Shown here: piece after piece, positions 1-64,000 of the stretch | Layout: the number at the start of each line of letters is the position of its first letter | Position numbering within the stretch: the first letter of the stretch is position 1 | From: Thalassobius vesicularis | GTDB lineage: Bacteria; Pseudomonadota; Alphaproteobacteria; Rhodobacterales; Rhodobacteraceae | Assembly: GCF_004799325.1 (NCBI RefSeq) | Contig: NZ_SSMD01000004.1 | Location: forward strand, 186,001 to 250,000 | Direction: 5' to 3' | DNA: 64,000 nucleotides | Translations under genes and position numbers: made by a program | Notes under the pieces: model-generated | What the model saw: only the letters and a program-made list of their open reading frames with translations | The model's database searches: none | What the model was told of the DNA's origin: nothing

Positions 1-43
1 AAGGTGCCAGAGGGGGCTTGTCGCCGCCCAAAAGGCCAATATG

Positions 44-60
44 ATTAGAATTATTCCAAA
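44..60 (+). promoter_or_regulatory. Irr-type iron control element upstream of mbfA
   Basis: The 17-base sequence ATTAGAATTATTCCAAA is an imperfect inverted repeat with 7-3-7 geometry (TTAGAA against TTCCAA). It ends 11 bases before the mbfA start. This matches the form of the ICE/Irr box of alphaproteobacteria, and mbfA is a known Irr-repressed gene in Bradyrhizobium and Agrobacterium. The site overlaps the Shine-Dalgarno stretch (about 58-65), so bound Irr would sit on the transcription start or leader. The match was made by eye, without a weight matrix. Confidence 0.6.
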
Positions 61-71
61 AAGGGTTCGCC

Positions 72-1046
72 ATGCGTTTCTTCAGCCAACGCCGCCGCTT
101 TCGCGACCTGTCCGAGCAAGAGGTCCTGGCGCTTGCCATCTCGTCCGAGGAGGACGACGCCCGCATCTACCGCAGCTACGGCCAGATGCTGCACGCCGAA
201 TTTCCCGACACCGCCAAGATCTTCGAAGGCATGGCCGAAGAAGAAGACGGCCATCGCGCCCGCCTGATCGAGCTGCACCGCCGCCGCTTTGGCGAGGTCA
301 TCCCCCTGATCCGCCGCGAACACGTCGCCGGCTACTACGCGCGTCGCCCCGTATGGCTGGTCGAGAACCTGGGCCTGGAACGCATCCGCGCCGAGGCCGA
401 GGCGATGGAACGCGACGCCGAGCATTTCTACCTGGCCGCCGCAAAGCGCACCCAGGATGCCGACACGCGCAAACTGCTGGGCGACCTGGCCGCCGCCGAA
501 GCGGGCCACCAGTACACCGCCGGTAAGCTGGAAAAGAAACACCTGGATGACGACGCCCGCGACACCGAAAACCGCGCCGCGCACCGCCAATTCGTGCTGA
601 CCTGGGTGCAGCCGGGCCTGGCCGGGCTGATGGACGGCTCGGTCTCGACCCTGGCCCCGATCTTCGCCGCCGCCTTCGCTACGCAAAACACTTGGGAGAC
701 ATTCCTCGTCGGCCTCGCCGCCTCCATCGGCGCGGGCATCTCGATGGGCTTCACCGAAGCCGCCTCGGACGACGGCGAACTCTCCGGCCGTGGCTCGCCG
801 GTGAAACGCGGCGTGGCGTCGGGCGTTATGACCGCAGTCGGCGGCCTGGGCCACGCGTTGCCCTACCTGATCCCGGATTTCTGGACGGCCACCATCACCG
901 CCTTCGTCGTGGTGTTCTTCGAGCTGTGGGCCATCGCCTGGATCCAGAACAAATACATGGATACCCCGTTCTTCCGCGCGGCCTTTCAGGTGGTTCTAGG
1001 CGGCGCCCTTGTCTTCGCGGCGGGCGTGCTGATCGGCTCGGGTTAA
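72..1046 (+). CDS. mbfA: MbfA, membrane-bound ferritin-like iron exporter (rubrerythrin-VIT1 fusion)
   Basis: 324-residue protein that exports ferrous iron across the inner membrane and protects against iron and peroxide stress. The N-terminal half (about 15-170) is a ferritin/rubrerythrin-like helical domain with diiron-type Glu/His ligands (EEDDAR near 26, EEEDGH near 57, AEAGH near 148). The C-terminal half (about 175-324) is a VIT1/CCC1-type domain with the hallmark GLMDGSVSTLAP and several hydrophobic helices. This fusion and length are characteristic of MbfA. The ATG at 72 follows AAAAAGGG. An Irr-like box just upstream fits repression under low iron. The gene stands alone; a GC-rich repeat begins directly after its stop codon. 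Confidence 0.92.
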   Translation: MRFFSQRRRFRDLSEQEVLALAISSEEDDARIYRSYGQMLHAEFPDTAKIFEGMAEEEDGHRARLIELHRRRFGEVIPLIRREHVAGYYARRPVWLVENLGLERIRAEAEAMERDAEHFYLAAAKRTQDADTRKLLGDLAAAEAGHQYTAGKLEKKHLDDDARDTENRAAHRQFVLTWVQPGLAGLMDGSVSTLAPIFAAAFATQNTWETFLVGLAASIGAGISMGFTEAASDDGELSGRGSPVKRGVASGVMTAVGGLGHALPYLIPDFWTATITAFVVVFFELWAIAWIQNKYMDTPFFRAAFQVVLGGALVFAAGVLIGSG

Positions 1047-1109
1047 GGGGGCGCTGCCCCCGCCGCCCTACGGGCGACTCCCCCGGGATATTTGGAAAAA
1101 GAAGAAGAC
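1047..1109 (+). repeat. Dispersed GC-hairpin repeat, copy A
   Basis: The copy starts right after the mbfA stop with the hairpin GGGGGCGCTGCCCCC, has a second small stem (GCCCTACGGGC), and ends with the signature CCCCGGGATATTTGG followed by AAAAAGAAGAAG. The same architecture recurs inverted at 1225-1290 and in two copies at 8527-8668. It is non-coding and resembles the REP-like intergenic elements common in Rhodobacteraceae. Confidence 0.75.
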
Positions 1110-1224
1110 AAGGCGACCCCCTGCGCATCACATCGGACGGCAGGGGGCTTCTCCTTTTACGGTCATCGGCGTCCCCGCCTGTACCGCCCGTCCGGTATGG
1201 CGGGGTTTGGTTAACATTCCGTTG

Positions 1225-1290
1225 CTTCTTCTTTTAGAAAATATCCTCGGGGGGTGAGGCCGCAGGCCGAGGGGGGCAGACAGCCCCCCT
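1225..1290 (-). repeat. Dispersed GC-hairpin repeat, copy B (inverted)
   Basis: Read on the minus strand this copy gives a GGGGGG...CCCCCC hairpin, a GGCCTGCGGCC-type stem, then CCGAGGATATTTTCTAAAAG and AAGAA. It faces copy A, so the gap 1047-1351 consists largely of an inverted pair of this element plus about 115 bases of spacer with no gene that I can support. Confidence 0.7.
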
Positions 1291-1351
1291 TTCCTCCCTC
1301 TCAGTCTGCCAAAACGATTGACGAAGAACACCATCCTGCTACGCATGCCCA

Positions 1352-2281
1352 ATGATCGAGATTTTCTTCAAAACGCTTCCTTTCTTTGCGCTGATTGGGC
1401 TGGGCTATGGCGCCGGGCGAACCCGGTTCTTTACAGACGAGGCGACGGGTTGGCTGACGAAGTTTGTCTTCTACTTCGCGCTATCCGCCATGCTGTTCCG
1501 GTTCTCTGCCAACCTGACCCTGGCCGAGGTCTTCGATCTGCCGTTTGTTCTGGCCTACCTGGCGGGCACCGGCGCGATCTATTTGGTGGCGACTGCCGTG
1601 GCCCTGCTGCGCAAACGCGGGATCGAAGAGGCCGCCGTCGAGGCGCAATGCGCCGTGATCGGCAATGTCGGTTTCCTCGGCGTGCCGATGCTGGTGCTGC
1701 TGATGGGTGAGGCGGCGATCGGGCCTGTCATGCTGGTGCTGGCGGTTGATCTGATCGTGTTCGGCAGCCTGATCGTGATCCTGATCACCGGGGCGCGCGA
1801 CGGGCGGGTGTCGCCTGCGATCCTGCGCACCGTCGGGATGGGCCTTTTGAAGAACCCGATGATCGTGTCGATTACCCTTGGCCTGACCTGGTCGGCGCTG
1901 CGCATTCCGATCCCCACTCCTCTGAACGAGTTCGTCAGCATCCTAGGTGCCGCCGCCACGCCCGGCGCTCTGTTTGCGATCGGGGCGTCGCTGGCCTCCA
2001 AATCGGCCGAGCGGCTGGCGGTGGCCGGATGGCTGTCCTTTGGCAAGCTGGTGCTCCATCCCGCTGCCGTCGCCTTTGCCGCGCTGGTACTGTTCGAGGT
2101 CGAGCCCTACGCCGCCTCGGTCATGATCGCTGCGGCGGCTTTGCCGGTCGCGGGCAACGTCTACATCCTGGCGCGGCATTACGGGGTGGCGCCGCATCGC
2201 GTCTCTGCCTCGATCCTGATCTCCACCGCGCTGAGCATTTTCACGGTTTCCGCCGTGATCGCATGGGTTCAGCTGCCGTGA
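1352..2281 (+). CDS. AEC family transporter
   Basis: 309-residue polytopic membrane protein of the auxin efflux carrier (AEC) family, whose bacterial members move small organic acids or related metabolites across the inner membrane. It has about ten hydrophobic segments in two five-helix halves, the N-terminal FALIGLGYGAGR segment, and a mid-protein NVGFLGVPM motif typical of the family. The ATG at 1352 gives the expected length. It is followed after 57 bases by fghA on the same strand. The substrate cannot be read from sequence. The window holds two further AEC genes (17828, 48969). Confidence 0.85.
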   Translation: MIEIFFKTLPFFALIGLGYGAGRTRFFTDEATGWLTKFVFYFALSAMLFRFSANLTLAEVFDLPFVLAYLAGTGAIYLVATAVALLRKRGIEEAAVEAQCAVIGNVGFLGVPMLVLLMGEAAIGPVMLVLAVDLIVFGSLIVILITGARDGRVSPAILRTVGMGLLKNPMIVSITLGLTWSALRIPIPTPLNEFVSILGAAATPGALFAIGASLASKSAERLAVAGWLSFGKLVLHPAAVAFAALVLFEVEPYAASVMIAAAALPVAGNVYILARHYGVAPHRVSASILISTALSIFTVSAVIAWVQLP

Positions 2282-2338
2282 TCCTTGCCCATGCGCGCCC
2301 CCTGCGCTAGCCATTGGGCAAAGCTGCAGGAGAGTGCG

Positions 2339-3169
2339 ATGGAAACGATTTCGGAAAACCGCTGCTACGGGGGCACTCAGGGCGTCTACCGCCATCCCTC
2401 GCACAGCACGAATTGCAGCATGACGTTCGGGCTGTTCATGCCCGAAGAGGCGCAGCACGCCCCGGTGCCCGTCCTGTGGTATCTGTCGGGCCTGACCTGC
2501 ACCCATGAAAACGCGATGGTCAAGGCGGGCGCGCAGGCCTGGGCGGCCGAGCAGGGCATCGCGCTGGTCTTTCCCGACACCTCTCCGCGCGGGGCAGATG
2601 TGGCCGACGATCCGGGCTACGATCTGGGCAAGGGCGCTGGGTTCTACGTCAACGCCACGCAAGACCCCTGGGCGCCGCATTACCAAATGTGGGACTACGT
2701 GGCCGAGGAGCTGCCCCGCATCATCACCGCCAATTTCAACGTCGATGAGGACCGCCAGTCGATCACCGGCCATTCCATGGGCGGCCACGGCGCGCTGACG
2801 CTGGCGATGGGCCTGCCGGGGCGGTTCCGCTCGGTCTCGGCCTTTGCGCCGATCTGCCACCCGACTGCCGGGGAATGGGGCCGCAAGCAACTGCTGGCCT
2901 ATCTCGGCCCGGACGAGGATATGTGGACACCCCACGACGCCACCCTGATGATGCAGGCCGAAGGGCTGGACATCCCGCTGCTGGTGGACACCGGCTCGAA
3001 CGACCAGTTCCTTGATCACCTGATGCCCGAGGCGCTGGCCAACGCCGTCATGGCCCGCCGCATCCCCGCGCAGTTGCGCCTGCAAAAGGGCTACGATCAC
3101 AGCTACTTCTTCGTCTCTACCTTCATGGAGGATCACGTCGCCTTCCACGCCGAGGCGCTGTATTCGTGA
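2339..3169 (+). CDS. fghA: S-formylglutathione hydrolase
   Basis: 276-residue esterase-D-type alpha/beta hydrolase that cleaves S-formylglutathione to formate and glutathione, the second step of glutathione-dependent formaldehyde detoxification. The nucleophile elbow GHSMGG puts Ser at about 146, with catalytic Asp near 222 (NDQF) and His near 254 (YDHSYFF). The conserved Cys of GLTCTHEN is at about 54. The ATG at 2339 was chosen over an upstream in-frame start because CAGGAGAG lies 5 bases before it and the protein then has the family length. It opens an operon: its stop overlaps the GTG of the next gene. The glutathione-dependent formaldehyde dehydrogenase gene is not in this window. Confidence 0.93.
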
Positions 3170-3615
3170 CCACCCTCTACGTCGATGCCGATGCCTGCCC
3201 CGTCAAGGACGAGGCCGAGCGCGTGGCCACCCGTCACCGCGTCCCGGTGAAACTGGTCTGCAACGGCGGCCTGCGCCTGTCGCAAAACCCGCTGGTCGAG
3301 GTGGTCATCGTTCCCGAAGGGCCGGACGTGGCCGACATGTGGATCGCCGACCGCGCCGGGCCTGGGGATGTGGTGATCACCGGCGATATCCCTCTGGCCG
3401 CGAAATGCGTGGCGGCTGGTGCCCAGGTGCTGAAACATGATGGCGAGGCGCTGACCCAGGTCAATATCGGCAACGCCCTTGCGATGCGCGACCTGATGCA
3501 AGACCTGCGCGCCGCCGATCCGTTCCGGCAGGGCGGCGGCAAGGGATTCTCGAAATCCGACCGCTCGCGCTTTCTGGACGCGCTGGAGCGTGTGCTGCGA
3601 AAGGCCAAATCATGA
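3166..3615 (+). CDS. YaiI/YqxD family protein (DUF188)
   Basis: 149-residue cytoplasmic protein of the UPF0178/DUF188 family, a PIN/NYN-like fold thought to be related to nucleases but without an established role. The N-terminal [12 protein letters not shown] motif holds the conserved acidic residues, and GDIPLAAKC lies mid-protein; both are family hallmarks. Translation starts at GTG 3166 inside the fghA stop (GTGA overlap), so expression is probably coupled to fghA. The next gene overlaps it by 4 bases. No functional link to formaldehyde detoxification is evident beyond the operon. Confidence 0.88.
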
Positions 3616-4229
3616 TCGACGCCGTGGTGTGGGATATCGGCCGCGTTCTGATTGAATACGATCCCGTACGGTTCTTTACCGGCGCCGTTGGCCCAGACCG
3701 CACCAAGGCCCTGTTCGACACCGTCGATCTTGAGTCCTACAACCTGCGCTCGGACGCTGGCGAACCCCTGCGCGACACCATGGCCGAGGCTGCTGCCGAC
3801 CACCCCGATTTCGCCAATGAAATCGGTATGTTCTGGGATCACTGGATCGACATGGCCAGCCCCGAAATCCCCGGCTCGGTCCGCCTGTTGGTCACGCTGA
3901 AACAACGCGGTATCCCGGTACTGGCCCTGTCCAATTTCGGCCGCGAAACCTTTGACATCGCCTGCGCCCGCTACCCGTTCCTGACCACCTTCGACCGCGC
4001 CTATATCTCGGCGCATCTGGGCCAGATCAAACCCAACCCCGATTTCTACGAGACGTTGGAGCGTGACAGCGGTTATGCTCCGTCCCGTCTGCTCTTTACC
4101 GACGACAAGCCCGAGAACATCGCCACCGCCGCCGCGCGCGGCTGGCAGACCCACCTGTTCCAAGGCCCCGACGGCTGGGCCGATTGCCTGCTGGCCCACG
4201 GCCTGCTGAACCACGAGGATATCCAATGA
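3612..4229 (+). CDS. HAD superfamily hydrolase (YihX-like)
   Basis: 205-residue HAD-like hydrolase, probably a small-molecule phosphatase. Motif I is [14 protein letters not shown], with the nucleophile Asp followed by Ile-Gly rather than the usual DxD, as in the YihX group. Motif II is LALSNF, the Lys is in [11 protein letters not shown], and motif IV is [12 protein letters not shown] four-helix cap lies between motifs I and II. ATGA overlaps couple it to the DUF188 gene upstream and the cyclodeaminase-like gene downstream. The substrate is not evident. Confidence 0.85.
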
Positions 4230-5140
4230 CCATCCCCATGATCCCCTTTGACGAAGGCGAGAAACTGCTCGACTGGATGGGCTTCATCGCCGCACTTGAG
4301 GCCGGGCATAAGCTGCCGAAGGCCGAGATCGCGGACACCTTCCTTTACCGTGGCAAGGACACCCTGCTGAACCGCGCCGCGTGGATCGACGGAATGGGCC
4401 TGGCCGTGAAATCTGCCACCGTGTTTCCGGGAAACCCGGCGCGCGGGCTGGGCGTGGTCAACGGCGGCGTGTCGCTCTACTCCGACACGGACGGGATGCT
4501 CGAGGCGCTGGTCGATTTCCACCTGGTGACCAAGTGGAAAACCGCCGGCGACAGCCTGCTGGCCGCCACCAAGCTTGCCCGTCCCGACAGCCGCAACATC
4601 CTGATCGTCGGTGCCGGCACCGTGGGCCGCTCGCTGCGGCAGGCTTATGGCGCGGCCTTCCCGGATGCCACTTTTACCATCTGGAACCGTACGGTGGCGA
4701 ATGCTCGGGCGATGGCCGACGAATTCCCCGGAATGCAGGTCGCCACCGATCTGGAAACCGCCGTCCGCGCCGCTGACATCGTGACCTCTGCCACCATGTC
4801 CACCCAGCCCAACATCAAGGGCGACTGGCTGCGCCCCGGCCAGCACCTCGACCTGATCGGCGCCTACCGCCCCGACATGCGCGAGGCTGACGACACCGCC
4901 CTGCAACGCGCCCGCGTGTTCGTGGACAGCTTCGACACTACCATCGGCCATATCGGCGAGATCGAGATCCCCCTGCAAACCGGCGCGATCACTCGCGACC
5001 ACCTGATCGCCGATTACTATGACATCGCCAAATTCCAGCGCAGCAGCGATGACGAGATCACCCTGTTCAAGAACGGCGGCGGCGCGCATCTGGACCTGAT
5101 GACCAGCCGCTACATCCTCGATCAATGGCGGGCGCGGTGA
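4226..5140 (+). CDS. Ornithine cyclodeaminase / mu-crystallin family protein
   Basis: 304-residue NAD(P)-binding protein of the ornithine cyclodeaminase/mu-crystallin family, whose members deaminate ornithine or reduce cyclic imino acids. A Rossmann motif ILIVGAGTVGRSL lies at about 128-140, followed by VVNGGVSLYSDTDG-like and LDLIGAYRPDM segments typical of the family. The ATG at 4226 overlaps the HAD stop (ATGA). The true substrate is uncertain, since this family is often misnamed as cyclodeaminase. Its 3' end overlaps the following hydrolase gene by 16 bases, placing it firmly within the fghA operon. Confidence 0.82.
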   Translation: MTIPMIPFDEGEKLLDWMGFIAALEAGHKLPKAEIADTFLYRGKDTLLNRAAWIDGMGLAVKSATVFPGNPARGLGVVNGGVSLYSDTDGMLEALVDFHLVTKWKTAGDSLLAATKLARPDSRNILIVGAGTVGRSLRQAYGAAFPDATFTIWNRTVANARAMADEFPGMQVATDLETAVRAADIVTSATMSTQPNIKGDWLRPGQHLDLIGAYRPDMREADDTALQRARVFVDSFDTTIGHIGEIEIPLQTGAITRDHLIADYYDIAKFQRSSDDEITLFKNGGGAHLDLMTSRYILDQWRAR

Positions 5141-6060
5141 TCTGGCCGGTCGCCGCCCTTGCTGCGATCGCGGCAGCGCCCTTCCTGCGCGAGGCGGCCA
5201 AGCCGCGCATCTCCAACGCCCGCACCGACGCGCCCGGAGAGTTCGTTCAGCTGTCGCGCGGCATCACCCATTACCACTGGCGCGGGCGGCGCGATGGCCC
5301 CGTCGCGGTCTGCGTTCACGGGCTGACGACCCCCTCGCGGGTGTGGGACGCGATTGCCGATGACCTGATCGCGCAGGGCTTCCGGGTGCTGGTCTATGAC
5401 CTTTACGGGCGCGGTTATTCCGACCGGCCTTACGGGCGACAGGACAGCGCGTTCTTCCTCGATCAACTCGAGGAACTGCTGGCCCACCTGAACCTGCACG
5501 ACGACATTACGCTGCTGGGCTACTCGATGGGTGGGGCGATCGCGACCCGCTTTGCCGCTCGCCATGCCCGAATGCTGCGCCAGTTGATCCTGTTCGCCCC
5601 CGTCGGCATGGGACACCAGCTGGGCCGTGCGCAAAAGCTGGCCGATCTGCCCGTGCTGGGGGATTGGCTGATGCGGGTGCTGTTCGCACGCTCGCAGCAA
5701 CAGGCCGTCGCGGCCGAGGCCACCCTGCCGACCTTCATCCCCGGCATGGGCGCCTACCAGCTGTCGCAGCCGAAAACCTCGGGCTATGTGCCGGCGGTCC
5801 TGTCTTCGTTGCGCGGCATCATCGCCGAGCCGCGCCGCGACGACCACCTGAAGCTGGCGCGCTCGGGCCTGCCGATGCTGGCGCTGTGGGGGGCAGAGGA
5901 CCGCACCATCCCCATCGCCGCCCGCGACGTCGCCGCAGGCTGGAACCCTGCCTTGCAGCACCACACCGTGGCCGGGGCCGGGCATGGGCTGGTCTACACC
6001 CACACCCCCGACCTGACGGCGGCGATGCGGGCCTTCATGGCTCAGGCGGGAACGGCCTGA
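5125..6060 (+). CDS. Alpha/beta fold hydrolase with N-terminal membrane anchor
   Basis: 311-residue alpha/beta hydrolase. A hydrophobic N-terminal helix (about 4-20) suggests a membrane anchor. The oxyanion-region CVHGLTTPS is at about 63-71, the nucleophile is Ser in GYSMGG (about 134), with acid Asp in WGAEDRTIP and His in GAGHGLVYT near the C-terminus. The catalytic triad looks complete. The reaction could be ester, lactone or C-C bond hydrolysis; sequence alone does not decide. It is the last gene of the fghA-led operon, overlaps the preceding gene by 16 bases, and is convergent with the MFS gene by a 19-base overlap. Confidence 0.85.
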   Translation: MAGAVIWPVAALAAIAAAPFLREAAKPRISNARTDAPGEFVQLSRGITHYHWRGRRDGPVAVCVHGLTTPSRVWDAIADDLIAQGFRVLVYDLYGRGYSDRPYGRQDSAFFLDQLEELLAHLNLHDDITLLGYSMGGAIATRFAARHARMLRQLILFAPVGMGHQLGRAQKLADLPVLGDWLMRVLFARSQQQAVAAEATLPTFIPGMGAYQLSQPKTSGYVPAVLSSLRGIIAEPRRDDHLKLARSGLPMLALWGAEDRTIPIAARDVAAGWNPALQHHTVAGAGHGLVYTHTPDLTAAMRAFMAQAGTA

Positions 6061-7277
6061 CGCTTTTCACGGATGGGCAGGTTGATCAGCGCCGAGAACG
6101 CGCCAACCCCCACGCCGACCCACCACACCGCGGTGTAATCGCCGTAAATGTCGTACATCCGGCCCCCCAGCCAGACGCCCAGAAAGCTGCCCAGCTGATG
6201 GCTGAAGAACACGATGCCGTACAGCGTGCCCATGTAGCGCAGACCGTAGATATGCGCGACCAGCCCGCTGGTCAGTGGCACCGTCGCCAGCCACAGCGCG
6301 CCCATGCTGATCGAGAACAGGATCACCGTCGCCGGCGTCATCGGCACCAGAATGAACGCCGCAGCCACCATGGTGCGCAACGCGTAAATCCCGGCCAGCA
6401 GGTACTTTTTCTGGTACCGGTTGCCCAGCCACCCGGCCAGCAGCGTGCCGCCGATATTGGCCAGACCGATCAGCGAAATCGCTGCCGCCCCAAGCGCCGA
6501 GGTGCTGCTGATCCCCAGCGCGGCCAGGATGCTGCCGTCGCCGATGGGGCCGCACATCTCGGTCACGAAGGCGGGGAAGTGGGCGGTCACAAAGGCCAGC
6601 TGGTAGCCGCAGGAAAAGAAGCCCAAAAAGATGAACGTATAGCTGGGGTCGCGGAACGCACGGCGCAGGATCGTGCCCATGCTTTCCTCCAGCTCGGCCT
6701 TGCTGGCGGTGACCGGGCTGCGCATCATCGGCAGCAGCGCCAGCATCACGATCAGCGCGGCGGCGAAGACCAGGAACACCTCTTGCCAGGGCATCATGCT
6801 CAGCATCCACTCGGCCACCGGGGCGCCGAACACTTGGCCCGCCGAACCCGCCGCCGTTGCAATCGCCAGCGACATCGAACGGTTGGCATCCGAGGCCGCC
6901 CGTCCGACCACCGCCAGGATCACCCCGAACCCGGTGCCCGCAACGCCGAAACCGACAAGGATTTCATACAGTTGGTGCGCCTCAGGCGTCACCGCAAAGG
7001 ACGACAGCACCAATCCGGCGGCATAGAACAACGCGCCCACGACGATAGCCTTGCGATCCCCGACCTTCTCGGCCAGCGCGCCGAACAGCGGCTGCCCGAT
7101 CCCCCAGGCCAGGTTCTGAATGGCAATCGCCAGCGAAAACTCGGCCCGCGGCCAGTTGAACTCGGTCGCGATCGGGATCTGGAACACGCCGAAACTGGCC
7201 CGCACGGAAAAGCCGACCAGGATGATCAGACAGCCAATGACCAGCACGGGATTGAAAAGGGGGGCTTTGGCCTGCAT
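6042..7277 (-). CDS. MFS transporter (OxlT/monocarboxylate-like)
   Basis: 411-residue major facilitator with twelve predicted membrane helices and two six-helix halves separated by a charged loop (around SPVTASKAELEESMG). The first loop has a GIGQPLFGALAEKVGDRK motif-A-like sequence. It most resembles MFS carriers of the oxalate/formate and monocarboxylate group, so it probably moves a small organic acid. The ATG at 7277 is preceded by AGGAGAG. It is transcribed divergently from zapE, with about 110-120 bases between them, and its end runs 19 bases into the convergent hydrolase gene. Confidence 0.85.
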   Translation of the reverse strand: MQAKAPLFNPVLVIGCLIILVGFSVRASFGVFQIPIATEFNWPRAEFSLAIAIQNLAWGIGQPLFGALAEKVGDRKAIVVGALFYAAGLVLSSFAVTPEAHQLYEILVGFGVAGTGFGVILAVVGRAASDANRSMSLAIATAAGSAGQVFGAPVAEWMLSMMPWQEVFLVFAAALIVMLALLPMMRSPVTASKAELEESMGTILRRAFRDPSYTFIFLGFFSCGYQLAFVTAHFPAFVTEMCGPIGDGSILAALGISSTSALGAAAISLIGLANIGGTLLAGWLGNRYQKKYLLAGIYALRTMVAAAFILVPMTPATVILFSISMGALWLATVPLTSGLVAHIYGLRYMGTLYGIVFFSHQLGSFLGVWLGGRMYDIYGDYTAVWWVGVGVGAFSALINLPIREKRQAVPA

Positions 7278-7398
7278 GTCGGCTCTCCTGTTGCGCCGGG
7301 CATTCGTAAGACAATTACGGGCAGCGTCAATTCAGGATTTGTGCACTGCAGCATCACTTTTCGTGACAACGCCCGCATCCCACGGTATGCCACTCGCC

Positions 7399-8460
7399 AT
7401 GACCCGGATTCAGGACACATACCGCACCCGCGTGGCCGATGGCTCTTTGCACGCCGACGAGGCGCAGCAAGCCGTCCTGCCCGAGTTTGACCGCATCTGC
7501 GAGGAGGTCTCGCGCCCCGCGAAAAAGGGCCTGTTCCGCAAGGCCCCGCCGCCGCCCAAGGGCCTGTACCTGTGGGGCGGGGTCGGTCGCGGAAAATCCA
7601 TGCTGATGGACCTGTTCGTCGACCACCTGACCGTGCCCGCCCGCCGCGTGCATTTCCACGCCTTCATGCAGGAAATCCACGCCGCCATGCACTTGAACCG
7701 TCAGGCCGGGGTCGAGGACGCGCTGGCCCCCGTCGCGAACGACGTCGCCGCCTCGGTCAAGGTGCTGGCCTTCGACGAGATGCAGATCACCGACATCACC
7801 GACGCGATGATCGTGGGCCGCCTGTTCGAGATCCTGTTCGCCAAGGGGGTGGTCGTGGTGACGACCTCGAACCGCGTGCCGGATGACCTGTACAAGAACG
7901 GCCTGAACCGCCAACTGTTCCTGCCCTTTATCGAGATCATCAAGGACCAGATGGTCGTGTGGGAAATGATCTCTCCCCGCGATTACCGCCAGGACCGCCT
8001 CAAGGGCGCGCCAGTCTACTTCTCGCCGATCAACGACGCCAGCCGCCAGAAAATCCGCGAAGTCTGGGAACACCTGTCGGGCGGCGAGTCCGAGAAACTG
8101 GTGCTCAAGGTCAAAGGCCGCGACGTCGAACTGCCCGAGTTCCGCAACGGCGTCGCGCGCGCCAGCTTCTACGACCTGTGCGGCAAGATGCTGGGCGCCG
8201 GCGACTACCTGGCCATCGCCGAGGCGGTAAAGGTGCTGATCCTGGAAAACGTCCCCCGCCTGGGCCGCACGAACTTCAACGAGGCCAAACGCTTCGTCAC
8301 CCTGATCGACGCCCTGTACGAGGCCAAGGTCCGGCTGATCTGCTCAGCCGCGGACGAACCCGAGAGCCTGTACATCGAAGGCGAAGGCGTGTTCGAGTTC
8401 GAACGCACCGCCAGCCGCCTGCGCGAAATGCAGTCCGAGGACTGGGCCGCCGAAGACTGA
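7399..8460 (+). CDS. zapE: Cell division protein ZapE (AFG1-like ATPase)
   Basis: 353-residue AFG1/ZapE family P-loop ATPase; in E. coli ZapE associates with the Z-ring and modulates FtsZ polymers under stress. Walker A is GGVGRGKS (about 60-67), Walker B is VLAFDEMQITD, and a TTSNRVPDDLYKNGLNRQLFLPFI segment with sensor and arginine-finger residues follows, as usual in the family. Two in-frame ATGs are possible, 7387 and 7399, neither with a strong Shine-Dalgarno; 7399 is preferred because homologues begin just before the MTRIQDTY-like segment. It is monocistronic and divergent from the MFS gene. Confidence 0.88.
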   Translation: MTRIQDTYRTRVADGSLHADEAQQAVLPEFDRICEEVSRPAKKGLFRKAPPPPKGLYLWGGVGRGKSMLMDLFVDHLTVPARRVHFHAFMQEIHAAMHLNRQAGVEDALAPVANDVAASVKVLAFDEMQITDITDAMIVGRLFEILFAKGVVVVTTSNRVPDDLYKNGLNRQLFLPFIEIIKDQMVVWEMISPRDYRQDRLKGAPVYFSPINDASRQKIREVWEHLSGGESEKLVLKVKGRDVELPEFRNGVARASFYDLCGKMLGAGDYLAIAEAVKVLILENVPRLGRTNFNEAKRFVTLIDALYEAKVRLICSAADEPESLYIEGEGVFEFERTASRLREMQSEDWAAED

Positions 8461-8526
8461 TCCAATTGTGCGCCTGCGGCGCGCTGGATATCTTGGCATC
8501 GGCCTGCGGCCGTTGCCTGCGGTGTT

Positions 8527-8590
8527 GAGGGGCGCTGCCCCTCTTGGCCTGCGGCCAATTCACCCCGGGATATTTTCAAAAAGAAGAAGA
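8527..8590 (+). repeat. Dispersed GC-hairpin repeat, copy C
   Basis: GAGGGGCGCTGCCCCTC hairpin, then TTGGCCTGCGGCCAA, then CACCCCGGGATATTTTC followed by AAAAAGAAGAAG. It has the same layout as copy A near mbfA. It lies 66 bases after the zapE stop and faces copy D. Confidence 0.75.
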
Positions 8591-8606
8591 TAAGCGCGCG
8601 TCTTGG

Positions 8607-8668
8607 CTTCTTTCTGACTAAAATACTCCGGGGGAGTCCTCTGAAAGAGGACGGGGGCAGCGCCCCCT
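8607..8668 (-). repeat. Dispersed GC-hairpin repeat, copy D (inverted)
   Basis: On the minus strand it reads AGGGGGCGCTGCCCCC, a GTCCTCTTTCAGAGGAC stem, then TCCCCCGGAGTATTTTAG and CAGAAAGAAG. It forms an inverted pair with copy C in the gap between the convergent genes zapE and folC. The rest of the gap (8698-8849) shows no gene. Confidence 0.7.
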
Positions 8669-8671
8669 AAT

Positions 8672-8697
8672 AAAAAGGGGGCCGTTGGTTCGGCCCC
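8672..8697 (-). terminator. Rho-independent terminator for accD-folC
   Basis: On the minus strand a perfect 7-base stem GGGGCCG/CGGCCCC with a six-base loop is followed one base later by TTTTT. It lies about 150 bases after the folC stop. On the plus strand only a weak TCTTTC follows, so it could serve zapE poorly at best. Confidence 0.65.
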
Positions 8698-8849
8698 TCT
8701 TTCTGTCCTGCCTGTCTAACCTGTCGTCCCGGATGGTGCGGATGTACCATCTACGGTTCGGTGGGTGGGCCACCGACGAATGCCTTGGGTCGACCATAGG
8801 CGAATCGGTGCGAATCAGTCAACAGAAAGTGATTCGGTCCGATTCGGGA

Positions 8850-10121
8850 TCAGCCGTTTTCGCGCAGCACCGCGCCGGCCAGGTGCAGCGACCCGCAGAT
8901 CAGGACGCGCGCATGGGCGTCGGTGGCTGCGATTGCCTGCAGGGCCGAGAGCGTGGTTGTGGCGATCTCGTTCGGCAGCTTTGCCTTTGTGGCGGCGGCT
9001 GCTGTGGCTTCGGCGGGCAGGGTCAGTGGCTCGTCGGGGATGGTGACGGCATAGAGGCGTTCGGCCAGACCGGCCAGCGGGGTCAGGTAGCCCACCACGT
9101 CCTTGGTGTTGAGCATCCCGCAGATCAGGTAGGTCGGGCGTTTCGGCAGCGTGGCCAGATGTGCGGCCAGCGCCTGACCGGCGGCGGGATTGTGGCCGCC
9201 GTCCAGCCAAAGCTCGACCCCTGGGGCGGCCTCCACAAGCGGGCCGTGGCGCAGGCGTTGCATCCGGGCGGGCCAGTCGGCGCGGGTGACGGCGGGCTCG
9301 GCGGCGGCGTCCATCCCAAGGTGGCGCAAGGCGGCCAGGGCGGCGCCTGCGTTGTGCAGCTGATGCGCGCCGGGCAGGTTGGGCAGGGGCAGGTCCAGCA
9401 GGCCGCGTTCGTCCTGATAGATCATCCGCCCGCGTTCTTCCCACACCTGCCAGTGTTGCCCGTAGACCAGCAGCGGCGCGCCGAGGCGGGCGGCTTTGGC
9501 CTCGATCACCTCCAGCGCCGCGTCCTCTTGCGGGCCGACGACGCAGGGCACGCCGCGCTTGAGGATCCCGGCCTTTTCGCCGGCGATCTGCGCCAGGGTG
9601 GTGCCCAGATAGCTTTCGTGGTCCAGCGAGACCGGGGTGATGATCGTCATCGCCGGGTGCGGGATCACGTTGGTTGCGTCCAGGCGGCCGCCCAGGCCGA
9701 CCTCCAGCAGGCAGTAATCGGCGGGCTCGCGCGCCATTGCCAGCAGGGCGGCGGCGGTGGTGATTTCGAAGAACGTGATCTCTTGCCCGGCATTCGCGGT
9801 CAGGCAATCCTCCAGCACGTGCGCCAGCGCGGGTTCCGAGATGATCTGCCCGCTCAGCCGGATACGCTCATGAAACCGCGCCAGATGCGGCGAGGTATAG
9901 GCATGCACACGCAGCCCCTGCGATTCCAGCCCCGCCCGGATCATCGCCTGGGTCGAGCCCTTGCCGTTCGTCCCGGCGATATGGATCACCGGGGGCAGCT
10001 TGTCCTGCGGGTCGTCCAGCGCGTGCAGCAGGCGCCACATGCGGTCCAGCACCAGGTCGATGGTGACGGGGTGCAGGGTCTTCATCCGCTCCAGAAGGGC
10101 AGAGGAGGCGTCCGGGCTCAT
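8850..10121 (-). CDS. folC: Bifunctional folylpolyglutamate synthase/dihydrofolate synthase
   Basis: 423-residue Mur-ligase-like ATP-dependent enzyme that adds glutamate to dihydropteroate and then extends the polyglutamate tail of folates. The P-loop [10 protein letters not shown] is at about 48-57, the [15 protein letters not shown] motif is near 200-215, and the C-terminal domain carries [11 protein letters not shown]. Length is normal. Its start lies inside the end of accD (4-base overlap), giving the accD-folC arrangement common in alphaproteobacteria and proteobacteria generally. Transcription runs on to the terminator near 8680. Confidence 0.95.
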
Positions 10122-11041
10122 TTCTTGGGCTTGGCGGGCGCTTCGGGGGCGGCTTCGTCCTCGGGGGCGGGCAGGTCGCCCATCACCGCGGGGGGCATCG
10201 CCAGCAGCATGCGGATGATGGTGATCAGCTCGTCCCGCATCTCGGTGCGCGGGGTGACGCGGTCCAGCATGCCGTGATCCAGCAAGTATTCGGCGCGCTG
10301 GAACCCTTCGGGCAGCTTTTCACGGATGGTCTGTTCGATCACGCGGGGACCGGCGAAACAGATCAGCGCGTTGGGCTCGGCGATTTGCACGTCGCCCAGC
10401 ATCGCGTAGGACGCGGTGACGCCGCCCGTGGTCGGGTGGGTCAGCACGACGATATAGGGCAGGCCCGCCTCTTTCAGCATCTGCACGGCGACGGTGGTGC
10501 GGGGCATCTGCATCAGCGACAGGATGCCTTCTTGCATGCGCGCGCCACCGGCGGCCGAGAACAGCACCAGCGGGCGGTTCAGTTCCACTGCCTTTTCGGC
10601 GGCGGCGATGATGGCGTTGCCGACATACATCCCCATCGAGCCACCCATGAAGCTGAAATCCTGGCAGGCGGCCACGATCGGCGTGCGGCCGATCTCGCCG
10701 TGGGCGACCAGCATCGCCTCTTTCTCGCCGGTGGATTTCTGGGCCGACTTCATGCGGTCGGGGTATTTCTTCTGGTCGCGGAAATGCAGCGGGTCGGCCA
10801 GCGGTTCCGGCACGTCCACCTCGTTGTAGACACCGCCGTCGAACAGCGCGTCAAAGCGCGCGCGCGGGGTGATCGCCATGTGGTGGCCGCAGTTGGTGCA
10901 GACGTTCAGGTTGTCCGACAGCTCGCGGTGGAACAGCATCGTTCCGCATTCGTCACACTTGGTCCACAGGTTCTCGGGCACCTCACGGCGCGAGAAGATG
11001 GAGTTGATGCGCGGGCGGACGTAGTTGGTGATCCAGTTCAT
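10118..11041 (-). CDS. accD: Acetyl-CoA carboxylase carboxyltransferase subunit beta
   Basis: 307-residue beta subunit of the carboxyltransferase half of acetyl-CoA carboxylase, which makes malonyl-CoA for fatty acid synthesis. A four-Cys zinc ribbon lies at the N-terminus (Cys at about 29, 32, 48 and 51), followed by a crotonase-fold domain with SGGARMQEG-like [11 protein letters not shown] and [11 protein letters not shown] motifs. A Pro/Ala/Glu/Lys-rich C-terminal tail (about 290-307) is normal for the group. It overlaps folC by 4 bases and probably leads that operon; the 64-base gap upstream holds no clear promoter by eye. Confidence 0.96.
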
Positions 11042-11105
11042 ACGGCAAGGGCCCCTGTTATACGGTGTTGCACAGTCAGATAAGGCGGACGCAAGGGAAA
11101 TGCAA

Positions 11106-12014
11106 TCAGCGCCGTACCGCGACCCGTGCTGCCAGCCACATCAGCAGCACGAAACCCAGCTCGACGGCGAAGCTTGCGTTCAGCCAGTCCAGCGGCGCGC
11201 CCTCGGCGTAAGTGCCGTATTCCTCGCCCCCGTCCGAGGGGAACAGGAACAGCGCAAGGCCGCTGTCGTCCATGCCCTCGTCGCCGAAGAACATGAAGGC
11301 GTAGATGTTGTTGGCCAGATGGAACCCCGCCGCGGCCCCCAGATTGCCCGTCCGCGCCGTCAGATCCGAGGCGGCGACCCCGAAACAGAACGCCCAGACC
11401 ACGTATTGGATCGCATCGTTCAGCGGCGCTGCCGAATCCCAGTGGGCATAAGCGAACAGCAGGTTGGGCACCGTCAGCCAGACCCAGGGGCTGTTGAACC
11501 GCGCGGCGATCTGGCTTTGCACGTAGCCGCGATAGAACAGCTCCTCGGCGCCGACCTGGGTCAGCAGGGCGGCCAGCGTCACCGGCATCAGCGCGATCCA
11601 GCTGAACAGGCCGCTCACCACGATCCCGTCGGTGTTCCAGTAGGGGGGCAGCAGCTCGGTCAGCAGGAACAGGCCCAGCACCGCCAGCGTCACCTGCCGC
11701 ATCTGCCGCCATCCGGGGCCGATGCCGAACAGCCCCAAAGCCTCTCGCCGCTGCAGGATCTTGGCGGCCAGCACCACCGCCGCCCCCAGCAGCACAAAGC
11801 TGAACAGCTGCGCGATCAGCCCCAGTCGGGTCGTGCCGTAATAGTACCCCTCGGTCCAGACACCGGGCAGAGGGTCCAGCATCGCGTCGGTCAGTGCCAT
11901 CGCCGCGGCATACAGCGCCTCGACCAGAGCCACGCCGATCAGCAGCCGCACCGGGTCAGACACCGCGCGGGCGGGGGCTACGATATGTTCGTGCAGGCGA
12001 TACGCGCTCAGCAT
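11106..12014 (-). CDS. CPBP family intramembrane metalloprotease
   Basis: 302-residue polytopic protein of the CPBP (CAAX protease and bacteriocin-processing) family. Motif 1 is [15 protein letters not shown], containing the EExxxR signature, and motif 2 is HLANNIYAF, supplying a metal-ligand His. About eight hydrophobic helices. Start ATG 12014 is chosen because it aligns with the adjacent paralogue and overlaps that gene's stop by 7 bases (upstream gene is read first on the minus strand). The role in this group is unknown; members act in prenyl-protein processing, bacteriocin immunity or membrane stress. Confidence 0.85.
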
Positions 12015-12901
12015 TTCAGCGCCAGACGGGCGGCCAGCCACGATGTCACCATCACGCCCAGATCAATCAGCAGGTAGGGCCACAGCCGGTCCGGGTCGTC
12101 CAGCGACACTGGCAGCCGGTACAGCGCCAGCCCCGACAGCAGGTCATCCGGCGCCACGAACAGGATGGCCGAGGCATTGGTGGCGAAATGCAGCGCGATC
12201 GCCGGCCCCAGCGAACCTGAGCGCGCCGTCAAATCCGCCGCCAGCACGCCGAACAGCACGGCCCAGGCGATCATCAGCCACGTCGTCTCGGGCAGATCCG
12301 GGCGGTAGTGCAGCAGCCCGAACATCATCGCCGGAACGCCCATCCAGACCCACGGGCTTGCGAAACGTGCGCCCAGTTGCTGTTGCAGGTAGCCCCGGAA
12401 CAGCATCTCCTCGGCGCTGACCTGAATCAGCAGCGCAGGCAGGGCCAGCGGCAGAAAGCGCAGCCAGTTCGACAGGGGAACATTCGCCTCGATCCCGTCC
12501 AGCGCCTCGGACGGGGGCAGGATCCAGATCACCACGTTCAGCAGGGCCACAGCCGCCAGCACCCGCACGAATTGCGGCCCGACCAGCGGCAGATGGCCCA
12601 GCAGGCTCAGCGCGGGGCGCTTGTGCACCTGCCCGGCGACAGCCATGACCGAGATCGCCATCAGCCCGAAACTGGCCAGCATCATCACCGCGCCCATCTG
12701 GGTGTTGCCCAGGGCCATCTCGGTCTGCACGGTCATCAGGGCGTCGGGCGGCAGCAGCGCGATCAGCACCGCGATCACCGCCCATTGCAGCCCTGCAAAG
12801 ATCACCGTCCCCACGGCCAGCCCCATCCCCGTCCGCCACAGTTCCGCGCGGGCGCGGGCAGGGCGCAGCATCAACTCGTGGGCGGCGTAGGCGGGCGGCA
12901 T
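12008..12901 (-). CDS. CPBP family intramembrane metalloprotease (paralogue)
   Basis: 297-residue paralogue of the downstream CPBP gene: both begin with an AYxxHExxxxPARA segment and share the same helix order. Motif 1 is VSAEEMLFRGYLQQQ and motif 2 is HFATNASAIL. The ATG at 12901 is preferred to the TTG at 12931 because it aligns with the paralogue and has GAGG nearby. The two genes overlap by 7 bases and are probably a tandem duplication expressed together. They may function as a heteromeric pair, which is inference only. Confidence 0.83.
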   Translation of the reverse strand: MPPAYAAHELMLRPARARAELWRTGMGLAVGTVIFAGLQWAVIAVLIALLPPDALMTVQTEMALGNTQMGAVMMLASFGLMAISVMAVAGQVHKRPALSLLGHLPLVGPQFVRVLAAVALLNVVIWILPPSEALDGIEANVPLSNWLRFLPLALPALLIQVSAEEMLFRGYLQQQLGARFASPWVWMGVPAMMFGLLHYRPDLPETTWLMIAWAVLFGVLAADLTARSGSLGPAIALHFATNASAILFVAPDDLLSGLALYRLPVSLDDPDRLWPYLLIDLGVMVTSWLAARLALKC

Positions 12902-13009
12902 GTCTGGCCTCGGGCGGGAAATCGGGTCCAAACCTGTTTATCCGGCTTTGGGGCGGTGTGACAGGGGCAAGTCGGGGTAACTTTTTCCCCCCTTGGTCCC
13001 TCTTGCCCG

Positions 13010-13654
13010 GTGCGCAGACGCGCGCTATCCCGTTTGGACGACAACCACGAGGACGATCCCATCCGGACACCGATCTCATACGCGCGCGGGCTGAGTGCCG
13101 CGCTGGGCCTGGTCCTGGTGGCCGGCTGCCTGCCGTCGGATGGCGGCAGCCAGACAAAGGACCGCGTGGCGCTGCGCAAATCGTCCCTGTTGCAGGGCCA
13201 GATCCAGATCCCCGCGCCGCAGGGCTATTGCGTCGATCCCGCCAGCCAGAAAGACCACGCCCGCGCCGGTTTCGTGCTGATGGCCGGGTGCGACGGCCTG
13301 TCGGGTCTGCCGCCCGGATCGATGGTCACGCCGGCGATCCTGACCGTTTCGGCGCTGATCCCGCAGCAGGGCACCCCGGACGTCCAGAACATGCTCCGCG
13401 CGCTGGGCGAGGACGACATCCTTTCCCGCTCGGAAAAGGACGGGCTGCTGATCGTGCAGGTCCGCGACGACAAACTGGTCCCCGAGGGCAGCGACCCCAC
13501 CCATTGGCGCGGCGCGATGGTGTTGGACGGGGCGCTGGTGACGATGGCGGTCTATGGCAATGACGGGATCGCGGGCGACAAGGGCCGCGCCTTGCTGACC
13601 AAACTGGCACAGGGCGTGCGCACGGCCACCGCCAAGGCCCGCTCGAAATCCTGA
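13010..13654 (+). CDS. Putative lipoprotein of unknown function
   Basis: I do not recognise a named family. The frame contains a clear lipoprotein signal, with hydrophobic ALGLVLVAGC ending in the lipobox Cys (codon 40 from the GTG at 13010), so the mature protein of about 175 residues should be lipid-anchored. No ATG exists upstream of the signal. The GTG at 13010 gives an unusually long charged leader, whereas an ATC codon at 13061 sits 7 bases after GAGGA and would give a 23-residue signal peptide. The mature part shows no membrane helix and has one internal Cys pair. It is divergent from the CPBP pair. Confidence 0.7.
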   Translation: MRRRALSRLDDNHEDDPIRTPISYARGLSAALGLVLVAGCLPSDGGSQTKDRVALRKSSLLQGQIQIPAPQGYCVDPASQKDHARAGFVLMAGCDGLSGLPPGSMVTPAILTVSALIPQQGTPDVQNMLRALGEDDILSRSEKDGLLIVQVRDDKLVPEGSDPTHWRGAMVLDGALVTMAVYGNDGIAGDKGRALLTKLAQGVRTATAKARSKS

Positions 13655-13733
13655 GGGTATGCAGGTTTCATTAACGGGCTTCCCCTTAGAACGGTTTCCC
13701 GTAGGATAGGCGCGCAGGTACAGGCCAATTCGC

Positions 13734-14507
13734 ATGTCATTGATCAACAGCCGCATTCTCAGCAGACTGGCCCATCGCCGCGTGGTTCGCCACTGGGCGG
13801 CCTTGGCGCGCGATGCGGGCACCACCGGGCTGCACCGCCTGCGCCAGCAGCGCACCATGGCGCGCGAGCTGCGGGCCCAGCTGGACGCCCTGATCCACGA
13901 CGCCGACAACCGCCTTGCGCTGCCCCTGCTGGGCAACACCGCGTTCCGCAAGCCGCACGGCTCGGACTGGTCGTGGCGGCCAGAACTGTGGCGCGGCCCG
14001 CTGCCTGTGCCCGGCATGTCCTCGGTCCCCAACGGCAAGATGCTGGGGGACGAGGTGACGCTGTTCCACGACTGCCATTTTTCCGAACTGACCCTGCGCC
14101 AGTTGCGCAACCAGCGCGAATCCGATCTGGCACCCTATGGCTTGCGGCTGGACGTGTTCCGCTTTGACGGCTCGTTCCTGTCGCTGGTCGTGGACCTGCC
14201 GCAGGGCGCGCTCGACGGGCTGCAAAAGAAACACCTGATCCGCATGGACACCATCGTCGAGATGGAAAAACCGCTGGAGATTTTCGCCCGCCTGAACATC
14301 CGCCACGGGCCGAACACCGAACAGCTGGTGCGCGAACTGCCCCTGCACGAGTCCGAGATCATGGTCGAGTTCGACCTCGCCTATTCCCGCCTGAACGAAA
14401 AGCGGATCGACAAGGCGTGGATCGACCTCATCTTCGAGGGCCCCGAGATGAACCAGGTCACGATCCGCGATCTGACCTTCAGCCGCCGCCCGCGCGCCGA
14501 ATTGTGA
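13734..14507 (+). CDS. DUF6478-like conserved protein
   Basis: 257-residue protein that resembles the Rhodobacteraceae-restricted DUF6478 family from memory of its pattern (LPLLGNTAFRKPHGSDWSWRPELWRGPLPVPG, and FHDCHFSELTLRQLRNQ). No signal peptide or membrane helix is evident. The N-terminal 60 residues are Arg/Leu-rich and probably helical. Function is unknown. It is followed after 10 bases by a second family-specific small protein, and the two look like an operon running on through the GFA-family gene. Confidence 0.7.
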   Translation: MSLINSRILSRLAHRRVVRHWAALARDAGTTGLHRLRQQRTMARELRAQLDALIHDADNRLALPLLGNTAFRKPHGSDWSWRPELWRGPLPVPGMSSVPNGKMLGDEVTLFHDCHFSELTLRQLRNQRESDLAPYGLRLDVFRFDGSFLSLVVDLPQGALDGLQKKHLIRMDTIVEMEKPLEIFARLNIRHGPNTEQLVRELPLHESEIMVEFDLAYSRLNEKRIDKAWIDLIFEGPEMNQVTIRDLTFSRRPRAEL

Positions 14508-14517
14508 GAGGATGCAG

Positions 14518-14895
14518 ATGAGCGAGTTGAAACTGACCAAGACCCGCCTGTTCGAAGGCGTGTGGGAGGGGTTCCTGACCTCGGCCTCGATGGACAACCT
14601 CCAGCCGGAACTGGAAGTCACCCACCTGAACGAACCCGTCCTTGGCCTGCAAATGACCGAGGACCGAGAGAACGGCCATTGGGTCGTCCGCATCCCGGTG
14701 CCGCTGGAAACCCTCTCGGACGGGGTGCAGACCTTTGTCATCCGCGAAAAACGCAGCGGCGAGGTGCTGAACAGCTTTGCCATCCTCGCCGGAGAGGCGC
14801 TGGGCGACGACCTGCGCGCCGAAGTCACCCTGCTACGCGAGGAGCTGGACATGCTCAAACGCGCCTTCCGCCGCCATTGCGTCGAAACCGCATGA
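14518..14895 (+). CDS. Conserved hypothetical protein with C-terminal helix
   Basis: 125-residue soluble protein of unknown function. The central part is beta-rich (HLNEPVLGLQMTEDRENGHWVVRIPVP and GVQTFVIREKRSGEVLNSF). The last 25 residues form an amphipathic, possibly coiled-coil helix (EVTLLREELDMLKRAF). ATG 14518 is preferred over ATG 14512 because GAGAGG lies six bases before it. The stop overlaps the next start by 4 bases. Tight linkage to the DUF6478-like gene suggests a joint role, which is inference. Confidence 0.68.
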   Translation: MSELKLTKTRLFEGVWEGFLTSASMDNLQPELEVTHLNEPVLGLQMTEDRENGHWVVRIPVPLETLSDGVQTFVIREKRSGEVLNSFAILAGEALGDDLRAEVTLLREELDMLKRAFRRHCVETA

Positions 14896-15317
14896 GCGCG
14901 GCGCCGATCCCCGACACCTTCACCGGCGGCTGTGCCTGCGGCGCGATCCGCTACCGCTCGGCCCATGCGGCGCGCTACATGGGCAATTGCCATTGCCGCG
15001 ACTGCCAGCAGGCCACCGGCAGCGCCTATTTCCCGGCCGTGGTGGTCAAGGACACGGATTTCACGCTGGAGCGCGGTCAGCCGAAATGGTTCACCCGCCC
15101 CGCCGATGCCGGCCACGCCATGCGCCGCGGCTTTTGCGGCGAGTGCGGCTCTCCGGTGCTGTTGGACAACACCGCGCGGTCGGGGATGGTGGTGATCTAT
15201 GCCGGCAGTCTGGATGATCCCTCGTGGTATCACCCCAGCCGCGACATCTACACGGCCAGCGCCCAGCCCTGGGATCTGATGCATCCGCAGCTTCCGAAAT
15301 TTCCCGCGATGCCCTGA
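14892..15317 (+). CDS. GFA family zinc-binding protein
   Basis: 141-residue protein of the GFA/CENP-V family, named after a glutathione-dependent formaldehyde-activating enzyme. Two zinc sites are formed by CxC near 14-16, CHCxxC at about 33-38 and CGEC at about 82-85; all expected Cys are present. Whether it binds glutathione cannot be seen. It overlaps the preceding gene by ATGA. The fghA gene is in the same window but about 12 kb away, so a joint formaldehyde role is not supported by linkage. Confidence 0.88.
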   Translation: MSAAPIPDTFTGGCACGAIRYRSAHAARYMGNCHCRDCQQATGSAYFPAVVVKDTDFTLERGQPKWFTRPADAGHAMRRGFCGECGSPVLLDNTARSGMVVIYAGSLDDPSWYHPSRDIYTASAQPWDLMHPQLPKFPAMP

Positions 15318-15352
15318 TCCGTGCTATGCTTTCCCCACTCAGGGAGGCGCAC

Positions 15353-15646
15353 ATGATCACCGAAATCGTCACCTTTTCCTTGCCCGCAGGCATCACCAAA
15401 TCCGAGCTTCTGGACAAGTACAACGCCACCGTGCCGCGCTGGCGGGCCAACAAGGATCTGATCCGCAAGACCTATGTCTATGACCCCGACACCAATCGGG
15501 GCGGTGGCATCTACCTGTGGAAATCCAAGGCCGCCGCAAAGGCCGCCCACGATGCCGCTTGGTGCAAGATGGCCGAGGAGATGTACGGCAGCCCGCCGCA
15601 TTTCGACTACTTCGACGCCCTGTTCATCATAGACAACGGCCATTGA
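15353..15646 (+). CDS. YdhR-like monooxygenase family protein
   Basis: 97-residue dimeric alpha/beta-barrel protein resembling the YdhR (mono-oxygenase ydhR) family. It starts MITEIVTFSLP, typical of the first strand, and ends with FDALFIIDNGH. No cofactor motif is visible, as expected for this ferredoxin-like fold. The ATG at 15353 follows AGGGAGG. It lies 35 bases after the GFA gene and 80 bases before fadH on the same strand. The physiological substrate of the family is not established. Confidence 0.75.
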   Translation: MITEIVTFSLPAGITKSELLDKYNATVPRWRANKDLIRKTYVYDPDTNRGGGIYLWKSKAAAKAAHDAAWCKMAEEMYGSPPHFDYFDALFIIDNGH

Positions 15647-15705
15647 CGCAGCGGCCTGACGTCGCGTTTGGGCGTGACAAACGCCAGCAACCGCCCCCAG
15701 ACTGA

Positions 15706-17760
<2,055 letters not shown>

Positions 17761-17827
17761 GGTCTTGGCGTTACACTTGTATTTTTCCCTCGCGGCGGTC
17801 TAATGGCCATGCGCGGGGGAAACATAC

Positions 17828-18742
17828 ATGGTCTTTCTGACGATCCTGCTGGGGCTTTTGCCCAGCTTTCTGATGGTCATTCTGGGCGGAGTGATCCGCA
17901 ACCGGCTATCGGTTAACGCGTGGCAGGGTCTGGATCGGCTGAACTTCGAAATCCTGTTCCCCGCCCTCATCTTCACCGCCGCCTCCAGCCGCCCCATCGC
18001 CGTGGCGGACATCGTGCATATTGGTCCGGCGGTCTGGGCGATCCTGCTGGCGGGGCTGTGTCTGGGCTATGGGGCTCGGCGCTTTGGTCCCAAAAATTTT
18101 ACTGATTTTGCAGGGGCTTGGCAGACGGCGTGGCGTTTCAACACGGCGCTTGGCTTCGTCGCGGTCGAGACACTCTCGGTTAAACCTGTCGGTATTCTGG
18201 CCGTCGCGGTGGGTATGGCGATCCCGATGGCGAACCTGTTTGCCGTCACCGCCCTGTCGCGCGGGGCAGGCGGATTTCGGCACACAATGGTTAAGATCGG
18301 GACCAATCCTTTCCTTCTGGCATCGGTCTGCGGCGTGCTTGTCGGCCTGTCTGGCCTGAAAATTCCGGGGCCCATCATGGCTCCGCTCGAGATGCTGTCA
18401 CGCGCCGCGATCCCGGTGGCCCTGATCTCGGTCGGCGCGACGATGAACTGGGGCGCGCTGGCCCGTCTGAACGCCTTCAGCGGAATAATTGTGGCGACAA
18501 AGCTGATTTTTTTGCCCGCGTTAACCATTTCGACCTGTCTGGCCCTGGGCATCGATCCGGCGATTTCGGCCACGCTGGTCCTTTTTTCCGCCCTCCCAAC
18601 CGCGTCGGCCGCGCACGTGTTGGCGGCGGGGTTTGGGGCGGATCGGGAATTGGCCGCAACGCTGGTTGCCCAGACAACATTGCTGGCCGCAGTGACGTTA
18701 CCGGTGTGGATCACATTGGCACAATTGACTTTTTTCGGCTGA
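17828..18742 (+). CDS. AEC family transporter
   Basis: 304-residue polytopic membrane protein of the auxin efflux carrier family. About ten hydrophobic segments; an N-terminal ILLGLLPSFLMVILGGVIRNR segment and a late LFSALPTASAAHVLAAGFG segment are typical of this family. It differs in sequence from the other two AEC proteins in the window. The ATG at 17828 follows GGGGGAAAC. It is followed on the same strand by a LysR-type regulator gene 150 bases on, which may control it, though the order regulator-after-target leaves this open. The substrate is unknown. Confidence 0.83.
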   Translation: MVFLTILLGLLPSFLMVILGGVIRNRLSVNAWQGLDRLNFEILFPALIFTAASSRPIAVADIVHIGPAVWAILLAGLCLGYGARRFGPKNFTDFAGAWQTAWRFNTALGFVAVETLSVKPVGILAVAVGMAIPMANLFAVTALSRGAGGFRHTMVKIGTNPFLLASVCGVLVGLSGLKIPGPIMAPLEMLSRAAIPVALISVGATMNWGALARLNAFSGIIVATKLIFLPALTISTCLALGIDPAISATLVLFSALPTASAAHVLAAGFGADRELAATLVAQTTLLAAVTLPVWITLAQLTFFG

Positions 18743-18892
18743 AATGGCGCGTCTGACCGATTGTTTCCGTGTTTCCCCGCCTTAAACGATCCCACAGATT
18801 ACCCCGATATTGTCCGTCCCGTGCCCCAGTCGCGCCCCAATCTTCGGCAATACCAGATGCTGAGGAATGACGAATACCGAAGGGGATCGCGA

Positions 18893-19798
18893 ATGGACCG
18901 CCTGACCGAGATGGAAGCCTTTGCCACCGTGGTAGACCAAGGTGGGTTTACCGATGCCGCCAAGAAAATGGGCATCTCTAAATCGGCGGTGTCAAAGCAT
19001 GTCTCCAGCCTGGAGGCCCGCCTGGGCGCCCGCCTGTTGAACCGCACGACCCGCCGGGTCAGCCCGACCGAGATCGGCCTGGCCTACTACGACCGTGCAC
19101 GCCGCGTGCTGAACGATGCCGGAGAGGCCGACGCGCTGGTCACCTCGATGCAATCCGCGCCGTCGGGTCTGCTGCGGATCAGTGTCGCCACCGATTTCGG
19201 GGTCAATCACCTGAGCCCCGTGCTGGGCGAATTTCTGGCGGAATTCCCGGATATTACGGTCAACATGGTGCTGAACAACCGCTATGTCGAGCTGATCAGC
19301 GAGGGCTTTGATATGGCCATTCGCATCGGCGAGCTGGAGGACAGCACCCTGCGGGCTCGCAAGCTGACCGAGACGACCAAACGGATGATCGCCTCGCCCG
19401 CGTATTTCGAAAAATACGGTCGCCCGACCAAGATCGACGATCTGAACGAGCACAAGCTGCTGCACTATTCCAGCCAAGCCGCTGGAAACGTGTGGAAAAT
19501 CACCGCTCCGTCCGGCGAGAAGCGCCAGGTGCGCACCGCTGGCTGGCTGAGCGTGAACGACGGTCAGTCGCTGCTGAACGCTGCGGTTTCCGGCCTGGGC
19601 ATCGCCTATCTGCACTCGTTCCTGTACGCCGACGCGATGGCGCAGGGTCTGGTCGAGGACGCGATCCCCGACCTGCCCGTCGAAACGCAGGGCATCTATG
19701 CGGTCTATCCGCCGGGCCGTTTCACGCAGCCCAAGGTCCGCGCGTTCATCGACTTCCTTGTGCATCAGTTCGCGGACAAGGGCCCGAACGACTGGTAA
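18893..19798 (+). CDS. LysR family transcriptional regulator
   Basis: 301-residue LysR-type regulator. The N-terminal winged HTH (about 1-60) contains GGFTDAAKKMGISKSAVSKHVSSLEARLG. The C-terminal part is a type-2 periplasmic-binding-like effector domain of the short-chain, CrgA/DmlR-like type with a RLLNRTTRRVSPTEIG hinge. The ATG at 18893 is taken because AAGGGGA precedes it and the HTH starts right after. A strong terminator follows at 19827. Targets are unknown; the adjacent AEC gene is one candidate. Confidence 0.9.
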   Translation: MDRLTEMEAFATVVDQGGFTDAAKKMGISKSAVSKHVSSLEARLGARLLNRTTRRVSPTEIGLAYYDRARRVLNDAGEADALVTSMQSAPSGLLRISVATDFGVNHLSPVLGEFLAEFPDITVNMVLNNRYVELISEGFDMAIRIGELEDSTLRARKLTETTKRMIASPAYFEKYGRPTKIDDLNEHKLLHYSSQAAGNVWKITAPSGEKRQVRTAGWLSVNDGQSLLNAAVSGLGIAYLHSFLYADAMAQGLVEDAIPDLPVETQGIYAVYPPGRFTQPKVRAFIDFLVHQFADKGPNDW

Positions 19799-19826
19799 TT
19801 TTCCTCCGAGTATCCTCCTGAAACTC

Positions 19827-19849
19827 CGCGCCCTTCGGGGCGCGTTTTT
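19827..19849 (+). terminator. Rho-independent terminator after the LysR gene
   Basis: Perfect 7-base stem CGCGCCC/GGGCGCG with a TTCG tetraloop, followed by TTTTTCTTTT. It lies 28 bases after the LysR stop and just before the 3' end of the convergent transglutaminase gene. Confidence 0.9.
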
Positions 19850-19857
19850 CTTTTGGA

Positions 19858-20739
19858 TCAGTTGGATACGGGGATGACGTCGACGGCATGTTTGCCCGAT
19901 TGCCCGCCCGAGGTGCGCAGCACGCCCTTCAGCGGCGAGACGTCCGAATAATCGCGGCCATAGCCGACCACGATGTGATCCGTGCCGACCAGCAGGTCGT
20001 TGGTGGGGTCATATTCGATCCAACCCAGCTCCTGCCCGCACCAGGCGCGAATCCAGGCATGCATTGCGTCTGCGCCTTCGAGCCGTTCCTGCCCCTCGGG
20101 TGGGGTGGTCCGCAGGAAGCCGCTAACGTAACTTGCGGGTATCCCAAGGGCCCGCAGGCAGGCCAGCATGATATGGGAAAAGTCCTGACAGACACCATGC
20201 CGGTTACGGAACGCCTCGATCGGGGGGGTGTCGACGTCGGTGGCGTTGGCGTCAAAACGCATGTCGGTGTGCAGCGATTTGCCCAGTACCAGAACGGTTT
20301 GCATCACCGTCTGGCCGGGGGTTCTGCACGCGGTGGCATAGTCGGCGAACTCGGCATTCGGGCGGACACGAGGGGACGGGGCCAGATAGTGCAATGGCGA
20401 ATGCGGCGACAGGTCCGTCACCGATTGCAGCTCTGTCGTCAGGGTGGGGAGCGTCGGGGACAGATCCAACGCCGGTGCCTGCGCGGTGCGCATGACGCGG
20501 GCCTTCAGCGTGACAGTCAGCTCTGTCAGGGGTTGGCGAAAGGCGATTTCGGTCACGGCATTGCCGAAAAAATCGTGCCGTTCGATCCGTTCGGACGGAC
20601 GCGGAGACACCTGCACAAGACCCGTCACCAGTTGCTGCTGGCCGGGCAAAGACAACGGCATCAAGCGCACAAGGTTGCGCACACTATCCGTGCTGCCGGG
20701 ATAGGTGTTCGTCAGGACAAGTGACAAATCGTAAAGCAT
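19858..20739 (-). CDS. Transglutaminase-like protease family protein
   Basis: 293-residue protein with an N-terminal beta-rich domain (about 1-140) and a transglutaminase-core fold. The catalytic triad is Cys in NRHGVCQDFSH, His in MHAWIRAWC, and Asp in IEYDPTNDLLVG. Bacterial members are usually papain-like proteases or amidases rather than crosslinkers. ATG 20739 is taken; the in-frame TTG 12 bases upstream overlaps the end of the ATP-grasp gene. It is the third gene of a minus-strand set with the ATP-grasp/alpha-E protein and the DUF2126 protein, which together form a predicted peptide-ligation and hydrolysis cluster. Confidence 0.88.
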   Translation of the reverse strand: MLYDLSLVLTNTYPGSTDSVRNLVRLMPLSLPGQQQLVTGLVQVSPRPSERIERHDFFGNAVTEIAFRQPLTELTVTLKARVMRTAQAPALDLSPTLPTLTTELQSVTDLSPHSPLHYLAPSPRVRPNAEFADYATACRTPGQTVMQTVLVLGKSLHTDMRFDANATDVDTPPIEAFRNRHGVCQDFSHIMLACLRALGIPASYVSGFLRTTPPEGQERLEGADAMHAWIRAWCGQELGWIEYDPTNDLLVGTDHIVVGYGRDYSDVSPLKGVLRTSGGQSGKHAVDVIPVSN

Positions 20740-20743
20740 GGCC

Positions 20744-23143
20744 CTATCCAAGGTAGGTGTTGTACAGAAGATTGGACATTTCTGACAGTGCTTTATTCAG
20801 CGATTTCAATGCCTTCAGCGTCATATCTTTCGGTGCGGCGACGGCCAGTTGCGTATGCAGGCGCAGGGCCTCGCGGCGCAGGGGGGTAAGTTGGCCAGCC
20901 TCTCCGGGGTGGGGCAGCGTGGCCAGCAGGTCGCGCATGGTTTCCAACTGGAACAGAATCGAGCGCGGGTTGCGCACGTCCAGCGCCAGCAGGTCGACCA
21001 CGCTGGCGGGGGTCGGGTCGCCCATGTAGTGGCGCTGGTGGATGATGATGCTGTCGCCCAGCTCGACCGCGATATCGACACTGCCCGAGGGGGCGTCGAA
21101 ATCGGCGAACTTGGACAGCATCAGCGTGGTGCTTTGGGCCCGCTCCAGCGCGCGGCCGAATTCCAGGAACTGCCACCCGGTCGAGCGATACATGTTGTCC
21201 TGCACCAACCCGGCGAACCCGGACAGCATCTGCAGCAGGGTGACCATCGCCCGGGCGCAGTCGGCCCCCGGCTGTGTCGTGCCTTGCAGCTGGTTCAGCG
21301 ATCGTTGCAAGTCGCGCAACGCCGCCCAGCCATCGACCGAGAACCTGTCCCGCACCTTGGACGCGCAACCCGCTGCTGCGCCGATCTGGGCGATCAGGTT
21401 GCTGGGGATCGGTTCATCCGTGTCGGTGCCAAAACCCTTCAGGTAGTCCGAGATTTGCTGGACGTTCACGTCCTCGGCATTGCCGGTTTCGGCCAGCCGC
21501 AGATGATAGGCCCGCAAAATTCGGATCGTGGTTTCCGCGCGTTCAACGTAGCGGCCCATCCAGTACAGGTTGTCGGCGGCGCGGCTGGGCAGCGGGTTTT
21601 CCGGCAGTCGTTGGACGCCATTGCCGGGGGTCAGGGTTTCGGGCTGAACGGGCGAGTCCGACACCACCCAGACATCGGCAACCGTGCCGCCGCGCTGCAT
21701 GGCGATTGCGGTGCTTTCGCCGGATGCGCCGATGCGAGCGTAGCCGCCGGGCATGATGGCCCAGCCGTCCGCCGTACGCGCCATGAACACCCGAACGGTC
21801 ATCGGTCGCGCCGAAAGCTTGCCATCGGCATAGACCGGGGTGGTCGACAGCGTCACCGCCTGTTGCGCGACCAGTTGTTCGCCTTCGCGGGCCACGCGGT
21901 CGGCCAGTGCTTCCTGACCTTCGGCCTTGCTGGCGCCTGCGACGGACACGATCGAATTCGGGTCAAACGGAAGGCCCGTAGAAAGCGCGGGGCCAAGCGT
22001 CATATGCTCGGCATTGGCCATGACGTAATCGCGCTCGGACTGGGTGCCGCACCACCAGGTGGCGATGTTGGGCATCTTCAGCGGCATGCCATAGGCGGCC
22101 TCGGCGATGCGGGGGACAAAGGCCAGCAGCGCGCGGGTTTCCAGAATGCCGGTGCCAAGCGCGTTCACCATCTGCAGTCGTCCCGAACGGATCGCGTTGA
22201 GCATGCCCGGCGTGCCGATGCGCGAGGTTTCGTCCAATTCCAGCGGGTCGGCAAAGCGCGCATCCATCCGGCGCCACAACAGGCTGATCGGTTTCAATCC
22301 GTCTACGGTGCGCACCATCGCCTGGCCGTTCTCGATGGTCAGATCTTCGCCTTCCAGCAGCATCAGGCCCAGGTAACGGGCGATGTAGACATGCTCGAAA
22401 TAGGTGTCGGTTCCGGGGCCTGGGGTCAGGATCGCCGGTGCGTCGCGGCCTTGCGCCCCGCGCGCGCCAAGGGCGGTTTGGAACGCCCGGAAAAAGCCCG
22501 CCAGCCGGTGGACGTTGGTATGGGCGAACAGACCCGGGAACACGCGGCTTGTCGCGCGGCGGTTTTCCAGCGCGAACCCGGCGCCCGAGGGGGCTTGCGT
22601 GCGGTCGCCCAGCACGAACCAGCTGCCGTCGGGGTTGCGGCCGATCTCGAACGCGATGTGGTGCAGGAAATAGCCCGAGACCGGGCGCACGCCGACCATC
22701 GGGCGCAGCCACTCGGGGTTCTGCGCAAGGAAGCTGGCAGGCAGGTGTCCGTCCCGCACCAGCGTCTGTTCGCCGTAGATGTCGGCCACGATCCGTTCAA
22801 GGATATCCGCGCGTTGCGTCATCGCGTCCGAGATGTCCGCCCATTCCGCCTCGGGCAGCAGAACTGGAATGTGGGACAGCGGCCAATCCCGCTCGCCCGG
22901 GGTCTTGTCCGAATAGCGCCGGAAATACACACCCGCGTCGCGCAGGTACTGGTCGCCACGCGCGATGCGCTCGTCGATCTCCTCGGGCGAGAGTTCCTGA
23001 AGCCGCGAGATGAAGGGCTCCCACACGGGGCGCATATGGCCAGATGCGTCGAATAACTCGTCGGCGGTGCCGGTGGGCACCGCGTAGTCGCTCAGGATGT
23101 CCGCGCCCGGCAGGGCCTGCGGCGCGGAAGAGGTTTCGGACAT
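20744..23143 (-). CDS. Circularly permuted ATP-grasp and alpha-E domain fusion protein
   Basis: 799-residue two-domain protein. Residues about 60-490 form a circularly permuted type-2 ATP-grasp (DUF404/DUF407-like, COG2308) with EGEDLTIENGQAMVRTVDGLKPI and TPGPGTDTYFEHVYIARYLG. Residues about 510-799 form the all-helical alpha-E domain (COG2307), opening with the hallmark SRAADNLYWMGRYVERAE. In many genomes these are separate genes, so the fusion shows they act together. ATP-grasp enzymes of this type are predicted from comparative genomics to form amide bonds to an unknown peptide; no product has been established to my knowledge. It ends 5 bases before the transglutaminase start. Confidence 0.9.
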   Translation of the reverse strand: MSETSSAPQALPGADILSDYAVPTGTADELFDASGHMRPVWEPFISRLQELSPEEIDERIARGDQYLRDAGVYFRRYSDKTPGERDWPLSHIPVLLPEAEWADISDAMTQRADILERIVADIYGEQTLVRDGHLPASFLAQNPEWLRPMVGVRPVSGYFLHHIAFEIGRNPDGSWFVLGDRTQAPSGAGFALENRRATSRVFPGLFAHTNVHRLAGFFRAFQTALGARGAQGRDAPAILTPGPGTDTYFEHVYIARYLGLMLLEGEDLTIENGQAMVRTVDGLKPISLLWRRMDARFADPLELDETSRIGTPGMLNAIRSGRLQMVNALGTGILETRALLAFVPRIAEAAYGMPLKMPNIATWWCGTQSERDYVMANAEHMTLGPALSTGLPFDPNSIVSVAGASKAEGQEALADRVAREGEQLVAQQAVTLSTTPVYADGKLSARPMTVRVFMARTADGWAIMPGGYARIGASGESTAIAMQRGGTVADVWVVSDSPVQPETLTPGNGVQRLPENPLPSRAADNLYWMGRYVERAETTIRILRAYHLRLAETGNAEDVNVQQISDYLKGFGTDTDEPIPSNLIAQIGAAAGCASKVRDRFSVDGWAALRDLQRSLNQLQGTTQPGADCARAMVTLLQMLSGFAGLVQDNMYRSTGWQFLEFGRALERAQSTTLMLSKFADFDAPSGSVDIAVELGDSIIIHQRHYMGDPTPASVVDLLALDVRNPRSILFQLETMRDLLATLPHPGEAGQLTPLRREALRLHTQLAVAAPKDMTLKALKSLNKALSEMSNLLYNTYLG

Positions 23144-23146
23144 GGG

Positions 23147-26100
23147 TTAAACCCCGGTGGGCCGCCTCAGGTCCAGCGTCAGCGGAAACTCGGGGTGCGG
23201 CGTTTCTGTCGGTGGCAGGTATCCCCCCGATGTATGCCCGTTCGGCTGGAACCGTGCAAGCCTGCGTGCCTGCGCCTCGTTGCCGTTCACCGGGAAGGTG
23301 TCGTAGTTGCGTCCGCCCGGATGCGCGACGTGATAAACGCAACCGCCGATCGCCCGGTTCGACCAGGTGTCGTAGATGTCAAAGGTCAAGGGCGCGTTGA
23401 TCGGTAGCACCGGATGCAGGGCTGAGGGCGGCTGCCACGCTTTGAACCGCACGCCGCCGATAAAGGTGCCGGATTCCTCGGTCGCTGCCATGGGCACGCG
23501 GCGTTGGTTGCAGGTGACGATGTAGCGGTCCGGGTTGGGCGTGATCAGCTTGGCTTGCAGACGCTCGACCGAGCTGTCGGTGTAGCGCACGGTGCCGCCG
23601 ATGGCGCCGGTTTCGCCCAGCACATGCCAGGGTTCCAGCGCCTGTTTCAGCTCTAGCGTGGTGCCTTCGTACGTGACTTCGCCACAGAAGGGGAAGCGGA
23701 ACTCGGCCTGCGCCTTGTACCATTCGGGGTTCATCTGGAACCCATGGTCGCCCAGATCGCGCAGCACGTCCAGCAGGTCTTGCCACAGGAAATGCGGCAG
23801 CATGTAACGGTCGTGCAGTACGGTGCCCCAGCGGACGGGTTTGCCCTTGAGCGGGGATTTCCACATGCGCGCGATGATGGCGCGGATCAGCAATTGCTGG
23901 GCCAGCGACATCTTGGCGTCCGGCGGCATCTCGAATCCGCGGAATTCGACCAGGCCCAGGCGGCCGGTGGGGCCGTCGGGGGAATAGAGCTTGTCGATGC
24001 AGATCTCGGCCCGGTGGGTGTTGCCGGTCACGTCGATCAGGATGTTGCGCAGCAGACGGTCCACCAGCCAGGCCGGAGGCTGCATGCCTTCGTCCGGGTT
24101 GGGGATCTGGCTCAGCGCGATTTCCAGCTCGTACAGGCTGTCATGGCGGGCTTCGTCGATGCGCGGCGCCTGGCTGGTCGGGCCGATGAACAGACCCGAG
24201 AATAGGTAGCTCAGCGAGGGGTGGCGCTGCCAATACAGGATCAGCGAGCGCAGCAGGTCGGGCCGCCGCAGGAAGGGCGAGTCGTTGGGGGTTTCGCCAC
24301 CCACGACGACATGGTTGCCGCCGCCGGTGCCGGTGTGGCGACCGTCGATCATGAACTTGTCGGCACCCAAGCGGGACTGGCGGGCCTCTTCATAGATCGC
24401 CTGCGTGGTGGCGACGCATTCATCCCAGTTGGCGGCGGGGTGAATGTTCACCTCGATCACGCCGGGGTCGGGGGCGACACGGATCACGTTCAGGCGGCTG
24501 TCATGGGGCGGCGCGTAGCCCTCGATATGCACGGGCAGGCCGGTTTCTTCGGCAGCGGCCTCGGCGGTCGCCAGCAGCTCCAGGTAATCCTCCAGCGTTT
24601 CGGTCGGGGGCATGAAGACGCACAGCCGCCCGTCGCGGGGTTCCACGGCGATCGCGGTGCGGACGGCGCCGCCGGCCGGATCGACGCCTTGTTCCATCAC
24701 CTTCTGGCGCGGGGTGTTTTCGGCGGTTGTCTCGGACGGCTGCGAATGCCCTTCGGAGACGGCGGGCATCATCGCCTCGCGCTCGGCCTCTTCCTCGGCC
24801 AGGCGGTCGATTTCGGCCTGAACCAAACGGCGGCGTTCGGTGAGCGCGGCGTGGAAATCGGGCAGCGGCGCCACGGGCACGGTCGGGTCCGCCGGATAGG
24901 TGTAGGGGTACTGTGAGGGCGGCACATAGGGCAACGCGTTCAGCGGCAGGCGGAAGCCGACCGGGCTGTCACCGGGGACCAGGAAGATGTGCCCGCGCCG
25001 GGGGCGCCACATCTCGGACCGCCAGCGTTCGGGCGCGTTGCGGCTTTGCCAGCGTTGCACCGGCAGGACATAGCCCGCCGGTTCAGTCAGGCCGCGGCTG
25101 AACACGCGGGCGAAACGGGCGCGTTCCTCGGCATCCTTCAGCTTCGAATTCTCAGGCGAGACGTTCGGCGGCAGGTTCGCCTCTCTCAGTATCCACTCGC
25201 CGGGGTCTTCATAGGTCGGCTGTGCATAGTCGGGGTTCACGCCCAGCTTTTTGGCAAAGCACCCCAGGAACAGTCCGGCATCGTCGGCGCTGGCCCGTTG
25301 CTTAATGGTTTCGCGGGCGATCAGGTCGGGGTTCTTCCACACCGGTTTCCCGTCGCGGCGCCAGTAGAGCGAGAAGGTCCAGCGCGGCAGCGTCTCGCCC
25401 GGATACCATTTGCCCTGACCATAGTGCAGGAACCCGCCCGGCGCGAAGCGGTCGCGCAAGCGGCGGATGAGCGTATCCGCCAGCCCGCGTTTCTGCGGCC
25501 CGACGGCGGCGGTGTTCCACTCGGCGCTTTCGAAATCGTCGATCGAGACAAAGGTCGGCTCGCCGCCCATTGTCAGGCGAACGTCGCCTTCGGCCAGGCT
25601 TTCGTCCACCTTGTGGCCCAGTTTCAGCAGGTCGTCCCAGGCGTCGTCCGAGAACGGTTTGGTGATGCGCGGGTGTTCGGAGACCCGTTTCACCGTCATG
25701 TCGAAACTGAAATCGACCTCGGCATAGCTGGCCATGCCCGCGATGGGCGCGGCGTTGCGGTAATGCGGGGTGGCGGCCAGCGGGATGTGGCTTTCACCCG
25801 CCAAGAGGCCCGAGGTCGGGTCCAGCCCGATCCAGCCCGCGCCGGGGATGTAGGCCTCGACCCAGGCGTGCAGGTCGGTGAAATCCACCTCGGTGCCCGA
25901 CGGGCCGTCCAGCGCCTTGAGGTCCGGTTTCAGCTGGATCAGATAGCCCGAGACAAACCGCGCGGCGATCCCCAGATGCCGCAGTACCTGCACCAGCAAC
26001 CAGCTGGAATCGCGGCAGGATCCGCTGCCGATCTCCAGCGTCTCGTCAGGCGTTTGCACGCCCGGTTCCAGCCGGATGGTGTAGTTCACGTGGTTCGCGA

Positions 26101-26554
26101 CCAGTTGGTTCAGCTGCACCAGCTTGTCCACGATCCGCATCTTGTCGCGCGGAACGGTGTGCAAGAACTGGTCGAAATGGTGGCTGGTCGGCTCGGGTTT
26201 CAGGTAGATCGACAGGTCTTGGTCGATGTCCAGCGGGTACTCGAACGGCCAATGCTCGGCGCTTTCCTCGACGAAAAAGTCGAACGGGTTGTAGACCGAC
26301 ATGTCGGCGGTCAGGTCCACCTCGATCTTGAACTCGGTCACCGGCTCGGGGAAAACGAAGCGCGCCAGCCAGTTGCCATAGGGGTCCTGCTGGTGGTTCA
26401 CGAAATGCGGCTGCGGCCCCACCTTCAGCGAATGCGCGATCACGCGTGTGCGCCCATGCGGGGCAGGCCGCAGGCGGATGATCTGCGGGCCCAGAGTCAC
26501 GGGGCGATCGTATTTGTAATGGGTCAGGTGGTGGATGCTTGCGATAATGGCCAT
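23147..26554 (-). CDS. Transglutaminase-DUF2126 fusion protein
   Basis: 1135-residue cytoplasmic protein. The N-terminal 300 residues form a transglutaminase-like domain with Cys at about 180 ([10 protein letters not shown]), His in [12 protein letters not shown] and Asp in [15 protein letters not shown]. The remaining 800 residues belong to DUF2126 (COG4196), a large domain related to glutamate-ligase-like enzymes, with GGNHVVVGG and [15 protein letters not shown] motifs. ATG 26554 is chosen because the family starts at the [13 protein letters not shown] segment; an open frame reaches further upstream without support. It leads the three-gene cluster (3-base gap to the ATP-grasp gene) and lies 130 bases after ureG on the same strand. 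Confidence 0.9.
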
Positions 26555-26684
26555 TGGGTGCCCGTTCGTGAGTGAAGTCCCTGCAGTATGATCAGCCTGC
26601 GGGTCGGCGACAGTTGGAAACGCCCTGGCATTCTGACTTGCAAAGTCTGGCCGGGTAAACTGTTTAATATTCAGGCGGTCCCGG

Positions 26685-27308
26685 TCAGGCGACCGGAACC
26701 AGCCCACCGATTTCCTCGATCAGGGCGATGACCTGATCCACGCCCTTGCCGTGACGCAGGGCGGTAAAGACAAACGGGCGACCGGCGCGCATCCGGGTGG
26801 CGTCGCGGTCCATCACCTCTAGCGAGGCGCCGACATAGGGGGCCAGGTCGGTCTTGTTGATGATCAGCACGTCGGATTTGGTGATGGCTGGGCCGCCCTT
26901 GCGGGGGATTTCCTCGCCCGCGGCGACGTCGATCACATAGAGCGTCAGGTCCGCCAGTTCGGGGCTGAAGGTCGCCGACAGGTTGTCACCGCCGCTTTCG
27001 ATCAGCACGATCTCGACCTCGGGGTGCCGTTTGCGCATCTCGTCCACGGCAGCCAGGTTGATCGAGGCATCCTCGCGGATCGCGGTATGCGGGCAGCCGC
27101 CGGTTTCGACGCCGATGATGCGGTCTTGCGGCAGCACCTGCATCCGCATCAGCGCCTCGGCATCCTCTTGGGTGTAGATGTCATTGGTGATCGCACCGAT
27201 GGAATATTTCTGCGACAGCGCCTTGCACAGGGTCGCCGTCAGCGTGGTTTTCCCTGCGCCAACGGGGCCGCCGATACCGATACGAAGTGGACCGTGAGGA
27301 GAGCTCAT
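26685..27308 (-). CDS. ureG: Urease accessory GTPase UreG
   Basis: 207-residue SIMIBI-class GTPase that drives nickel delivery to apo-urease in complex with UreF and UreD/H. P-loop GGPVGAGKT lies at about 13-21, the metal-binding Cys-Pro-His at about 72-74 ([11 protein letters not shown]), a Walker-B-like [10 protein letters not shown] follows, and the base-recognition INKTDLAP is near 150. Length is typical. It overlaps ureF by 4 bases and is the last ure gene of the operon. Confidence 0.97.
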
Positions 27309-27943
27309 GAGCGGAAAAGCCTTGTATATTGGGTTTCGTGTTTCATCGAGGCGATGTCAGCCAGCATGACAGACCCGCCCAGATCGTCCAGCGTCAGATG
27401 CAGGGCTTCGGCGGCAAGGGTCTGGCACAACGGGGCCAGCGGGGTCAGGCTGGCCTGACCTTCGGTTTGTCCCAGCGGCACCAGCCGGATCGCGGCCGAG
27501 GTCAGGTTGGACGCGAACGCATGCAGATACATCGCGCAGGTCTGTTGCAGCGGCAGGCCCTGACGCGCGGCGGCATGGCCCAAAGCGACCGGGTAGGTCA
27601 GCGCGGGTAGTGCATCGCCCCAGATCGCGGTGGTGGTCCGGCAGAAGGCTGCGCCCTGTTGCTCTGTTTCCAACAGCCGTTCGGCGGACGGCGCAAAGGC
27701 GCGCGCCAGTTCGTCGATTTCGCTCGGATCATCGGCGCGATAGGCGTGGCACAGAAGGATCGCATCATTGCGCCCGGTGCCGTGTTGCAGGATGTCCGTA
27801 AGCCAGTCGCGGAAGCTGGCGGCGTTTGTGACTTGCTGCGCCTCGATCGCCCATTCCAGTCCGTGGCTATAGCTGAACGCCCCCACCGGATAGGCGGGCG
27901 ACAGCCATTGCGCCAGGGTCAGAAGGGCCGCGTCAGTGATCAT
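27305..27943 (-). CDS. ureF: Urease accessory protein UreF
   Basis: 212-residue all-helical accessory protein that joins UreD and UreG in the urease activation complex. It opens with [25 protein letters not shown], the conserved UreF signature, and has the DDAILL-like [12 protein letters not shown] segment later. ATG 27943 is taken because it precisely precedes the conserved N-terminus; the longer open frame upstream is only the overlapping end of ureE. It overlaps ureE by 11 bases and ureG by 4. Confidence 0.94.
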
Positions 27944-28466
27944 GGGGATGATGGTGCCCGTCGTCATGAGAATGACCATTCGAATGCGTATGGTCATGGC
28001 TGTGGGTGTGCAGCGTGTTCCCGTGTTCATGCGCGTGGGTGCGGCCATGACCATATGCGCCGCCTTCGGGGGTGAAAGGCTCAGACACCTCGGTCACCGT
28101 CGCCCCCAGATGCGAGAGCATCGCCATGATGACGTGATCGCGCTGGATCAGCAGGCGGTCGGCCTCGATCTGGCAGGGGGTGTGACGGTTACCGATATGC
28201 CAGGCCAGGCGCGGCATGTCGGGGCCGGTGACGGCCAGCAAGTTCTCCTCGGCGGCGATCACCTCGATGCAGCGGCCATCGGTCAGCAGGAACAGATCGC
28301 CGTGATCCAGGGATGTCGTGTGCTCCAGATCGACAAGGAAGCGATCGCCTTGAACGGTGGTCAGAACCTTGCGGCGCAGGAACCGTTCGTCATAGGTCAG
28401 CGTGACCAGATCGGTGGCCTGGGCATCGCCTGCGTGCAGGATGGTGTGGGCGGTGGGCTGGGTCAT
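27933..28466 (-). CDS. ureE: Urease accessory nickel-binding chaperone UreE
   Basis: 177-residue UreE, which binds Ni and passes it to the UreG complex. The N-terminal peptide-binding domain (DERFLRRKVLTTVQGDRFLVDLEHTTSL split over about 27-55) and the central metal-binding domain with the conserved GNRHTPCQIE His are both present. The last 40 residues are strongly His-rich (HGRTHAHEHG and later HSHDHTHSNGHSHDDG), as in Klebsiella-type UreE, implying nickel buffering. It starts 7 bases after ureC and overlaps ureF by 11 bases. Confidence 0.94.
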   Translation of the reverse strand: MTQPTAHTILHAGDAQATDLVTLTYDERFLRRKVLTTVQGDRFLVDLEHTTSLDHGDLFLLTDGRCIEVIAAEENLLAVTGPDMPRLAWHIGNRHTPCQIEADRLLIQRDHVIMAMLSHLGATVTEVSEPFTPEGGAYGHGRTHAHEHGNTLHTHSHDHTHSNGHSHDDGHHHPHDH

Positions 28467-28473
28467 TTCGGCC

Positions 28474-30183
<1,710 letters not shown>

Positions 30184-30517
30184 GGAATCCTCACAACTGT
30201 TTCATAGTGTTGCAGCCGTCCGAATCTGTTCGCTCGGACGCGGCTTAAGCTTTTGTTCTCGATCGAAAAAAAGGCGAAATGAAAAATGTGAAGATGGAAT
30301 AAGGTCTTGAAAATATTGAAGGATGCGGCCGACCTCTAGGGCAGAATATCGTAGCCTATTTCTCTTAAGCATCTGAAATTTCAACGTGTACAGAAAAGTG
30401 GAAATTAGTGGGTCGCCCAGTCGGTATAAAATAAACCACACCGAACCAAATTTCGTGACTATTAGAGAGGTTGCCAGCTTTCGGGATGAGCCTGAAAGCC
30501 CGTCTAAGGAGGCAACT

Positions 30518-30604
30518 TTGACAACTATCGAGCTATCGCTCCGACTCTTTTCACTGTTTCTTGCAGCTCTGGCCATTTGGGGGAAATACCGTGGCTGGTT
30601 CTGA
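30518..30604 (+). CDS. Candidate 28-residue membrane peptide
   Basis: A TTG start at 30518 lies 5 bases after a perfect TAAGGAGG. The frame encodes 28 residues: a short polar start (MTTIELS), then a hydrophobic stretch LFSLFLAALAIW long enough with flanks to span or dip into a membrane, and a basic aromatic end GKYRGWF. It is antisense to the ure operon and followed by a 9-base perfect hairpin. A longer frame opens upstream at GTG 30386 but lacks a ribosome binding site. I do not recognise the family. The coding case rests on the ribosome binding site and composition alone. Confidence 0.4.
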   Translation: MTTIELSLRLFSLFLAALAIWGKYRGWF

Positions 30605-30608
30605 TCCC

Positions 30609-30630
30609 ACCGGATCGCTTGCGATCCGGT
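30609..30630. other. Perfect hairpin after the small frame
   Basis: ACCGGATCG-CTTG-CGATCCGGT forms a 9-base perfect stem with a tetraloop 4 bases after the small frame's stop. There is no T-run on either strand, so it is not a standard terminator. It may stabilise an RNA end on the plus strand or hamper read-through of the ure transcript on the minus strand. Confidence 0.5.
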
Positions 30631-30730
30631 TCGCGCCCGACCCGCCCCCCAGGGCGGGCGCGAATACGCACCCACCCTCGGGCCGGGCGCGAACCTGCGT
30701 TGGGCGTATGATACAGGGGCCGTCAACAAA

Positions 30731-31036
30731 TCACAGCGCCCCCATGACCTTTTGGTTGAAGCCGTAGACCGTGCGGGCGCCGGAGATCGGGACCAGGGTC
30801 ACTTCGCGGCGTTGGCCGGGCTCGAACCGGACGGCGGTGCCGGCGGCGATGTTCAGGCGCATGCCGCGGGCGGCGTTGCGGTCGAAGTCCAGCGCGGGGT
30901 TGGTTTCGTAGAAATGGTAGTGCGAGCCGACCTGAACCGGGCGGTCGCCGGTATTGGCAACCATCAGGGTCAGCGCCTCGCGCCCTTCGTTCAGGATCAG
31001 GTCGCCCTCGGCGGGGAACAGCTCTCCGGGGATCAT
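30731..31036 (-). CDS. ureB: Urease subunit beta
   Basis: 101-residue beta subunit of urease. It starts [20 protein letters not shown] and contains [14 protein letters not shown] and [15 protein letters not shown], the hallmark segments; the His of SHYHF is conserved. ATG 31036 overlaps the stop of the small gene upstream (ATGA). Complete and normal in length. The gap to ureC on its 3' side is the anomaly of this operon. Confidence 0.97.
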
Positions 31037-31197
31037 TTGCGGCCCCATGCGACCAGCGCAGCCAGGCCGACGGCGACAGACCCGGCGATCAGCGGCAGCC
31101 AGTTGGGATCGCTGGCATGGGGCAGAATGTGCACACCGTCATGGGCCAGTGCGGGCGCGGCGGACAGGATCAGGGCGGTTGCGGCGAGGCGTTTCAT
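31033..31197 (-). CDS. Small exported or membrane protein inside the urease operon
   Basis: 54-residue protein between ureA and ureB. A signal-like N-terminus ([20 protein letters not shown]) is followed by a His-containing segment ([15 protein letters not shown]), one membrane helix ([16 protein letters not shown]) and a basic end GRK. ATG 31197 follows GGAACC-type purines; the upstream frame has no homology-like content. It overlaps ureB by 4 bases and sits 11 bases after ureA, so it is surely co-expressed. Function unknown. Three His near the processed N-terminus could bind metal, which is inference. Confidence 0.72.
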
Positions 31198-31208
31198 GGC
31201 GGTTCCTT

Positions 31209-31511
31209 TCAGCGGATGGGGTTGTGGACGGTGACCAGCTTGGTGCCGTCGGGAAAGGTGGCTTCGACCTGCACTTCGTGGATCATCTCGGGGATGCCCT
31301 CCATGCATTGGTCACGGGTGATGACTTGCGCGCCGGCCATCATCAGGTCGGCCACGCTGCGCCCGTCGCGGGCCCCTTCGACCACGGCGTCGGTGATCAG
31401 GGCGATGGCCTCGGGGTGGTTCAGTTTGACGCCACGGGCCAGGCGTTTGCGGGCGACCTCGGCAGCCATCGATATCAGGAGTTTGTCTTTTTCGCGGGGG
31501 GTCAGGTTCAT
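31209..31511 (-). CDS. ureA: Urease subunit gamma
   Basis: 100-residue gamma subunit of urease. The sequence begins [20 protein letters not shown] and holds [13 protein letters not shown] and [12 protein letters not shown], all diagnostic. It is full length and lies two bases after the ureD stop, keeping the ureDA order of alphaproteobacteria. It is separate from ureB, unlike the fused form of some other bacteria. Confidence 0.97.
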
Positions 31512-31513
31512 GG

Positions 31514-32377
31514 TCAGATCATCCAGGTTCGTGGAAGAGAGGCGCCGTTCAAATGGGTCAGAACGGGGATGAGGGTTTGGCGCAGGACAAAGCTGTCCTC
31601 GGCCAGGATACGGGCGAACAGAACGCCGGGGCGGATCAGCGAGACACCCCCGGTGGCGGGCATCAGATCACGCAGGGCGGGCAGGTGGCCCTCGGCCTCG
31701 GGGGCGACCAGCAGGACCGAGGCCAGCGCGCTGGCATGGCCCAGCATGGCGGGCGCGGTCAGGCGGGGCAGGGTCTGGGTGCTCAGGCGCAGGGTGTCGG
31801 CAAAGACCAGATCGCCGCCGCGACGGATGCGAATGCGGTCAATCAGATGGGTGGCGGTCAGCGTCTCGCCCATCGCGCTGCGGCCCAGAACCAGCGATTC
31901 CACCGCCAGCAGACGCGCATCGGCGGCCATGTCGACATGCAGAGCGCGGTCCAGCGCCCCGTGGTCGAACAGGATGGTTTCCTGCGGTAGCCAGTCCAGA
32001 CGGGCGCCAGCTTCAATGGTCAGGCGGTTTTCGACCCGGCCAACCTCGCCGGGTTGGGCGCGGTAGATGCGTTCGGCGGCTTGGGTGGTCAGGCACAGGC
32101 GAGACCCCTCGCGCGCGCCCGCATTGAATTGCAGGTGGTCGCCGCCAGTGATGCCGCCAGCTGTATTCAGCAACACCCCCGTTAAACGGTCGCGGGCCCC
32201 GTGTGGGAAAAGTGTCTTGAGACAGCCCTGAGTCTTCAGGTCCGACAAAACCGACAGGCCATCACGGGCCTTGGAGCGCAAAAAAGCGCGGCCAACTGCG
32301 CGTGGTTGGCGCGGGCTTGGCCTTTCGGTCGCTATGTCGGTCAAGGTGGTGATTGGCCCCTCCATCGGTTGCGGCAT
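31514..32377 (-). CDS. ureD: Urease accessory protein UreD
   Basis: 287-residue accessory protein that scaffolds UreF and UreG on apo-urease. Characteristic segments are [43 protein letters not shown] and [18 protein letters not shown] 32377 is used; a second ATG at 32365 is possible and neither has a good Shine-Dalgarno. It is the first gene of the ure operon, divergent from urtA across a 368-base region. Confidence 0.92.
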
Positions 32378-32745
32378 GAGTCGCACACGCACGCAGCAGG
32401 AGGAAGCTGGATGCTGAAAATGCGGGCTGGAAGGCGCGGCGCGGATCAACGTCGCGTGAAAAGCGGGCAGTTTCGCCGGCGTCTGGCTAGAAATTAATCA
32501 GAATTGGCCAAGTGCGACGCGACTCCCGTTAAGGACTTTGCGACCGCAGCATCTTCGTGCGCTTGCTGGCGATGCCCGCTCATAGCCTCACATCGGCGTG
32601 ATCTGGGTGTGTGACGACCGCCCTGGCGTGGAAATCAGAAACGGCCGCCACACGGATGCAACAAAAACAATGTTGCGGGGGTCAGGTAAGGTCTCGGACC
32701 GCCTGGCGCAAGGCCCAGCCTGCGCGCCCCGCCTCGGAGGATGAC
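32378..32745. promoter_or_regulatory. Divergent control region of ure and urt operons
   Basis: 368 bases between ureD (minus) and urtA (plus) with no supportable gene. It must hold promoters for both operons. I could not find a convincing -24/-12 sigma-54 element or an NtrC dyad of standard spacing. The most distinctive element is the inverted repeat at 32658-32676. The urtA Shine-Dalgarno GGAGG is at 32736-32740. Confidence 0.6.
32658..32676. promoter_or_regulatory. Operator-like inverted repeat upstream of urtA
   Basis: GCAACA and TGTTGC are perfect 6-base inverted half-sites around a 7-base A-rich centre (AAAACAA), 70 bases before the urtA start. There is no following T-run. The half-site spacing (19 bases overall) does not match the NtrC dyad. 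It is a possible binding site for an unidentified regulator of urea uptake. Confidence 0.4.
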
Positions 32746-34026
32746 ATGAATTTTCTCAAAGCCACTCTGGCGGGCGCCCTGAGTCTGGGTCTGACCGTCC
32801 CGGCCTTCGCCGCCGAAGACACCATCAAGGTTGGTGTGCTGCACTCGCTGTCCGGCACCATGGCCATTTCGGAGACCACTCTGAAAGACACAATGCTGAT
32901 GCTGATCGACGAGCAGAACAAAAAGGGCGGCCTGCTGGGCAAACAGCTGGAAGCCGTCGTTGTCGACCCCGCATCGGACTGGCCGCTGTTCGCTGAAAAA
33001 GCCCGCGAACTGATGACCGTGCAGAACGTCGATGTCATGTTCGGCTGCTGGACCTCGGTGTCGCGTAAATCGGTTCTGCCGGTGATCGAGGAACTGAACG
33101 GCCTGCTGTTCTACCCGGTCCAGTACGAAGGCGAAGAATCGTCGAAGAACGTGTTCTACACCGGTGCGGCCCCGAACCAGCAGGCGATCCCGGCTGTTGA
33201 CTACTTTCTGGAAGAACTGGGCGTCGAGAAATTCGCGCTGCTGGGCACCGACTATGTGTACCCGCGTACCACCAACAACATCCTGGAAAGCTACCTGACG
33301 GGCAAAGGCATCGCCAAGGACGACATCTTCGTCAACTACACCCCGTTCGGTCACTCGGACTGGTCGAAGATCGTGGCTGACGTCGTGGCCCTGGGCGCTG
33401 ACGGCAAGAAAGTCGGCGTGATCAGCACCATCAACGGCGACGCCAACATCGGTTTCTACAAGGAACTGGCCGCAGCTGGCGTTTCGGCTGATGACATCCC
33501 CGTCGTGGCCTTCTCGGTCGGCGAAGAGGAACTGTCGGGCCTCGATACCGCGAACCTGGTCGGCCACCTGGCCGCATGGAACTACTTCATGACCGCCGAA
33601 GGCGACGCCAACGCTGAATTCATCAAGTCCTGGCATGCCTTCATCGGCGACGAAAAGCGCGTCACCAACGACCCGATGGAAGCGCACTACATCGGTTTCA
33701 ACATGTGGGTGAACGCCGTGACCCAAGCCGGCACCACCGATGTTGACGCTGTCCGCACGGCAATGTGGGGCCAGGAATTCCCGAACCTGACCGGCGGCAT
33801 CTCGAAGATGGGCGTGAACCATCACCTGTCGAAGCCCGTCCTGATCGGCGAAATCCGCGCAGACGGCCAGTTCGACATCATCAGCCAGACCGAGCCGGTC
33901 GCCGGCGACGCCTGGACCGACTTCCTGCCGGAATCGGCCGTGCTGGACTCGGATTGGAAAGACCTGGGTTGCGGTATGTACAACACCGACACCAAGACCT
34001 GCGTGCAGATCAAGTCGAACTACTGA
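32746..34026 (+). CDS. urtA: Urea ABC transporter substrate-binding protein UrtA
   Basis: 426-residue periplasmic binding protein of the high-affinity urea ABC importer. Signal peptide MNFLKATLAGALSLGLTVPAFA is followed by a mature start EDTIKVGVLHSLSGTMA, matching UrtA. The YPVQYEGEESSKNVFYTGA and LGTDYVYPRTTNN segments are diagnostic of UrtA rather than of amino-acid binding proteins. ATG 32746 follows GGAGG. Codon use is strongly biased, as for an abundantly made protein. A stable hairpin sits between it and urtB. Confidence 0.95.
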   Translation: MNFLKATLAGALSLGLTVPAFAAEDTIKVGVLHSLSGTMAISETTLKDTMLMLIDEQNKKGGLLGKQLEAVVVDPASDWPLFAEKARELMTVQNVDVMFGCWTSVSRKSVLPVIEELNGLLFYPVQYEGEESSKNVFYTGAAPNQQAIPAVDYFLEELGVEKFALLGTDYVYPRTTNNILESYLTGKGIAKDDIFVNYTPFGHSDWSKIVADVVALGADGKKVGVISTINGDANIGFYKELAAAGVSADDIPVVAFSVGEEELSGLDTANLVGHLAAWNYFMTAEGDANAEFIKSWHAFIGDEKRVTNDPMEAHYIGFNMWVNAVTQAGTTDVDAVRTAMWGQEFPNLTGGISKMGVNHHLSKPVLIGEIRADGQFDIISQTEPVAGDAWTDFLPESAVLDSDWKDLGCGMYNTDTKTCVQIKSNY

Positions 34027-34041
34027 TCTCTGTTGATCACT

Positions 34042-34066
34042 GGAGGGCGGCGTTCGCGCCCCCTCC
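34042..34066 (+). other. Stable hairpin between urtA and urtB
   Basis: Stem GGAGGG(C)GGCG paired with CGCC-CCCTCC around a TTCG loop gives ten base pairs with one bulge, 16 bases after the urtA stop. No T-run follows directly. Such hairpins commonly protect the 3' end of mRNA for abundant binding proteins relative to the permease genes. Confidence 0.65.
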
Positions 34067-34094
34067 GCCCCATCCCTGAAATTCGGTTTTTGAC

Positions 34095-36050
34095 ATGCGG
34101 CACTTCTTTCACGTCCTGCTCGCGCTGGTCTTGCTTGCGCTTCCGGCGCAGCTGATGGCCGGTCCGGTCCAGGACATCCTGCAAAACTATCGCGCAGTGA
34201 TCGAGAAAAGCTCGCGCAAGACCATCGAACCCGCCATTGATGCGCTGGCCAACAGCGGTTTGCCCCAAGCCCAGAAGGTTCTGGAAACCTGGCAGGCCAA
34301 GGACATGTGGCAGCGCAAGTCCGACGGGTTCTTTTTCGAAGCCAAAAAGGTCAACGCAAAGACTTATGCCCTGATTGATTTCGATACCGGCGAGACGGTT
34401 GGCGAAGTCGCGAAGGACGAGATCGACCAGCTGAAGCCCAACAGCGGCATCCGCGCCGTGATCGCCACTGCATTGGTGCAGTTCCAGCTGTCCGACCCCG
34501 ATCCCGCGCGCCGTTCCGATGCGCTGACCGCCATCGAACGCAACGCCGCCGCCGACCATCTGGAGCCCCTGCGAAAGTCGATCGCCACCGAGGCTGATCC
34601 CGCGGTTTTGGCTCGCAAACAGCGTCTGGAGCGGTTGCTGACCATCCGTTTCGATCCTGAAATCGAGGCGCGTATTGCCGCGATTGAAAGCTTCGGCGGT
34701 GATCTGGGTGTCGATCTTCGCGCCACGCTGAACCCGTTGCTGGCGACGCGTCGCATCGTGGTTGCCGGTAAACCCGGCGCCGAATTGAATATCGCGCGGA
34801 CCCTGCGCCCCGGCAGCGATGAGCTGCCTCGCGACGCCGCCTACGCAATGCTGGTGGATGCCAGGCTTAGCACGCCGCGGATTTCTGCCTCCGACAAACG
34901 CGCGGCGCTGGCTGCCAATATCGTGGATGGCAAGGTGGCGGGCATCCCTGTCGCTCAGTTGAACTCGGACGAGGCGCGCGCCACGGCTTATGCCGCTCTG
35001 GCCGCCGGCGGTAAGGCCGCCCCGACCGTGACCGAAGCGCAGTTCGAGGCTGCCCTGGCCGCCCACAGCTTTGTTGACGTCTATGCAGAACCGTCAAAGG
35101 CCGTCACCGATGCCGCAAGCGATGCGATGGATGCGATCCAGATGCGCGTCGGGTTGAACCAGGCGCTGGACCTGGGGCTGGACGCGCTGTCGCTGGCCTC
35201 GATCTATTTCCTGGCGGCGATTGGTCTGGCCATCACCTTTGGTGTGATGGGCGTCATCAACATGGCGCATGGCGAGTTCATCATGATGGGCGCCTATACC
35301 GGCTATGTCGTTCAGCAGATCATTCCCGATTACACGCTCTCGATCATCGTCGCGATCCCGATGGCCTTTGCTGTGACCTTTGCCGCTGGCGTGGCGATGG
35401 AGCGGTTGGTGATCCGCTGGCTGTACAACCGTCCGCTGGAAACCCTGCTGGCCACCTTCGGGATCTCGATCGCCCTGCAGCAGGTCGCCAAGAACATCTT
35501 CGGCACGCAGGCGCGTCCGTTGACCTCTCCGGCATGGCTGGACGGGGCGTGGGTGATGAACGACGTGGTTTCGATCAGCTATATCCGTATCGCGATTTTC
35601 GTGCTGGCGCTGATCTTCCTGGGCTTCTTCCTGTTCCTGATGAAGAAAACCCGTCTGGGTCTGGAAACCCGCGCAGTGACGCAAAACCCACGCATGGCCT
35701 CCAGCATGGGTATCAACAAGGATCGTGTGAACATGCTGACCTTTGGCCTTGGCTCGGGCATTGCTGGCATCGCCGGTGTCGCCATCGGCCTGTTCGCCAA
35801 GGTCACGTCCGAGCTCGGCTCTGACTACATTGTTCAAAGCTTCATGACCGTGGTTGTCGGCGGTGTCGGCAACATCTGGGGCACGCTGGCGGGCGCCGCG
35901 ATGATCGGCTTCCTGCAGAAAGGGATCGAGTGGCTGAACCCGTCGAACACCCTGGCGGCACAGACCTACATGATCATCTTCATCATCATCTTCATCCAGT
36001 TCCGCCCCCGTGGGATCATCGCCCTCAAGGGTCGCGCGGCAGGAGATTGA
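34095..36050 (+). CDS. urtB: Urea ABC transporter permease UrtB
   Basis: 651-residue permease subunit. It carries a signal peptide (MRHFFHVLLALVLLALPAQLMA), then a soluble region of about 330 residues rich in helices and Ala/Arg, and from about residue 355 a LivH-like permease with ALDLGLDALSLASIYFLAA and MGVINMAHGEFIMMGAYTG, and a late GGVGNIWGTLAGA segment. The long N-terminal periplasmic part is normal for proteobacterial UrtB. The gene lies 68 bases after urtA and one base before urtC. Confidence 0.94.
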   Translation: MRHFFHVLLALVLLALPAQLMAGPVQDILQNYRAVIEKSSRKTIEPAIDALANSGLPQAQKVLETWQAKDMWQRKSDGFFFEAKKVNAKTYALIDFDTGETVGEVAKDEIDQLKPNSGIRAVIATALVQFQLSDPDPARRSDALTAIERNAAADHLEPLRKSIATEADPAVLARKQRLERLLTIRFDPEIEARIAAIESFGGDLGVDLRATLNPLLATRRIVVAGKPGAELNIARTLRPGSDELPRDAAYAMLVDARLSTPRISASDKRAALAANIVDGKVAGIPVAQLNSDEARATAYAALAAGGKAAPTVTEAQFEAALAAHSFVDVYAEPSKAVTDAASDAMDAIQMRVGLNQALDLGLDALSLASIYFLAAIGLAITFGVMGVINMAHGEFIMMGAYTGYVVQQIIPDYTLSIIVAIPMAFAVTFAAGVAMERLVIRWLYNRPLETLLATFGISIALQQVAKNIFGTQARPLTSPAWLDGAWVMNDVVSISYIRIAIFVLALIFLGFFLFLMKKTRLGLETRAVTQNPRMASSMGINKDRVNMLTFGLGSGIAGIAGVAIGLFAKVTSELGSDYIVQSFMTVVVGGVGNIWGTLAGAAMIGFLQKGIEWLNPSNTLAAQTYMIIFIIIFIQFRPRGIIALKGRAAGD

Positions 36051-36051
36051 C

Positions 36052-37284
36052 ATGAAAAACACCTTCCTGATGCGTAACCCTTCGGTTCTGGTCTTCCTTG
36101 GTCTGCTGGCCCTGTTCACCCTGGGCGTCACCTTGATGTCCGAGGCAACGGGCGCGGCGCTGATCTCGACCTCGTTTGTCAAGACGCTGGGCAAGACCCT
36201 GTGCCTGTGCCTGATCGCCATCGCGATGGATCTGGTCTGGGGCTATTGCGGGATCCTGTCGCTGGGCCACTTCGCCTTTTTCGGGCTGGGCGGCTACATG
36301 GTCGGCATGTGGCTGATGTACGAACGCACCCGCCTCATCGTCGAGAAATCGCTGGCCAACACCGAGATTCCGCCCACACCCCAAGAGGTGGTGGACGCCA
36401 TCGGCACTCAGATCTTCGGCGTCGTAGGCAGCAGCGAGTTTCCCCTGGTCTGGGCCTTTGCGGACAGCCTGACGCTGCAATTGGCGCTGGTGCTGATCAT
36501 CCCCGGCCTGCTGGCGCTGGTCTTTGGCTGGTTGGCCTTCCGCAGCCGCGTCACCGGCGTGTACCTGTCGATCCTGACACAGGCGATGACGCTGGCGCTG
36601 TCGTTGTACCTGTTCCAGAACGACTCGGGTCTGCGCGGCAACAACGGTCTGTCGGGCCTGCAAAACCTGCCCGGTCTGGGCTCGGTGCCGCAAAGCGTGA
36701 TCTCGATGTGGTTCTTCTGGGCCTCAGCCTTGGCGCTGGGGCTGGGCTACGTGCTGGCCGCGTGGGTCGTGTCGGGCAAATTCGGCTCGGTCATTCGCGG
36801 TATCCGCGATGACGAGCAGCGCGTGCGTTTCCTTGGCTACTCGGTCGAGGGTTACAAGCTGTTCATCTTCGTGCTGACCGCCATGATCGCGGGCATCGCC
36901 GGGGCGCTGTATTACCCGCAGGCGGGCATCATCAACCCGGCCGAGATTGCGCCCATCGCCTCGATCTATCTGGCGGTCTGGGTGGCCATCGGCGGGCGCG
37001 GACGGCTGTATGGCGCGGTGATCGGCGCGGCCTTCGTCTCGCTGGTCTCGACATGGTTCACGGGCGGGCAGGCGCCGTCGATCCCGCTGGGCTTTTACAC
37101 GATCAACTGGGTGGACTGGTGGCAGGTCGTTCTGGGCCTCAGCTTTGTGCTGGTCACCCTTTTCGCGCCGAAGGGCATCGGAGGTCTGTTCGACCTAGCG
37201 CAAGGCATTCGCGCTCCGCGCCGTCACGGTCAGCCGCTGGGCCCCGGCCAAGGCGCATTGCAAGAGAAGGAGGCCCAGGAATGA
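36052..37284 (+). CDS. urtC: Urea ABC transporter permease UrtC
   Basis: 410-residue LivM-like second permease subunit. Motifs include DLVWGYCGILSLGHFAFFGLGGYMVGMW near 58-85, FRSRVTGVYLSILTQAMTLAL and the EAA-like GSVIRGIRDDEQRVRFLGY. About nine membrane segments. ATG 36052 follows AGGAG; the open frame further upstream belongs to the end of urtB. The stop overlaps urtD by ATGA. Confidence 0.94.
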   Translation: MKNTFLMRNPSVLVFLGLLALFTLGVTLMSEATGAALISTSFVKTLGKTLCLCLIAIAMDLVWGYCGILSLGHFAFFGLGGYMVGMWLMYERTRLIVEKSLANTEIPPTPQEVVDAIGTQIFGVVGSSEFPLVWAFADSLTLQLALVLIIPGLLALVFGWLAFRSRVTGVYLSILTQAMTLALSLYLFQNDSGLRGNNGLSGLQNLPGLGSVPQSVISMWFFWASALALGLGYVLAAWVVSGKFGSVIRGIRDDEQRVRFLGYSVEGYKLFIFVLTAMIAGIAGALYYPQAGIINPAEIAPIASIYLAVWVAIGGRGRLYGAVIGAAFVSLVSTWFTGGQAPSIPLGFYTINWVDWWQVVLGLSFVLVTLFAPKGIGGLFDLAQGIRAPRRHGQPLGPGQGALQEKEAQE

Positions 37285-38021
37285 GCACTCTGCTGGAGGT
37301 CTCGGGCGTCTCGGTCAGCTTTGACGGGTTCAAGGCCATCAACAACCTGTCGTTCCGCATCGGCCCGGCCGAGATGCGCGCCATCATCGGCCCGAACGGG
37401 GCGGGCAAGACCACGTTCATGGACATCATCACCGGCAAGACCAAGCCAGACGAGGGCCGCGTGGTCTGGGGTGAGAAATCGGTGTCCTTGCTGAAGATGA
37501 ACGAGGCGCAAATCGCCCGCGCGGGTGTGGGCCGCAAGTTCCAGCGCCCCACCGTGTTCGAGGATCAGTCCGTGTTCGACAACCTGCTGATGGCGCTGAA
37601 AAACGAGCGTTCGCCGTGGCAGGTGCTGACCTTCAAGCCCAAGTTCAAGGACTTGGGCAAGGTCGAGGAACTGGCCTCGGAAATCGGTCTGTCGGACGAG
37701 CTGCACCGCAAGTCTGGCGAGCTGTCGCACGGTCAAAAGCAATGGCTGGAAATCGGCATGCTGCTGGCGCAGGAACCGCGCCTGCTGCTGGTGGACGAAC
37801 CCGCCGCGGGCATGACCTTGGCCGAGCGTGAGCACACCACCGACATCCTGGTCGAAGCCGCGAAAACCCGCGCCGTGGTGGTGGTGGAACACGATATGGA
37901 ATTCGTCCGCCGTCTGAACTGCAAAGTCACCGTGCTGCACGAAGGCAGCGTTCTGGCCGAGGGTTCGCTGGACCACGTGACACAAAATCAGGACGTCATC
38001 GACGTCTATCTGGGGCGCTAA
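37281..38021 (+). CDS. urtD: Urea ABC transporter ATP-binding protein UrtD
   Basis: 246-residue LivG-like ABC ATPase. Walker A is GPNGAGKTTF near 38-47, the signature is the degenerate LSHGQKQWLEIG, Walker B is LLLVDEPAAGM, and the H-loop is VVVVEHDMEFV. It overlaps urtC by 4 bases and ends 3 bases before urtE. The LSHGQKQ signature and short length match UrtD. Confidence 0.95.
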   Translation: MSTLLEVSGVSVSFDGFKAINNLSFRIGPAEMRAIIGPNGAGKTTFMDIITGKTKPDEGRVVWGEKSVSLLKMNEAQIARAGVGRKFQRPTVFEDQSVFDNLLMALKNERSPWQVLTFKPKFKDLGKVEELASEIGLSDELHRKSGELSHGQKQWLEIGMLLAQEPRLLLVDEPAAGMTLAEREHTTDILVEAAKTRAVVVVEHDMEFVRRLNCKVTVLHEGSVLAEGSLDHVTQNQDVIDVYLGR

Positions 38022-38024
38022 GAC

Positions 38025-38720
38025 ATGCTGAAGATCGACAATTTGACCCTGCACTATGGCAGCTCGCAAATCCTGAACGGCATCAGCATGGAGGCCGCCC
38101 TGGGCCAGGTTACTTGCGTGATGGGCACCAACGGCGTCGGCAAGACCAGCCTGCTGAAGGCGATCTCGGGTACGCATGCGCGGTCCGGCGGGATGATGGA
38201 GCTGGACGGCGAACAGATTGGCAAGCTGCCCGCCTACGCGCTGGCCCGCAAGGGGATCGGCTACGTGCCACAGGGGCGGGACATTTTCCCGCTGCTGACC
38301 GTGAAAGAGAACCTGGAGACGGGATACGCTTGCCTGCCGCGATCCGAACACAAGATCCCTAGAGAGGTGTTCGAGCTGTTCCCGATCCTCAAGGACTTCT
38401 TGCATCGCCGGGGCGGCGACCTGTCGGGCGGCCAGCAACAACAGCTGGCGATTGCCCGTGCGATGATCACAAAGCCGAAACTGCTGCTGCTGGACGAACC
38501 GACCGAGGGCATCCAGCCGAACATCATCCAGCAGATCGGCCGCGTGATCGAATACCTTCGCGACCAGCAGACAATGGCGATCGTGCTGGTCGAACAGTAT
38601 TTCGATTTCGCTTACGGCCTGGCCGACAAATTCGTGGTGATGCGCCGCGGCGCGGTCCTGAAACAAGGCACCAAGGCCGAGTTGACGCGCGAGGAACTGG
38701 TTGAGGCCGTCTCGGTCTGA
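38025..38720 (+). CDS. urtE: Urea ABC transporter ATP-binding protein UrtE
   Basis: 231-residue LivF-like ABC ATPase, the second nucleotide-binding subunit. Walker A is GTNGVGKTSL, the signature is LSGGQQQQLAIARAM, Walker B is LLLLDEPTEGIQPN, and the H-loop reads VLVEQYFDFA, with Gln in place of the usual His as in LivF proteins. It closes the urtABCDE operon; no terminator is seen before the tRNA promoter. Confidence 0.95.
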   Translation: MLKIDNLTLHYGSSQILNGISMEAALGQVTCVMGTNGVGKTSLLKAISGTHARSGGMMELDGEQIGKLPAYALARKGIGYVPQGRDIFPLLTVKENLETGYACLPRSEHKIPREVFELFPILKDFLHRRGGDLSGGQQQQLAIARAMITKPKLLLLDEPTEGIQPNIIQQIGRVIEYLRDQQTMAIVLVEQYFDFAYGLADKFVVMRRGAVLKQGTKAELTREELVEAVSV

Positions 38721-38771
38721 CGCCATCGGGGGGTGGGCGGAAAAAATGCGCGGGGACCTGTCTTTTCGCCC

Positions 38772-38800
38772 TTGACGCCCGCGCCCAGCTTGCGTAATTC
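38772..38800 (+). promoter_or_regulatory. Sigma-70 promoter of the tRNA gene
   Basis: TTGACG (38772-38777) and TAATTC (38795-38800) are separated by exactly 17 bases. The -10 end lies 11 bases before the mature tRNA 5' end. This is a close match to the vegetative consensus. Confidence 0.75.
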
Positions 38801-38811
38801 GCACCCACTCT

Positions 38812-38888
38812 GGCGGAGTAGCTCAGTTGGTTAGAGCAGCGGAATCATAATCCGCGTGTCGGGGGTTCAAGTCCCTCCTCCGCTACCA
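38812..38888 (+). tRNA. tRNA-Met (CAU)
   Basis: 77-nucleotide tRNA with CCA encoded. The acceptor stem GGCGGAG pairs with CTCCGCT (one G-T pair), the D-arm is GCTCAGTTGGTTAGAGC, the anticodon stem-loop GCGGAATCATAATCCGC carries CAT, and the T-arm has GGTTCAAGTCC. The body matches elongator tRNA-Met of alphaproteobacteria rather than initiator or lysidine-modified tRNA-Ile, which is judged by eye. Confidence 0.93.
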
Positions 38889-39260
38889 TCCCCCCTACAT
38901 CGATGGTTTGCTGCGCCCCTGTTCGGGTCGTTGGGTGCCCGCAGACCCCGAAGCGCAGAATTCCATCCTTCGCGGAAATTTGCCGAGTGGCCGCCTTCAT
39001 CGCGACACTCCATGCTGGGTTGAATCTGTTCGTTGGACTTGAGATCAACAGGCGATTTCTGCTGGTGATGGAGACCTTTTGCGGCGCGCAGCTATCAGCA
39101 TGATCTGGCTCTGTCTCCGCAGCCGCATAAACCGCTGCGCCTCGGGGCGGATTTCCACAGTCGAGCCCCTCCGACCCTTTGAACTTCACAAACTGACTGA
39201 TCGATCCGGACCGCCCTTTTGGCGGGCGGTGGATATCTCTTGTGAACCAAAGGAAAACCT
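38889..39260. other. Non-coding stretch downstream of tRNA-Met
   Basis: About 370 bases without a supportable gene. A frame at 38903-39103 has no ribosome binding site or family-like content. A CCGCC-CTTTT-GGCGG hairpin lies near 39210-39225, ahead of the truncated gene start at 39261. I see no repeated tRNA 3' end that would mark an integrase site. Confidence 0.5.
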
Positions 39261-39362
39261 TTGTTCAAATCGTTTACGCGCGGCTGTGCCGCAGTCGCCT
39301 TGGCGGCGTTCATTGCCATGCCTGCTTGGGCTGACAACATCACCCTGACTGAGCTGGGGTAA
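39261..39362 (+). pseudogene. Truncated 5' end of an exported protein gene
   Basis: From a TTG at 39261, preceded by AAAGGA, 33 codons encode a near-perfect Sec signal peptide (MFKSFTRGCAAVALAAF, then IAMPAWA with cleavage before DNITLTELG), then stop at TAA 39360-39362. Only nine mature residues remain. This looks like the start of a periplasmic, perhaps substrate-binding, protein whose body has been lost. The neighbouring quiC stop lies just 26 bases further on, so loss may reflect arrival of the catabolic cluster. It could alternatively be a very short secreted peptide. Confidence 0.5.
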
Positions 39363-39387
39363 GGCTATTCAAGTCCACGTAGCGCGC

Positions 39388-41265
39388 CTAGTTCGACGGC
39401 ACGCCTTTTTGCCGTCCAAGCCGCTTTTGCGCGGCAATCCGGAAGGGTGCGTTCGGCGCGCCATAGCCCAGATACCCGTTGCGCTGCACGATCTCGAAGA
39501 AGAACCCGTTCTGTGTCGGCTGGCTGTAAAGCTGGAAAAATGCGCCATCCTCATCCGCGTCATAGAGGATCTGAAACCGCTTCATTTCGGCCAGACGGGC
39601 CGGGTCGATGTCGAAGCGCGCAATCAGGTCCTGATAGTAGTTGTCGGGCATCGGCAGCGCGTTGAAGCCGCTTACGAACAGCTGCTCTGCCGTAGCAAAG
39701 ATATCATCGGTCGTCAGCGCGATATGCTGCACGGGCGCGCCGAAGCTGCTGGCCAAGAACGACCCCGCAAGGGTGCGGTGCGTCTCGGCTCCGTTCAGGG
39801 TGATGCGGAATGCGCCGTCTTCTGTCCCCAGAGCTTGCGAGCGGACCAGACCGTCCGGATCGACAACATCGACCATCGGGGCCTTTGTCATTTCGAACAG
39901 CGACCCGTAAAACAGGGACCAGCTGAGCATCTCGTCATAGGTCATGGTCTGCGCGATGTGATCGACCACTTGCAGGCCCGCGCCTATCGGCCCCGTCGCA
40001 TTGGCACCGAATTCGGTTTCCCAGACGTCTGCATGACCGCGATCAAGGAAGTGCAGCACACTGCCGCCCAGCCCCCTGATCGCTGGAATATCCAGCTGAC
40101 CGACCGCCGGCACCTGCTCAAAGCTGCGCGAGCCAAGCGCGGCGGCACGAGCCATGGTGTCGGCGGCCGATGACACCGAAAGGCCGATGTCACATACGGA
40201 TGTTCCGTGCATGTTGAAGGCCGAACCGGCGAAATCCGACTTTTCTTCGTTCAGGACAAGGCGGATATCGCCCTGCTGCCAAAGCGTGATCGCCTTTGCC
40301 AGATGCCGCCCGGTTTCGGCAAATCCCAGTGCCGACAGTTGCGCCTTGAGCTCGTCGCCCTCGGCCCCGCGCGTGGTGAATTCGACAAAGGCGGTACCAT
40401 CGACATGCTGGCGCGCGGGGATCGGCGGCAGGTGGACGTCGATCTCGGGCTCGGCGCGGCGCACGTCGTCCAGCAGCGTGATGAGCGAGCGGTAGCCGTC
40501 CTTTGCGATGGTCCGGGCCGAACCACCCCGGAACTGGTCGTTGAAAATCTCAAGGCTGACGGGGCCTGCATACCCGGCGGCCAGAACGGCGCGCATGAAG
40601 TCGGTTACGGGCAGGTCGCCTTCGCCCGGCATGTTGCGGAAATGGCGGGACCAGTACAGCAGGTCCATGTCGATCTTTGGCGCGTCGGCCATCTGGACAA
40701 AGAATATCCGGTCGCCGGGGATGCGCCGGATCGACTCGGGGTCCAGCCCGCGCCCCAACGTGTGGAAACTGTCGAGGATGATCCCGACATTCGCATGATC
40801 GGCGCGGCGCACGATTTCCCATGCGTCGCGGTGGTCGTTGACATGGCGGCCCCATGCCAGCGCCTCGTAGCCGATGCGCAGGCCACGTGCGGCCGCGCGT
40901 TCGCCAAGTTCGCGCAGGTCATCGGCGGCGCGGTCGATCCCGCCAAGCGCCTTGGGATGCACTGACGAGCAGACAAGGATCAACTCGGCCCCCAAGTCCT
41001 GCATGAGGTCGAACTTGCGTTCCGCCCGATCAAACGCCTTGGCGCGCAGGTCAGCAGGCAACCCTTCGAAATCGCGGAACGGCTGGAACAGGCTGATCTC
41101 CAGCCCCTTGTCACGGATGCGATTGCCCACGTCTTTCGCGCTGCCTGCATCGGTGATGAAGTCCTGCTCGAAGATCTCGATTCCGTCAAAGCCAGCGTCC
41201 GCAATTGCGTCCAGCTTCTCGGCCAGAGTGCCAGAGATCGACACCGTTGCGATCGCGGTTTTCAT
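39388..41265 (-). CDS. quiC: 3-dehydroshikimate dehydratase, QuiC-type with HPPD-like C-terminal domain
   Basis: 625-residue two-domain enzyme. Residues about 1-275 form a sugar-isomerase-like TIM barrel (AsbF/QuiC type) with metal-ligand Glu, Asp, Gln and Glu in GYEALAWG, GIILDSFHTLGRG, FVQMADAP and SLEIFNDQFRG. Residues about 285-610 form VOC repeats like 4-hydroxyphenylpyruvate dioxygenase, ending FFFEIVQRNGYLGYGAPN. The barrel dehydrates 3-dehydroshikimate to protocatechuate; the HPPD-like part is a known partner domain in QuiC1-type enzymes. ATG 41265 overlaps the dehydrogenase gene by 4 bases. It is last in the tct operon. Confidence 0.88.
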   Translation of the reverse strand: MKTAIATVSISGTLAEKLDAIADAGFDGIEIFEQDFITDAGSAKDVGNRIRDKGLEISLFQPFRDFEGLPADLRAKAFDRAERKFDLMQDLGAELILVCSSVHPKALGGIDRAADDLRELGERAAARGLRIGYEALAWGRHVNDHRDAWEIVRRADHANVGIILDSFHTLGRGLDPESIRRIPGDRIFFVQMADAPKIDMDLLYWSRHFRNMPGEGDLPVTDFMRAVLAAGYAGPVSLEIFNDQFRGGSARTIAKDGYRSLITLLDDVRRAEPEIDVHLPPIPARQHVDGTAFVEFTTRGAEGDELKAQLSALGFAETGRHLAKAITLWQQGDIRLVLNEEKSDFAGSAFNMHGTSVCDIGLSVSSAADTMARAAALGSRSFEQVPAVGQLDIPAIRGLGGSVLHFLDRGHADVWETEFGANATGPIGAGLQVVDHIAQTMTYDEMLSWSLFYGSLFEMTKAPMVDVVDPDGLVRSQALGTEDGAFRITLNGAETHRTLAGSFLASSFGAPVQHIALTTDDIFATAEQLFVSGFNALPMPDNYYQDLIARFDIDPARLAEMKRFQILYDADEDGAFFQLYSQPTQNGFFFEIVQRNGYLGYGAPNAPFRIAAQKRLGRQKGVPSN

Positions 41266-42107
41266 GCGGCTTCTCCGGTGGTCAGCAAGCTGGAGCGCAA
41301 TCCGGCCTCGTCCAGACCCAGGCCCGAAAACAGCGCCCAGGCGTGGACGCCCTGAAAGAAGAACAGCTCCCACCCGGAAATCGTCGACAGGCCCGCAGCC
41401 TCGGCGTCGGTCATGAACTGCGTGTCGGTCGGGGTGTAGACCGCGTCGAACGCCCATTCGGCCCCCGGCATGGCCGCAGCGTTGAGCGGCGTGCCGCCAT
41501 AGCCCACCATGCCAACGGGGGTGCAGTTGATCAGCCCGGTCGCCCCTTCGGCCGCCTTTTCGGGGCTTTGCCAGATCGTGATGTCCATGTCGGGCACCAC
41601 CGTCTGCAAGGCCGCTGCCAGCGCCTCGGCCTTGGCGGGGTCACGGTCAACCAGACGCAGCACACGCGTACCCAGCCCGGCCAGACCGAAGGCAACCGCC
41701 CGTCCGACCCCGCCGGTGCCGATCATCAGCACCGGGCCGGTCGGTTTCTCGCCGCGCACGTTGCGATAGGCCGCCATGAAGCCCGAGTAGTCGGTGTTGA
41801 ACCCCTTGGGGCCATCCGCAGCGAAGATGACCGTGTTGACTGCCCCCACCGCGCGGACCAGCGGGTCGTCGACCTGAACCTTGCCCGCCGCGATCTCTTT
41901 GTAGGGATATGTCACGTTGATCCCGCGATACCCGGCCGAGGCGCAGCTGGAGAAGACCTCGTCAAAGGTCAGCTCCAGATCCTTGGGCACCAGCCGGTCA
42001 TAGGTTACGGCGACCCCATTCTGCTCGCCGGCTAGGCGATGCAGCAGCGGCGAGCGCGAACGCGCGATGTTGTCGCCGATCAGACCCAGTTTCAGCGTGT
42101 TGGTCAT
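41262..42107 (-). CDS. aroE: Shikimate/quinate dehydrogenase family protein
   Basis: 281-residue enzyme of the AroE/YdiB family. Substrate-binding Ser-x-Ser is in ARSRSPLLH, catalytic Lys in INVTYPYKEIA (about 70) and catalytic Asp in GFNTDYSGF. The Rossmann motif is MIGTGGVGRAVAFGL. Placed between tctA and quiC with 4-base overlaps on both sides, it probably oxidises imported shikimate or quinate to the dehydro acid for QuiC, rather than serving aromatic biosynthesis. Cofactor preference is not decided here, although DRDP after the second strand fits NAD better than NADP. A dehydroquinate dehydratase is not in the operon. Confidence 0.88.
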   Translation of the reverse strand: MTNTLKLGLIGDNIARSRSPLLHRLAGEQNGVAVTYDRLVPKDLELTFDEVFSSCASAGYRGINVTYPYKEIAAGKVQVDDPLVRAVGAVNTVIFAADGPKGFNTDYSGFMAAYRNVRGEKPTGPVLMIGTGGVGRAVAFGLAGLGTRVLRLVDRDPAKAEALAAALQTVVPDMDITIWQSPEKAAEGATGLINCTPVGMVGYGGTPLNAAAMPGAEWAFDAVYTPTDTQFMTDAEAAGLSTISGWELFFFQGVHAWALFSGLGLDEAGLRSSLLTTGEAA

Positions 42108-43624
42108 TGTTCCACCCCTTGGCCAGAGCCGCCCAGCAGTTTCGCCTTTGCCTTTGCCCAAATCGGGGTCTGCGAGACGAAGATCAGGATCACCGCGATG
42201 AACAGCACCGTCGACAGCGGGCTGGTGAACACACCGTGGAAGAACCGGCCCAGATCCTCGCGTTCCGAGATGATCGCCCGGCGCCAGTTGTCGTCCAGCA
42301 GGCGCGACAGGATCACGCCCAGGATCACCGGACCCAGCGGATAACCGTAGTGCCGCATGAAGTAGCCGAAGAAGCCAAAGCCCAGCATCCAGTAGACGTC
42401 GGTCAGCGAGTTGTTCACCGCATAGGCCCCGACGATGGACAGCAGCATGATCAGCGGGATCAGCACCGAGCGCGGCATCTCGACGATCTTGGTAAACAGC
42501 TTGATACCGGTCAGGCCGAACAGCAGCATGAAGAAGTTCGCCATCACCAGCGCGCCGACGATGAACCAGAACATGTCCGGCTGGTCGATCATCAGCATCG
42601 GGCCGGGGTTCAGGCCGTGGATGAACAGCGCACCGATCATGATCGCGGTCACTGCGTCTCCGGGAATGCCAAGCGTCATCATCGGAATGAAGGCCCCACC
42701 CACGGCCGCGTTGTTTGCCGTTTCCGGGGCGACCAGCCCTTCCATAGCACCATCACCGAAGGGGCGCTCGGGGTTCTTGGTGACGCGCTTGGCGTGGTCA
42801 TAGGCCATCAGCGCCGCGATGTCGCCACCAGTGCCGGGCAGGGCGCCGATCAGCACCCCGATGGCCGAGGTCTGGACCGACAGCGGCAGGTGCTTTTTCA
42901 CGGTGCTCAGCGAGGGAACGATGCGGCTGATCTGTTGGCGGACGGCGTCCTTGTTGACGTGGTGCAGCTGCATCAGCGCCTCGGACACACCGAACATACC
43001 GATCATCACCGCGATGAAGGAAATCCCGCCCTGCATCAGCGGCAGATCAAAGGTGAACCGCTCGGAAAAGGTCAGCGGGTCACGCCCGACAGCCCCGATG
43101 GCAATCCCCAGCGCGCCGGCGAAGATGCCCTTCACCAGGCTGCCCGTGGACAGCGAACCGACCAGAAGGATGCCCAGAACGGCCAGCAGCATGTAGTCCC
43201 GCGGCTGGAATTTCAGTGCGAAATCCGACACGAAGGGTGCCGCGACGGCCAGCACGCCGATGCCGATGAACCCGCCGATAAAGGACATCACCGTGGTCAC
43301 GCCGATGGCGGTGCCCGCCTCTCCGCGTTTGGCCATCGGGTAGCCGTCCAGCGCGGTGGCGATGGCCGACGGGGCACCGGGAATGTTCAGCAGGATCGCC
43401 GTGCGCGAGCCGCCATAGACGCCGCCCATATAGATGCCGATCATCAGCGCGATGGCAGGATGGACGTCCCAGGAAAAGGTGAACGAGATCAGGATCGACA
43501 CCGCCATGGTCACCGAAAGGCCCGGAATGGCGCCGACATAGACCCCGGCAAAGGTGCCCAGTCCGACCAGCAGCAACAGCTCGGGGTGGGTAAAGACAGT
43601 CAGGAAGGCAAGAACGGCGTCCAT
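42104..43624 (-). CDS. tctA: TTT family transporter large permease TctA
   Basis: 506-residue large membrane subunit of a tripartite tricarboxylate transporter. Hallmarks are GLGTFAGVYVGAIPGLSVTMAV near the N-terminus, YMGGVYGGSRTAILLNIPGAPSAIATALDGYP, and TLGIPGDAVTAIMIGAL in the second half. About twelve membrane segments. ATG 43624 shares a base with the tctB stop (TGATG); a GTG one codon upstream is also possible. It overlaps the dehydrogenase gene by 4 bases. Confidence 0.95.
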   Translation of the reverse strand: MDAVLAFLTVFTHPELLLLVGLGTFAGVYVGAIPGLSVTMAVSILISFTFSWDVHPAIALMIGIYMGGVYGGSRTAILLNIPGAPSAIATALDGYPMAKRGEAGTAIGVTTVMSFIGGFIGIGVLAVAAPFVSDFALKFQPRDYMLLAVLGILLVGSLSTGSLVKGIFAGALGIAIGAVGRDPLTFSERFTFDLPLMQGGISFIAVMIGMFGVSEALMQLHHVNKDAVRQQISRIVPSLSTVKKHLPLSVQTSAIGVLIGALPGTGGDIAALMAYDHAKRVTKNPERPFGDGAMEGLVAPETANNAAVGGAFIPMMTLGIPGDAVTAIMIGALFIHGLNPGPMLMIDQPDMFWFIVGALVMANFFMLLFGLTGIKLFTKIVEMPRSVLIPLIMLLSIVGAYAVNNSLTDVYWMLGFGFFGYFMRHYGYPLGPVILGVILSRLLDDNWRRAIISEREDLGRFFHGVFTSPLSTVLFIAVILIFVSQTPIWAKAKAKLLGGSGQGVEQ

Positions 43625-44196
43625 CACTTGGCTCCTTCAAAGAGGTTGCGGACGACTTGAATCAGCTCGGCCTCGGGGACGATCCCGGCGGGCATCAGGA
43701 CGGTGAAAACGATGCGGAAGACGATCCAGATCAGCACCAGGCAAGCGAGGGCGACGCCGATCGTCCAGCCCCAACCACGGTCGCCCAGCAGCTTGATCGT
43801 GGCGATCAGGAACAGGGCCGAGGTCGGCAGGAAGCCCAGCGGTTTCAGCAGCACGCCGAACGCGACCAGCAGCACGGCCACGATGATCACAGTGGTCGGC
43901 AGGATGTCCTTCATCACCGTTTCGCCGGTGACGCGGGGCAGGCGCATATCTTTCAGCAGGATGACTGCTGCCGCGATCACCATGACCAGGGTCGTGGCCA
44001 GCGGGATCGCCCGCGGCGAGGACAAACCGTTGGGGCCAAAGGTGTTCTCGATGCCCCAGGCGTCCCACAGCAGGACCAGGCTGGCCAGGGTCAGCAGCGC
44101 GCCGAAGACCAACTCGCCCGGGCGGCGCTGCCCCTCGTACCCGCCGGGTGTTGCATCCGAGGTTCCGTCGTGGTGGTCGGTTTCAATCTTGGTCAT
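43624..44196 (-). CDS. tctB: TTT family transporter small permease TctB
   Basis: 190-residue small membrane subunit of the TTT importer with four predicted membrane helices and a polar N-terminus. It shows LVFGALLTLASLVLLWDA and a C-terminal IGVALACLVLIWIVFRIVFTVLMPAGI, as in TctB proteins. ATG 44196 follows GGGAGGA at ideal spacing; the frame upstream is not used. It sits between tctC, with a strong hairpin in the gap, and tctA. Confidence 0.88.
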   Translation of the reverse strand: MTKIETDHHDGTSDATPGGYEGQRRPGELVFGALLTLASLVLLWDAWGIENTFGPNGLSSPRAIPLATTLVMVIAAAVILLKDMRLPRVTGETVMKDILPTTVIIVAVLLVAFGVLLKPLGFLPTSALFLIATIKLLGDRGWGWTIGVALACLVLIWIVFRIVFTVLMPAGIVPEAELIQVVRNLFEGAK

Positions 44197-44236
44197 TGGG
44201 TTTCCTCCCGCGTCCGCGGTGACCGCGAAAATCAAA

Positions 44237-44267
44237 GGCGCCGCACTTCAGTGCAAAGTGCGGCGCC
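44237..44267 (-). terminator. Hairpin attenuator between tctC and tctB
   Basis: GGCGCCGCACTT and AAGTGCGGCGCC form a perfect 12-base stem around a 7-base loop. On the minus strand TTTGATTTT follows directly, giving an imperfect T-run. It probably ends or protects most transcripts after tctC, so that the binding protein is made in excess over the permeases, with partial read-through. Confidence 0.75.
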
Positions 44268-44307
44268 AGCTTGGTCGTTCAGGTTTCAGGCGCCGAACGG
44301 CCCGGTG

Positions 44308-45306
44308 TTACGGACGGGCGATACCGAACGCTTCGGGCGAGGTTTTGGTCAGGCCAGCGTCCTGCAGCAGCCAGGTCGTGCCCTGCTGCCACTTGGCCAG
44401 GAAGGCTTCGGCCTCGGCACCCGAGATCGCCAGCATGTTGAAGCCGCGGTTGTCCATCAGCTCTTTGAACTCGGCGTTCTCGGCTCCTTTGGCGTAGGCG
44501 GCGGCCAGCTTGGCGACGACATCGTCCGGCGTGCCCTTCTTGACGAAGACACCGAAGAACGGGCCCCAGGGCAGATAGGTGCTATAGGCCGCGTTGAAGT
44601 CGGTGACCGGCGGCACGTCCGGCAGCTTGGGGTTCGCGGCGACGTCGAAGATCGCCAGTGGCTTCATCTTGCCAGCGCGGATGCCTTCGATCGCTGCACC
44701 CAGAACGGCGGGCATCACGTCGATTGCGCCACCCTGCAGCGCGGTCAGTGCGGGGCCGTCGCCATCGTAGGGCACCGAGATGACGTTCATCTTGCCTTCG
44801 ACGGTGTTGATCATCGCGGTCACGACCGAGGGCAGACCGCCGGGGCCGGTTGCGCCGACGCGCAGCTCGCCGGGGTGCTCTTTGATATAGGCCATCATGC
44901 CGGCGTAGTCGTTAAAGGGCGCGTCCGGGTTGGCCACCAAGATCGGGGTGCCGCGTGCCAGGATCGAGATCGGGATGAAGTCCGAGTAGTCCTTGTCGCC
45001 CAGGCCCATGACCTTGTACAGCAGCGGGTTTTCCGCGCCCATCAGCAGGGTGTAGCCGTCAGCATCCTGACCTGCGACATGGTTCAGCGCGATGGCACCG
45101 ACGCCGCCGGTCATGTTCTGCATGACGACGGTGCCGCCCAGAACGGCCTCGGCATGGGGGGTGACAGAGCGCATCACGGTGTCGGTAGAGCCGCCGGCCC
45201 CCCACTGGATGATGCCCTGGATTTCCTTGGCCGGATAATCAGCTGCGGCTGCTGCCGACACACCAAGGACAAGCGCCGATACGGCGCCGAATACGAAACG
45301 CTTCAT
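44308..45306 (-). CDS. tctC: TTT family transporter substrate-binding protein TctC
   Basis: 332-residue periplasmic binding protein of the Bug/TctC family. Signal peptide MKRFVFGAVSALVLGVSAAAAA; mature part begins DYPAKEIQGIIQWGAGGSTDTVMR, the usual Bug ligand-loop region, and has VGATGPGGLPSVVTAMI later. ATG 45306 follows GGGAGGAACCTC. It is the first gene of the tctCBA-aroE-quiC operon. Ligand is inferred to be a hydroaromatic acid from operon context, not from binding-site residues. Confidence 0.92.
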   Translation of the reverse strand: MKRFVFGAVSALVLGVSAAAAADYPAKEIQGIIQWGAGGSTDTVMRSVTPHAEAVLGGTVVMQNMTGGVGAIALNHVAGQDADGYTLLMGAENPLLYKVMGLGDKDYSDFIPISILARGTPILVANPDAPFNDYAGMMAYIKEHPGELRVGATGPGGLPSVVTAMINTVEGKMNVISVPYDGDGPALTALQGGAIDVMPAVLGAAIEGIRAGKMKPLAIFDVAANPKLPDVPPVTDFNAAYSTYLPWGPFFGVFVKKGTPDDVVAKLAAAYAKGAENAEFKELMDNRGFNMLAISGAEAEAFLAKWQQGTTWLLQDAGLTKTSPEAFGIARP

Positions 45307-45411
45307 GAGGTTCCTCCCGTTAAAGCAATGAACGCGATCCTCCACGCGTCCGATGCATCGGTAATGCGCCAACCTGTTGCGTAACGTCAAATACGATTAC
45401 TGCGCCATCAT

Positions 45412-45424
45412 TAACATGATGTTA
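45412..45424 (-). promoter_or_regulatory. LysR-type operator of the tct operon
   Basis: TAACATGATGTTA is a T-N11-A palindrome with perfect TAAC/GTTA arms. On the minus strand it lies exactly 21 bases before TTGACGTTA (45390-45382), a probable -35 region of tctC. The same palindrome and spacing recur upstream of the flavoprotein gene at 46370. A likely target of the LysR protein encoded immediately upstream. Confidence 0.7.
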
Positions 45425-45436
45425 TTTTGGTTTCGA

Positions 45437-46345
45437 CTAGGCCCAATGCCGCCCTGCATCCAGCAACTCTTTTCGGAACTGCTTGATGCTGTATTCGGCA
45501 AAGTTCGACAGCACCCTGTCTTTCTTGGTGACGGCGTAGATATCGATGAATGTTTCTTCGAGGATCGGCTTGCGAACGATGCCGGGCAGGTACACCTCGG
45601 CCACCGAAAATTCGTCGATCAGGGCCACGCCAAGCCCGTGCCGAACCAGGCTTACGATAGTCTGGGCAAACCGTCCGCGCATCGAATGCCGGATGTCGAT
45701 CCCGGCCTCGTGAAAGGGGCGCGAGACGATTCGACCATACGGATCCGAAGGGTCGATCCCCACCAGAGCGTCATTCGCCAGATCATGGACCGACACCACA
45801 TCCCGGTCGGCCAGCGGGTGATTTTCCGGCAGGATCGCCATCACACGGCCATGTGCCAGCTTCTCGTTCTGGATGCCGGGGTTGTGGATGGCCGAGCTCA
45901 TGATCACGAACTCGCCCCGTTCAAGCAGCAGGTAGTCGGCCGTTTCTTCGATCTTCAGGATGTTCAGGTCGATGTACAAATCGGGATAGCGCGACCGGAT
46001 GGTCCGCAGCGCCCGCGCGGCGATGAACTGCGCGACGGACGGGGCCGAGGCAAAGGACAGCTGGACCTCTTCCCCTTTTTGAAGCGAGTCGATGGCGGAT
46101 TGCAGGTTGGCGACGCCCTTATAGACCTCGCGGATTTGGTCAAACACCTTGCCAGCCTCGACCGAAGGTACGAACAGCCCGGCGCGGCGTTCGAACAGCC
46201 GCAGGCCCAGCGTTTCCTCGGTGTGCTTGACCAGCCGCGAAATGCCGGGGGCCGAGACGCCCAGCAGCTCGGCCGCGCCGCTGATCGTGCCGCGAAGCAT
46301 GACCGCCCGGATCACCTCGACCTGGCGCAATGTGATTTCCCGCAT
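45437..46345 (-). CDS. LysR family regulator of the tct and flavoprotein operons
   Basis: 302-residue LysR-type regulator. The HTH at the N-terminus reads TLRQVEVIRAVMLRGTISGAAELLGVSAPGISRLVKHTEE in segments, then the linker FERRAGLFVPS and a periplasmic-binding-like effector domain. ATG 46345 follows GGGAGGA; the longer frame upstream is not used. It is divergent from the flavoprotein operon and lies 130 bases upstream of tctC on the same strand. Matching palindromes occur in both intergenic regions, so it probably senses the acid and controls both operons. The ligand is unknown. Confidence 0.92.
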   Translation of the reverse strand: MREITLRQVEVIRAVMLRGTISGAAELLGVSAPGISRLVKHTEETLGLRLFERRAGLFVPSVEAGKVFDQIREVYKGVANLQSAIDSLQKGEEVQLSFASAPSVAQFIAARALRTIRSRYPDLYIDLNILKIEETADYLLLERGEFVIMSSAIHNPGIQNEKLAHGRVMAILPENHPLADRDVVSVHDLANDALVGIDPSDPYGRIVSRPFHEAGIDIRHSMRGRFAQTIVSLVRHGLGVALIDEFSVAEVYLPGIVRKPILEETFIDIYAVTKKDRVLSNFAEYSIKQFRKELLDAGRHWA

Positions 46346-46369
46346 GTGATCCTCCCTGATTGGCGCATT

Positions 46370-46382
46370 TAACCTGATGTTA
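46370..46382 (+). promoter_or_regulatory. LysR-type operator of the flavoprotein operon and LysR gene
   Basis: TAACCTGATGTTA is a T-N11-A palindrome in the divergent region, 25 bases before the LysR start and exactly 21 bases before TTGACGTTA (46404-46412), the probable -35 of the flavoprotein promoter. Differs from the tct copy at one base. Its placement suits activation of the flavoprotein operon and autoregulation of the LysR gene. Confidence 0.7.
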
Positions 46383-46457
46383 CGCAATCGCGCAAACAAG
46401 CATTTGACGTTAGGGCCGCGTGGCGGAAAAACCGGGGCTGGAATAGGAGGGTCCAAA

Positions 46458-48158
46458 ATGTCCGACGCCCGCGCAGAGTGGAATGAAACCTGTGATCTGC
46501 TGGTTGCGGGGTCGGGGGCTGCGGGGCTTGCCGCCGCTGTGGCGGCCGCACGGCGCGGGCTGAAGGTCATCGTGGCCGAGAAGGCCGAGGTGATCGGCGG
46601 CACCACCGCCTGGTCCGGTGGCTGGATCTGGGCGCCCTGCAACCCCGTCGCCCGCCGCAACGGGTTCACCGAAGACAGCAGCGGGCCGCGCACCTACCTC
46701 GAAGCGGTGCAGGGCAACAATTTCAACCCCGAACTGGTGGATGCCTTTCTGGACGCCGCACCCGAGATGATCGGCTTTCTCGAAGATGCGGGGATGGAGT
46801 TCGAATGCGGTGCGCGCATTCCCGACACCTATGGCCACCTGCCGGGTGCGGGGACGGGCGGCCGTTCGGTCATCGCAGCGCCCTATGATGGCCGACGGCT
46901 GGGCGGCGCGATCGGGATGCTGCGGCGTCCGATGCGCGAGACTTCGTTCATCGGGATGACGATCCAGGCGGGTGCGGATTTGCGGGCGTTCATGACGGCA
47001 ACGCGCTCGGTGCGCTCGGCGGTGCATGTGGGGTTGCGGCTGACGCGGCACCTGTGGTCGCTGGCGCGCTATGGCCGGGGGATGGAGCTGCGCAACGGCA
47101 ATGCTCTGGTTGCCCGGCTGATGCGCGCGGCTTTGGACGCCGGGGTCGAGCTGCGCACTGGTGTCGCCGTGACAGAACTGCTGCGCGACAACGGTCAGGT
47201 GAGCGGCGCTGTACTGGATGGCCCGGCTGGCCCCTCGCGGGTCGCATCTGCACGCGGCGTCGTGCTGGCCTGCGGCGGCTATCCCTACGATCTGGCGCGC
47301 CGCAAGGCGACCTTTCCGCATCCGGATCAGCACCGGACCCTGGCGGTGCCAAGTGCAACCGGCGACGGGCTTCAACTGGGCGAAGCGGCGGGCGGTCATC
47401 AGGCGCAAACGCTCGCCTCTGCGGGCGCGTGGTGCCCCGTGTCCGAGGTTCTTTGGCCCGATGGCTCCAAAGGCGTGTTTCCCCATATCATCGAGCGCGG
47501 CAAACCCGGCGTGATCGGCGTGCTCGCCTCGGGGCGCCGGTTCTGCAACGAGGGGCTGGGATATTACGATTACGTCAAAGAATTGTACAACGCCGTGCCG
47601 GGCGGATCGCCCGTTGAGTCCTGGCTGATCTGTGATCACCGGTTCATCCGTCGCTACGGGCTGGGCATCGTGCGCCCCGCGCCGCTGCCGCTGGGGCCGT
47701 GGATCAAGTCGGGCTATCTGTCGACCGGCGTAACGCTGGGTGATCTGGCCCGCACCTGCGGCATTGATCCGGCTGGCCTTGAGGACACGGTTGCCCGTTT
47801 CAACACCCATGCTGCCAACGGCGAAGACCCCGAGTTCCATCGCGGCACCACGCCCTACATGCGCCTTCAAGGCGACCCCGATGTCTCGCCGAACCCGTGT
47901 CTGGCCCCCATCGAAACGGGGCCGTTCTACGCGGTTCGCGTTATCCCCGGCAGTTTCGGCACCTTCGCCGGGCTGCAAACCGATGGCGATGCGCGCGTGC
48001 TGGATGCGGACGGGCGACCCATCGCGGGCCTCTATGCTGCCGGAACGGACATGGCCAGCGTCATGGGCGGGCATTACCCGGCGGGCGGGATAAATCTGGG
48101 CCCGGCACTGACCTTTGGCTACATCGCCGGACGTCACGCCGCCGGAGGTGCGAAATGA
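46458..48158 (+). CDS. FAD-dependent dehydrogenase of the fumarate reductase/ketosteroid dehydrogenase group
   Basis: 566-residue flavoprotein. The FAD-binding motif LLVAGSGAAGLAAAVAAARRG is split at about 15-34 with Glu about 41 for the ribose, followed by GGTTAWSGGWIWAP. The C-terminal FAD segment is GLYAAGTDMASVMGGHYPAGGINLGPALTFGY. These fit the FAD-binding-2 family of fumarate reductase flavoproteins and 3-ketosteroid delta-1-dehydrogenases, which desaturate or reduce ring ketones or acids. ATG 46458 follows TAGGAGG. In context it may dehydrogenate a hydroaromatic ring; the substrate is inference. No signal peptide. It overlaps the next gene by ATGA. Confidence 0.86.
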   Translation: MSDARAEWNETCDLLVAGSGAAGLAAAVAAARRGLKVIVAEKAEVIGGTTAWSGGWIWAPCNPVARRNGFTEDSSGPRTYLEAVQGNNFNPELVDAFLDAAPEMIGFLEDAGMEFECGARIPDTYGHLPGAGTGGRSVIAAPYDGRRLGGAIGMLRRPMRETSFIGMTIQAGADLRAFMTATRSVRSAVHVGLRLTRHLWSLARYGRGMELRNGNALVARLMRAALDAGVELRTGVAVTELLRDNGQVSGAVLDGPAGPSRVASARGVVLACGGYPYDLARRKATFPHPDQHRTLAVPSATGDGLQLGEAAGGHQAQTLASAGAWCPVSEVLWPDGSKGVFPHIIERGKPGVIGVLASGRRFCNEGLGYYDYVKELYNAVPGGSPVESWLICDHRFIRRYGLGIVRPAPLPLGPWIKSGYLSTGVTLGDLARTCGIDPAGLEDTVARFNTHAANGEDPEFHRGTTPYMRLQGDPDVSPNPCLAPIETGPFYAVRVIPGSFGTFAGLQTDGDARVLDADGRPIAGLYAAGTDMASVMGGHYPAGGINLGPALTFGYIAGRHAAGGAK

Positions 48159-48967
48159 GCCGCCTTCTGTCCCTTGCCCACCTGTCGGCGATTGATCTGC
48201 CCCCGCCCGAGCTGATCCATACGGCCGCGGATGTTGGGTTCGGCGCGGTCGGATTGCGCTTGATCCGGGTGACCGAGACCAGCCCGGGCTACGCCCTGAT
48301 GGACGATGCCGCGATGATGCGGGCGACCCGCGCGGCCATACAGGCCACCGGCCTGAAGGTCCATGACATCGAGTTCATCAAGATCGAGCCGCACACGGAT
48401 GTTGCCGCGCTGGAGCGGGTTCTGGATGCCGGTGCCGAGCTGGGCGCGACCGAGGTCATCACCGCCCCCTACGACCCCGATCTTGGCCGCCTTGCCGACC
48501 GGCTGGCCGATCTGACGGAGCGCGCGAATGCCCGTGGTCTTGGCGTGGTGCTGGAGTTCTTTCCCTGGACCGTTGTGCCGACGCTCAAGGCCGCGCTGGA
48601 CGTCGTCACCGCCGCTGGCCCGACCGTTGGCATCCTGCCGGACAGCCTGCATTTCGACCGCTCCCCCAGCCGGTTGGACACCCTGCGCACGCTGGCACCC
48701 GAGCGTCTGCGTTTCGCACATCTGTGCGACGCGCCGGTCCATCCGCCCTATAGCACCGAAGACCTGCTGTTCGCGGGCCGGGCCGAGCGTCTGGCGCCCG
48801 GCGAGGGGCAGATCGACCTTGCCAGCTTTGTGAACGCGCTGCCTTGTGACCTGCCTTTGGCGCTGGAAGTGCCGATGACTGCGCTCGCCTCTGCCGAAGG
48901 ACCGAAGGCGGTGATCGAGCGCATCATGAGTTCGACGCGCCGGTTTCTGAACGGACTGACGGGCTGA
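48155..48967 (+). CDS. Sugar phosphate isomerase/epimerase-like TIM barrel protein
   Basis: 270-residue AP-endonuclease-2-like TIM barrel, the family of IolE, xylose-isomerase-like and 3-dehydroshikimate dehydratase AsbF. Metal-ligand candidates are Glu in VVLEFFPWT, Asp/His in GILPDSLHFDRS, His in FAHLCDAPVH and Glu in LALEVPM. It is co-translated with the flavoprotein (ATGA overlap) and followed after one base by an AEC carrier. It may be a dehydratase or isomerase acting on the flavoprotein's product; it lacks the HPPD-like domain of QuiC. Confidence 0.82.
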   Translation: MSRLLSLAHLSAIDLPPPELIHTAADVGFGAVGLRLIRVTETSPGYALMDDAAMMRATRAAIQATGLKVHDIEFIKIEPHTDVAALERVLDAGAELGATEVITAPYDPDLGRLADRLADLTERANARGLGVVLEFFPWTVVPTLKAALDVVTAAGPTVGILPDSLHFDRSPSRLDTLRTLAPERLRFAHLCDAPVHPPYSTEDLLFAGRAERLAPGEGQIDLASFVNALPCDLPLALEVPMTALASAEGPKAVIERIMSSTRRFLNGLTG

Positions 48968-48968
48968 G

Positions 48969-49913
48969 ATGTTCACGGTCCTTTCGATCACCGGCTCGAT
49001 CTTTGCGCTGATCGGCGTCGGGTTCGCACTGGCGCGCGGTCAGATTTTCTCGGCGGCGGATTTCGCCACGCTCGGCCGGTTCGTCGTGCGTATCGCGCTG
49101 CCTGCCCTGATCCTGCGCGCCCTTCTGTCTCGGCCGCTGGGCGAGGTGTTCGACACCGGCTATCTGCTGGCCGTGCTGTTCGGGTCGCTGGCGGCCTTTG
49201 CCTTTCAATACGGCTGGGCGCGATACATCGACAAGGAGAGTGCGATCGCCAGTACGTTCCGATCCATGGGAGCGGCGAATGGCAATTCCGGGTTCGTTGG
49301 CTATCCGGTGTTGTTGCTAGTGATCCCGCAGGTCGCGGGGCCGGCACTGGCGCTGAACATGATCGTCGAGAATCTGGTGATGATCCCGCTGGCGCTGGCC
49401 TTGGCCGAAAATGCCAGGGGCAAGGCTGCCGGTCAGACTGGCTTGGTCACGGTGATCGGAGGGCGTCTTGTACGAAATCCGATCATTTTTGCACTCATTC
49501 TCGGGGCAATCCTGTCCGCGCTGCGCGTGCCGATCCCCTCGGTCGTGTCCCGGCCCATCGACATGTTGGCCAATGCCAGCTCGGCTTTGTCGCTGGTTGC
49601 CATCGGAGGCATGGTCGCAGCGATCCCGTTGCGGCGGATCGGCGGGGCAGTGCTGTCGGTGACGTTGGGCAAGTTGGTCATGCATCCGGTTCTGGTCATG
49701 CTGGGCATGGTGGCGGTCCGGGCCGCGGGGTTTGATGTCAGCGAGACCATGTTCGCGGCTGGCGTGCTGCTGGCCTCGGTCCCGACGATGAGCGTTTACC
49801 CCGTCCTCGCCCAGCAATTCGGAGAGGAGCGGACCGCGTCTCAGGTCATGTTGGTCGTCACGGCGCTGTCGTTCCTGACGATGAGTGGCGTGCTGGCGTT
49901 GCTGCGCCTTTAG
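48969..49913 (+). CDS. AEC family transporter
   Basis: 314-residue auxin efflux carrier family protein with about ten membrane helices, LALIGVGFALARGQIFS-like N-terminus (FALIGVGFALARGQ) and GNSGFVGYPVLLLVIPQ in the first half. It starts one base after the TIM-barrel stop, so it belongs to the flavoprotein operon and likely moves that pathway's substrate or product. It converges with the LysR gene at 49927, 13 bases apart, with no terminator visible. Confidence 0.85.
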   Translation: MFTVLSITGSIFALIGVGFALARGQIFSAADFATLGRFVVRIALPALILRALLSRPLGEVFDTGYLLAVLFGSLAAFAFQYGWARYIDKESAIASTFRSMGAANGNSGFVGYPVLLLVIPQVAGPALALNMIVENLVMIPLALALAENARGKAAGQTGLVTVIGGRLVRNPIIFALILGAILSALRVPIPSVVSRPIDMLANASSALSLVAIGGMVAAIPLRRIGGAVLSVTLGKLVMHPVLVMLGMVAVRAAGFDVSETMFAAGVLLASVPTMSVYPVLAQQFGEERTASQVMLVVTALSFLTMSGVLALLRL

Positions 49914-49926
49914 GCTTGTGGATGGT

Positions 49927-50850
49927 CTAGGCGGCCCGGGCGTCCCATTCGCCCTTGGCGATCGCGTCAAAGATCATTTGCAGGATCAGGCTGCGCACCC
50001 GCTCTAGCGCAAAGGTCGCGGGGCGGTCGGACAGTTCGCAGATGTAGAGCGTTCGGCTGAGCTCTGGTTCGATGATCGGACGCGCGACCAGATCGCCGGA
50101 TTGCAGCTGATCGTGCATGAACAGCGAGGTGCCGATGGCGCAGCCCAGCCCGGCCTTCAGCGCCCCCGAGATCGCGCTGACCGAGTTCAGGTTCAGACGC
50201 GCCCGGGCCTCGAGCTTTTTCAGCAGATTGACGTCATCCATCAGGGCCCGCGCAGACAGGCCCTGTTTCAGCAGGATGATGGGTAGCTCCAGCAACGCGT
50301 CAAAGGTGATCGGCTCGGTGGTGTCGCCAATCAGTTCTGGGCGACCGACGCAGACCATCCGTTCCTCGAGTATCGGCTGGGTGCGTAGCGCGGCGTCCTG
50401 TGGGGGGTTGTAGACGACGGCCAGATCAACCTCGGACGCCATGAGATGCACCAGCGTCGAGCCTGACAGGCTTTCGGAGAGGGTGAGTTTCAGGCGCGGG
50501 TAGTCGCGCAGCACCGTTTCGATCAGCGTCAGGCCGATGGCCCGCACAGCTGAATGCGCCATGCCGACCGAGATTTCCCCGACGATATCGCGCGCCTCGC
50601 CGCGCACGTCCTGTTCGGCCGCCTCCATCGAACGCAGGATGCCGCGTGCGTGCTCGTACAGCCGCTCTCCGGCGGCGGTTGGCACCAATCCACGGGGGCG
50701 GCGGACGAAAAGCTGCGTGCCCAAGTGATCCTCGAGGTTGGCGAGGTGATGGCTGAGCGCCGACGTGGCCACATGCAGGTTTTCTGCCGCCCGAGAGAGC
50801 GAGCCGTGTTCATGGATGGCGGCAAAGTATCGAAGCTGACGAGAGTCCAT
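49927..50850 (-). CDS. LysR family transcriptional regulator
   Basis: 307-residue LysR-type regulator of the CynR/NAC-like type. HTH near 1-60: MDSRQLRYFAAIHEHGSLSRA, then LHVATSALSHHLANLEDHLG, then FVRRPRGLVPTAAGERLYE. The rest is the effector domain. It is divergent from the CoA-transferase operon with 91 bases between, and therefore the likely controller of that operon. The effector is unknown, presumably the acid or its CoA ester. Confidence 0.9.
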   Translation of the reverse strand: MDSRQLRYFAAIHEHGSLSRAAENLHVATSALSHHLANLEDHLGTQLFVRRPRGLVPTAAGERLYEHARGILRSMEAAEQDVRGEARDIVGEISVGMAHSAVRAIGLTLIETVLRDYPRLKLTLSESLSGSTLVHLMASEVDLAVVYNPPQDAALRTQPILEERMVCVGRPELIGDTTEPITFDALLELPIILLKQGLSARALMDDVNLLKKLEARARLNLNSVSAISGALKAGLGCAIGTSLFMHDQLQSGDLVARPIIEPELSRTLYICELSDRPATFALERVRSLILQMIFDAIAKGEWDARAA

Positions 50851-50941
50851 GGTTTCTAAATTCTAGAACGGAACCTTCTAAACTCTATAATTTTTATAAT
50901 TCACTGGCAAGCCTATGGTCGTCTCGAAAGGGAGGACGGCA
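50851..50941. promoter_or_regulatory. Divergent promoter region of LysR and CoA-transferase operon
   Basis: AT-rich 91-base region. It contains the palindrome TTCTAGAA (50861-50868), extended as a T-N11-A form TTCTAGAACGGAA, and an AT-rich TATAATTTTTATAAT stretch (around 50887-50901) usable as a -10 on either strand. The plus-strand Shine-Dalgarno GGGAGGA lies 5 bases before ATG 50942. Confidence 0.5.
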
Positions 50942-52135
50942 ATGAGCGTCACTGGTTTTGCCCCGCTGGAGGGCGTGCGTGTCATCGAGATGAGCCACAT
51001 GATCATGGGGCCGTCCTGCGGGATGTTCCTGGCGTTTCTGGGGGCCGAGGTCATCAAGGTCGAGCCGCCCGAAGGCGATAAGACGCGCGATCTGACCGGG
51101 ATGGGGCGCGGCTTTTTCCCTACCTTCAATCGCGGCAAGAAGTCGATCACGCTGGACCTGAAATCCGAGGCTGGCCGCGCCGCGCTGGACGGGCTGCTGA
51201 AAGACGCCGACGTCTTTGTCGAGAATTTTCGGGATAGTTCGCTGGCTGCGATGGGGTTTGCGCCCGAAGTTCTGCGGCAGCGTCACCCGACGCTGATCGT
51301 TGCGTCGTGCAAGGGGTTCCTGCACGGGCCGTACGAAAACCGCACCGCGATGGACGAGGTCGTTCAGATGATGACCGGAATGGCCTACATGACCGGCCCG
51401 ACCGGGCGGCCGCTGCGGATTGGATCGTCGGCCAATGACATCATGGGCGGGCTGTTCGGCGCGTTCTCGGTTCTGGCGGCGTTGATGCAGCGGGATCGCG
51501 ACGGGCAGGGCCATGCGGTGCGCATTGGGCTGTTCGAAAACTGCCTGCTGCTGGTCGCGCAGCACATGGTGCAATACGACATCGAAGGGACCGAGGCACC
51601 GCCGATGCCCGAGCGCGATTTCTCGTGGCCGGTCTACGATATTTTCCACACAAGTGACGCGCAGTCGATTTTCGTCGGCGCCGTCACCGAAGGCCAATGG
51701 GCCAAACTTTGCGATGTGTTGGGTCTGGCCGCGCTGAAGGCAGACTCCCGGCTTCAGACACGCCCCGACCAGATCAAGGCCCGTGACTGGACCTTGCCCA
51801 TCATCGCAAATGCCATCGCGCGTCAGACCTACGCGCCCCTCGCTTCTGCGTTAGAGCGCGATGGCATCCCCTTTTCCCCGATCGCGCGTCCGGCGCAGAT
51901 GTATGACGACCCGCATGTCACGCGGCCCGGTGGTCTGATGACCTCGACCCTGCCCGAGGGCGGCAGCTATCGTGCGCCGGGTCTGCCGTTCGAGGTTGAC
52001 GGGCGGCCTGCCGTGCCTGCCTCGGTCGATCTGCCCGATGTCGGGGACGACACCGCTGAAATCCTTGGCGCCCTGGGTTTGGAGCCGGATGAGATTCGCA
52101 CGGCCTCGGGTCAGGCGCGGAGGCAGGTGGCATGA
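50942..52135 (+). CDS. CaiB/BaiF family (type III) CoA-transferase
   Basis: 397-residue class III CoA-transferase. Segments include PLEGVRVIEMSHMIMGPSCGMFLAFLGAEVIKVEPPEGD, FNRGKKSITLDLKSEAG, and DVFVENFRDSSLAAMGF, where the catalytic Asp lies a little further on in this family (VLRQRHPTL region is nearby). It should activate a carboxylic acid with CoA from a donor such as succinyl-CoA. It overlaps the lyase gene by ATGA, implying that the CoA ester made here is cleaved next door. ATG 50942 follows GGGAGGA. Confidence 0.9.
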   Translation: MSVTGFAPLEGVRVIEMSHMIMGPSCGMFLAFLGAEVIKVEPPEGDKTRDLTGMGRGFFPTFNRGKKSITLDLKSEAGRAALDGLLKDADVFVENFRDSSLAAMGFAPEVLRQRHPTLIVASCKGFLHGPYENRTAMDEVVQMMTGMAYMTGPTGRPLRIGSSANDIMGGLFGAFSVLAALMQRDRDGQGHAVRIGLFENCLLLVAQHMVQYDIEGTEAPPMPERDFSWPVYDIFHTSDAQSIFVGAVTEGQWAKLCDVLGLAALKADSRLQTRPDQIKARDWTLPIIANAIARQTYAPLASALERDGIPFSPIARPAQMYDDPHVTRPGGLMTSTLPEGGSYRAPGLPFEVDGRPAVPASVDLPDVGDDTAEILGALGLEPDEIRTASGQARRQVA

Positions 52136-53073
52136 TTTCCGCCCAGCACCTTTATCCAGCGGGACAGATCACGTTGCGCGAGGTCGGGCTGCGGGACGGG
52201 CTGCAACTGGTACGCCGGTTCCCCTCGACCGAGGCGAAAAAGCAGTGGCTGCGTCAGGAATACGCGGCGGGTGTGCGGCATTTCGAGGTGGGATCGTTCC
52301 TGCCCGCGTCGCGGATGCCGCAATTCGCCGACGTCCGCGAGCTGATCGACGAGACAGCGCGGCTGGGTGCCTGGTCATCGGCGCTGGCCCTGAATGAACG
52401 CGGGGCGATGGATGCCTGCGCCGCCGGGGTGGACGAAATCATCAACGTCATCTCGGCCACCGAAGAGCACAGCCAGGCCAACATGCGCCGGTCGCGCGCT
52501 GATGCGGTCGAGCTGGTGCGCCGGTCAAAGGCGCTGTCGGCCGCAAGCGATCACAAGCCCCTGGTCAACGCAGGGATCGCGATGGCCTTTGGCTGTTCGA
52601 TCGCCGGAGAGGTGAAGCCCGAGGACGTGCTGCGCCTTGCCGAGGGATGTCTGGAGGCGGGCGCGGATGCCATCGGCGTCGCCGATACGGTCGGCTTCGC
52701 GGGGCCCACGCAGGTGGCCGCGCTGACCCGCCAGCTTGTGGACCTGTGCGGCGACATTCCGGTGCTGGTGCACCTGCATGACACGCGCGGCATGGCCGTC
52801 GTCAATGCCGCCGCCGCCATTGATGCCGGTGCGCGTGCGCTGGATGGCTCGCTTGGCGGGCTGGGTGGCTGTCCGTTTGCCCCCGGCGCAACGGGGAACG
52901 CGGTGTTCGAGGATCTGGTGTTCCTGTGTGAACGGATGGGCGTGCCGACCGGCATCGACCTGGCCGCGCTGATCGCGGTGCGCCGGATTCTCGAAACCGA
53001 AATGCCAGAAGAAGAGCTGCATGGCGCGCTGGCCCGCTCGGGTTTGCCGCCGCGTGTGAAATGGACCGCTTGA
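52132..53073 (+). CDS. Hydroxymethylglutaryl-CoA lyase family protein
   Basis: 313-residue TIM-barrel lyase of the HMG-CoA lyase family, which splits 3-hydroxy-3-methylglutaryl-CoA or a related 3-hydroxyacyl-CoA into acetyl-CoA and a keto acid. The metal-binding REVGLRDGLQ motif opens the barrel, HLHDTRGMA supplies the two His ligands, and GGLGGCPFAPGATGN holds the catalytic Cys. All key residues are present. Coupled by ATGA to the CoA-transferase and 38 bases before a TRAP importer, it probably acts in catabolism of an imported acid rather than leucine breakdown. Confidence 0.88.
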   Translation: MISAQHLYPAGQITLREVGLRDGLQLVRRFPSTEAKKQWLRQEYAAGVRHFEVGSFLPASRMPQFADVRELIDETARLGAWSSALALNERGAMDACAAGVDEIINVISATEEHSQANMRRSRADAVELVRRSKALSAASDHKPLVNAGIAMAFGCSIAGEVKPEDVLRLAEGCLEAGADAIGVADTVGFAGPTQVAALTRQLVDLCGDIPVLVHLHDTRGMAVVNAAAAIDAGARALDGSLGGLGGCPFAPGATGNAVFEDLVFLCERMGVPTGIDLAALIAVRRILETEMPEEELHGALARSGLPPRVKWTA

Positions 53074-53111
53074 GGAGGCGGTCTGAAAGAGTTCAAATAA
53101 GGGAGGAACCC

Positions 53112-54110
53112 ATGAAACATCTGACCAAGGCGCTTGTCGCCACAACGCTTTCGCTGACTGCCACGACGGCTTTGGCCGATGCCACTGCCATGCGGTGTAG
53201 CCACCAGCTGCCGCCAGCCCATGCCGTGTCAAAGGTCATCGACCGCTGGGCGGCCGAAGTCGAAACCCTGTCGCAGGGCGAGATCGACGTTCAGGTCTTT
53301 GGCGCGGACAGTCTGGTGGGCGCCAAAGAGAACATCACCGCCACCGCCAAGGGCGATATCGAATGCGCGTTCTCGGTGCAGTTCCAGTGGGGCAAGACCC
53401 TGCCGATCATGACCGTGACGACTCGTCCCTTCGCGTTTTCCGACATGAATATCTGGCGGAACTGGGACGGCTCTGACGCGGCCAATTTCCTTGAGGACAA
53501 GCTGCGCCAGAAGGGTGTCGAAAACGTCGTATGGCTGTTCCAGACCTCGGATTCGGTTTTCACCTCGAAGGGCAAGTACCTGAAGGCCCCCGAGGATTTC
53601 AAAGGCTTGAAAATCCGTGGCCTGGTGCCCGCCTTCAACTCGGCGATCGAGGCACTGGGCGCGTCGCCCGTGTCGATGTCGGGTGGCGAGGTTTATCAGG
53701 GCTTGGCGACCGGCGTGATCGACGCGGCGCTGACGGGCACTGACGCGGCCGTGTCCCGCAAATACTACGAGGTGCAGGACCATTTCGCAGTGGTTCCCGT
53801 GATCTCGGTCTACTTCCACGGCTACCTGAACCCGAAATTCTATGCGGGCCTGTCCGACACCGCCAAGGCCGCGCTGGACGAAGCAGGTAAGAAAGCCGCC
53901 GTCTGGGCCGTGGAGGAGGCTGAGGCCGCCGCCGCTGCCGCGCCCGCTGATCTGGCTACGAAAGGCGTGAACGTCTACACGCTGACGCCCGAAGAGAACA
54001 AAGCGCTGGAGGCGGTGATGCAACCTGCCTTTGACGCCAAGTTCAGCTCGGACGATCCCGAAAGCCAGAAGCTGCTGGAGCTGATCGACCAGCTGCGCGG
54101 TCAGGGCTGA
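53112..54110 (+). CDS. dctP: TRAP transporter substrate-binding protein DctP
   Basis: 332-residue periplasmic binding protein of a TRAP importer. Signal peptide MKHLTKALVATTLSLTATTALA; mature region has RCSHQLPPAHAVSKVIDRWAAEVE and the conserved Arg-containing FKGLKIRGLVPAFNSAIEALGASPV, which binds the ligand carboxylate. ATG 53112 follows GGGAGGA. Followed at once by the two membrane subunits. The ligand is presumably the acid activated by the upstream CoA-transferase. Confidence 0.93.
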   Translation: MKHLTKALVATTLSLTATTALADATAMRCSHQLPPAHAVSKVIDRWAAEVETLSQGEIDVQVFGADSLVGAKENITATAKGDIECAFSVQFQWGKTLPIMTVTTRPFAFSDMNIWRNWDGSDAANFLEDKLRQKGVENVVWLFQTSDSVFTSKGKYLKAPEDFKGLKIRGLVPAFNSAIEALGASPVSMSGGEVYQGLATGVIDAALTGTDAAVSRKYYEVQDHFAVVPVISVYFHGYLNPKFYAGLSDTAKAALDEAGKKAAVWAVEEAEAAAAAAPADLATKGVNVYTLTPEENKALEAVMQPAFDAKFSSDDPESQKLLELIDQLRGQG

Positions 54111-54111
54111 C

Positions 54112-54645
54112 ATGGAAACCGGCGCGAACATCAAATCAAAGGGGGCGGCACCGAAAGGTGCCGTTTCCCGGTTGGCCGATGCCGTGGTGCAGATCGCGGG
54201 CGCGCTCAGCACTGCGCTGATCCTGGTGGCCTTTGCGCTGACCATCTTTGCGGTGTTCATGCGCTACGTCGTCAACGCCCCGCTGATGTGGTCGGACGAT
54301 GCGTCGGGCTGGATGCTGGTGACGCTGATCATGCTGGGCTGCGCCGAGGCATACCGCAGGGACATCCATATCGGTATTGACCTGTTGACCGCGCGCCTGG
54401 GCAACAAGGCCAAGGGCGCGCAGGAAACCTTTGCCGATCTGGCGGTGCTGACCTGTGCCATCCTGCTGGGCATCAGCGCGTGGGAGGCGGTGACGTTCTC
54501 GTACGCGTTTGATGCCTATACCTCGGGCACCGTCGAGGTGCCGCTTTGGCAAGTCCAGCTTCCGCTGCCGATCGGCGCGGCCTTGCTGGGGCTGGTCGCG
54601 ATCAGCCGCATTCTGACCCGACTGAGCAAAGGAAGCTCGAAATGA
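54112..54645 (+). CDS. dctQ: TRAP transporter small permease DctQ
   Basis: 177-residue small membrane subunit of the TRAP importer with four helices. It contains VFMRYVVNAPLMWSDDASGWMLV, the DctQ hallmark, and later RRDIHIGIDLLTARL. The stop overlaps dctM by 4 bases, and dctP ends one base before its start. Confidence 0.92.
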   Translation: METGANIKSKGAAPKGAVSRLADAVVQIAGALSTALILVAFALTIFAVFMRYVVNAPLMWSDDASGWMLVTLIMLGCAEAYRRDIHIGIDLLTARLGNKAKGAQETFADLAVLTCAILLGISAWEAVTFSYAFDAYTSGTVEVPLWQVQLPLPIGAALLGLVAISRILTRLSKGSSK

Positions 54646-55928
54646 CCATGATCCTTGTTTTCGGCGGGCTGATTCTGTTGCTGCTGAGCGGTATGCCGAT
54701 TTTCGTGGCCCTGGGCCTGTCCGCCAGTGCGATTTTGCTGATCTTCGAGGGCAACATCGGCAGCATCGCCGACACCGTCTTTGCCAATTTCGACAAGCCG
54801 ATCCTGATGACCATTCCGCTGTTCGTGTTCATGGCGCAGCTGATGATCCGCGCCAAGGTGATCGACGATCTGTATGACATGGCGCACACGGTCGTCGGCC
54901 ATATCCGGGGCGGGCTGGGCGTGGCCACCGTGCTGTCCTGTACCATCTTCGCCGCGATCTCGGGGTCTTCGGTGGCGACCGCCTTGTCCATCGGTTCCAG
55001 CGCCATTCCGCAGATGAAGCGCTTTGGCTACCCCGAGCGTGACGCACTGGGCGTGATCGCTGCGGGCGGGACGCTGGGCATTCTGATCCCGCCGTCGGGG
55101 CCGATGATCCTTTATGCCATCGTGTCCGAAGTTTCGATCGGCGCGCTGTTCCTGGCGGGGATCGTTCCTGGTCTGCTGCTGGCGCTGATCTTCTCGGTCT
55201 ACTGCGTCGTTCGGGCCAGCCGTGATCCGTCGCAGGTTGCGCCGGATTGGGCGGGATGGGGCCGTGTGCTTTCGGCGCTGCGCCGGTCGATCTGGGCGGT
55301 CATGGCCCCGCCGATCGTGATGGGCGGTATCTATTTCGGCGTTTTCACCGCTGGCGAGGCGGCCGCCTTCGGTTCTCTCTATGCGCTGATCGTGGCACTG
55401 ACGGTCTATCGCAGCCTGGGCCTGCGCCAGATCTGGGAATGCGCGCGCCAGTCCATGCTGACCTCGATGATGGTGTTCATGATCATTGCCGGGGCCGCGA
55501 TGTTCGGCCACGCGATCACGATCATCCGCCTGCCCATGGGCGTGACCGAGCTTGTCGCGAACATGGGGCTGGGCCCGCTGGGGTTCGTGCTGATGGTCAT
55601 GGCGATGATCTTTGTGATGGGGATGTTCTTTGAATCCATCGCCATCATCCTGATCACCACGCCGATCCTGCTGCCAACCATGCACATGCTGGATATCGAC
55701 CTGATCTGGTACGGGGTCTTGCTGATGATCAACCTTGAGCTGGCGATGATCACGCCGCCCGTCGGGATGAACCTGTTCGTGATCAAGGGGATCACCGATG
55801 CCCCGCTGTCCGAGGTGGTGCGGGGTGCCGCGCCCTATGTCATCTTGATGTTGGGCGGTCTGGTGTTGATGATGCTGGTGCCGGGGCTGGCCACGTGGCT
55901 GCCTTATGCCGCAGGGTTCGGGCAATAA
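54642..55928 (+). CDS. dctM: TRAP transporter large permease DctM
   Basis: 428-residue large membrane subunit of the TRAP importer. LLLSGMPIFVALGLSASAILL is near the N-terminus, TIFAAISGSSVATALSIGSSAIPQM and AAGGTLGILIPPSGPMILYAI follow, and NLELAMITPPVGMNLFVIKGI is near the C-terminus, all typical. ATG 54642 is in the ATGA overlap with dctQ; a second ATG two codons on is possible. It is followed after 18 bases by the ThDP enzyme gene. Confidence 0.94.
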   Translation: MTMILVFGGLILLLLSGMPIFVALGLSASAILLIFEGNIGSIADTVFANFDKPILMTIPLFVFMAQLMIRAKVIDDLYDMAHTVVGHIRGGLGVATVLSCTIFAAISGSSVATALSIGSSAIPQMKRFGYPERDALGVIAAGGTLGILIPPSGPMILYAIVSEVSIGALFLAGIVPGLLLALIFSVYCVVRASRDPSQVAPDWAGWGRVLSALRRSIWAVMAPPIVMGGIYFGVFTAGEAAAFGSLYALIVALTVYRSLGLRQIWECARQSMLTSMMVFMIIAGAAMFGHAITIIRLPMGVTELVANMGLGPLGFVLMVMAMIFVMGMFFESIAIILITTPILLPTMHMLDIDLIWYGVLLMINLELAMITPPVGMNLFVIKGITDAPLSEVVRGAAPYVILMLGGLVLMMLVPGLATWLPYAAGFGQ

Positions 55929-55946
55929 CGGCACAGCGGGGGAAAC

Positions 55947-57575
55947 ATGACTGACGGTAAATCATACGCGTTCCAATCCATTGCGCAGGCGCTACAGGAT
56001 CATGGCGTAACGACCATGTTCGGCCTGATGGGCGATGCCAACCTGTTCATGGTGGATCACTACGTTCGGGCGTGCAAAGGGACGTTCGTCCCCGTCGCCT
56101 ACGAGGGTAGCGCGGTGCTGATGGCGCAGGCATACGCCCATGTCTCGGGCCGGATCGGGGTTGCCACGGTGACGCATGGGCCGGCCCTGACCAACTGCAT
56201 CACGGCGCTGACCGAAGGCGCGCGCGGGCATATCCCGATGGTGCTGCTGGCCGGGGATACCCCGGTGATGAACCCGCAGAACCTGCAGAACATCGACCAG
56301 CGTGAGGCGGTCAAAGTCACCGGCGCGGGGTTCGAACAGATGCGCTCGGCCGCGACGGCGGCCCATGACGTGGCGCATGCCTTCTATCGGGCGCGGGTCG
56401 AGAAACGGCCTATCGTGCTGAACATGCCGTCGGATTTCATGTGGCAAGAGGTGCCGCATACCCCCGTGATGTTCCCGGCGTTTTCAGCCCCCGCGATGGT
56501 GCCCGAAGGCGACGATCTGGATCAGGCGGTGGGCATGATCGCCTCGGCCCGGCGGCCCGTGGTGCTGGCCGGGGGTGGGGCCGTCGACGCGCGGGACAAG
56601 CTGATCCGGCTGGCCGACCGTCTGCAGGCGCCGCTGGCGACCACGCTCAAGGCTAAGGGGCTGTTCAACGGCCACCCTTACAACATGGACATCTTCGGCA
56701 CGCTTAGCACTCCGGCAACCTATGACGCGATTGCCAAGGCCGATTGCATCATCTGTTTCGGCACCAGTCTGCACCATTTCACCACCGACAAGGGCGCGCT
56801 GATGAAGGGCAAGCGGATCGTGCAGGTCAACGATACCGTGACCGAGGTCAGCAAGAATTTTCATCCCGATGCAGCCCTTGTGGCCGATGCGGGGCTGACG
56901 GCGGATAACATCGTCTATTGGCTGGACGAGGCCGAGATCGCCCCCAGCGGCTTCACCGCTGAGTTGGACATGGAAATGCTGACGGCGCATCCGGCGGGCC
57001 AGCCGGGGACATCGGGAGACGGGTTCGTGTCTTACGTCTACGCGCTGGAGCAGCTGGAGCAGGCGTTGCCCAAGAACCGCATCCTGACCACGGATGGCGG
57101 CCGCTTCATGACTGAGGTCTGGTGCCGTATCTCGGCCCCTGATCCGCGCAGCTTTATCGTGACGGCGAATTTCGGCTCTATCGGGCTGGGCCTGCAAGAG
57201 GCGATTGGCGCGGGCCTGGCCGATCCTGACCGGCCCGTGGTTCTGTTCACCGGGGACGGTGGTTTCATGATGGGCGGGGTGAACGAGTTCAACACCGCCG
57301 TCCGGTTGAAGCAGGACCTGATCGTGATCGTCGCCAACGACTCGGCCTATGGGGCCGAGCATATCCAGTTCCTCGACCGCCAAATGGACCCCGGCCTTGC
57401 CATGTTCGAATGGCCCAGCTTTGCCGACGTGGCGACTGCGCTTGGCGGGCAGGGGGTAAGTGTCCGGTCTGACGAAGACCTGGGCCTTGCGATCCGCGCG
57501 ATCGAGACCCGCGACCGCCCGCTTCTGATCGAGCTGCGCCTCGACCCCAACGATGTGCCACGCATGCGGATCTGA
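55947..57575 (+). CDS. Thiamine diphosphate-dependent enzyme, acetolactate synthase-like
   Basis: 542-residue ThDP enzyme of the acetolactate synthase/benzoylformate decarboxylase superfamily. The cofactor-activating Glu is at about 53 (AYEGSAV), and the ThDP-Mg motif runs from GDGGFMMGG to the paired Asn/Asp of IVIVANDSAYG near 436-465. Three domains (Pyr, central, PP) are present and length is normal. It need not make acetolactate: no regulatory subunit is nearby, and operon context suggests decarboxylation or carboligation of a keto acid produced by the lyase or of the imported acid. It is followed by the gamma-CA gene after 26 bases. Confidence 0.87.
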   Translation: MTDGKSYAFQSIAQALQDHGVTTMFGLMGDANLFMVDHYVRACKGTFVPVAYEGSAVLMAQAYAHVSGRIGVATVTHGPALTNCITALTEGARGHIPMVLLAGDTPVMNPQNLQNIDQREAVKVTGAGFEQMRSAATAAHDVAHAFYRARVEKRPIVLNMPSDFMWQEVPHTPVMFPAFSAPAMVPEGDDLDQAVGMIASARRPVVLAGGGAVDARDKLIRLADRLQAPLATTLKAKGLFNGHPYNMDIFGTLSTPATYDAIAKADCIICFGTSLHHFTTDKGALMKGKRIVQVNDTVTEVSKNFHPDAALVADAGLTADNIVYWLDEAEIAPSGFTAELDMEMLTAHPAGQPGTSGDGFVSYVYALEQLEQALPKNRILTTDGGRFMTEVWCRISAPDPRSFIVTANFGSIGLGLQEAIGAGLADPDRPVVLFTGDGGFMMGGVNEFNTAVRLKQDLIVIVANDSAYGAEHIQFLDRQMDPGLAMFEWPSFADVATALGGQGVSVRSDEDLGLAIRAIETRDRPLLIELRLDPNDVPRMRI

Positions 57576-57601
57576 TCCGGCACACAAACTAGGAGACCGA
57601 C

Positions 57602-58132
57602 ATGACGATCTATTCTCTGGGTGCGGCAGCGCCCTCTTTGACTGCGTCCGGTGACTACTGGATCGCGCCCGGGGCCCATGTCATTGGCGATGTCCGCCTT
57701 GGCCCGGACGTCGGCATCTGGTTTTGCGCCGTGCTGCGTGGCGATAATGAGCCCATGACCATCGGCGCCAGAACGAACATTCAGGAACACGCGATGCTGC
57801 ATTCCGACCCTGGCTATCCGTTGACGATCGGAGAGGACGTTACCATCGGCCACAGGGCAATCGTTCATGGATGCTCGATTGGCGACGGCACGCTGGTCGG
57901 GATGGGGGCGGTGATCCTGAACGGTGCCAAGATCGGCAAGAACTGCCTGATCGGGGCGGGGGCGCTGGTGACCGAGGGCAAGGACATTCTGGACGGATCA
58001 CTGGTGGTCGGAAGCCCGGCCAAGGTCCTGCGCGCGCTCGATGAAACCGCGATTGCAGGCTTGGGCGCATCGGCGCGGTCCTATGTCGATAACTGGAAAC
58101 GCTTTGCGCGGGATCTAAGCGCCGAAGCCTGA
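57602..58132 (+). CDS. Gamma-class carbonic anhydrase family protein
   Basis: 176-residue left-handed beta-helix protein with hexapeptide repeats. The three zinc His of the gamma-CA family are present at about 67 (HSDPGY), 84 (IGHRAIVHG) and 89. Relatives include YrdA, PaaY and CaiE; PaaY-type proteins act as thioesterases or repair factors in CoA pathways, which would fit this operon. Catalysis of CO2 hydration is not assured. ATG 57602 follows AGGAGACC. It is the last gene of the operon and converges with the MATE gene 17 bases away. Confidence 0.9.
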
Positions 58133-58149
58133 CGGCTTGGGTTGCGCCA

Positions 58150-59508
58150 TCAGCGCCACTTGGTCAGCAGGATGCTGGCGACGATGAAGATGCCGTAGCT
58201 CACCATGCCGCCCGCGATAGCCACGAACACGGCGGTCACGCCCAGATCGGTGGTGCCGCTCAGGTAGATCGCGCCTCCGAAGGCGACGCTGATGCGAACG
58301 ACGCCGCCCAGGAACGGCCAGAGCATCCGGCCCGCGCCCTGGCTGGCAAAGTACATCGCCAGACCGATGGCGAAAAAGCTGTAGAACGGCGCGACGACGC
58401 GGAAATAGCTGCGCCCGGCGGCCAGGGGTCCGGACTCGCTCGGGGACAGGAACAGCCCCAGCCACAGGTCGGGTGCAATGGCGACGACCAACCCGATCAG
58501 CCCGACGATGAGGGCAGCGGCGACAGAGCCTGTCCAGGCGATCTGCAAGGCACGGCGTTTCTGGTGCGCGCCGATATTGGCGCCGACCATAGCGGTCATG
58601 GCCGCTCCGATCCCGAAGACGATGGGGATCAGCAGGAATTCCAACCGCGCGCCCAGACCGTAGCCCGCCAGCGCCTCTTTGCCATGGCGACCGACGGCAC
58701 CAACCATCAGGACGATGGTCAGCACGGTCAGGGCCGAGTTGGCCGAGGCGATCAGGCCGACCTTCAGGATTTCGTTGAACATGTCCGCTTGCAGGCGGGT
58801 GCCGCTCAGGGTCAGCCCGGCGCGACCCGTCAGCACATAGACGAGCGCCACCATCCCGCCAAGCGCGTGCGCGGCGACGGTTCCCAGCGCAAGGCCCGCC
58901 ATGCCAAGGGCGGGCAGGCCCAGCCATCCCAGCGCAAAGGTACCCGCCAGCGGGATCGACACCAGCGACACGAACAGCAGTGTCAGAGAGGCGAACATCA
59001 TCCCGCCGGTGCCGCGAATGACGCTGAGGGTGGCGTGGCACAGCCAGATCGTGATGCAGCCGGGAAAGAAAAGCGCGGCATAGCTAAGCGCGGCTTCGGC
59101 AGGTTGGCCCGCGCCACCCAGCAGCTCGAACACGGGTCTGCCGAGGCCGGCCATCAGGGCGGCAGAGAGGAGCGCCGAGACAACCGCGATGGCCAGCCCG
59201 GCCAGGGCGACGTTGCCCGCCCGCTCGGGCGAGCCCGCGCCAAGCGCCCGGGCCACGGCCGAGGAGATCGCCCCGCCCATCGCACCCGCGGACAACATCT
59301 GCGTCAGCATGACCAGCGGAAACACCAACGCCAGCCCGGCCAGCGAGTCGACGCCCAGGCGGCTGGCAAAGATGCCCTCGGAAATGCTCATCAACGCCTG
59401 CACGATCATCGCCAGCACGTTGGGCGCGGCCAGACGGGCCAGCGTGGGGCCGATCGGCCCCTCTAGCATGGCGCGGGTGCGCGCGGCCCGTGCAGCGGCG
59501 GCGCTCAT
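58150..59508 (-). CDS. MATE family efflux transporter
   Basis: 452-residue MATE (DinF/NorM-type) exporter with about twelve membrane helices. Features are the N-terminal GPIGPTLARLAAPNVLAMIVQ, LGVDSLAGLALVFPLVML, and in the second half GYGLGARLEFLLIPIVFGIGAAM and VGANIGAHQKRRA, the repeat of the MATE core. Probably drives drug or metabolite efflux using Na or H gradients. ATG 59508 overlaps the thioesterase stop (ATGA). Expected to be regulated with the thioesterase by the divergent HxlR protein. Confidence 0.9.
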   Translation of the reverse strand: MSAAAARAARTRAMLEGPIGPTLARLAAPNVLAMIVQALMSISEGIFASRLGVDSLAGLALVFPLVMLTQMLSAGAMGGAISSAVARALGAGSPERAGNVALAGLAIAVVSALLSAALMAGLGRPVFELLGGAGQPAEAALSYAALFFPGCITIWLCHATLSVIRGTGGMMFASLTLLFVSLVSIPLAGTFALGWLGLPALGMAGLALGTVAAHALGGMVALVYVLTGRAGLTLSGTRLQADMFNEILKVGLIASANSALTVLTIVLMVGAVGRHGKEALAGYGLGARLEFLLIPIVFGIGAAMTAMVGANIGAHQKRRALQIAWTGSVAAALIVGLIGLVVAIAPDLWLGLFLSPSESGPLAAGRSYFRVVAPFYSFFAIGLAMYFASQGAGRMLWPFLGGVVRISVAFGGAIYLSGTTDLGVTAVFVAIAGGMVSYGIFIVASILLTKWR

Positions 59509-60023
59509 TTGGCCGACTGCGCTTCGGTCAGGGGGAACAGGAAGCAGGTGGTCGAGCCGTGGGCGTAAAGCTTGCCGTCCTCGACCCCGATCAGCCGCCC
59601 TTCGGAGGTGGCCATGCGTCGACCGCGGTGGATCACCGTGCCTTCGGCGCGCATCAGGCCGATGTCGGGGCGGATGGCGCGGGTGTAGTTGATTTTCAGC
59701 TCGGCGGTGGTGAAGCCCCAGCCGGGCTCCAGCGTGGTGTGCACGGAAATGCCCAGGGCCGAGTCCAGCACTGTCGCCGCAAAGCCGCCGTGGACGGTGC
59801 CCATCGGGTTCAGCAGGAAATCTCCGGGCTGGCATTCGAAGGTGACCTTGCCGTACTCCAACTGCTTGGCTGCCGACATGCCGATGGTCGCCGCGATCGA
59901 AGGCTGCGCACCGATCTCACCCGCCGCCAGCGCCTTCATGTAGTCCAGACCGTTCATCCGCATCGCTGCCGTCGGATCGAAGGTGGCGGGCGCGTAGTCG
60001 TAGCTGCGGGTCATCATGGTCAT
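59505..60023 (-). CDS. PaaI family thioesterase
   Basis: 172-residue hotdog-fold thioesterase of the PaaI/YbgC-like type. The GTVHGGFAATVLDSALG motif carries the catalytic Asp and the conserved HGG. It probably hydrolyses an aryl- or acyl-CoA. ATG 60023 follows AAGGAAA; the open frame extends far upstream only by chance. It forms a two-gene operon with the MATE exporter, and its promoter region carries two tandem palindromes. Confidence 0.88.
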   Translation of the reverse strand: MTMMTRSYDYAPATFDPTAAMRMNGLDYMKALAAGEIGAQPSIAATIGMSAAKQLEYGKVTFECQPGDFLLNPMGTVHGGFAATVLDSALGISVHTTLEPGWGFTTAELKINYTRAIRPDIGLMRAEGTVIHRGRRMATSEGRLIGVEDGKLYAHGSTTCFLFPLTEAQSAK

Positions 60024-60042
60024 GGGGTTTCCTTTTTCGTAA

Positions 60043-60087
60043 GTTCCAAAAAGGAACGCACTTGTTTGATAAGTTCCCTTTTGGAAC
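60043..60087. promoter_or_regulatory. Two tandem operators between thioesterase and HxlR genes
   Basis: GTTCCAAAAAGGAAC (60043-60057) and GTTCCCTTTTGGAAC (60073-60087) are perfect GTTCC-N5-GGAAC palindromes whose starts are exactly 30 bases apart, about three helical turns. They occupy the divergent region of the thioesterase-MATE operon and the HxlR gene. Best explained as binding sites for the HxlR dimer, giving autoregulation and control of the efflux operon. Confidence 0.75.
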
Positions 60088-60113
60088 CTGTCAACTTGCG
60101 ATATGGTCAGCGC

Positions 60114-60557
60114 ATGAAATGGGACGAGCTGAGAGAAGAAGACTGCCCCGTCGCCCGCGGCTTGTCCGTGATTGGCGACCGTTGGACGATGCTTGTCTTG
60201 CGTGATTGCTTTCTCGGCATCCGCCGGTTCGAAGAAATGCAGGCCCGTCTGGGTATCACGCGGCACGTTCTGGCGGATCGGCTGCGCAAGCTGGAAGCCG
60301 ATGGAGTGCTTCGCCGCGATCAGTACCAGGAGCGTCCTGCGCGATTCGAATATCGGCTGACGGAAAAGGGTAAGGCGCTGTATCCGGTGCTGGTTTCCTT
60401 GGTGGCATGGGCCGATCAGCACGTCCCCGCGCGTGAACAATCCGGCATCACCCTGCTGTCGCGCGACACCGGAGAGCCGTTGGAGCCGACGCTGACCGAC
60501 GCGAAAACCGGGCAGAAGATCACGCATTTGACTGTGACGGCGCGCTCGAACCGCTGA
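60114..60557 (+). CDS. HxlR family transcriptional regulator
   Basis: 147-residue winged-helix regulator of the HxlR/MarR-like type. It opens with EEDCPVARGLSVIGDRWTMLVLRDCFLGIRRFEE (split over residues about 7-41), where CPVARGLSVIGDRW is diagnostic, including the Cys that senses electrophiles or thiol reagents in several HxlR proteins. ITRHVLADRLRKLEADGVL is the recognition region. A C-terminal extension of about 40 residues is present. Divergent from the thioesterase gene, with two palindromes between. ATG 60114 chosen on the family start. Confidence 0.9.
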   Translation: MKWDELREEDCPVARGLSVIGDRWTMLVLRDCFLGIRRFEEMQARLGITRHVLADRLRKLEADGVLRRDQYQERPARFEYRLTEKGKALYPVLVSLVAWADQHVPAREQSGITLLSRDTGEPLEPTLTDAKTGQKITHLTVTARSNR

Positions 60558-60613
60558 AATCCCGACAGGATGGGCTGTGTGGTGGTGGGTTTTGGCGTTG
60601 CTGTGTCCAGAAA

Positions 60614-60637
60614 ATACAAATTGAATACAATTGGTAT
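60614..60637. promoter_or_regulatory. Palindromic operator upstream of the GntR gene
   Basis: A 24-base near-palindrome runs from ATAC to GTAT, with the inner core AATTGAATACAATT (60619-60632) containing ATTG-AATA-CAAT. Such symmetric AT-rich sites suit FCD-type GntR regulators. It lies 56 bases before the GntR start and likely mediates autoregulation of the whole operon. Confidence 0.65.
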
Positions 60638-60692
60638 ATTTGCTAGGGTCACGCAACTTCCCCACTCCGATTCCATCTGAAAGGAGGGTGCA

Positions 60693-61397
60693 ATGGCCGC
60701 CAAAGACCGCAAGACCGCGCTGATTGACCATCTGAAACACGCCATCCTGACGCTGGAGCTGGAGCCGGGCTCGGACCTGGACGAGGTCGCGCTGGGTGAG
60801 GCGTTCGAGCTGTCGCGCACCCCGGTGCGCGAGGTGTTCCGCCAGCTGGACGGGCTGGGATTTGTTGAATTGCGTGACAATCGCGGCGCACGGGTGGCGG
60901 CGCTGTCGCACACGACTTTGCGCGATTTCTTTCTGGCTGCACCGATGATCTATGCCGCGATCCTGCGGCTGGCCGCGCGCAATGCCCGCCCGGCCCAGAT
61001 CGAGGCGCTGAAGGCTGCACAGGCGCAGTTCCGCGAGGCGTTGCGCACCGGCGTTGCCGCCGAACGGGCGCTGGCCAACAACCGCTTTCACGAGATCACC
61101 GGAGAGATGGCGGGCAACATCTACCTGCTGCCCTCGTTCCAGCGGCTACTGATCGACCATGCCCGCATCGGCATGAGCTTTTACCGGCCGCGCACCAGCC
61201 AGATGGTGCAGAACCTGGACACGGCGCGGCACCACCACGACCTGATCATCGCCGCCATCGAGGTCGGTGACGAAGACCGCGCCGCCGAGCTGGCCGAGGA
61301 TCACTGGGCGCTGTCGCGCGACCAGATCGAGCTGTTCGTGATGCCTGCAGCACTTGATGCGCCGTTGGGCGAAATCACCCGCAAGACATCTGCATGA
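60693..61397 (+). CDS. GntR family (FCD domain) transcriptional regulator
   Basis: 234-residue regulator with an N-terminal winged HTH (about 5-70; GEAFELSRTPVREVFRQLDGLGFVELRDNRGARV in segments) and a C-terminal all-helical FCD effector domain with metal-ligand His in NNRFHEITG and ARHHHDLIIAAIE. ATG 60693 follows AAAGGAGGG. It overlaps the DapA-like gene by ATGA, so it leads the catabolic operon it presumably represses until an acid ligand binds. Confidence 0.92.
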   Translation: MAAKDRKTALIDHLKHAILTLELEPGSDLDEVALGEAFELSRTPVREVFRQLDGLGFVELRDNRGARVAALSHTTLRDFFLAAPMIYAAILRLAARNARPAQIEALKAAQAQFREALRTGVAAERALANNRFHEITGEMAGNIYLLPSFQRLLIDHARIGMSFYRPRTSQMVQNLDTARHHHDLIIAAIEVGDEDRAAELAEDHWALSRDQIELFVMPAALDAPLGEITRKTSA

Positions 61398-62323
61398 GGG
61401 ACCACATGACCCCGATCTTTCAATTCCAGGGGATCTATACCCCCGTTGTCACCCCCTTTCACGCCGATGGCTCGGTGCATTGGGACGCGTTGGCCGATGT
61501 GGTCGAATACCTGGTTGCGCATGGCGTGCATGGGCTGATCTCGGGCGGGTCCACCGGCGAGAATTATGCCCAGACGGTGGCCGAGCGGCTGGAGATCGCG
61601 CGTTTCACCCACGACCGCCTGAACGGGCGGTTGCCTTTTGTCGTGGGGACGGGGGCGATGCTGACCAGCGACTCGATCGCGCTGGCCAGTGGCGCGCGTC
61701 AGATGGGGGCGGATGCGATCCTGCTGGCTAGCCCGCCCTATGCGGTGCCGACCGATCAGGAAAACGCGCTGAACGCGCTGGCCATCGATAAGGCGGCTGA
61801 CCTGCCGATCATGCTCTACAACTACCCGCACCGCACCGGCACCATGATGGGAGAGGAGTTTCTGGACCGCGTTGGACGCAGCCGGAATTTCTGCGGGATC
61901 AAGGAAAGCTCGGGCGATATCAACCGGGTGCACCTGCTGGCGCGGGACTATCCGCATATCCAGCTGGGTTGCGGCATGGACGATCAGGCGCTGGAGTTCT
62001 TTGCCTGGGGCGCGCCGTTCTGGGTGTGTGGTGGCTCGAACTTCCTGCCGGCGGAACATGTCGCGCTGTACGAGGCCTGCGTGCTGCAAGGCGATTTCGC
62101 CAAGGGTCGCCGGATCATGAGTGCGATGATGCCGCTGATGCGGGTGCTGGAGCAGGGCGGCAAGTTCATCCAGACGATCAAGCACGGCGTCACCATGAAC
62201 GGGATCGACACCGGCCCTATGCGCGCGCCGCTGCGCGGGCTGAACAAGGACGACAAGCGCCAGCTGGAACAGGTGGTGCGCGTACTGAAATCGACGATTG
62301 CCAACATCCGGGCGGAGGGCTGA
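61394..62323 (+). CDS. DapA/NanA family aldolase or dehydratase
   Basis: 309-residue TIM-barrel class I enzyme of the dihydrodipicolinate synthase/N-acetylneuraminate lyase family. Schiff-base Lys is about 170 (CGIKESSGD), catalytic Tyr about 144 (LYNYPHRTG), and the carboxylate-binding loop is GGSTGEN at 51-57. In an operon with an aldehyde dehydrogenase and a flavin amine oxidase it is a catabolic enzyme, for example a pyrroline-hydroxycarboxylate deaminase or ketodeoxy-sugar-acid dehydratase, not lysine biosynthesis. ATG 61394 overlaps the regulator; ATG 61406 is an alternative. Confidence 0.87.
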   Translation: MRDHMTPIFQFQGIYTPVVTPFHADGSVHWDALADVVEYLVAHGVHGLISGGSTGENYAQTVAERLEIARFTHDRLNGRLPFVVGTGAMLTSDSIALASGARQMGADAILLASPPYAVPTDQENALNALAIDKAADLPIMLYNYPHRTGTMMGEEFLDRVGRSRNFCGIKESSGDINRVHLLARDYPHIQLGCGMDDQALEFFAWGAPFWVCGGSNFLPAEHVALYEACVLQGDFAKGRRIMSAMMPLMRVLEQGGKFIQTIKHGVTMNGIDTGPMRAPLRGLNKDDKRQLEQVVRVLKSTIANIRAEG

Positions 62324-62326
62324 GCC

Positions 62327-63823
62327 ATGACCTTGCTGACGAAAGACGAATACACGGCCATCGCCGCCGGGCTGGACCTGCCGACCGGGGCGTTCATCGA
62401 CGGGATGTCCCGGCCTGCGGCCTCGGGGAAAACCTTTGCCAGCGTGAACCCGGCGACGGGCGCGCATCTGGCCGACATTGCGGCCTGCGATGCAACGGAC
62501 GTGGATTTCGCCGTGCAAAAGGCGCGTGAGGCGTTCGACGATGGTCGCTGGTCGCGCCTGCATCCGGCGGAGCGTAAGGACGTGCTGATCCGGCTGGCCA
62601 AGTTGATGACCCGCAATGCGCGTGAACTCGCGGTGATGGAGAGCATCGACAGCGGCAAAACGATCTATGACTGCGAGACGGTGGATATCCCCGAAACCAT
62701 CCACGTCCTGAAATGGCATGCCGAGCTTATCGACAAGATCTACGATCAGGTCTCGCCTGCCTCCGACGACCATATCGCGATGGTGGTGCGCGAACCCGTG
62801 GGTGTGGTGGGGCTGGTGCTGCCGTGGAACTTCCCCTTGCTGATGCTGGCGTGGAAGATCGGGCCGGCGCTGGCGGCGGGCTGCTCGGTCGTGGTGAAAC
62901 CTGCGGCTGAGACGACCCTGACCACCCTGCGCATGGCCGAGTTGGCCATCGAGGCGGGCCTGCCGCGTGGTGTGTTCAACGTGGTCCCCGGTGGTGGTGC
63001 CGAAGTGGGCGAACCGCTGGGCCGTCACATGGATGTGGACGCGGTCTCCTTCACCGGCTCGACCGTGACGGGCAAGCGGTTCCTGTCCTACTCCGCCGAA
63101 TCCAACGCCAAGGAAGTCGTGCTGGAGATGGGCGGCAAGAACCCCGCCATCGTGATGGACGATGCCGAAAATCTGGACCGCGTGGCGCAGCATGTCGTCA
63201 ACGGGGCGTTCTGGAATATGGGCGAGAACTGCTCGGCCTCGTCCCGGCTGATCGTGCATAAATCGGTCAAGGCCGAGTTGCTGACCCGGATCGCGCACCA
63301 CGCCAAACAGTGGAACGTGGGCGACCCGCTGGACCCGGAAACCCGGATGGGCGCGCTGGTATCCAAGGCGCATTTCGCAAAGGTTTGCAGCTATCTGGAG
63401 CAGGCCGAGAACATCGTTCTGGGCGGCAAGGCAGCGGACGGGTTCGTCGAGGCGACGGTGGTCGAAGTGTCGGGCAATGACGTGGCGCTGGCGCGCGAGG
63501 AAATCTTTGGCCCGGTGCTGAGCGTGATCGAGGTCGCCAGTTTCGACGAGGCGATCGCGGTAGCCAATGATACCGAATATGGGCTGTGCGCCTCGATCTT
63601 CACGGCAAACGTCAAACGGGCGATCCGCGGCGCGCGGGCGTTGCGGGCAGGCACCGTGACCGTCAACAGCTTTGGCGAGGGCGACATCACCACACCGTTC
63701 GGCGGCTGGAAGCAGTCCGGCTTTGGCGGGCGCGACAATGGCATTCATGCGCATGACCAGTACACCCAGCTGAAAACCATCTGGATCGACCTGGCTGACG
63801 ACACGGACGAGGCCGTGGATTGA
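62327..63823 (+). CDS. NAD(P)-dependent aldehyde dehydrogenase (PuuC-like)
   Basis: 498-residue aldehyde dehydrogenase. Catalytic Cys is residue 302 (GENCSASSR) and general-base Glu about 267 (LEMGGKNP); the oxyanion Asn is in LPWNFPLLM. The N-terminal 45 residues and overall pattern resemble gamma-glutamyl-gamma-aminobutyraldehyde dehydrogenase PuuC and related aldehyde dehydrogenases. In context it probably oxidises a semialdehyde formed by the DapA-like enzyme or the flavin oxidase. It starts 3 bases after the DapA-like gene and overlaps the next by TTGA. Confidence 0.93.
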   Translation: MTLLTKDEYTAIAAGLDLPTGAFIDGMSRPAASGKTFASVNPATGAHLADIAACDATDVDFAVQKAREAFDDGRWSRLHPAERKDVLIRLAKLMTRNARELAVMESIDSGKTIYDCETVDIPETIHVLKWHAELIDKIYDQVSPASDDHIAMVVREPVGVVGLVLPWNFPLLMLAWKIGPALAAGCSVVVKPAAETTLTTLRMAELAIEAGLPRGVFNVVPGGGAEVGEPLGRHMDVDAVSFTGSTVTGKRFLSYSAESNAKEVVLEMGGKNPAIVMDDAENLDRVAQHVVNGAFWNMGENCSASSRLIVHKSVKAELLTRIAHHAKQWNVGDPLDPETRMGALVSKAHFAKVCSYLEQAENIVLGGKAADGFVEATVVEVSGNDVALAREEIFGPVLSVIEVASFDEAIAVANDTEYGLCASIFTANVKRAIRGARALRAGTVTVNSFGEGDITTPFGGWKQSGFGGRDNGIHAHDQYTQLKTIWIDLADDTDEAVD

Positions 63824-64000
63824 GCCTCTATCGCGCCACGCATCTGCCTCTGCACCGGGGCCCAGCGGGGTGGAGCGCGATCCTGCCTGCCCGTCCCGCT
63901 GGGCCGGCGTTGGAGGCGGACCGGACCGCCGACTTCACCATCATAGGCGGCGGCTTCGCCGGGCTGGCGGCGGCGCGGCGGCTGACGCAACTGGCCCCCG
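63820..64000 (+). CDS. FAD-dependent oxidoreductase (DAO type), partial
   Basis: 5' part only, cut by the right edge of the window after 60 codons. It starts at TTG 63820, overlapping the aldehyde dehydrogenase stop (TTGA). The residues read SLYRATHLPLHRGPAGWSAI and, further on, DFTIIGGGFAGLAAARRLTQLAP, with the FAD-binding GGGFAGLAAA. The layout, with a 40-residue lead before the dinucleotide motif, resembles gamma-glutamylputrescine oxidase PuuB and glycine-oxidase-like amine oxidases. Confidence 0.8.
   Translation, partial: MSLYRATHLPLHRGPAGWSAILPARPAGPALEADRTADFTIIGGGFAGLAAARRLTQLAP

Follow-up and report, generated by a model that had tools for sequence, protein, structure and literature searches.

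The three-gene cassette at positions 19,858 to 26,554 of the window, a stretch of 64,000 nucleotides from Thalassobius vesicularis, is a variant of the already predicted Anbu-type system. On balance, it appears to be an accessory module of a network of amide ligases formed by Anbu and circularly permuted ATP-grasp proteins. It encodes a transglutaminase-DUF2126 protein (TGD), a fusion of a circularly permuted ATP-grasp with Alpha-E, and a small transglutaminase-like protein. The fused ATP-grasp looks catalytically dead, judging from the loss of its predicted Mg ligands and ATP loop, and in the samples searched by sequence the module was never found without a separate ATP-grasp encoded elsewhere in the genome.

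Anbu is a bacterial cousin of the proteasome, and the results bear on the role of its operon. An operon of ATP-grasp, Alpha-E, transglutaminase and Anbu genes is described in passages of two papers from 2017, which credit Iyer et al. (2009) and in which the role of Anbu and its operon was still open (PMC6376114; PMC5666114). According to passages of the former, neither peptidase activity nor specific binding to the other proteins of the operon was seen with Anbu of Y. bercovieri (PMC6376114).

Genetic organization of the cassette

The cassette and its surroundings comprise the following features.

18761-19798, + strand: LysR regulator, convergent with the cassette (Pfam)
19827..19844, + strand: terminator-like stem-loop, after the LysR gene and before the cassette
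19858..20751, - strand: small transglutaminase-like protein (Pfam); TTG start, with an ATG four codons later
20744..23143, - strand: fused circularly permuted ATP-grasp and Alpha-E (Pfam: CP_ATPgrasp_2, 409.9 bits; Alpha-E, 195.2 bits)
23147..26554, - strand: TGD (Pfam: Bact_transglu_N, Transglut_core, and DUF2126, PF09899, at 1329.5 bits against a curated cut-off of 27)
26555..26684, - strand: gap between ureG and TGD, up to the conserved ATG of TGD
26685-27308, - strand, as the cassette: ureG, upstream of TGD
26685..32449, - strand: urease operon ureD-A-B-C-E-F-G, directly upstream of TGD (Pfam/NCBIfam)

Pfam matches and translations bear out an earlier note on this DNA in its naming of the three families, and the borders are also as described there, with ureG on the 5' side and a convergent LysR gene on the 3' side. 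ATP-grasp and Alpha-E (here fused) and transglutaminase, three families of the canonical Anbu operon, occur together in the cassette. The terminator scan, which as a whole yielded no more sites than were found in shuffles, listed no terminator-like site on the - strand of the gap between ureG and TGD, and read-through from the urease operon into the cassette across 26555..26684 is possible. No sigma-70-like promoter was found in 18600-32700.

In a family sample of 149 genomes, 50 have DUF2126, and 45 of these share the order TGD, fused ATP-grasp/Alpha-E, small transglutaminase; this gene order is no accident. One of the other five ends at a contig end. In the remaining four, TGD lies beside an Anbu operon without a transglutaminase of its own, and the one Bact_transglu_N domain found is that of TGD. 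Among 83 loci (80 loci plus three congeners), 74 contain the complete set of three genes side by side. Four of the nine incomplete loci are interrupted by a contig end, and in the other five (L100, L129, L135, L146, and L164) TGD stands by itself over a downstream stretch of 10 kb or more. The cassette is therefore not obligatory, and the possibility that the three genes always travel together is ruled out by these solitary TGD loci.

Anbu and the separate ATP-grasp

No Anbu gene lies beside the cassette, as the earlier note stated, but its reading of the system as Anbu-free is partly weakened: of the two things that it named as counting against the absence, an Anbu gene elsewhere and co-expression, the first is shown by a genome-wide search, which found a single Anbu match, on another contig. 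The window lies in contig C4, and the match belongs to a canonical row of ATP-grasp, Alpha-E, transglutaminase, and Anbu on contig C2 (L006:7516-11491), in which Anbu has Thr1, Asp17, and Lys32. Since this operon is complete, the absence of Anbu is local only, and a genome without Anbu is ruled out.

Anbu is present in 47/50 family genomes with DUF2126 vs. 58/99 without, and in the phylum sample, which shares a few genomes with the family sample, in 59/95 vs. 54/234. For the separate ATP-grasp, the corresponding figures are 50/50 vs. 59/99 in the family and 95/95 vs. 76/234 in the phylum, or 51/51 vs. 48/121 when the phylum is counted by genus; these genus counts are the only way in which kinship enters the co-occurrence statistics. 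All 50 separate ATP-grasps read in the DUF2126 genomes of the family keep D149, E162, N164, K371, the glycines, and K471. The 95 of the phylum were accepted at E <= 1e-110 (all at about 1e-142 or better), with their active sites read in part, and every full-length separate ATP-grasp read has the predicted active-site residues. Counted against the network reading are that co-occurrence is not the same as function and that 36 of the 95 phylum genomes with DUF2126 have no Anbu.

At least 15 of the 95 phylum genomes with DUF2126 have it directly next to the Anbu gene, on the same strand and at a distance below 1 kb; such neighbour counts are minima, with distances taken between matched domains rather than gene ends. 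At locus L070, a row of seven genes joins DUF2126 and Anbu genes, and at L092 the cassette stands head-to-head with a full Anbu operon. Because of this adjacency, the cassette does not represent a distinct class of system devoid of Anbu. Anbu itself is optional, because it is missing from the 36 phylum genomes mentioned above; it is also missing from three of the 50 in the family.

The urease neighbourhood

In the earlier note, ureG served only to mark the border of the cassette. The border stands, but ureG may be the most informative neighbour. All four cassette-bearing congeners have the cassette directly behind the urease operon, next to ureG, and in a congener without the cassette (G076) the LysR gene adjoins ureG, leaving an empty site. 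In this genus, the module may have been gained or lost as one cassette, and it may be transcribed by read-through from the urease operon. Urease adjacency as a general property of the DUF2126 cassette is ruled out: among the 50 family genomes with DUF2126, urease genes directly precede the cassette only in the genus of the window, represented there by the window's genome, to which three more congeners were then added. At another locus (L060, genome G088), the cassette is followed 3 kb downstream by ureD and ureA. Four further genera have urease genes directly next to the Anbu operon itself.

This neighbourhood could be due to chance or to shared regulation only, without any chemical link, which we regard as a serious possibility, if a somewhat improbable one. 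According to the tree, the arrangement in the window's genus has a single origin. The excess in the family is modest within 12 kb of urease (4 observed vs. 0.84 expected, P 0.011), and that in the phylum at 25 kb is not significant when counted by genus (P 0.07). However, in five genera the edge of the cluster lies within ~1 kb of urease genes vs. 0.13 expected, the threshold having been set post hoc, and the gene orders differ between the urease-adjacent loci, some rows running from the Anbu operon into ureD and others from urease into the Anbu operon. Two independent reports, as far as their relevant passages go, also speak for a link. Two genes of P. putida, PP_2685 (under the name of a proteasome beta subunit) and PP_2688 (a circularly permuted ATP-grasp), rise together with ureD and urtA on nitrate vs. 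ammonium (PMC8050072); we take these two genes to represent the Anbu operon of this species. In a network derived from marine metagenomes, urea domains are tied to Bact_transglu_N, Alpha-E, and circularly permuted ATP-grasp (PMC3597751). NtrC- and sigma-54-like patterns were not enriched in the window and remained below the shuffle means. The module probably serves nitrogen limitation, and the conditions pointed to are nitrogen limitation and urea. The repeated adjacency to urease makes the role of the system easier to test, and the natural rows of Anbu-operon and urease genes allow the link to be tested genetically.

The fused ATP-grasp/Alpha-E protein

The AF2 model of the fused protein (pLDDT 86.6, pTM 0.84) has an ATP-grasp fold, matching 3n6x (Z 40.9, rmsd 3.4, 442 aligned) and 2io8 (Z 20.8). 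The Alpha-E part gave structural matches only to other helical proteins, with Z 10 or less, which we read as uninformative. Numbered by the ATP-grasp of contig C2, the copy in the window has E162 replaced by G, N164 by R, and K371 by G, and the glycine loop and K471 are lost. The predicted Mg ligands, E162 and N164, are never both kept among 132 fused copies (0/120 and 0/12), but the stand-alone ATP-grasps have both in 53/53 genomes, one of them (G049) represented by a truncated reading without the loop and K471, and in 19/19 further copies; the fused set of 12 and the stand-alone set of 19 came from 20 stretches picked for their neighbourhoods. E162 and N164 were assigned to E330 and N332 of E. 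coli Gss by the D-x11/12-E-x-N spacing. An alignment by MAFFT placed K371 onto Gss K533, but E162 and N164 onto E391 and N393, and hhalign of the stand-alone ATP-grasp against Gss gave nothing usable. The roles of the Gss residues are taken as background.

Perhaps the fused ATP-grasp is reshaped rather than dead, with an Arg at the Asn site and altered loops suiting it to a different reaction or a different use of nucleotides. Conservation extends to the replacement, with Arg present in 114 of 120 copies (all distinct in sequence), and to the consensus D-R-T-Q-A-P-S-G in an alignment of 36 sequences, and of the 12 phylum copies five keep K371 and ten K471. Yet none of the copies counted has both predicted Mg ligands, and in these copies the glycine loop is missing or altered; we consider such a reshaped enzyme unlikely. 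Because the fused protein, whose assay the earlier note suggested, has lost its predicted Mg- and ATP-binding residues, assays are better directed at DUF2126 or at the ATP-grasp of contig C2. Within the DUF2126 branch, it is DUF2126 that is worth assaying, not its fused ATP-grasp, and the partner that it seems to need is the stand-alone ATP-grasp.

TGD and the small transglutaminase

The transglutaminase triad of TGD, Cys180-His229-Asp245, is invariant in 173/173 rows (168 distinct sequences, as rows were not de-duplicated), and the Cys-His-Asp triad of the small transglutaminase is intact in 118/118 rows, including the copy in the window. In DUF2126, E332, E701, H748, E870, and R872 are invariant in 173/173 rows, and E678 is found in 172/173. 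These residues are conserved in the same order as motif residues of GlnA, the equivalence having been drawn by eye from motif and spacing; hhalign of DUF2126 against GlnA gave nothing usable. The roles of the GlnA residues to which the DUF2126 positions are likened are taken as background.

In a structure search with the AF2 model of TGD, which is of moderate confidence (pLDDT 74.6, pTM 0.64), the transglutaminase part matched 3isr (Z 22.0), and the DUF2126 part matched glutamine synthetases (Z up to 12.8, rmsd 4.1, 251 aligned). DUF2126 is thus predicted to be an amidoligase of the glutamine-synthetase fold. Foldseek alone gave weak E-values for this part (YbdK, 0.026), the PDB contained no sequence match at E 1, and PafA was absent among the structural matches listed. 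DUF2126 could alternatively be a hydrolase, like the depupylase Dop of the same fold, which is among the structural matches (Z 10.4, rmsd 4.0, 226 aligned); moreover, position 334, corresponding to one of the two glutamates in the first motif of glutamine synthetase, is Thr in 173/173 rows. The scores of glutamine synthetases and GmaS are a little better (Z 11-12.8), although the gap is small, and a hydrolase seems doubtful to us.

A model for the function of the module

In our preferred reading of the cassette as an accessory module, DUF2126 would be its working ATP-dependent carboxylate-amine ligase, and the dead ATP-grasp/Alpha-E protein may act as a scaffold or as the subunit that binds the substrate. 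An initial amide bond, on an amino acid, polyamine, or peptide, would be made by the stand-alone ATP-grasp, encoded on contig C2 here; DUF2126 would follow with another such bond or with a conjugation. Breaking or exchanging these amide bonds could then fall to the transglutaminase domains, together with Anbu in genomes that have it. The role may be storage or recycling of amide nitrogen, or protein tagging, under nitrogen limitation. In a bolder version, which we judge rather improbable, DUF2126, ATP-grasp, and Anbu would constitute a nitrogen-limitation, urea-linked system of proteobacteria for protein or peptide conjugation, resembling the Pup-proteasome system in pairing a GS-fold ligase with a proteasome-like Ntn hydrolase, with ATP-grasp taking the first step, the pseudo-ATP-grasp/Alpha-E protein as scaffold, and amide nitrogen fed or spared beside urease. 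That the three genes alone form a self-standing, Anbu-independent cluster that makes a small peptide or modifies a protein would fit the stable gene order in 45/50 family genomes and the lack of Anbu in 36/95 phylum and 3/50 family genomes, but is quite unlikely given that none was found without a separate ATP-grasp (50/50 and 95/95), that its own ATP-grasp is degenerate, that DUF2126 is found in Anbu neighbourhoods in at least 15/95 genomes, and that TGD is also encountered on its own.

Relation to known systems

No defined product was found for the cassette, and in the collection searched there was no paper on DUF2126, alone or with transglutaminase, or on the residues of GspS. In mycobacteria, Rv2566-Rv2569c presumably include a transglutaminase-DUF2126 protein and an ATP-grasp/Alpha-E protein. 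In the parts seen of the literature on Anbu, proteasome, urea, and ATP-grasp, nothing further on the question was present among the matches listed.

The cassette shares its three protein families with the Anbu operon, a full copy of which is present in the same genome (L006) and which in many relatives adjoins or accompanies DUF2126; in contrast to that operon, it lacks Anbu, adds DUF2126, and has a degenerate ATP-grasp fused to Alpha-E. The rlo and rim operons of Pseudomonas likewise combine an ATP-grasp with a protease, and rlo also includes a transglutaminase-like protein; according to the section of the paper that describes them, they differ in having a RimK-related ATP-grasp, a membrane-bound, inactive transglutaminase, and a retropepsin, and rlo is a three-gene operon without DUF2126, Alpha-E, or Anbu (PMC12239564). 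With GS-fold ligases (GS, GmaS, and YbdK) and PafA/Dop, the DUF2126 part has its fold and, as judged by eye, the order of motif residues in common, whereas TGD has a large insert and a fused transglutaminase domain. Similarly, the fused ATP-grasp has the fold of GspS and of the circularly permuted ATP-grasp 3n6x, but the predicted Mg ligands and the ATP loop are missing from it, and it carries Alpha-E.

The cassette and its borders

The earlier note had described a three-gene cassette coding for a transglutaminase-DUF2126 protein (TGD), an ATP-grasp protein fused to Alpha-E, and a small transglutaminase; the genes lie on the minus strand where it located them, with the named domains matched in Pfam far over the curated cut-offs. 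NCBIfam has no name for any of the three. The borders, too, are those described: ureG, on the cassette strand, precedes the three genes, and a convergent LysR gene follows them. The upstream urease operon, ureD-A-B-C-E-F-G, has the same orientation as the cassette, and a divergent Peripla_BP_5 gene beyond it is read as urtA. TGD has its conserved start codon (ATG) about 130 bases after ureG, and the cassette strand has no listed terminator-like site within this gap. An additional reading frame was seen in the operon:

30202-30729, minus strand: open reading frame between ureB and ureC, for which Pfam gave no match at E 0.001.

Co-occurrence with Anbu and the stand-alone ATP-grasp

The absence of Anbu stated in the earlier note holds beside the cassette but not for the genome. 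A search for Alpha-E revealed a second locus, on contig C2, with the order ATP-grasp, Alpha-E, transglutaminase, Anbu, which was the single match in a whole-genome search for Anbu. Its Anbu retains Thr1, Asp17, and Lys32.

Among 149 genomes of the family, from 148 genera, DUF2126 was found in 50 and Anbu in 105 (both in 47, DUF2126 only in three, Anbu only in 58, neither in 41), an association with an odds ratio of 11 (P = 2.8e-6, without phylogenetic correction). A separate ATP-grasp, i.e., an unfused copy as on contig C2, was present in all 50 genomes with DUF2126 vs. 59 of the 99 without. In the phylum sample of 329 genomes, DUF2126 was detected in 95, the separate ATP-grasp in 171 (E 1e-110 or better), Anbu in 113 (E 1e-20), and ureG in 112. 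The separate ATP-grasp accompanied DUF2126 in 95/95 genomes, as compared with 76/234 others (by genus, 51/51 vs. 48/121), whereas Anbu was present in only 59/95, as compared with 54/234 others. Thus, DUF2126 belongs to an ATP-grasp network, of which Anbu is a frequent yet optional part. In 15 or more of the 95 genomes, Anbu and DUF2126 share a strand and are separated by less than 1 kb.

When all 50 DUF2126 neighborhoods of the family were read, the order TGD, fused ATP-grasp/Alpha-E, small transglutaminase was found in 45, in one of which TGD is spread over several frames; another locus of the 50 ends at a contig end. In the remaining four, TGD is divergent from a row of ATP-grasp, Alpha-E, and Anbu without a transglutaminase of its own, and TGD holds the sole Bact_transglu_N domain found in these genomes, two of which are only 82-83% complete. 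This arrangement is counted as a single event, because three of its four genomes are in the tree and cluster together. In a set of 83 loci (80 named plus three from congeners), all three cassette genes were present in 74, four loci were cut by a contig end, and TGD was solitary in five (L100, L129, L135, L146, and L164), where at least 10 kb of downstream sequence gave matches to neither the fused ATP-grasp nor the small transglutaminase. The cassette and the Anbu operon form seven genes in a row in locus L070 and lie head to head in L092 (Pseudooceanicola pacificus).

Two further loci deserve mention. In L051 (genome G125), one of the 45, an insert of ~3.3 kb separates the fused ATP-grasp gene from the small transglutaminase gene. 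In L286 (G192), a DUF2126-Anbu row is divergent from ATP-grasp, Alpha-E, and transglutaminase, and no fused pseudo-ATP-grasp was matched in 18 kb; the pseudoenzyme may therefore be dispensable.

Residue loss in the fused ATP-grasp

We compared 120 fused copies, including that of the window, with eight stand-alone copies (numbering of the contig C2 protein); the residues were mapped to D318/E330/N332/K533 of GspS by motif and spacing. A MAFFT alignment agreed on K533 but set E162/N164 against E391/N393, and hhalign lent the mapping no support. Instead of E162, the fused copies have Gly (69), Ala (28), Ser (11), or another residue; Arg stands in for N164 in 114 and Ala for K471 in 105. In most copies, K371 has become Gly, Ser, Ala, or Glu, and much of the glycine loop is deleted. 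None retains K371 or both E162 and N164; E162 alone is kept in L156 only. Stand-alone copies retain the full residue set in 52 of 53 genomes, including all 50 with DUF2126, the exception being a truncated reading in G049, a genome without DUF2126; in the phylum set, 19/19 keep D, E, N, and K as well as the glycines, with Ser or Ala at 376. Judging from these alignments, the fused ATP-grasp appears to have lost its predicted active site. Its fold is clear (3n6x, Z 40.9, rmsd 3.4 over 442 aligned residues, for the predicted model).

In 12 further fused copies from the phylum sample (loci L275-L285 and L290), E162 or N164 was never kept, K371 was kept in five, and K471 in ten, which suggests stepwise decay. 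The copies keeping K371 are all from outside the window's class.

DUF2126 as a likely ligase

The TGD model has a pLDDT of 74.6 and a pTM of 0.64. Its DUF2126 part (approximately residues 298-970), for which Foldseek alone was weak, matches glutamine synthetases (GS) with Z up to 12.8, GmaS (11.3), YbdK (10.5), and Dop (10.4). E332, E678, E701, H748, and E870-x-R872 follow the order of the GS motifs and are invariant in 173 TGD rows, except for E678 (172); the second Glu of the first GS motif is Thr in all 173. On the model and this conservation, DUF2126 is likely a working ligase. The transglutaminase triad is intact in TGD (173/173) and in the small transglutaminase (118/118).

The sequence data show which genes are present and in what order, which of them co-occur, and which residues are lost or conserved. 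We infer a mechanism in which DUF2126 would be the ligating enzyme, the pseudo-ATP-grasp/Alpha-E would hold the substrate or partners, the stand-alone ATP-grasp would supply an earlier step, and the transglutaminases and Anbu might serve reversal or trimming, the whole possibly operating when nitrogen is limiting. Phosphate release from ATP is described for the stand-alone ATP-grasp of Y. bercovieri (PMC6376114). The system itself was reportedly predicted earlier, by Iyer et al. in 2009. Among the paper listings and passages searched, neither the apparently dead fused ATP-grasp nor the gene arrangement with urease was reported.

Association with urease genes

In the window's genus, DUF2126 was found in four of nine genomes, directly behind ureG in all four. 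In the congener G076, searches for DUF2126, Anbu, and ATP-grasp found none, and LysR and ureG are ~150 bases apart with further neighbors unchanged; this is an empty site of the cassette.

Within the family, four locus-ureG pairs were observed within 12 kb (0.84 expected, P = 0.011) and seven within 25 kb (1.75 expected, P = 0.002). In the phylum, there were five genomes of four genera within 12 kb (0.73 expected; P = 0.0009 and 0.007) and nine genomes within 25 kb (P = 3e-5), still of four genera (P = 0.07). Direct abutment was seen in five genera vs. 0.13 expected (P = 3e-7, at a threshold picked after the fact). Also, ureG was commoner with DUF2126, both in the family (47/50 vs. 70/99) and in the phylum (60/95 vs. 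52/234; both uncorrected).

A tie to urea or nitrogen is already hinted at in PMC8050072, PMC3597751, PMC6376114, and PMC5666114. There, PP_2685 and PP_2688 reach log2 values of 4.44 and 3.99 on nitrate vs. ammonium, beside ureD (4.38) and urtA (4.37) (PMC8050072); Bact_transglu_N, Alpha-E, and this ATP-grasp correlate with urea domains in marine metagenomes (PMC3597751); and nitrogen limitation is cited as upregulating Anbu (PMC6376114; PMC5666114). No NtrC or sigma-54 signal was found in the window.

Anbu operons, read from longest reading frames, also adjoin urease genes. In L287, the operon lies ~2 bases ahead of ureD in the same orientation; in L272, the operon and ureD are head to head, ~180 bases apart; and in L271 (G141), the operon is beside ureF-ureG (8618-9822), which are perhaps a partial urease remnant, as no ureABC was matched in 18 kb. 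Urease genes are near, not adjoining, in L288, L285, and L275. In L273 (G006), the operon lies 3' of ureG in the same orientation, behind an additional transglutaminase gene. This extra transglutaminase-like gene (6611-7387), between ureG and ATP-grasp, is 39% identical to that of the Anbu operon.
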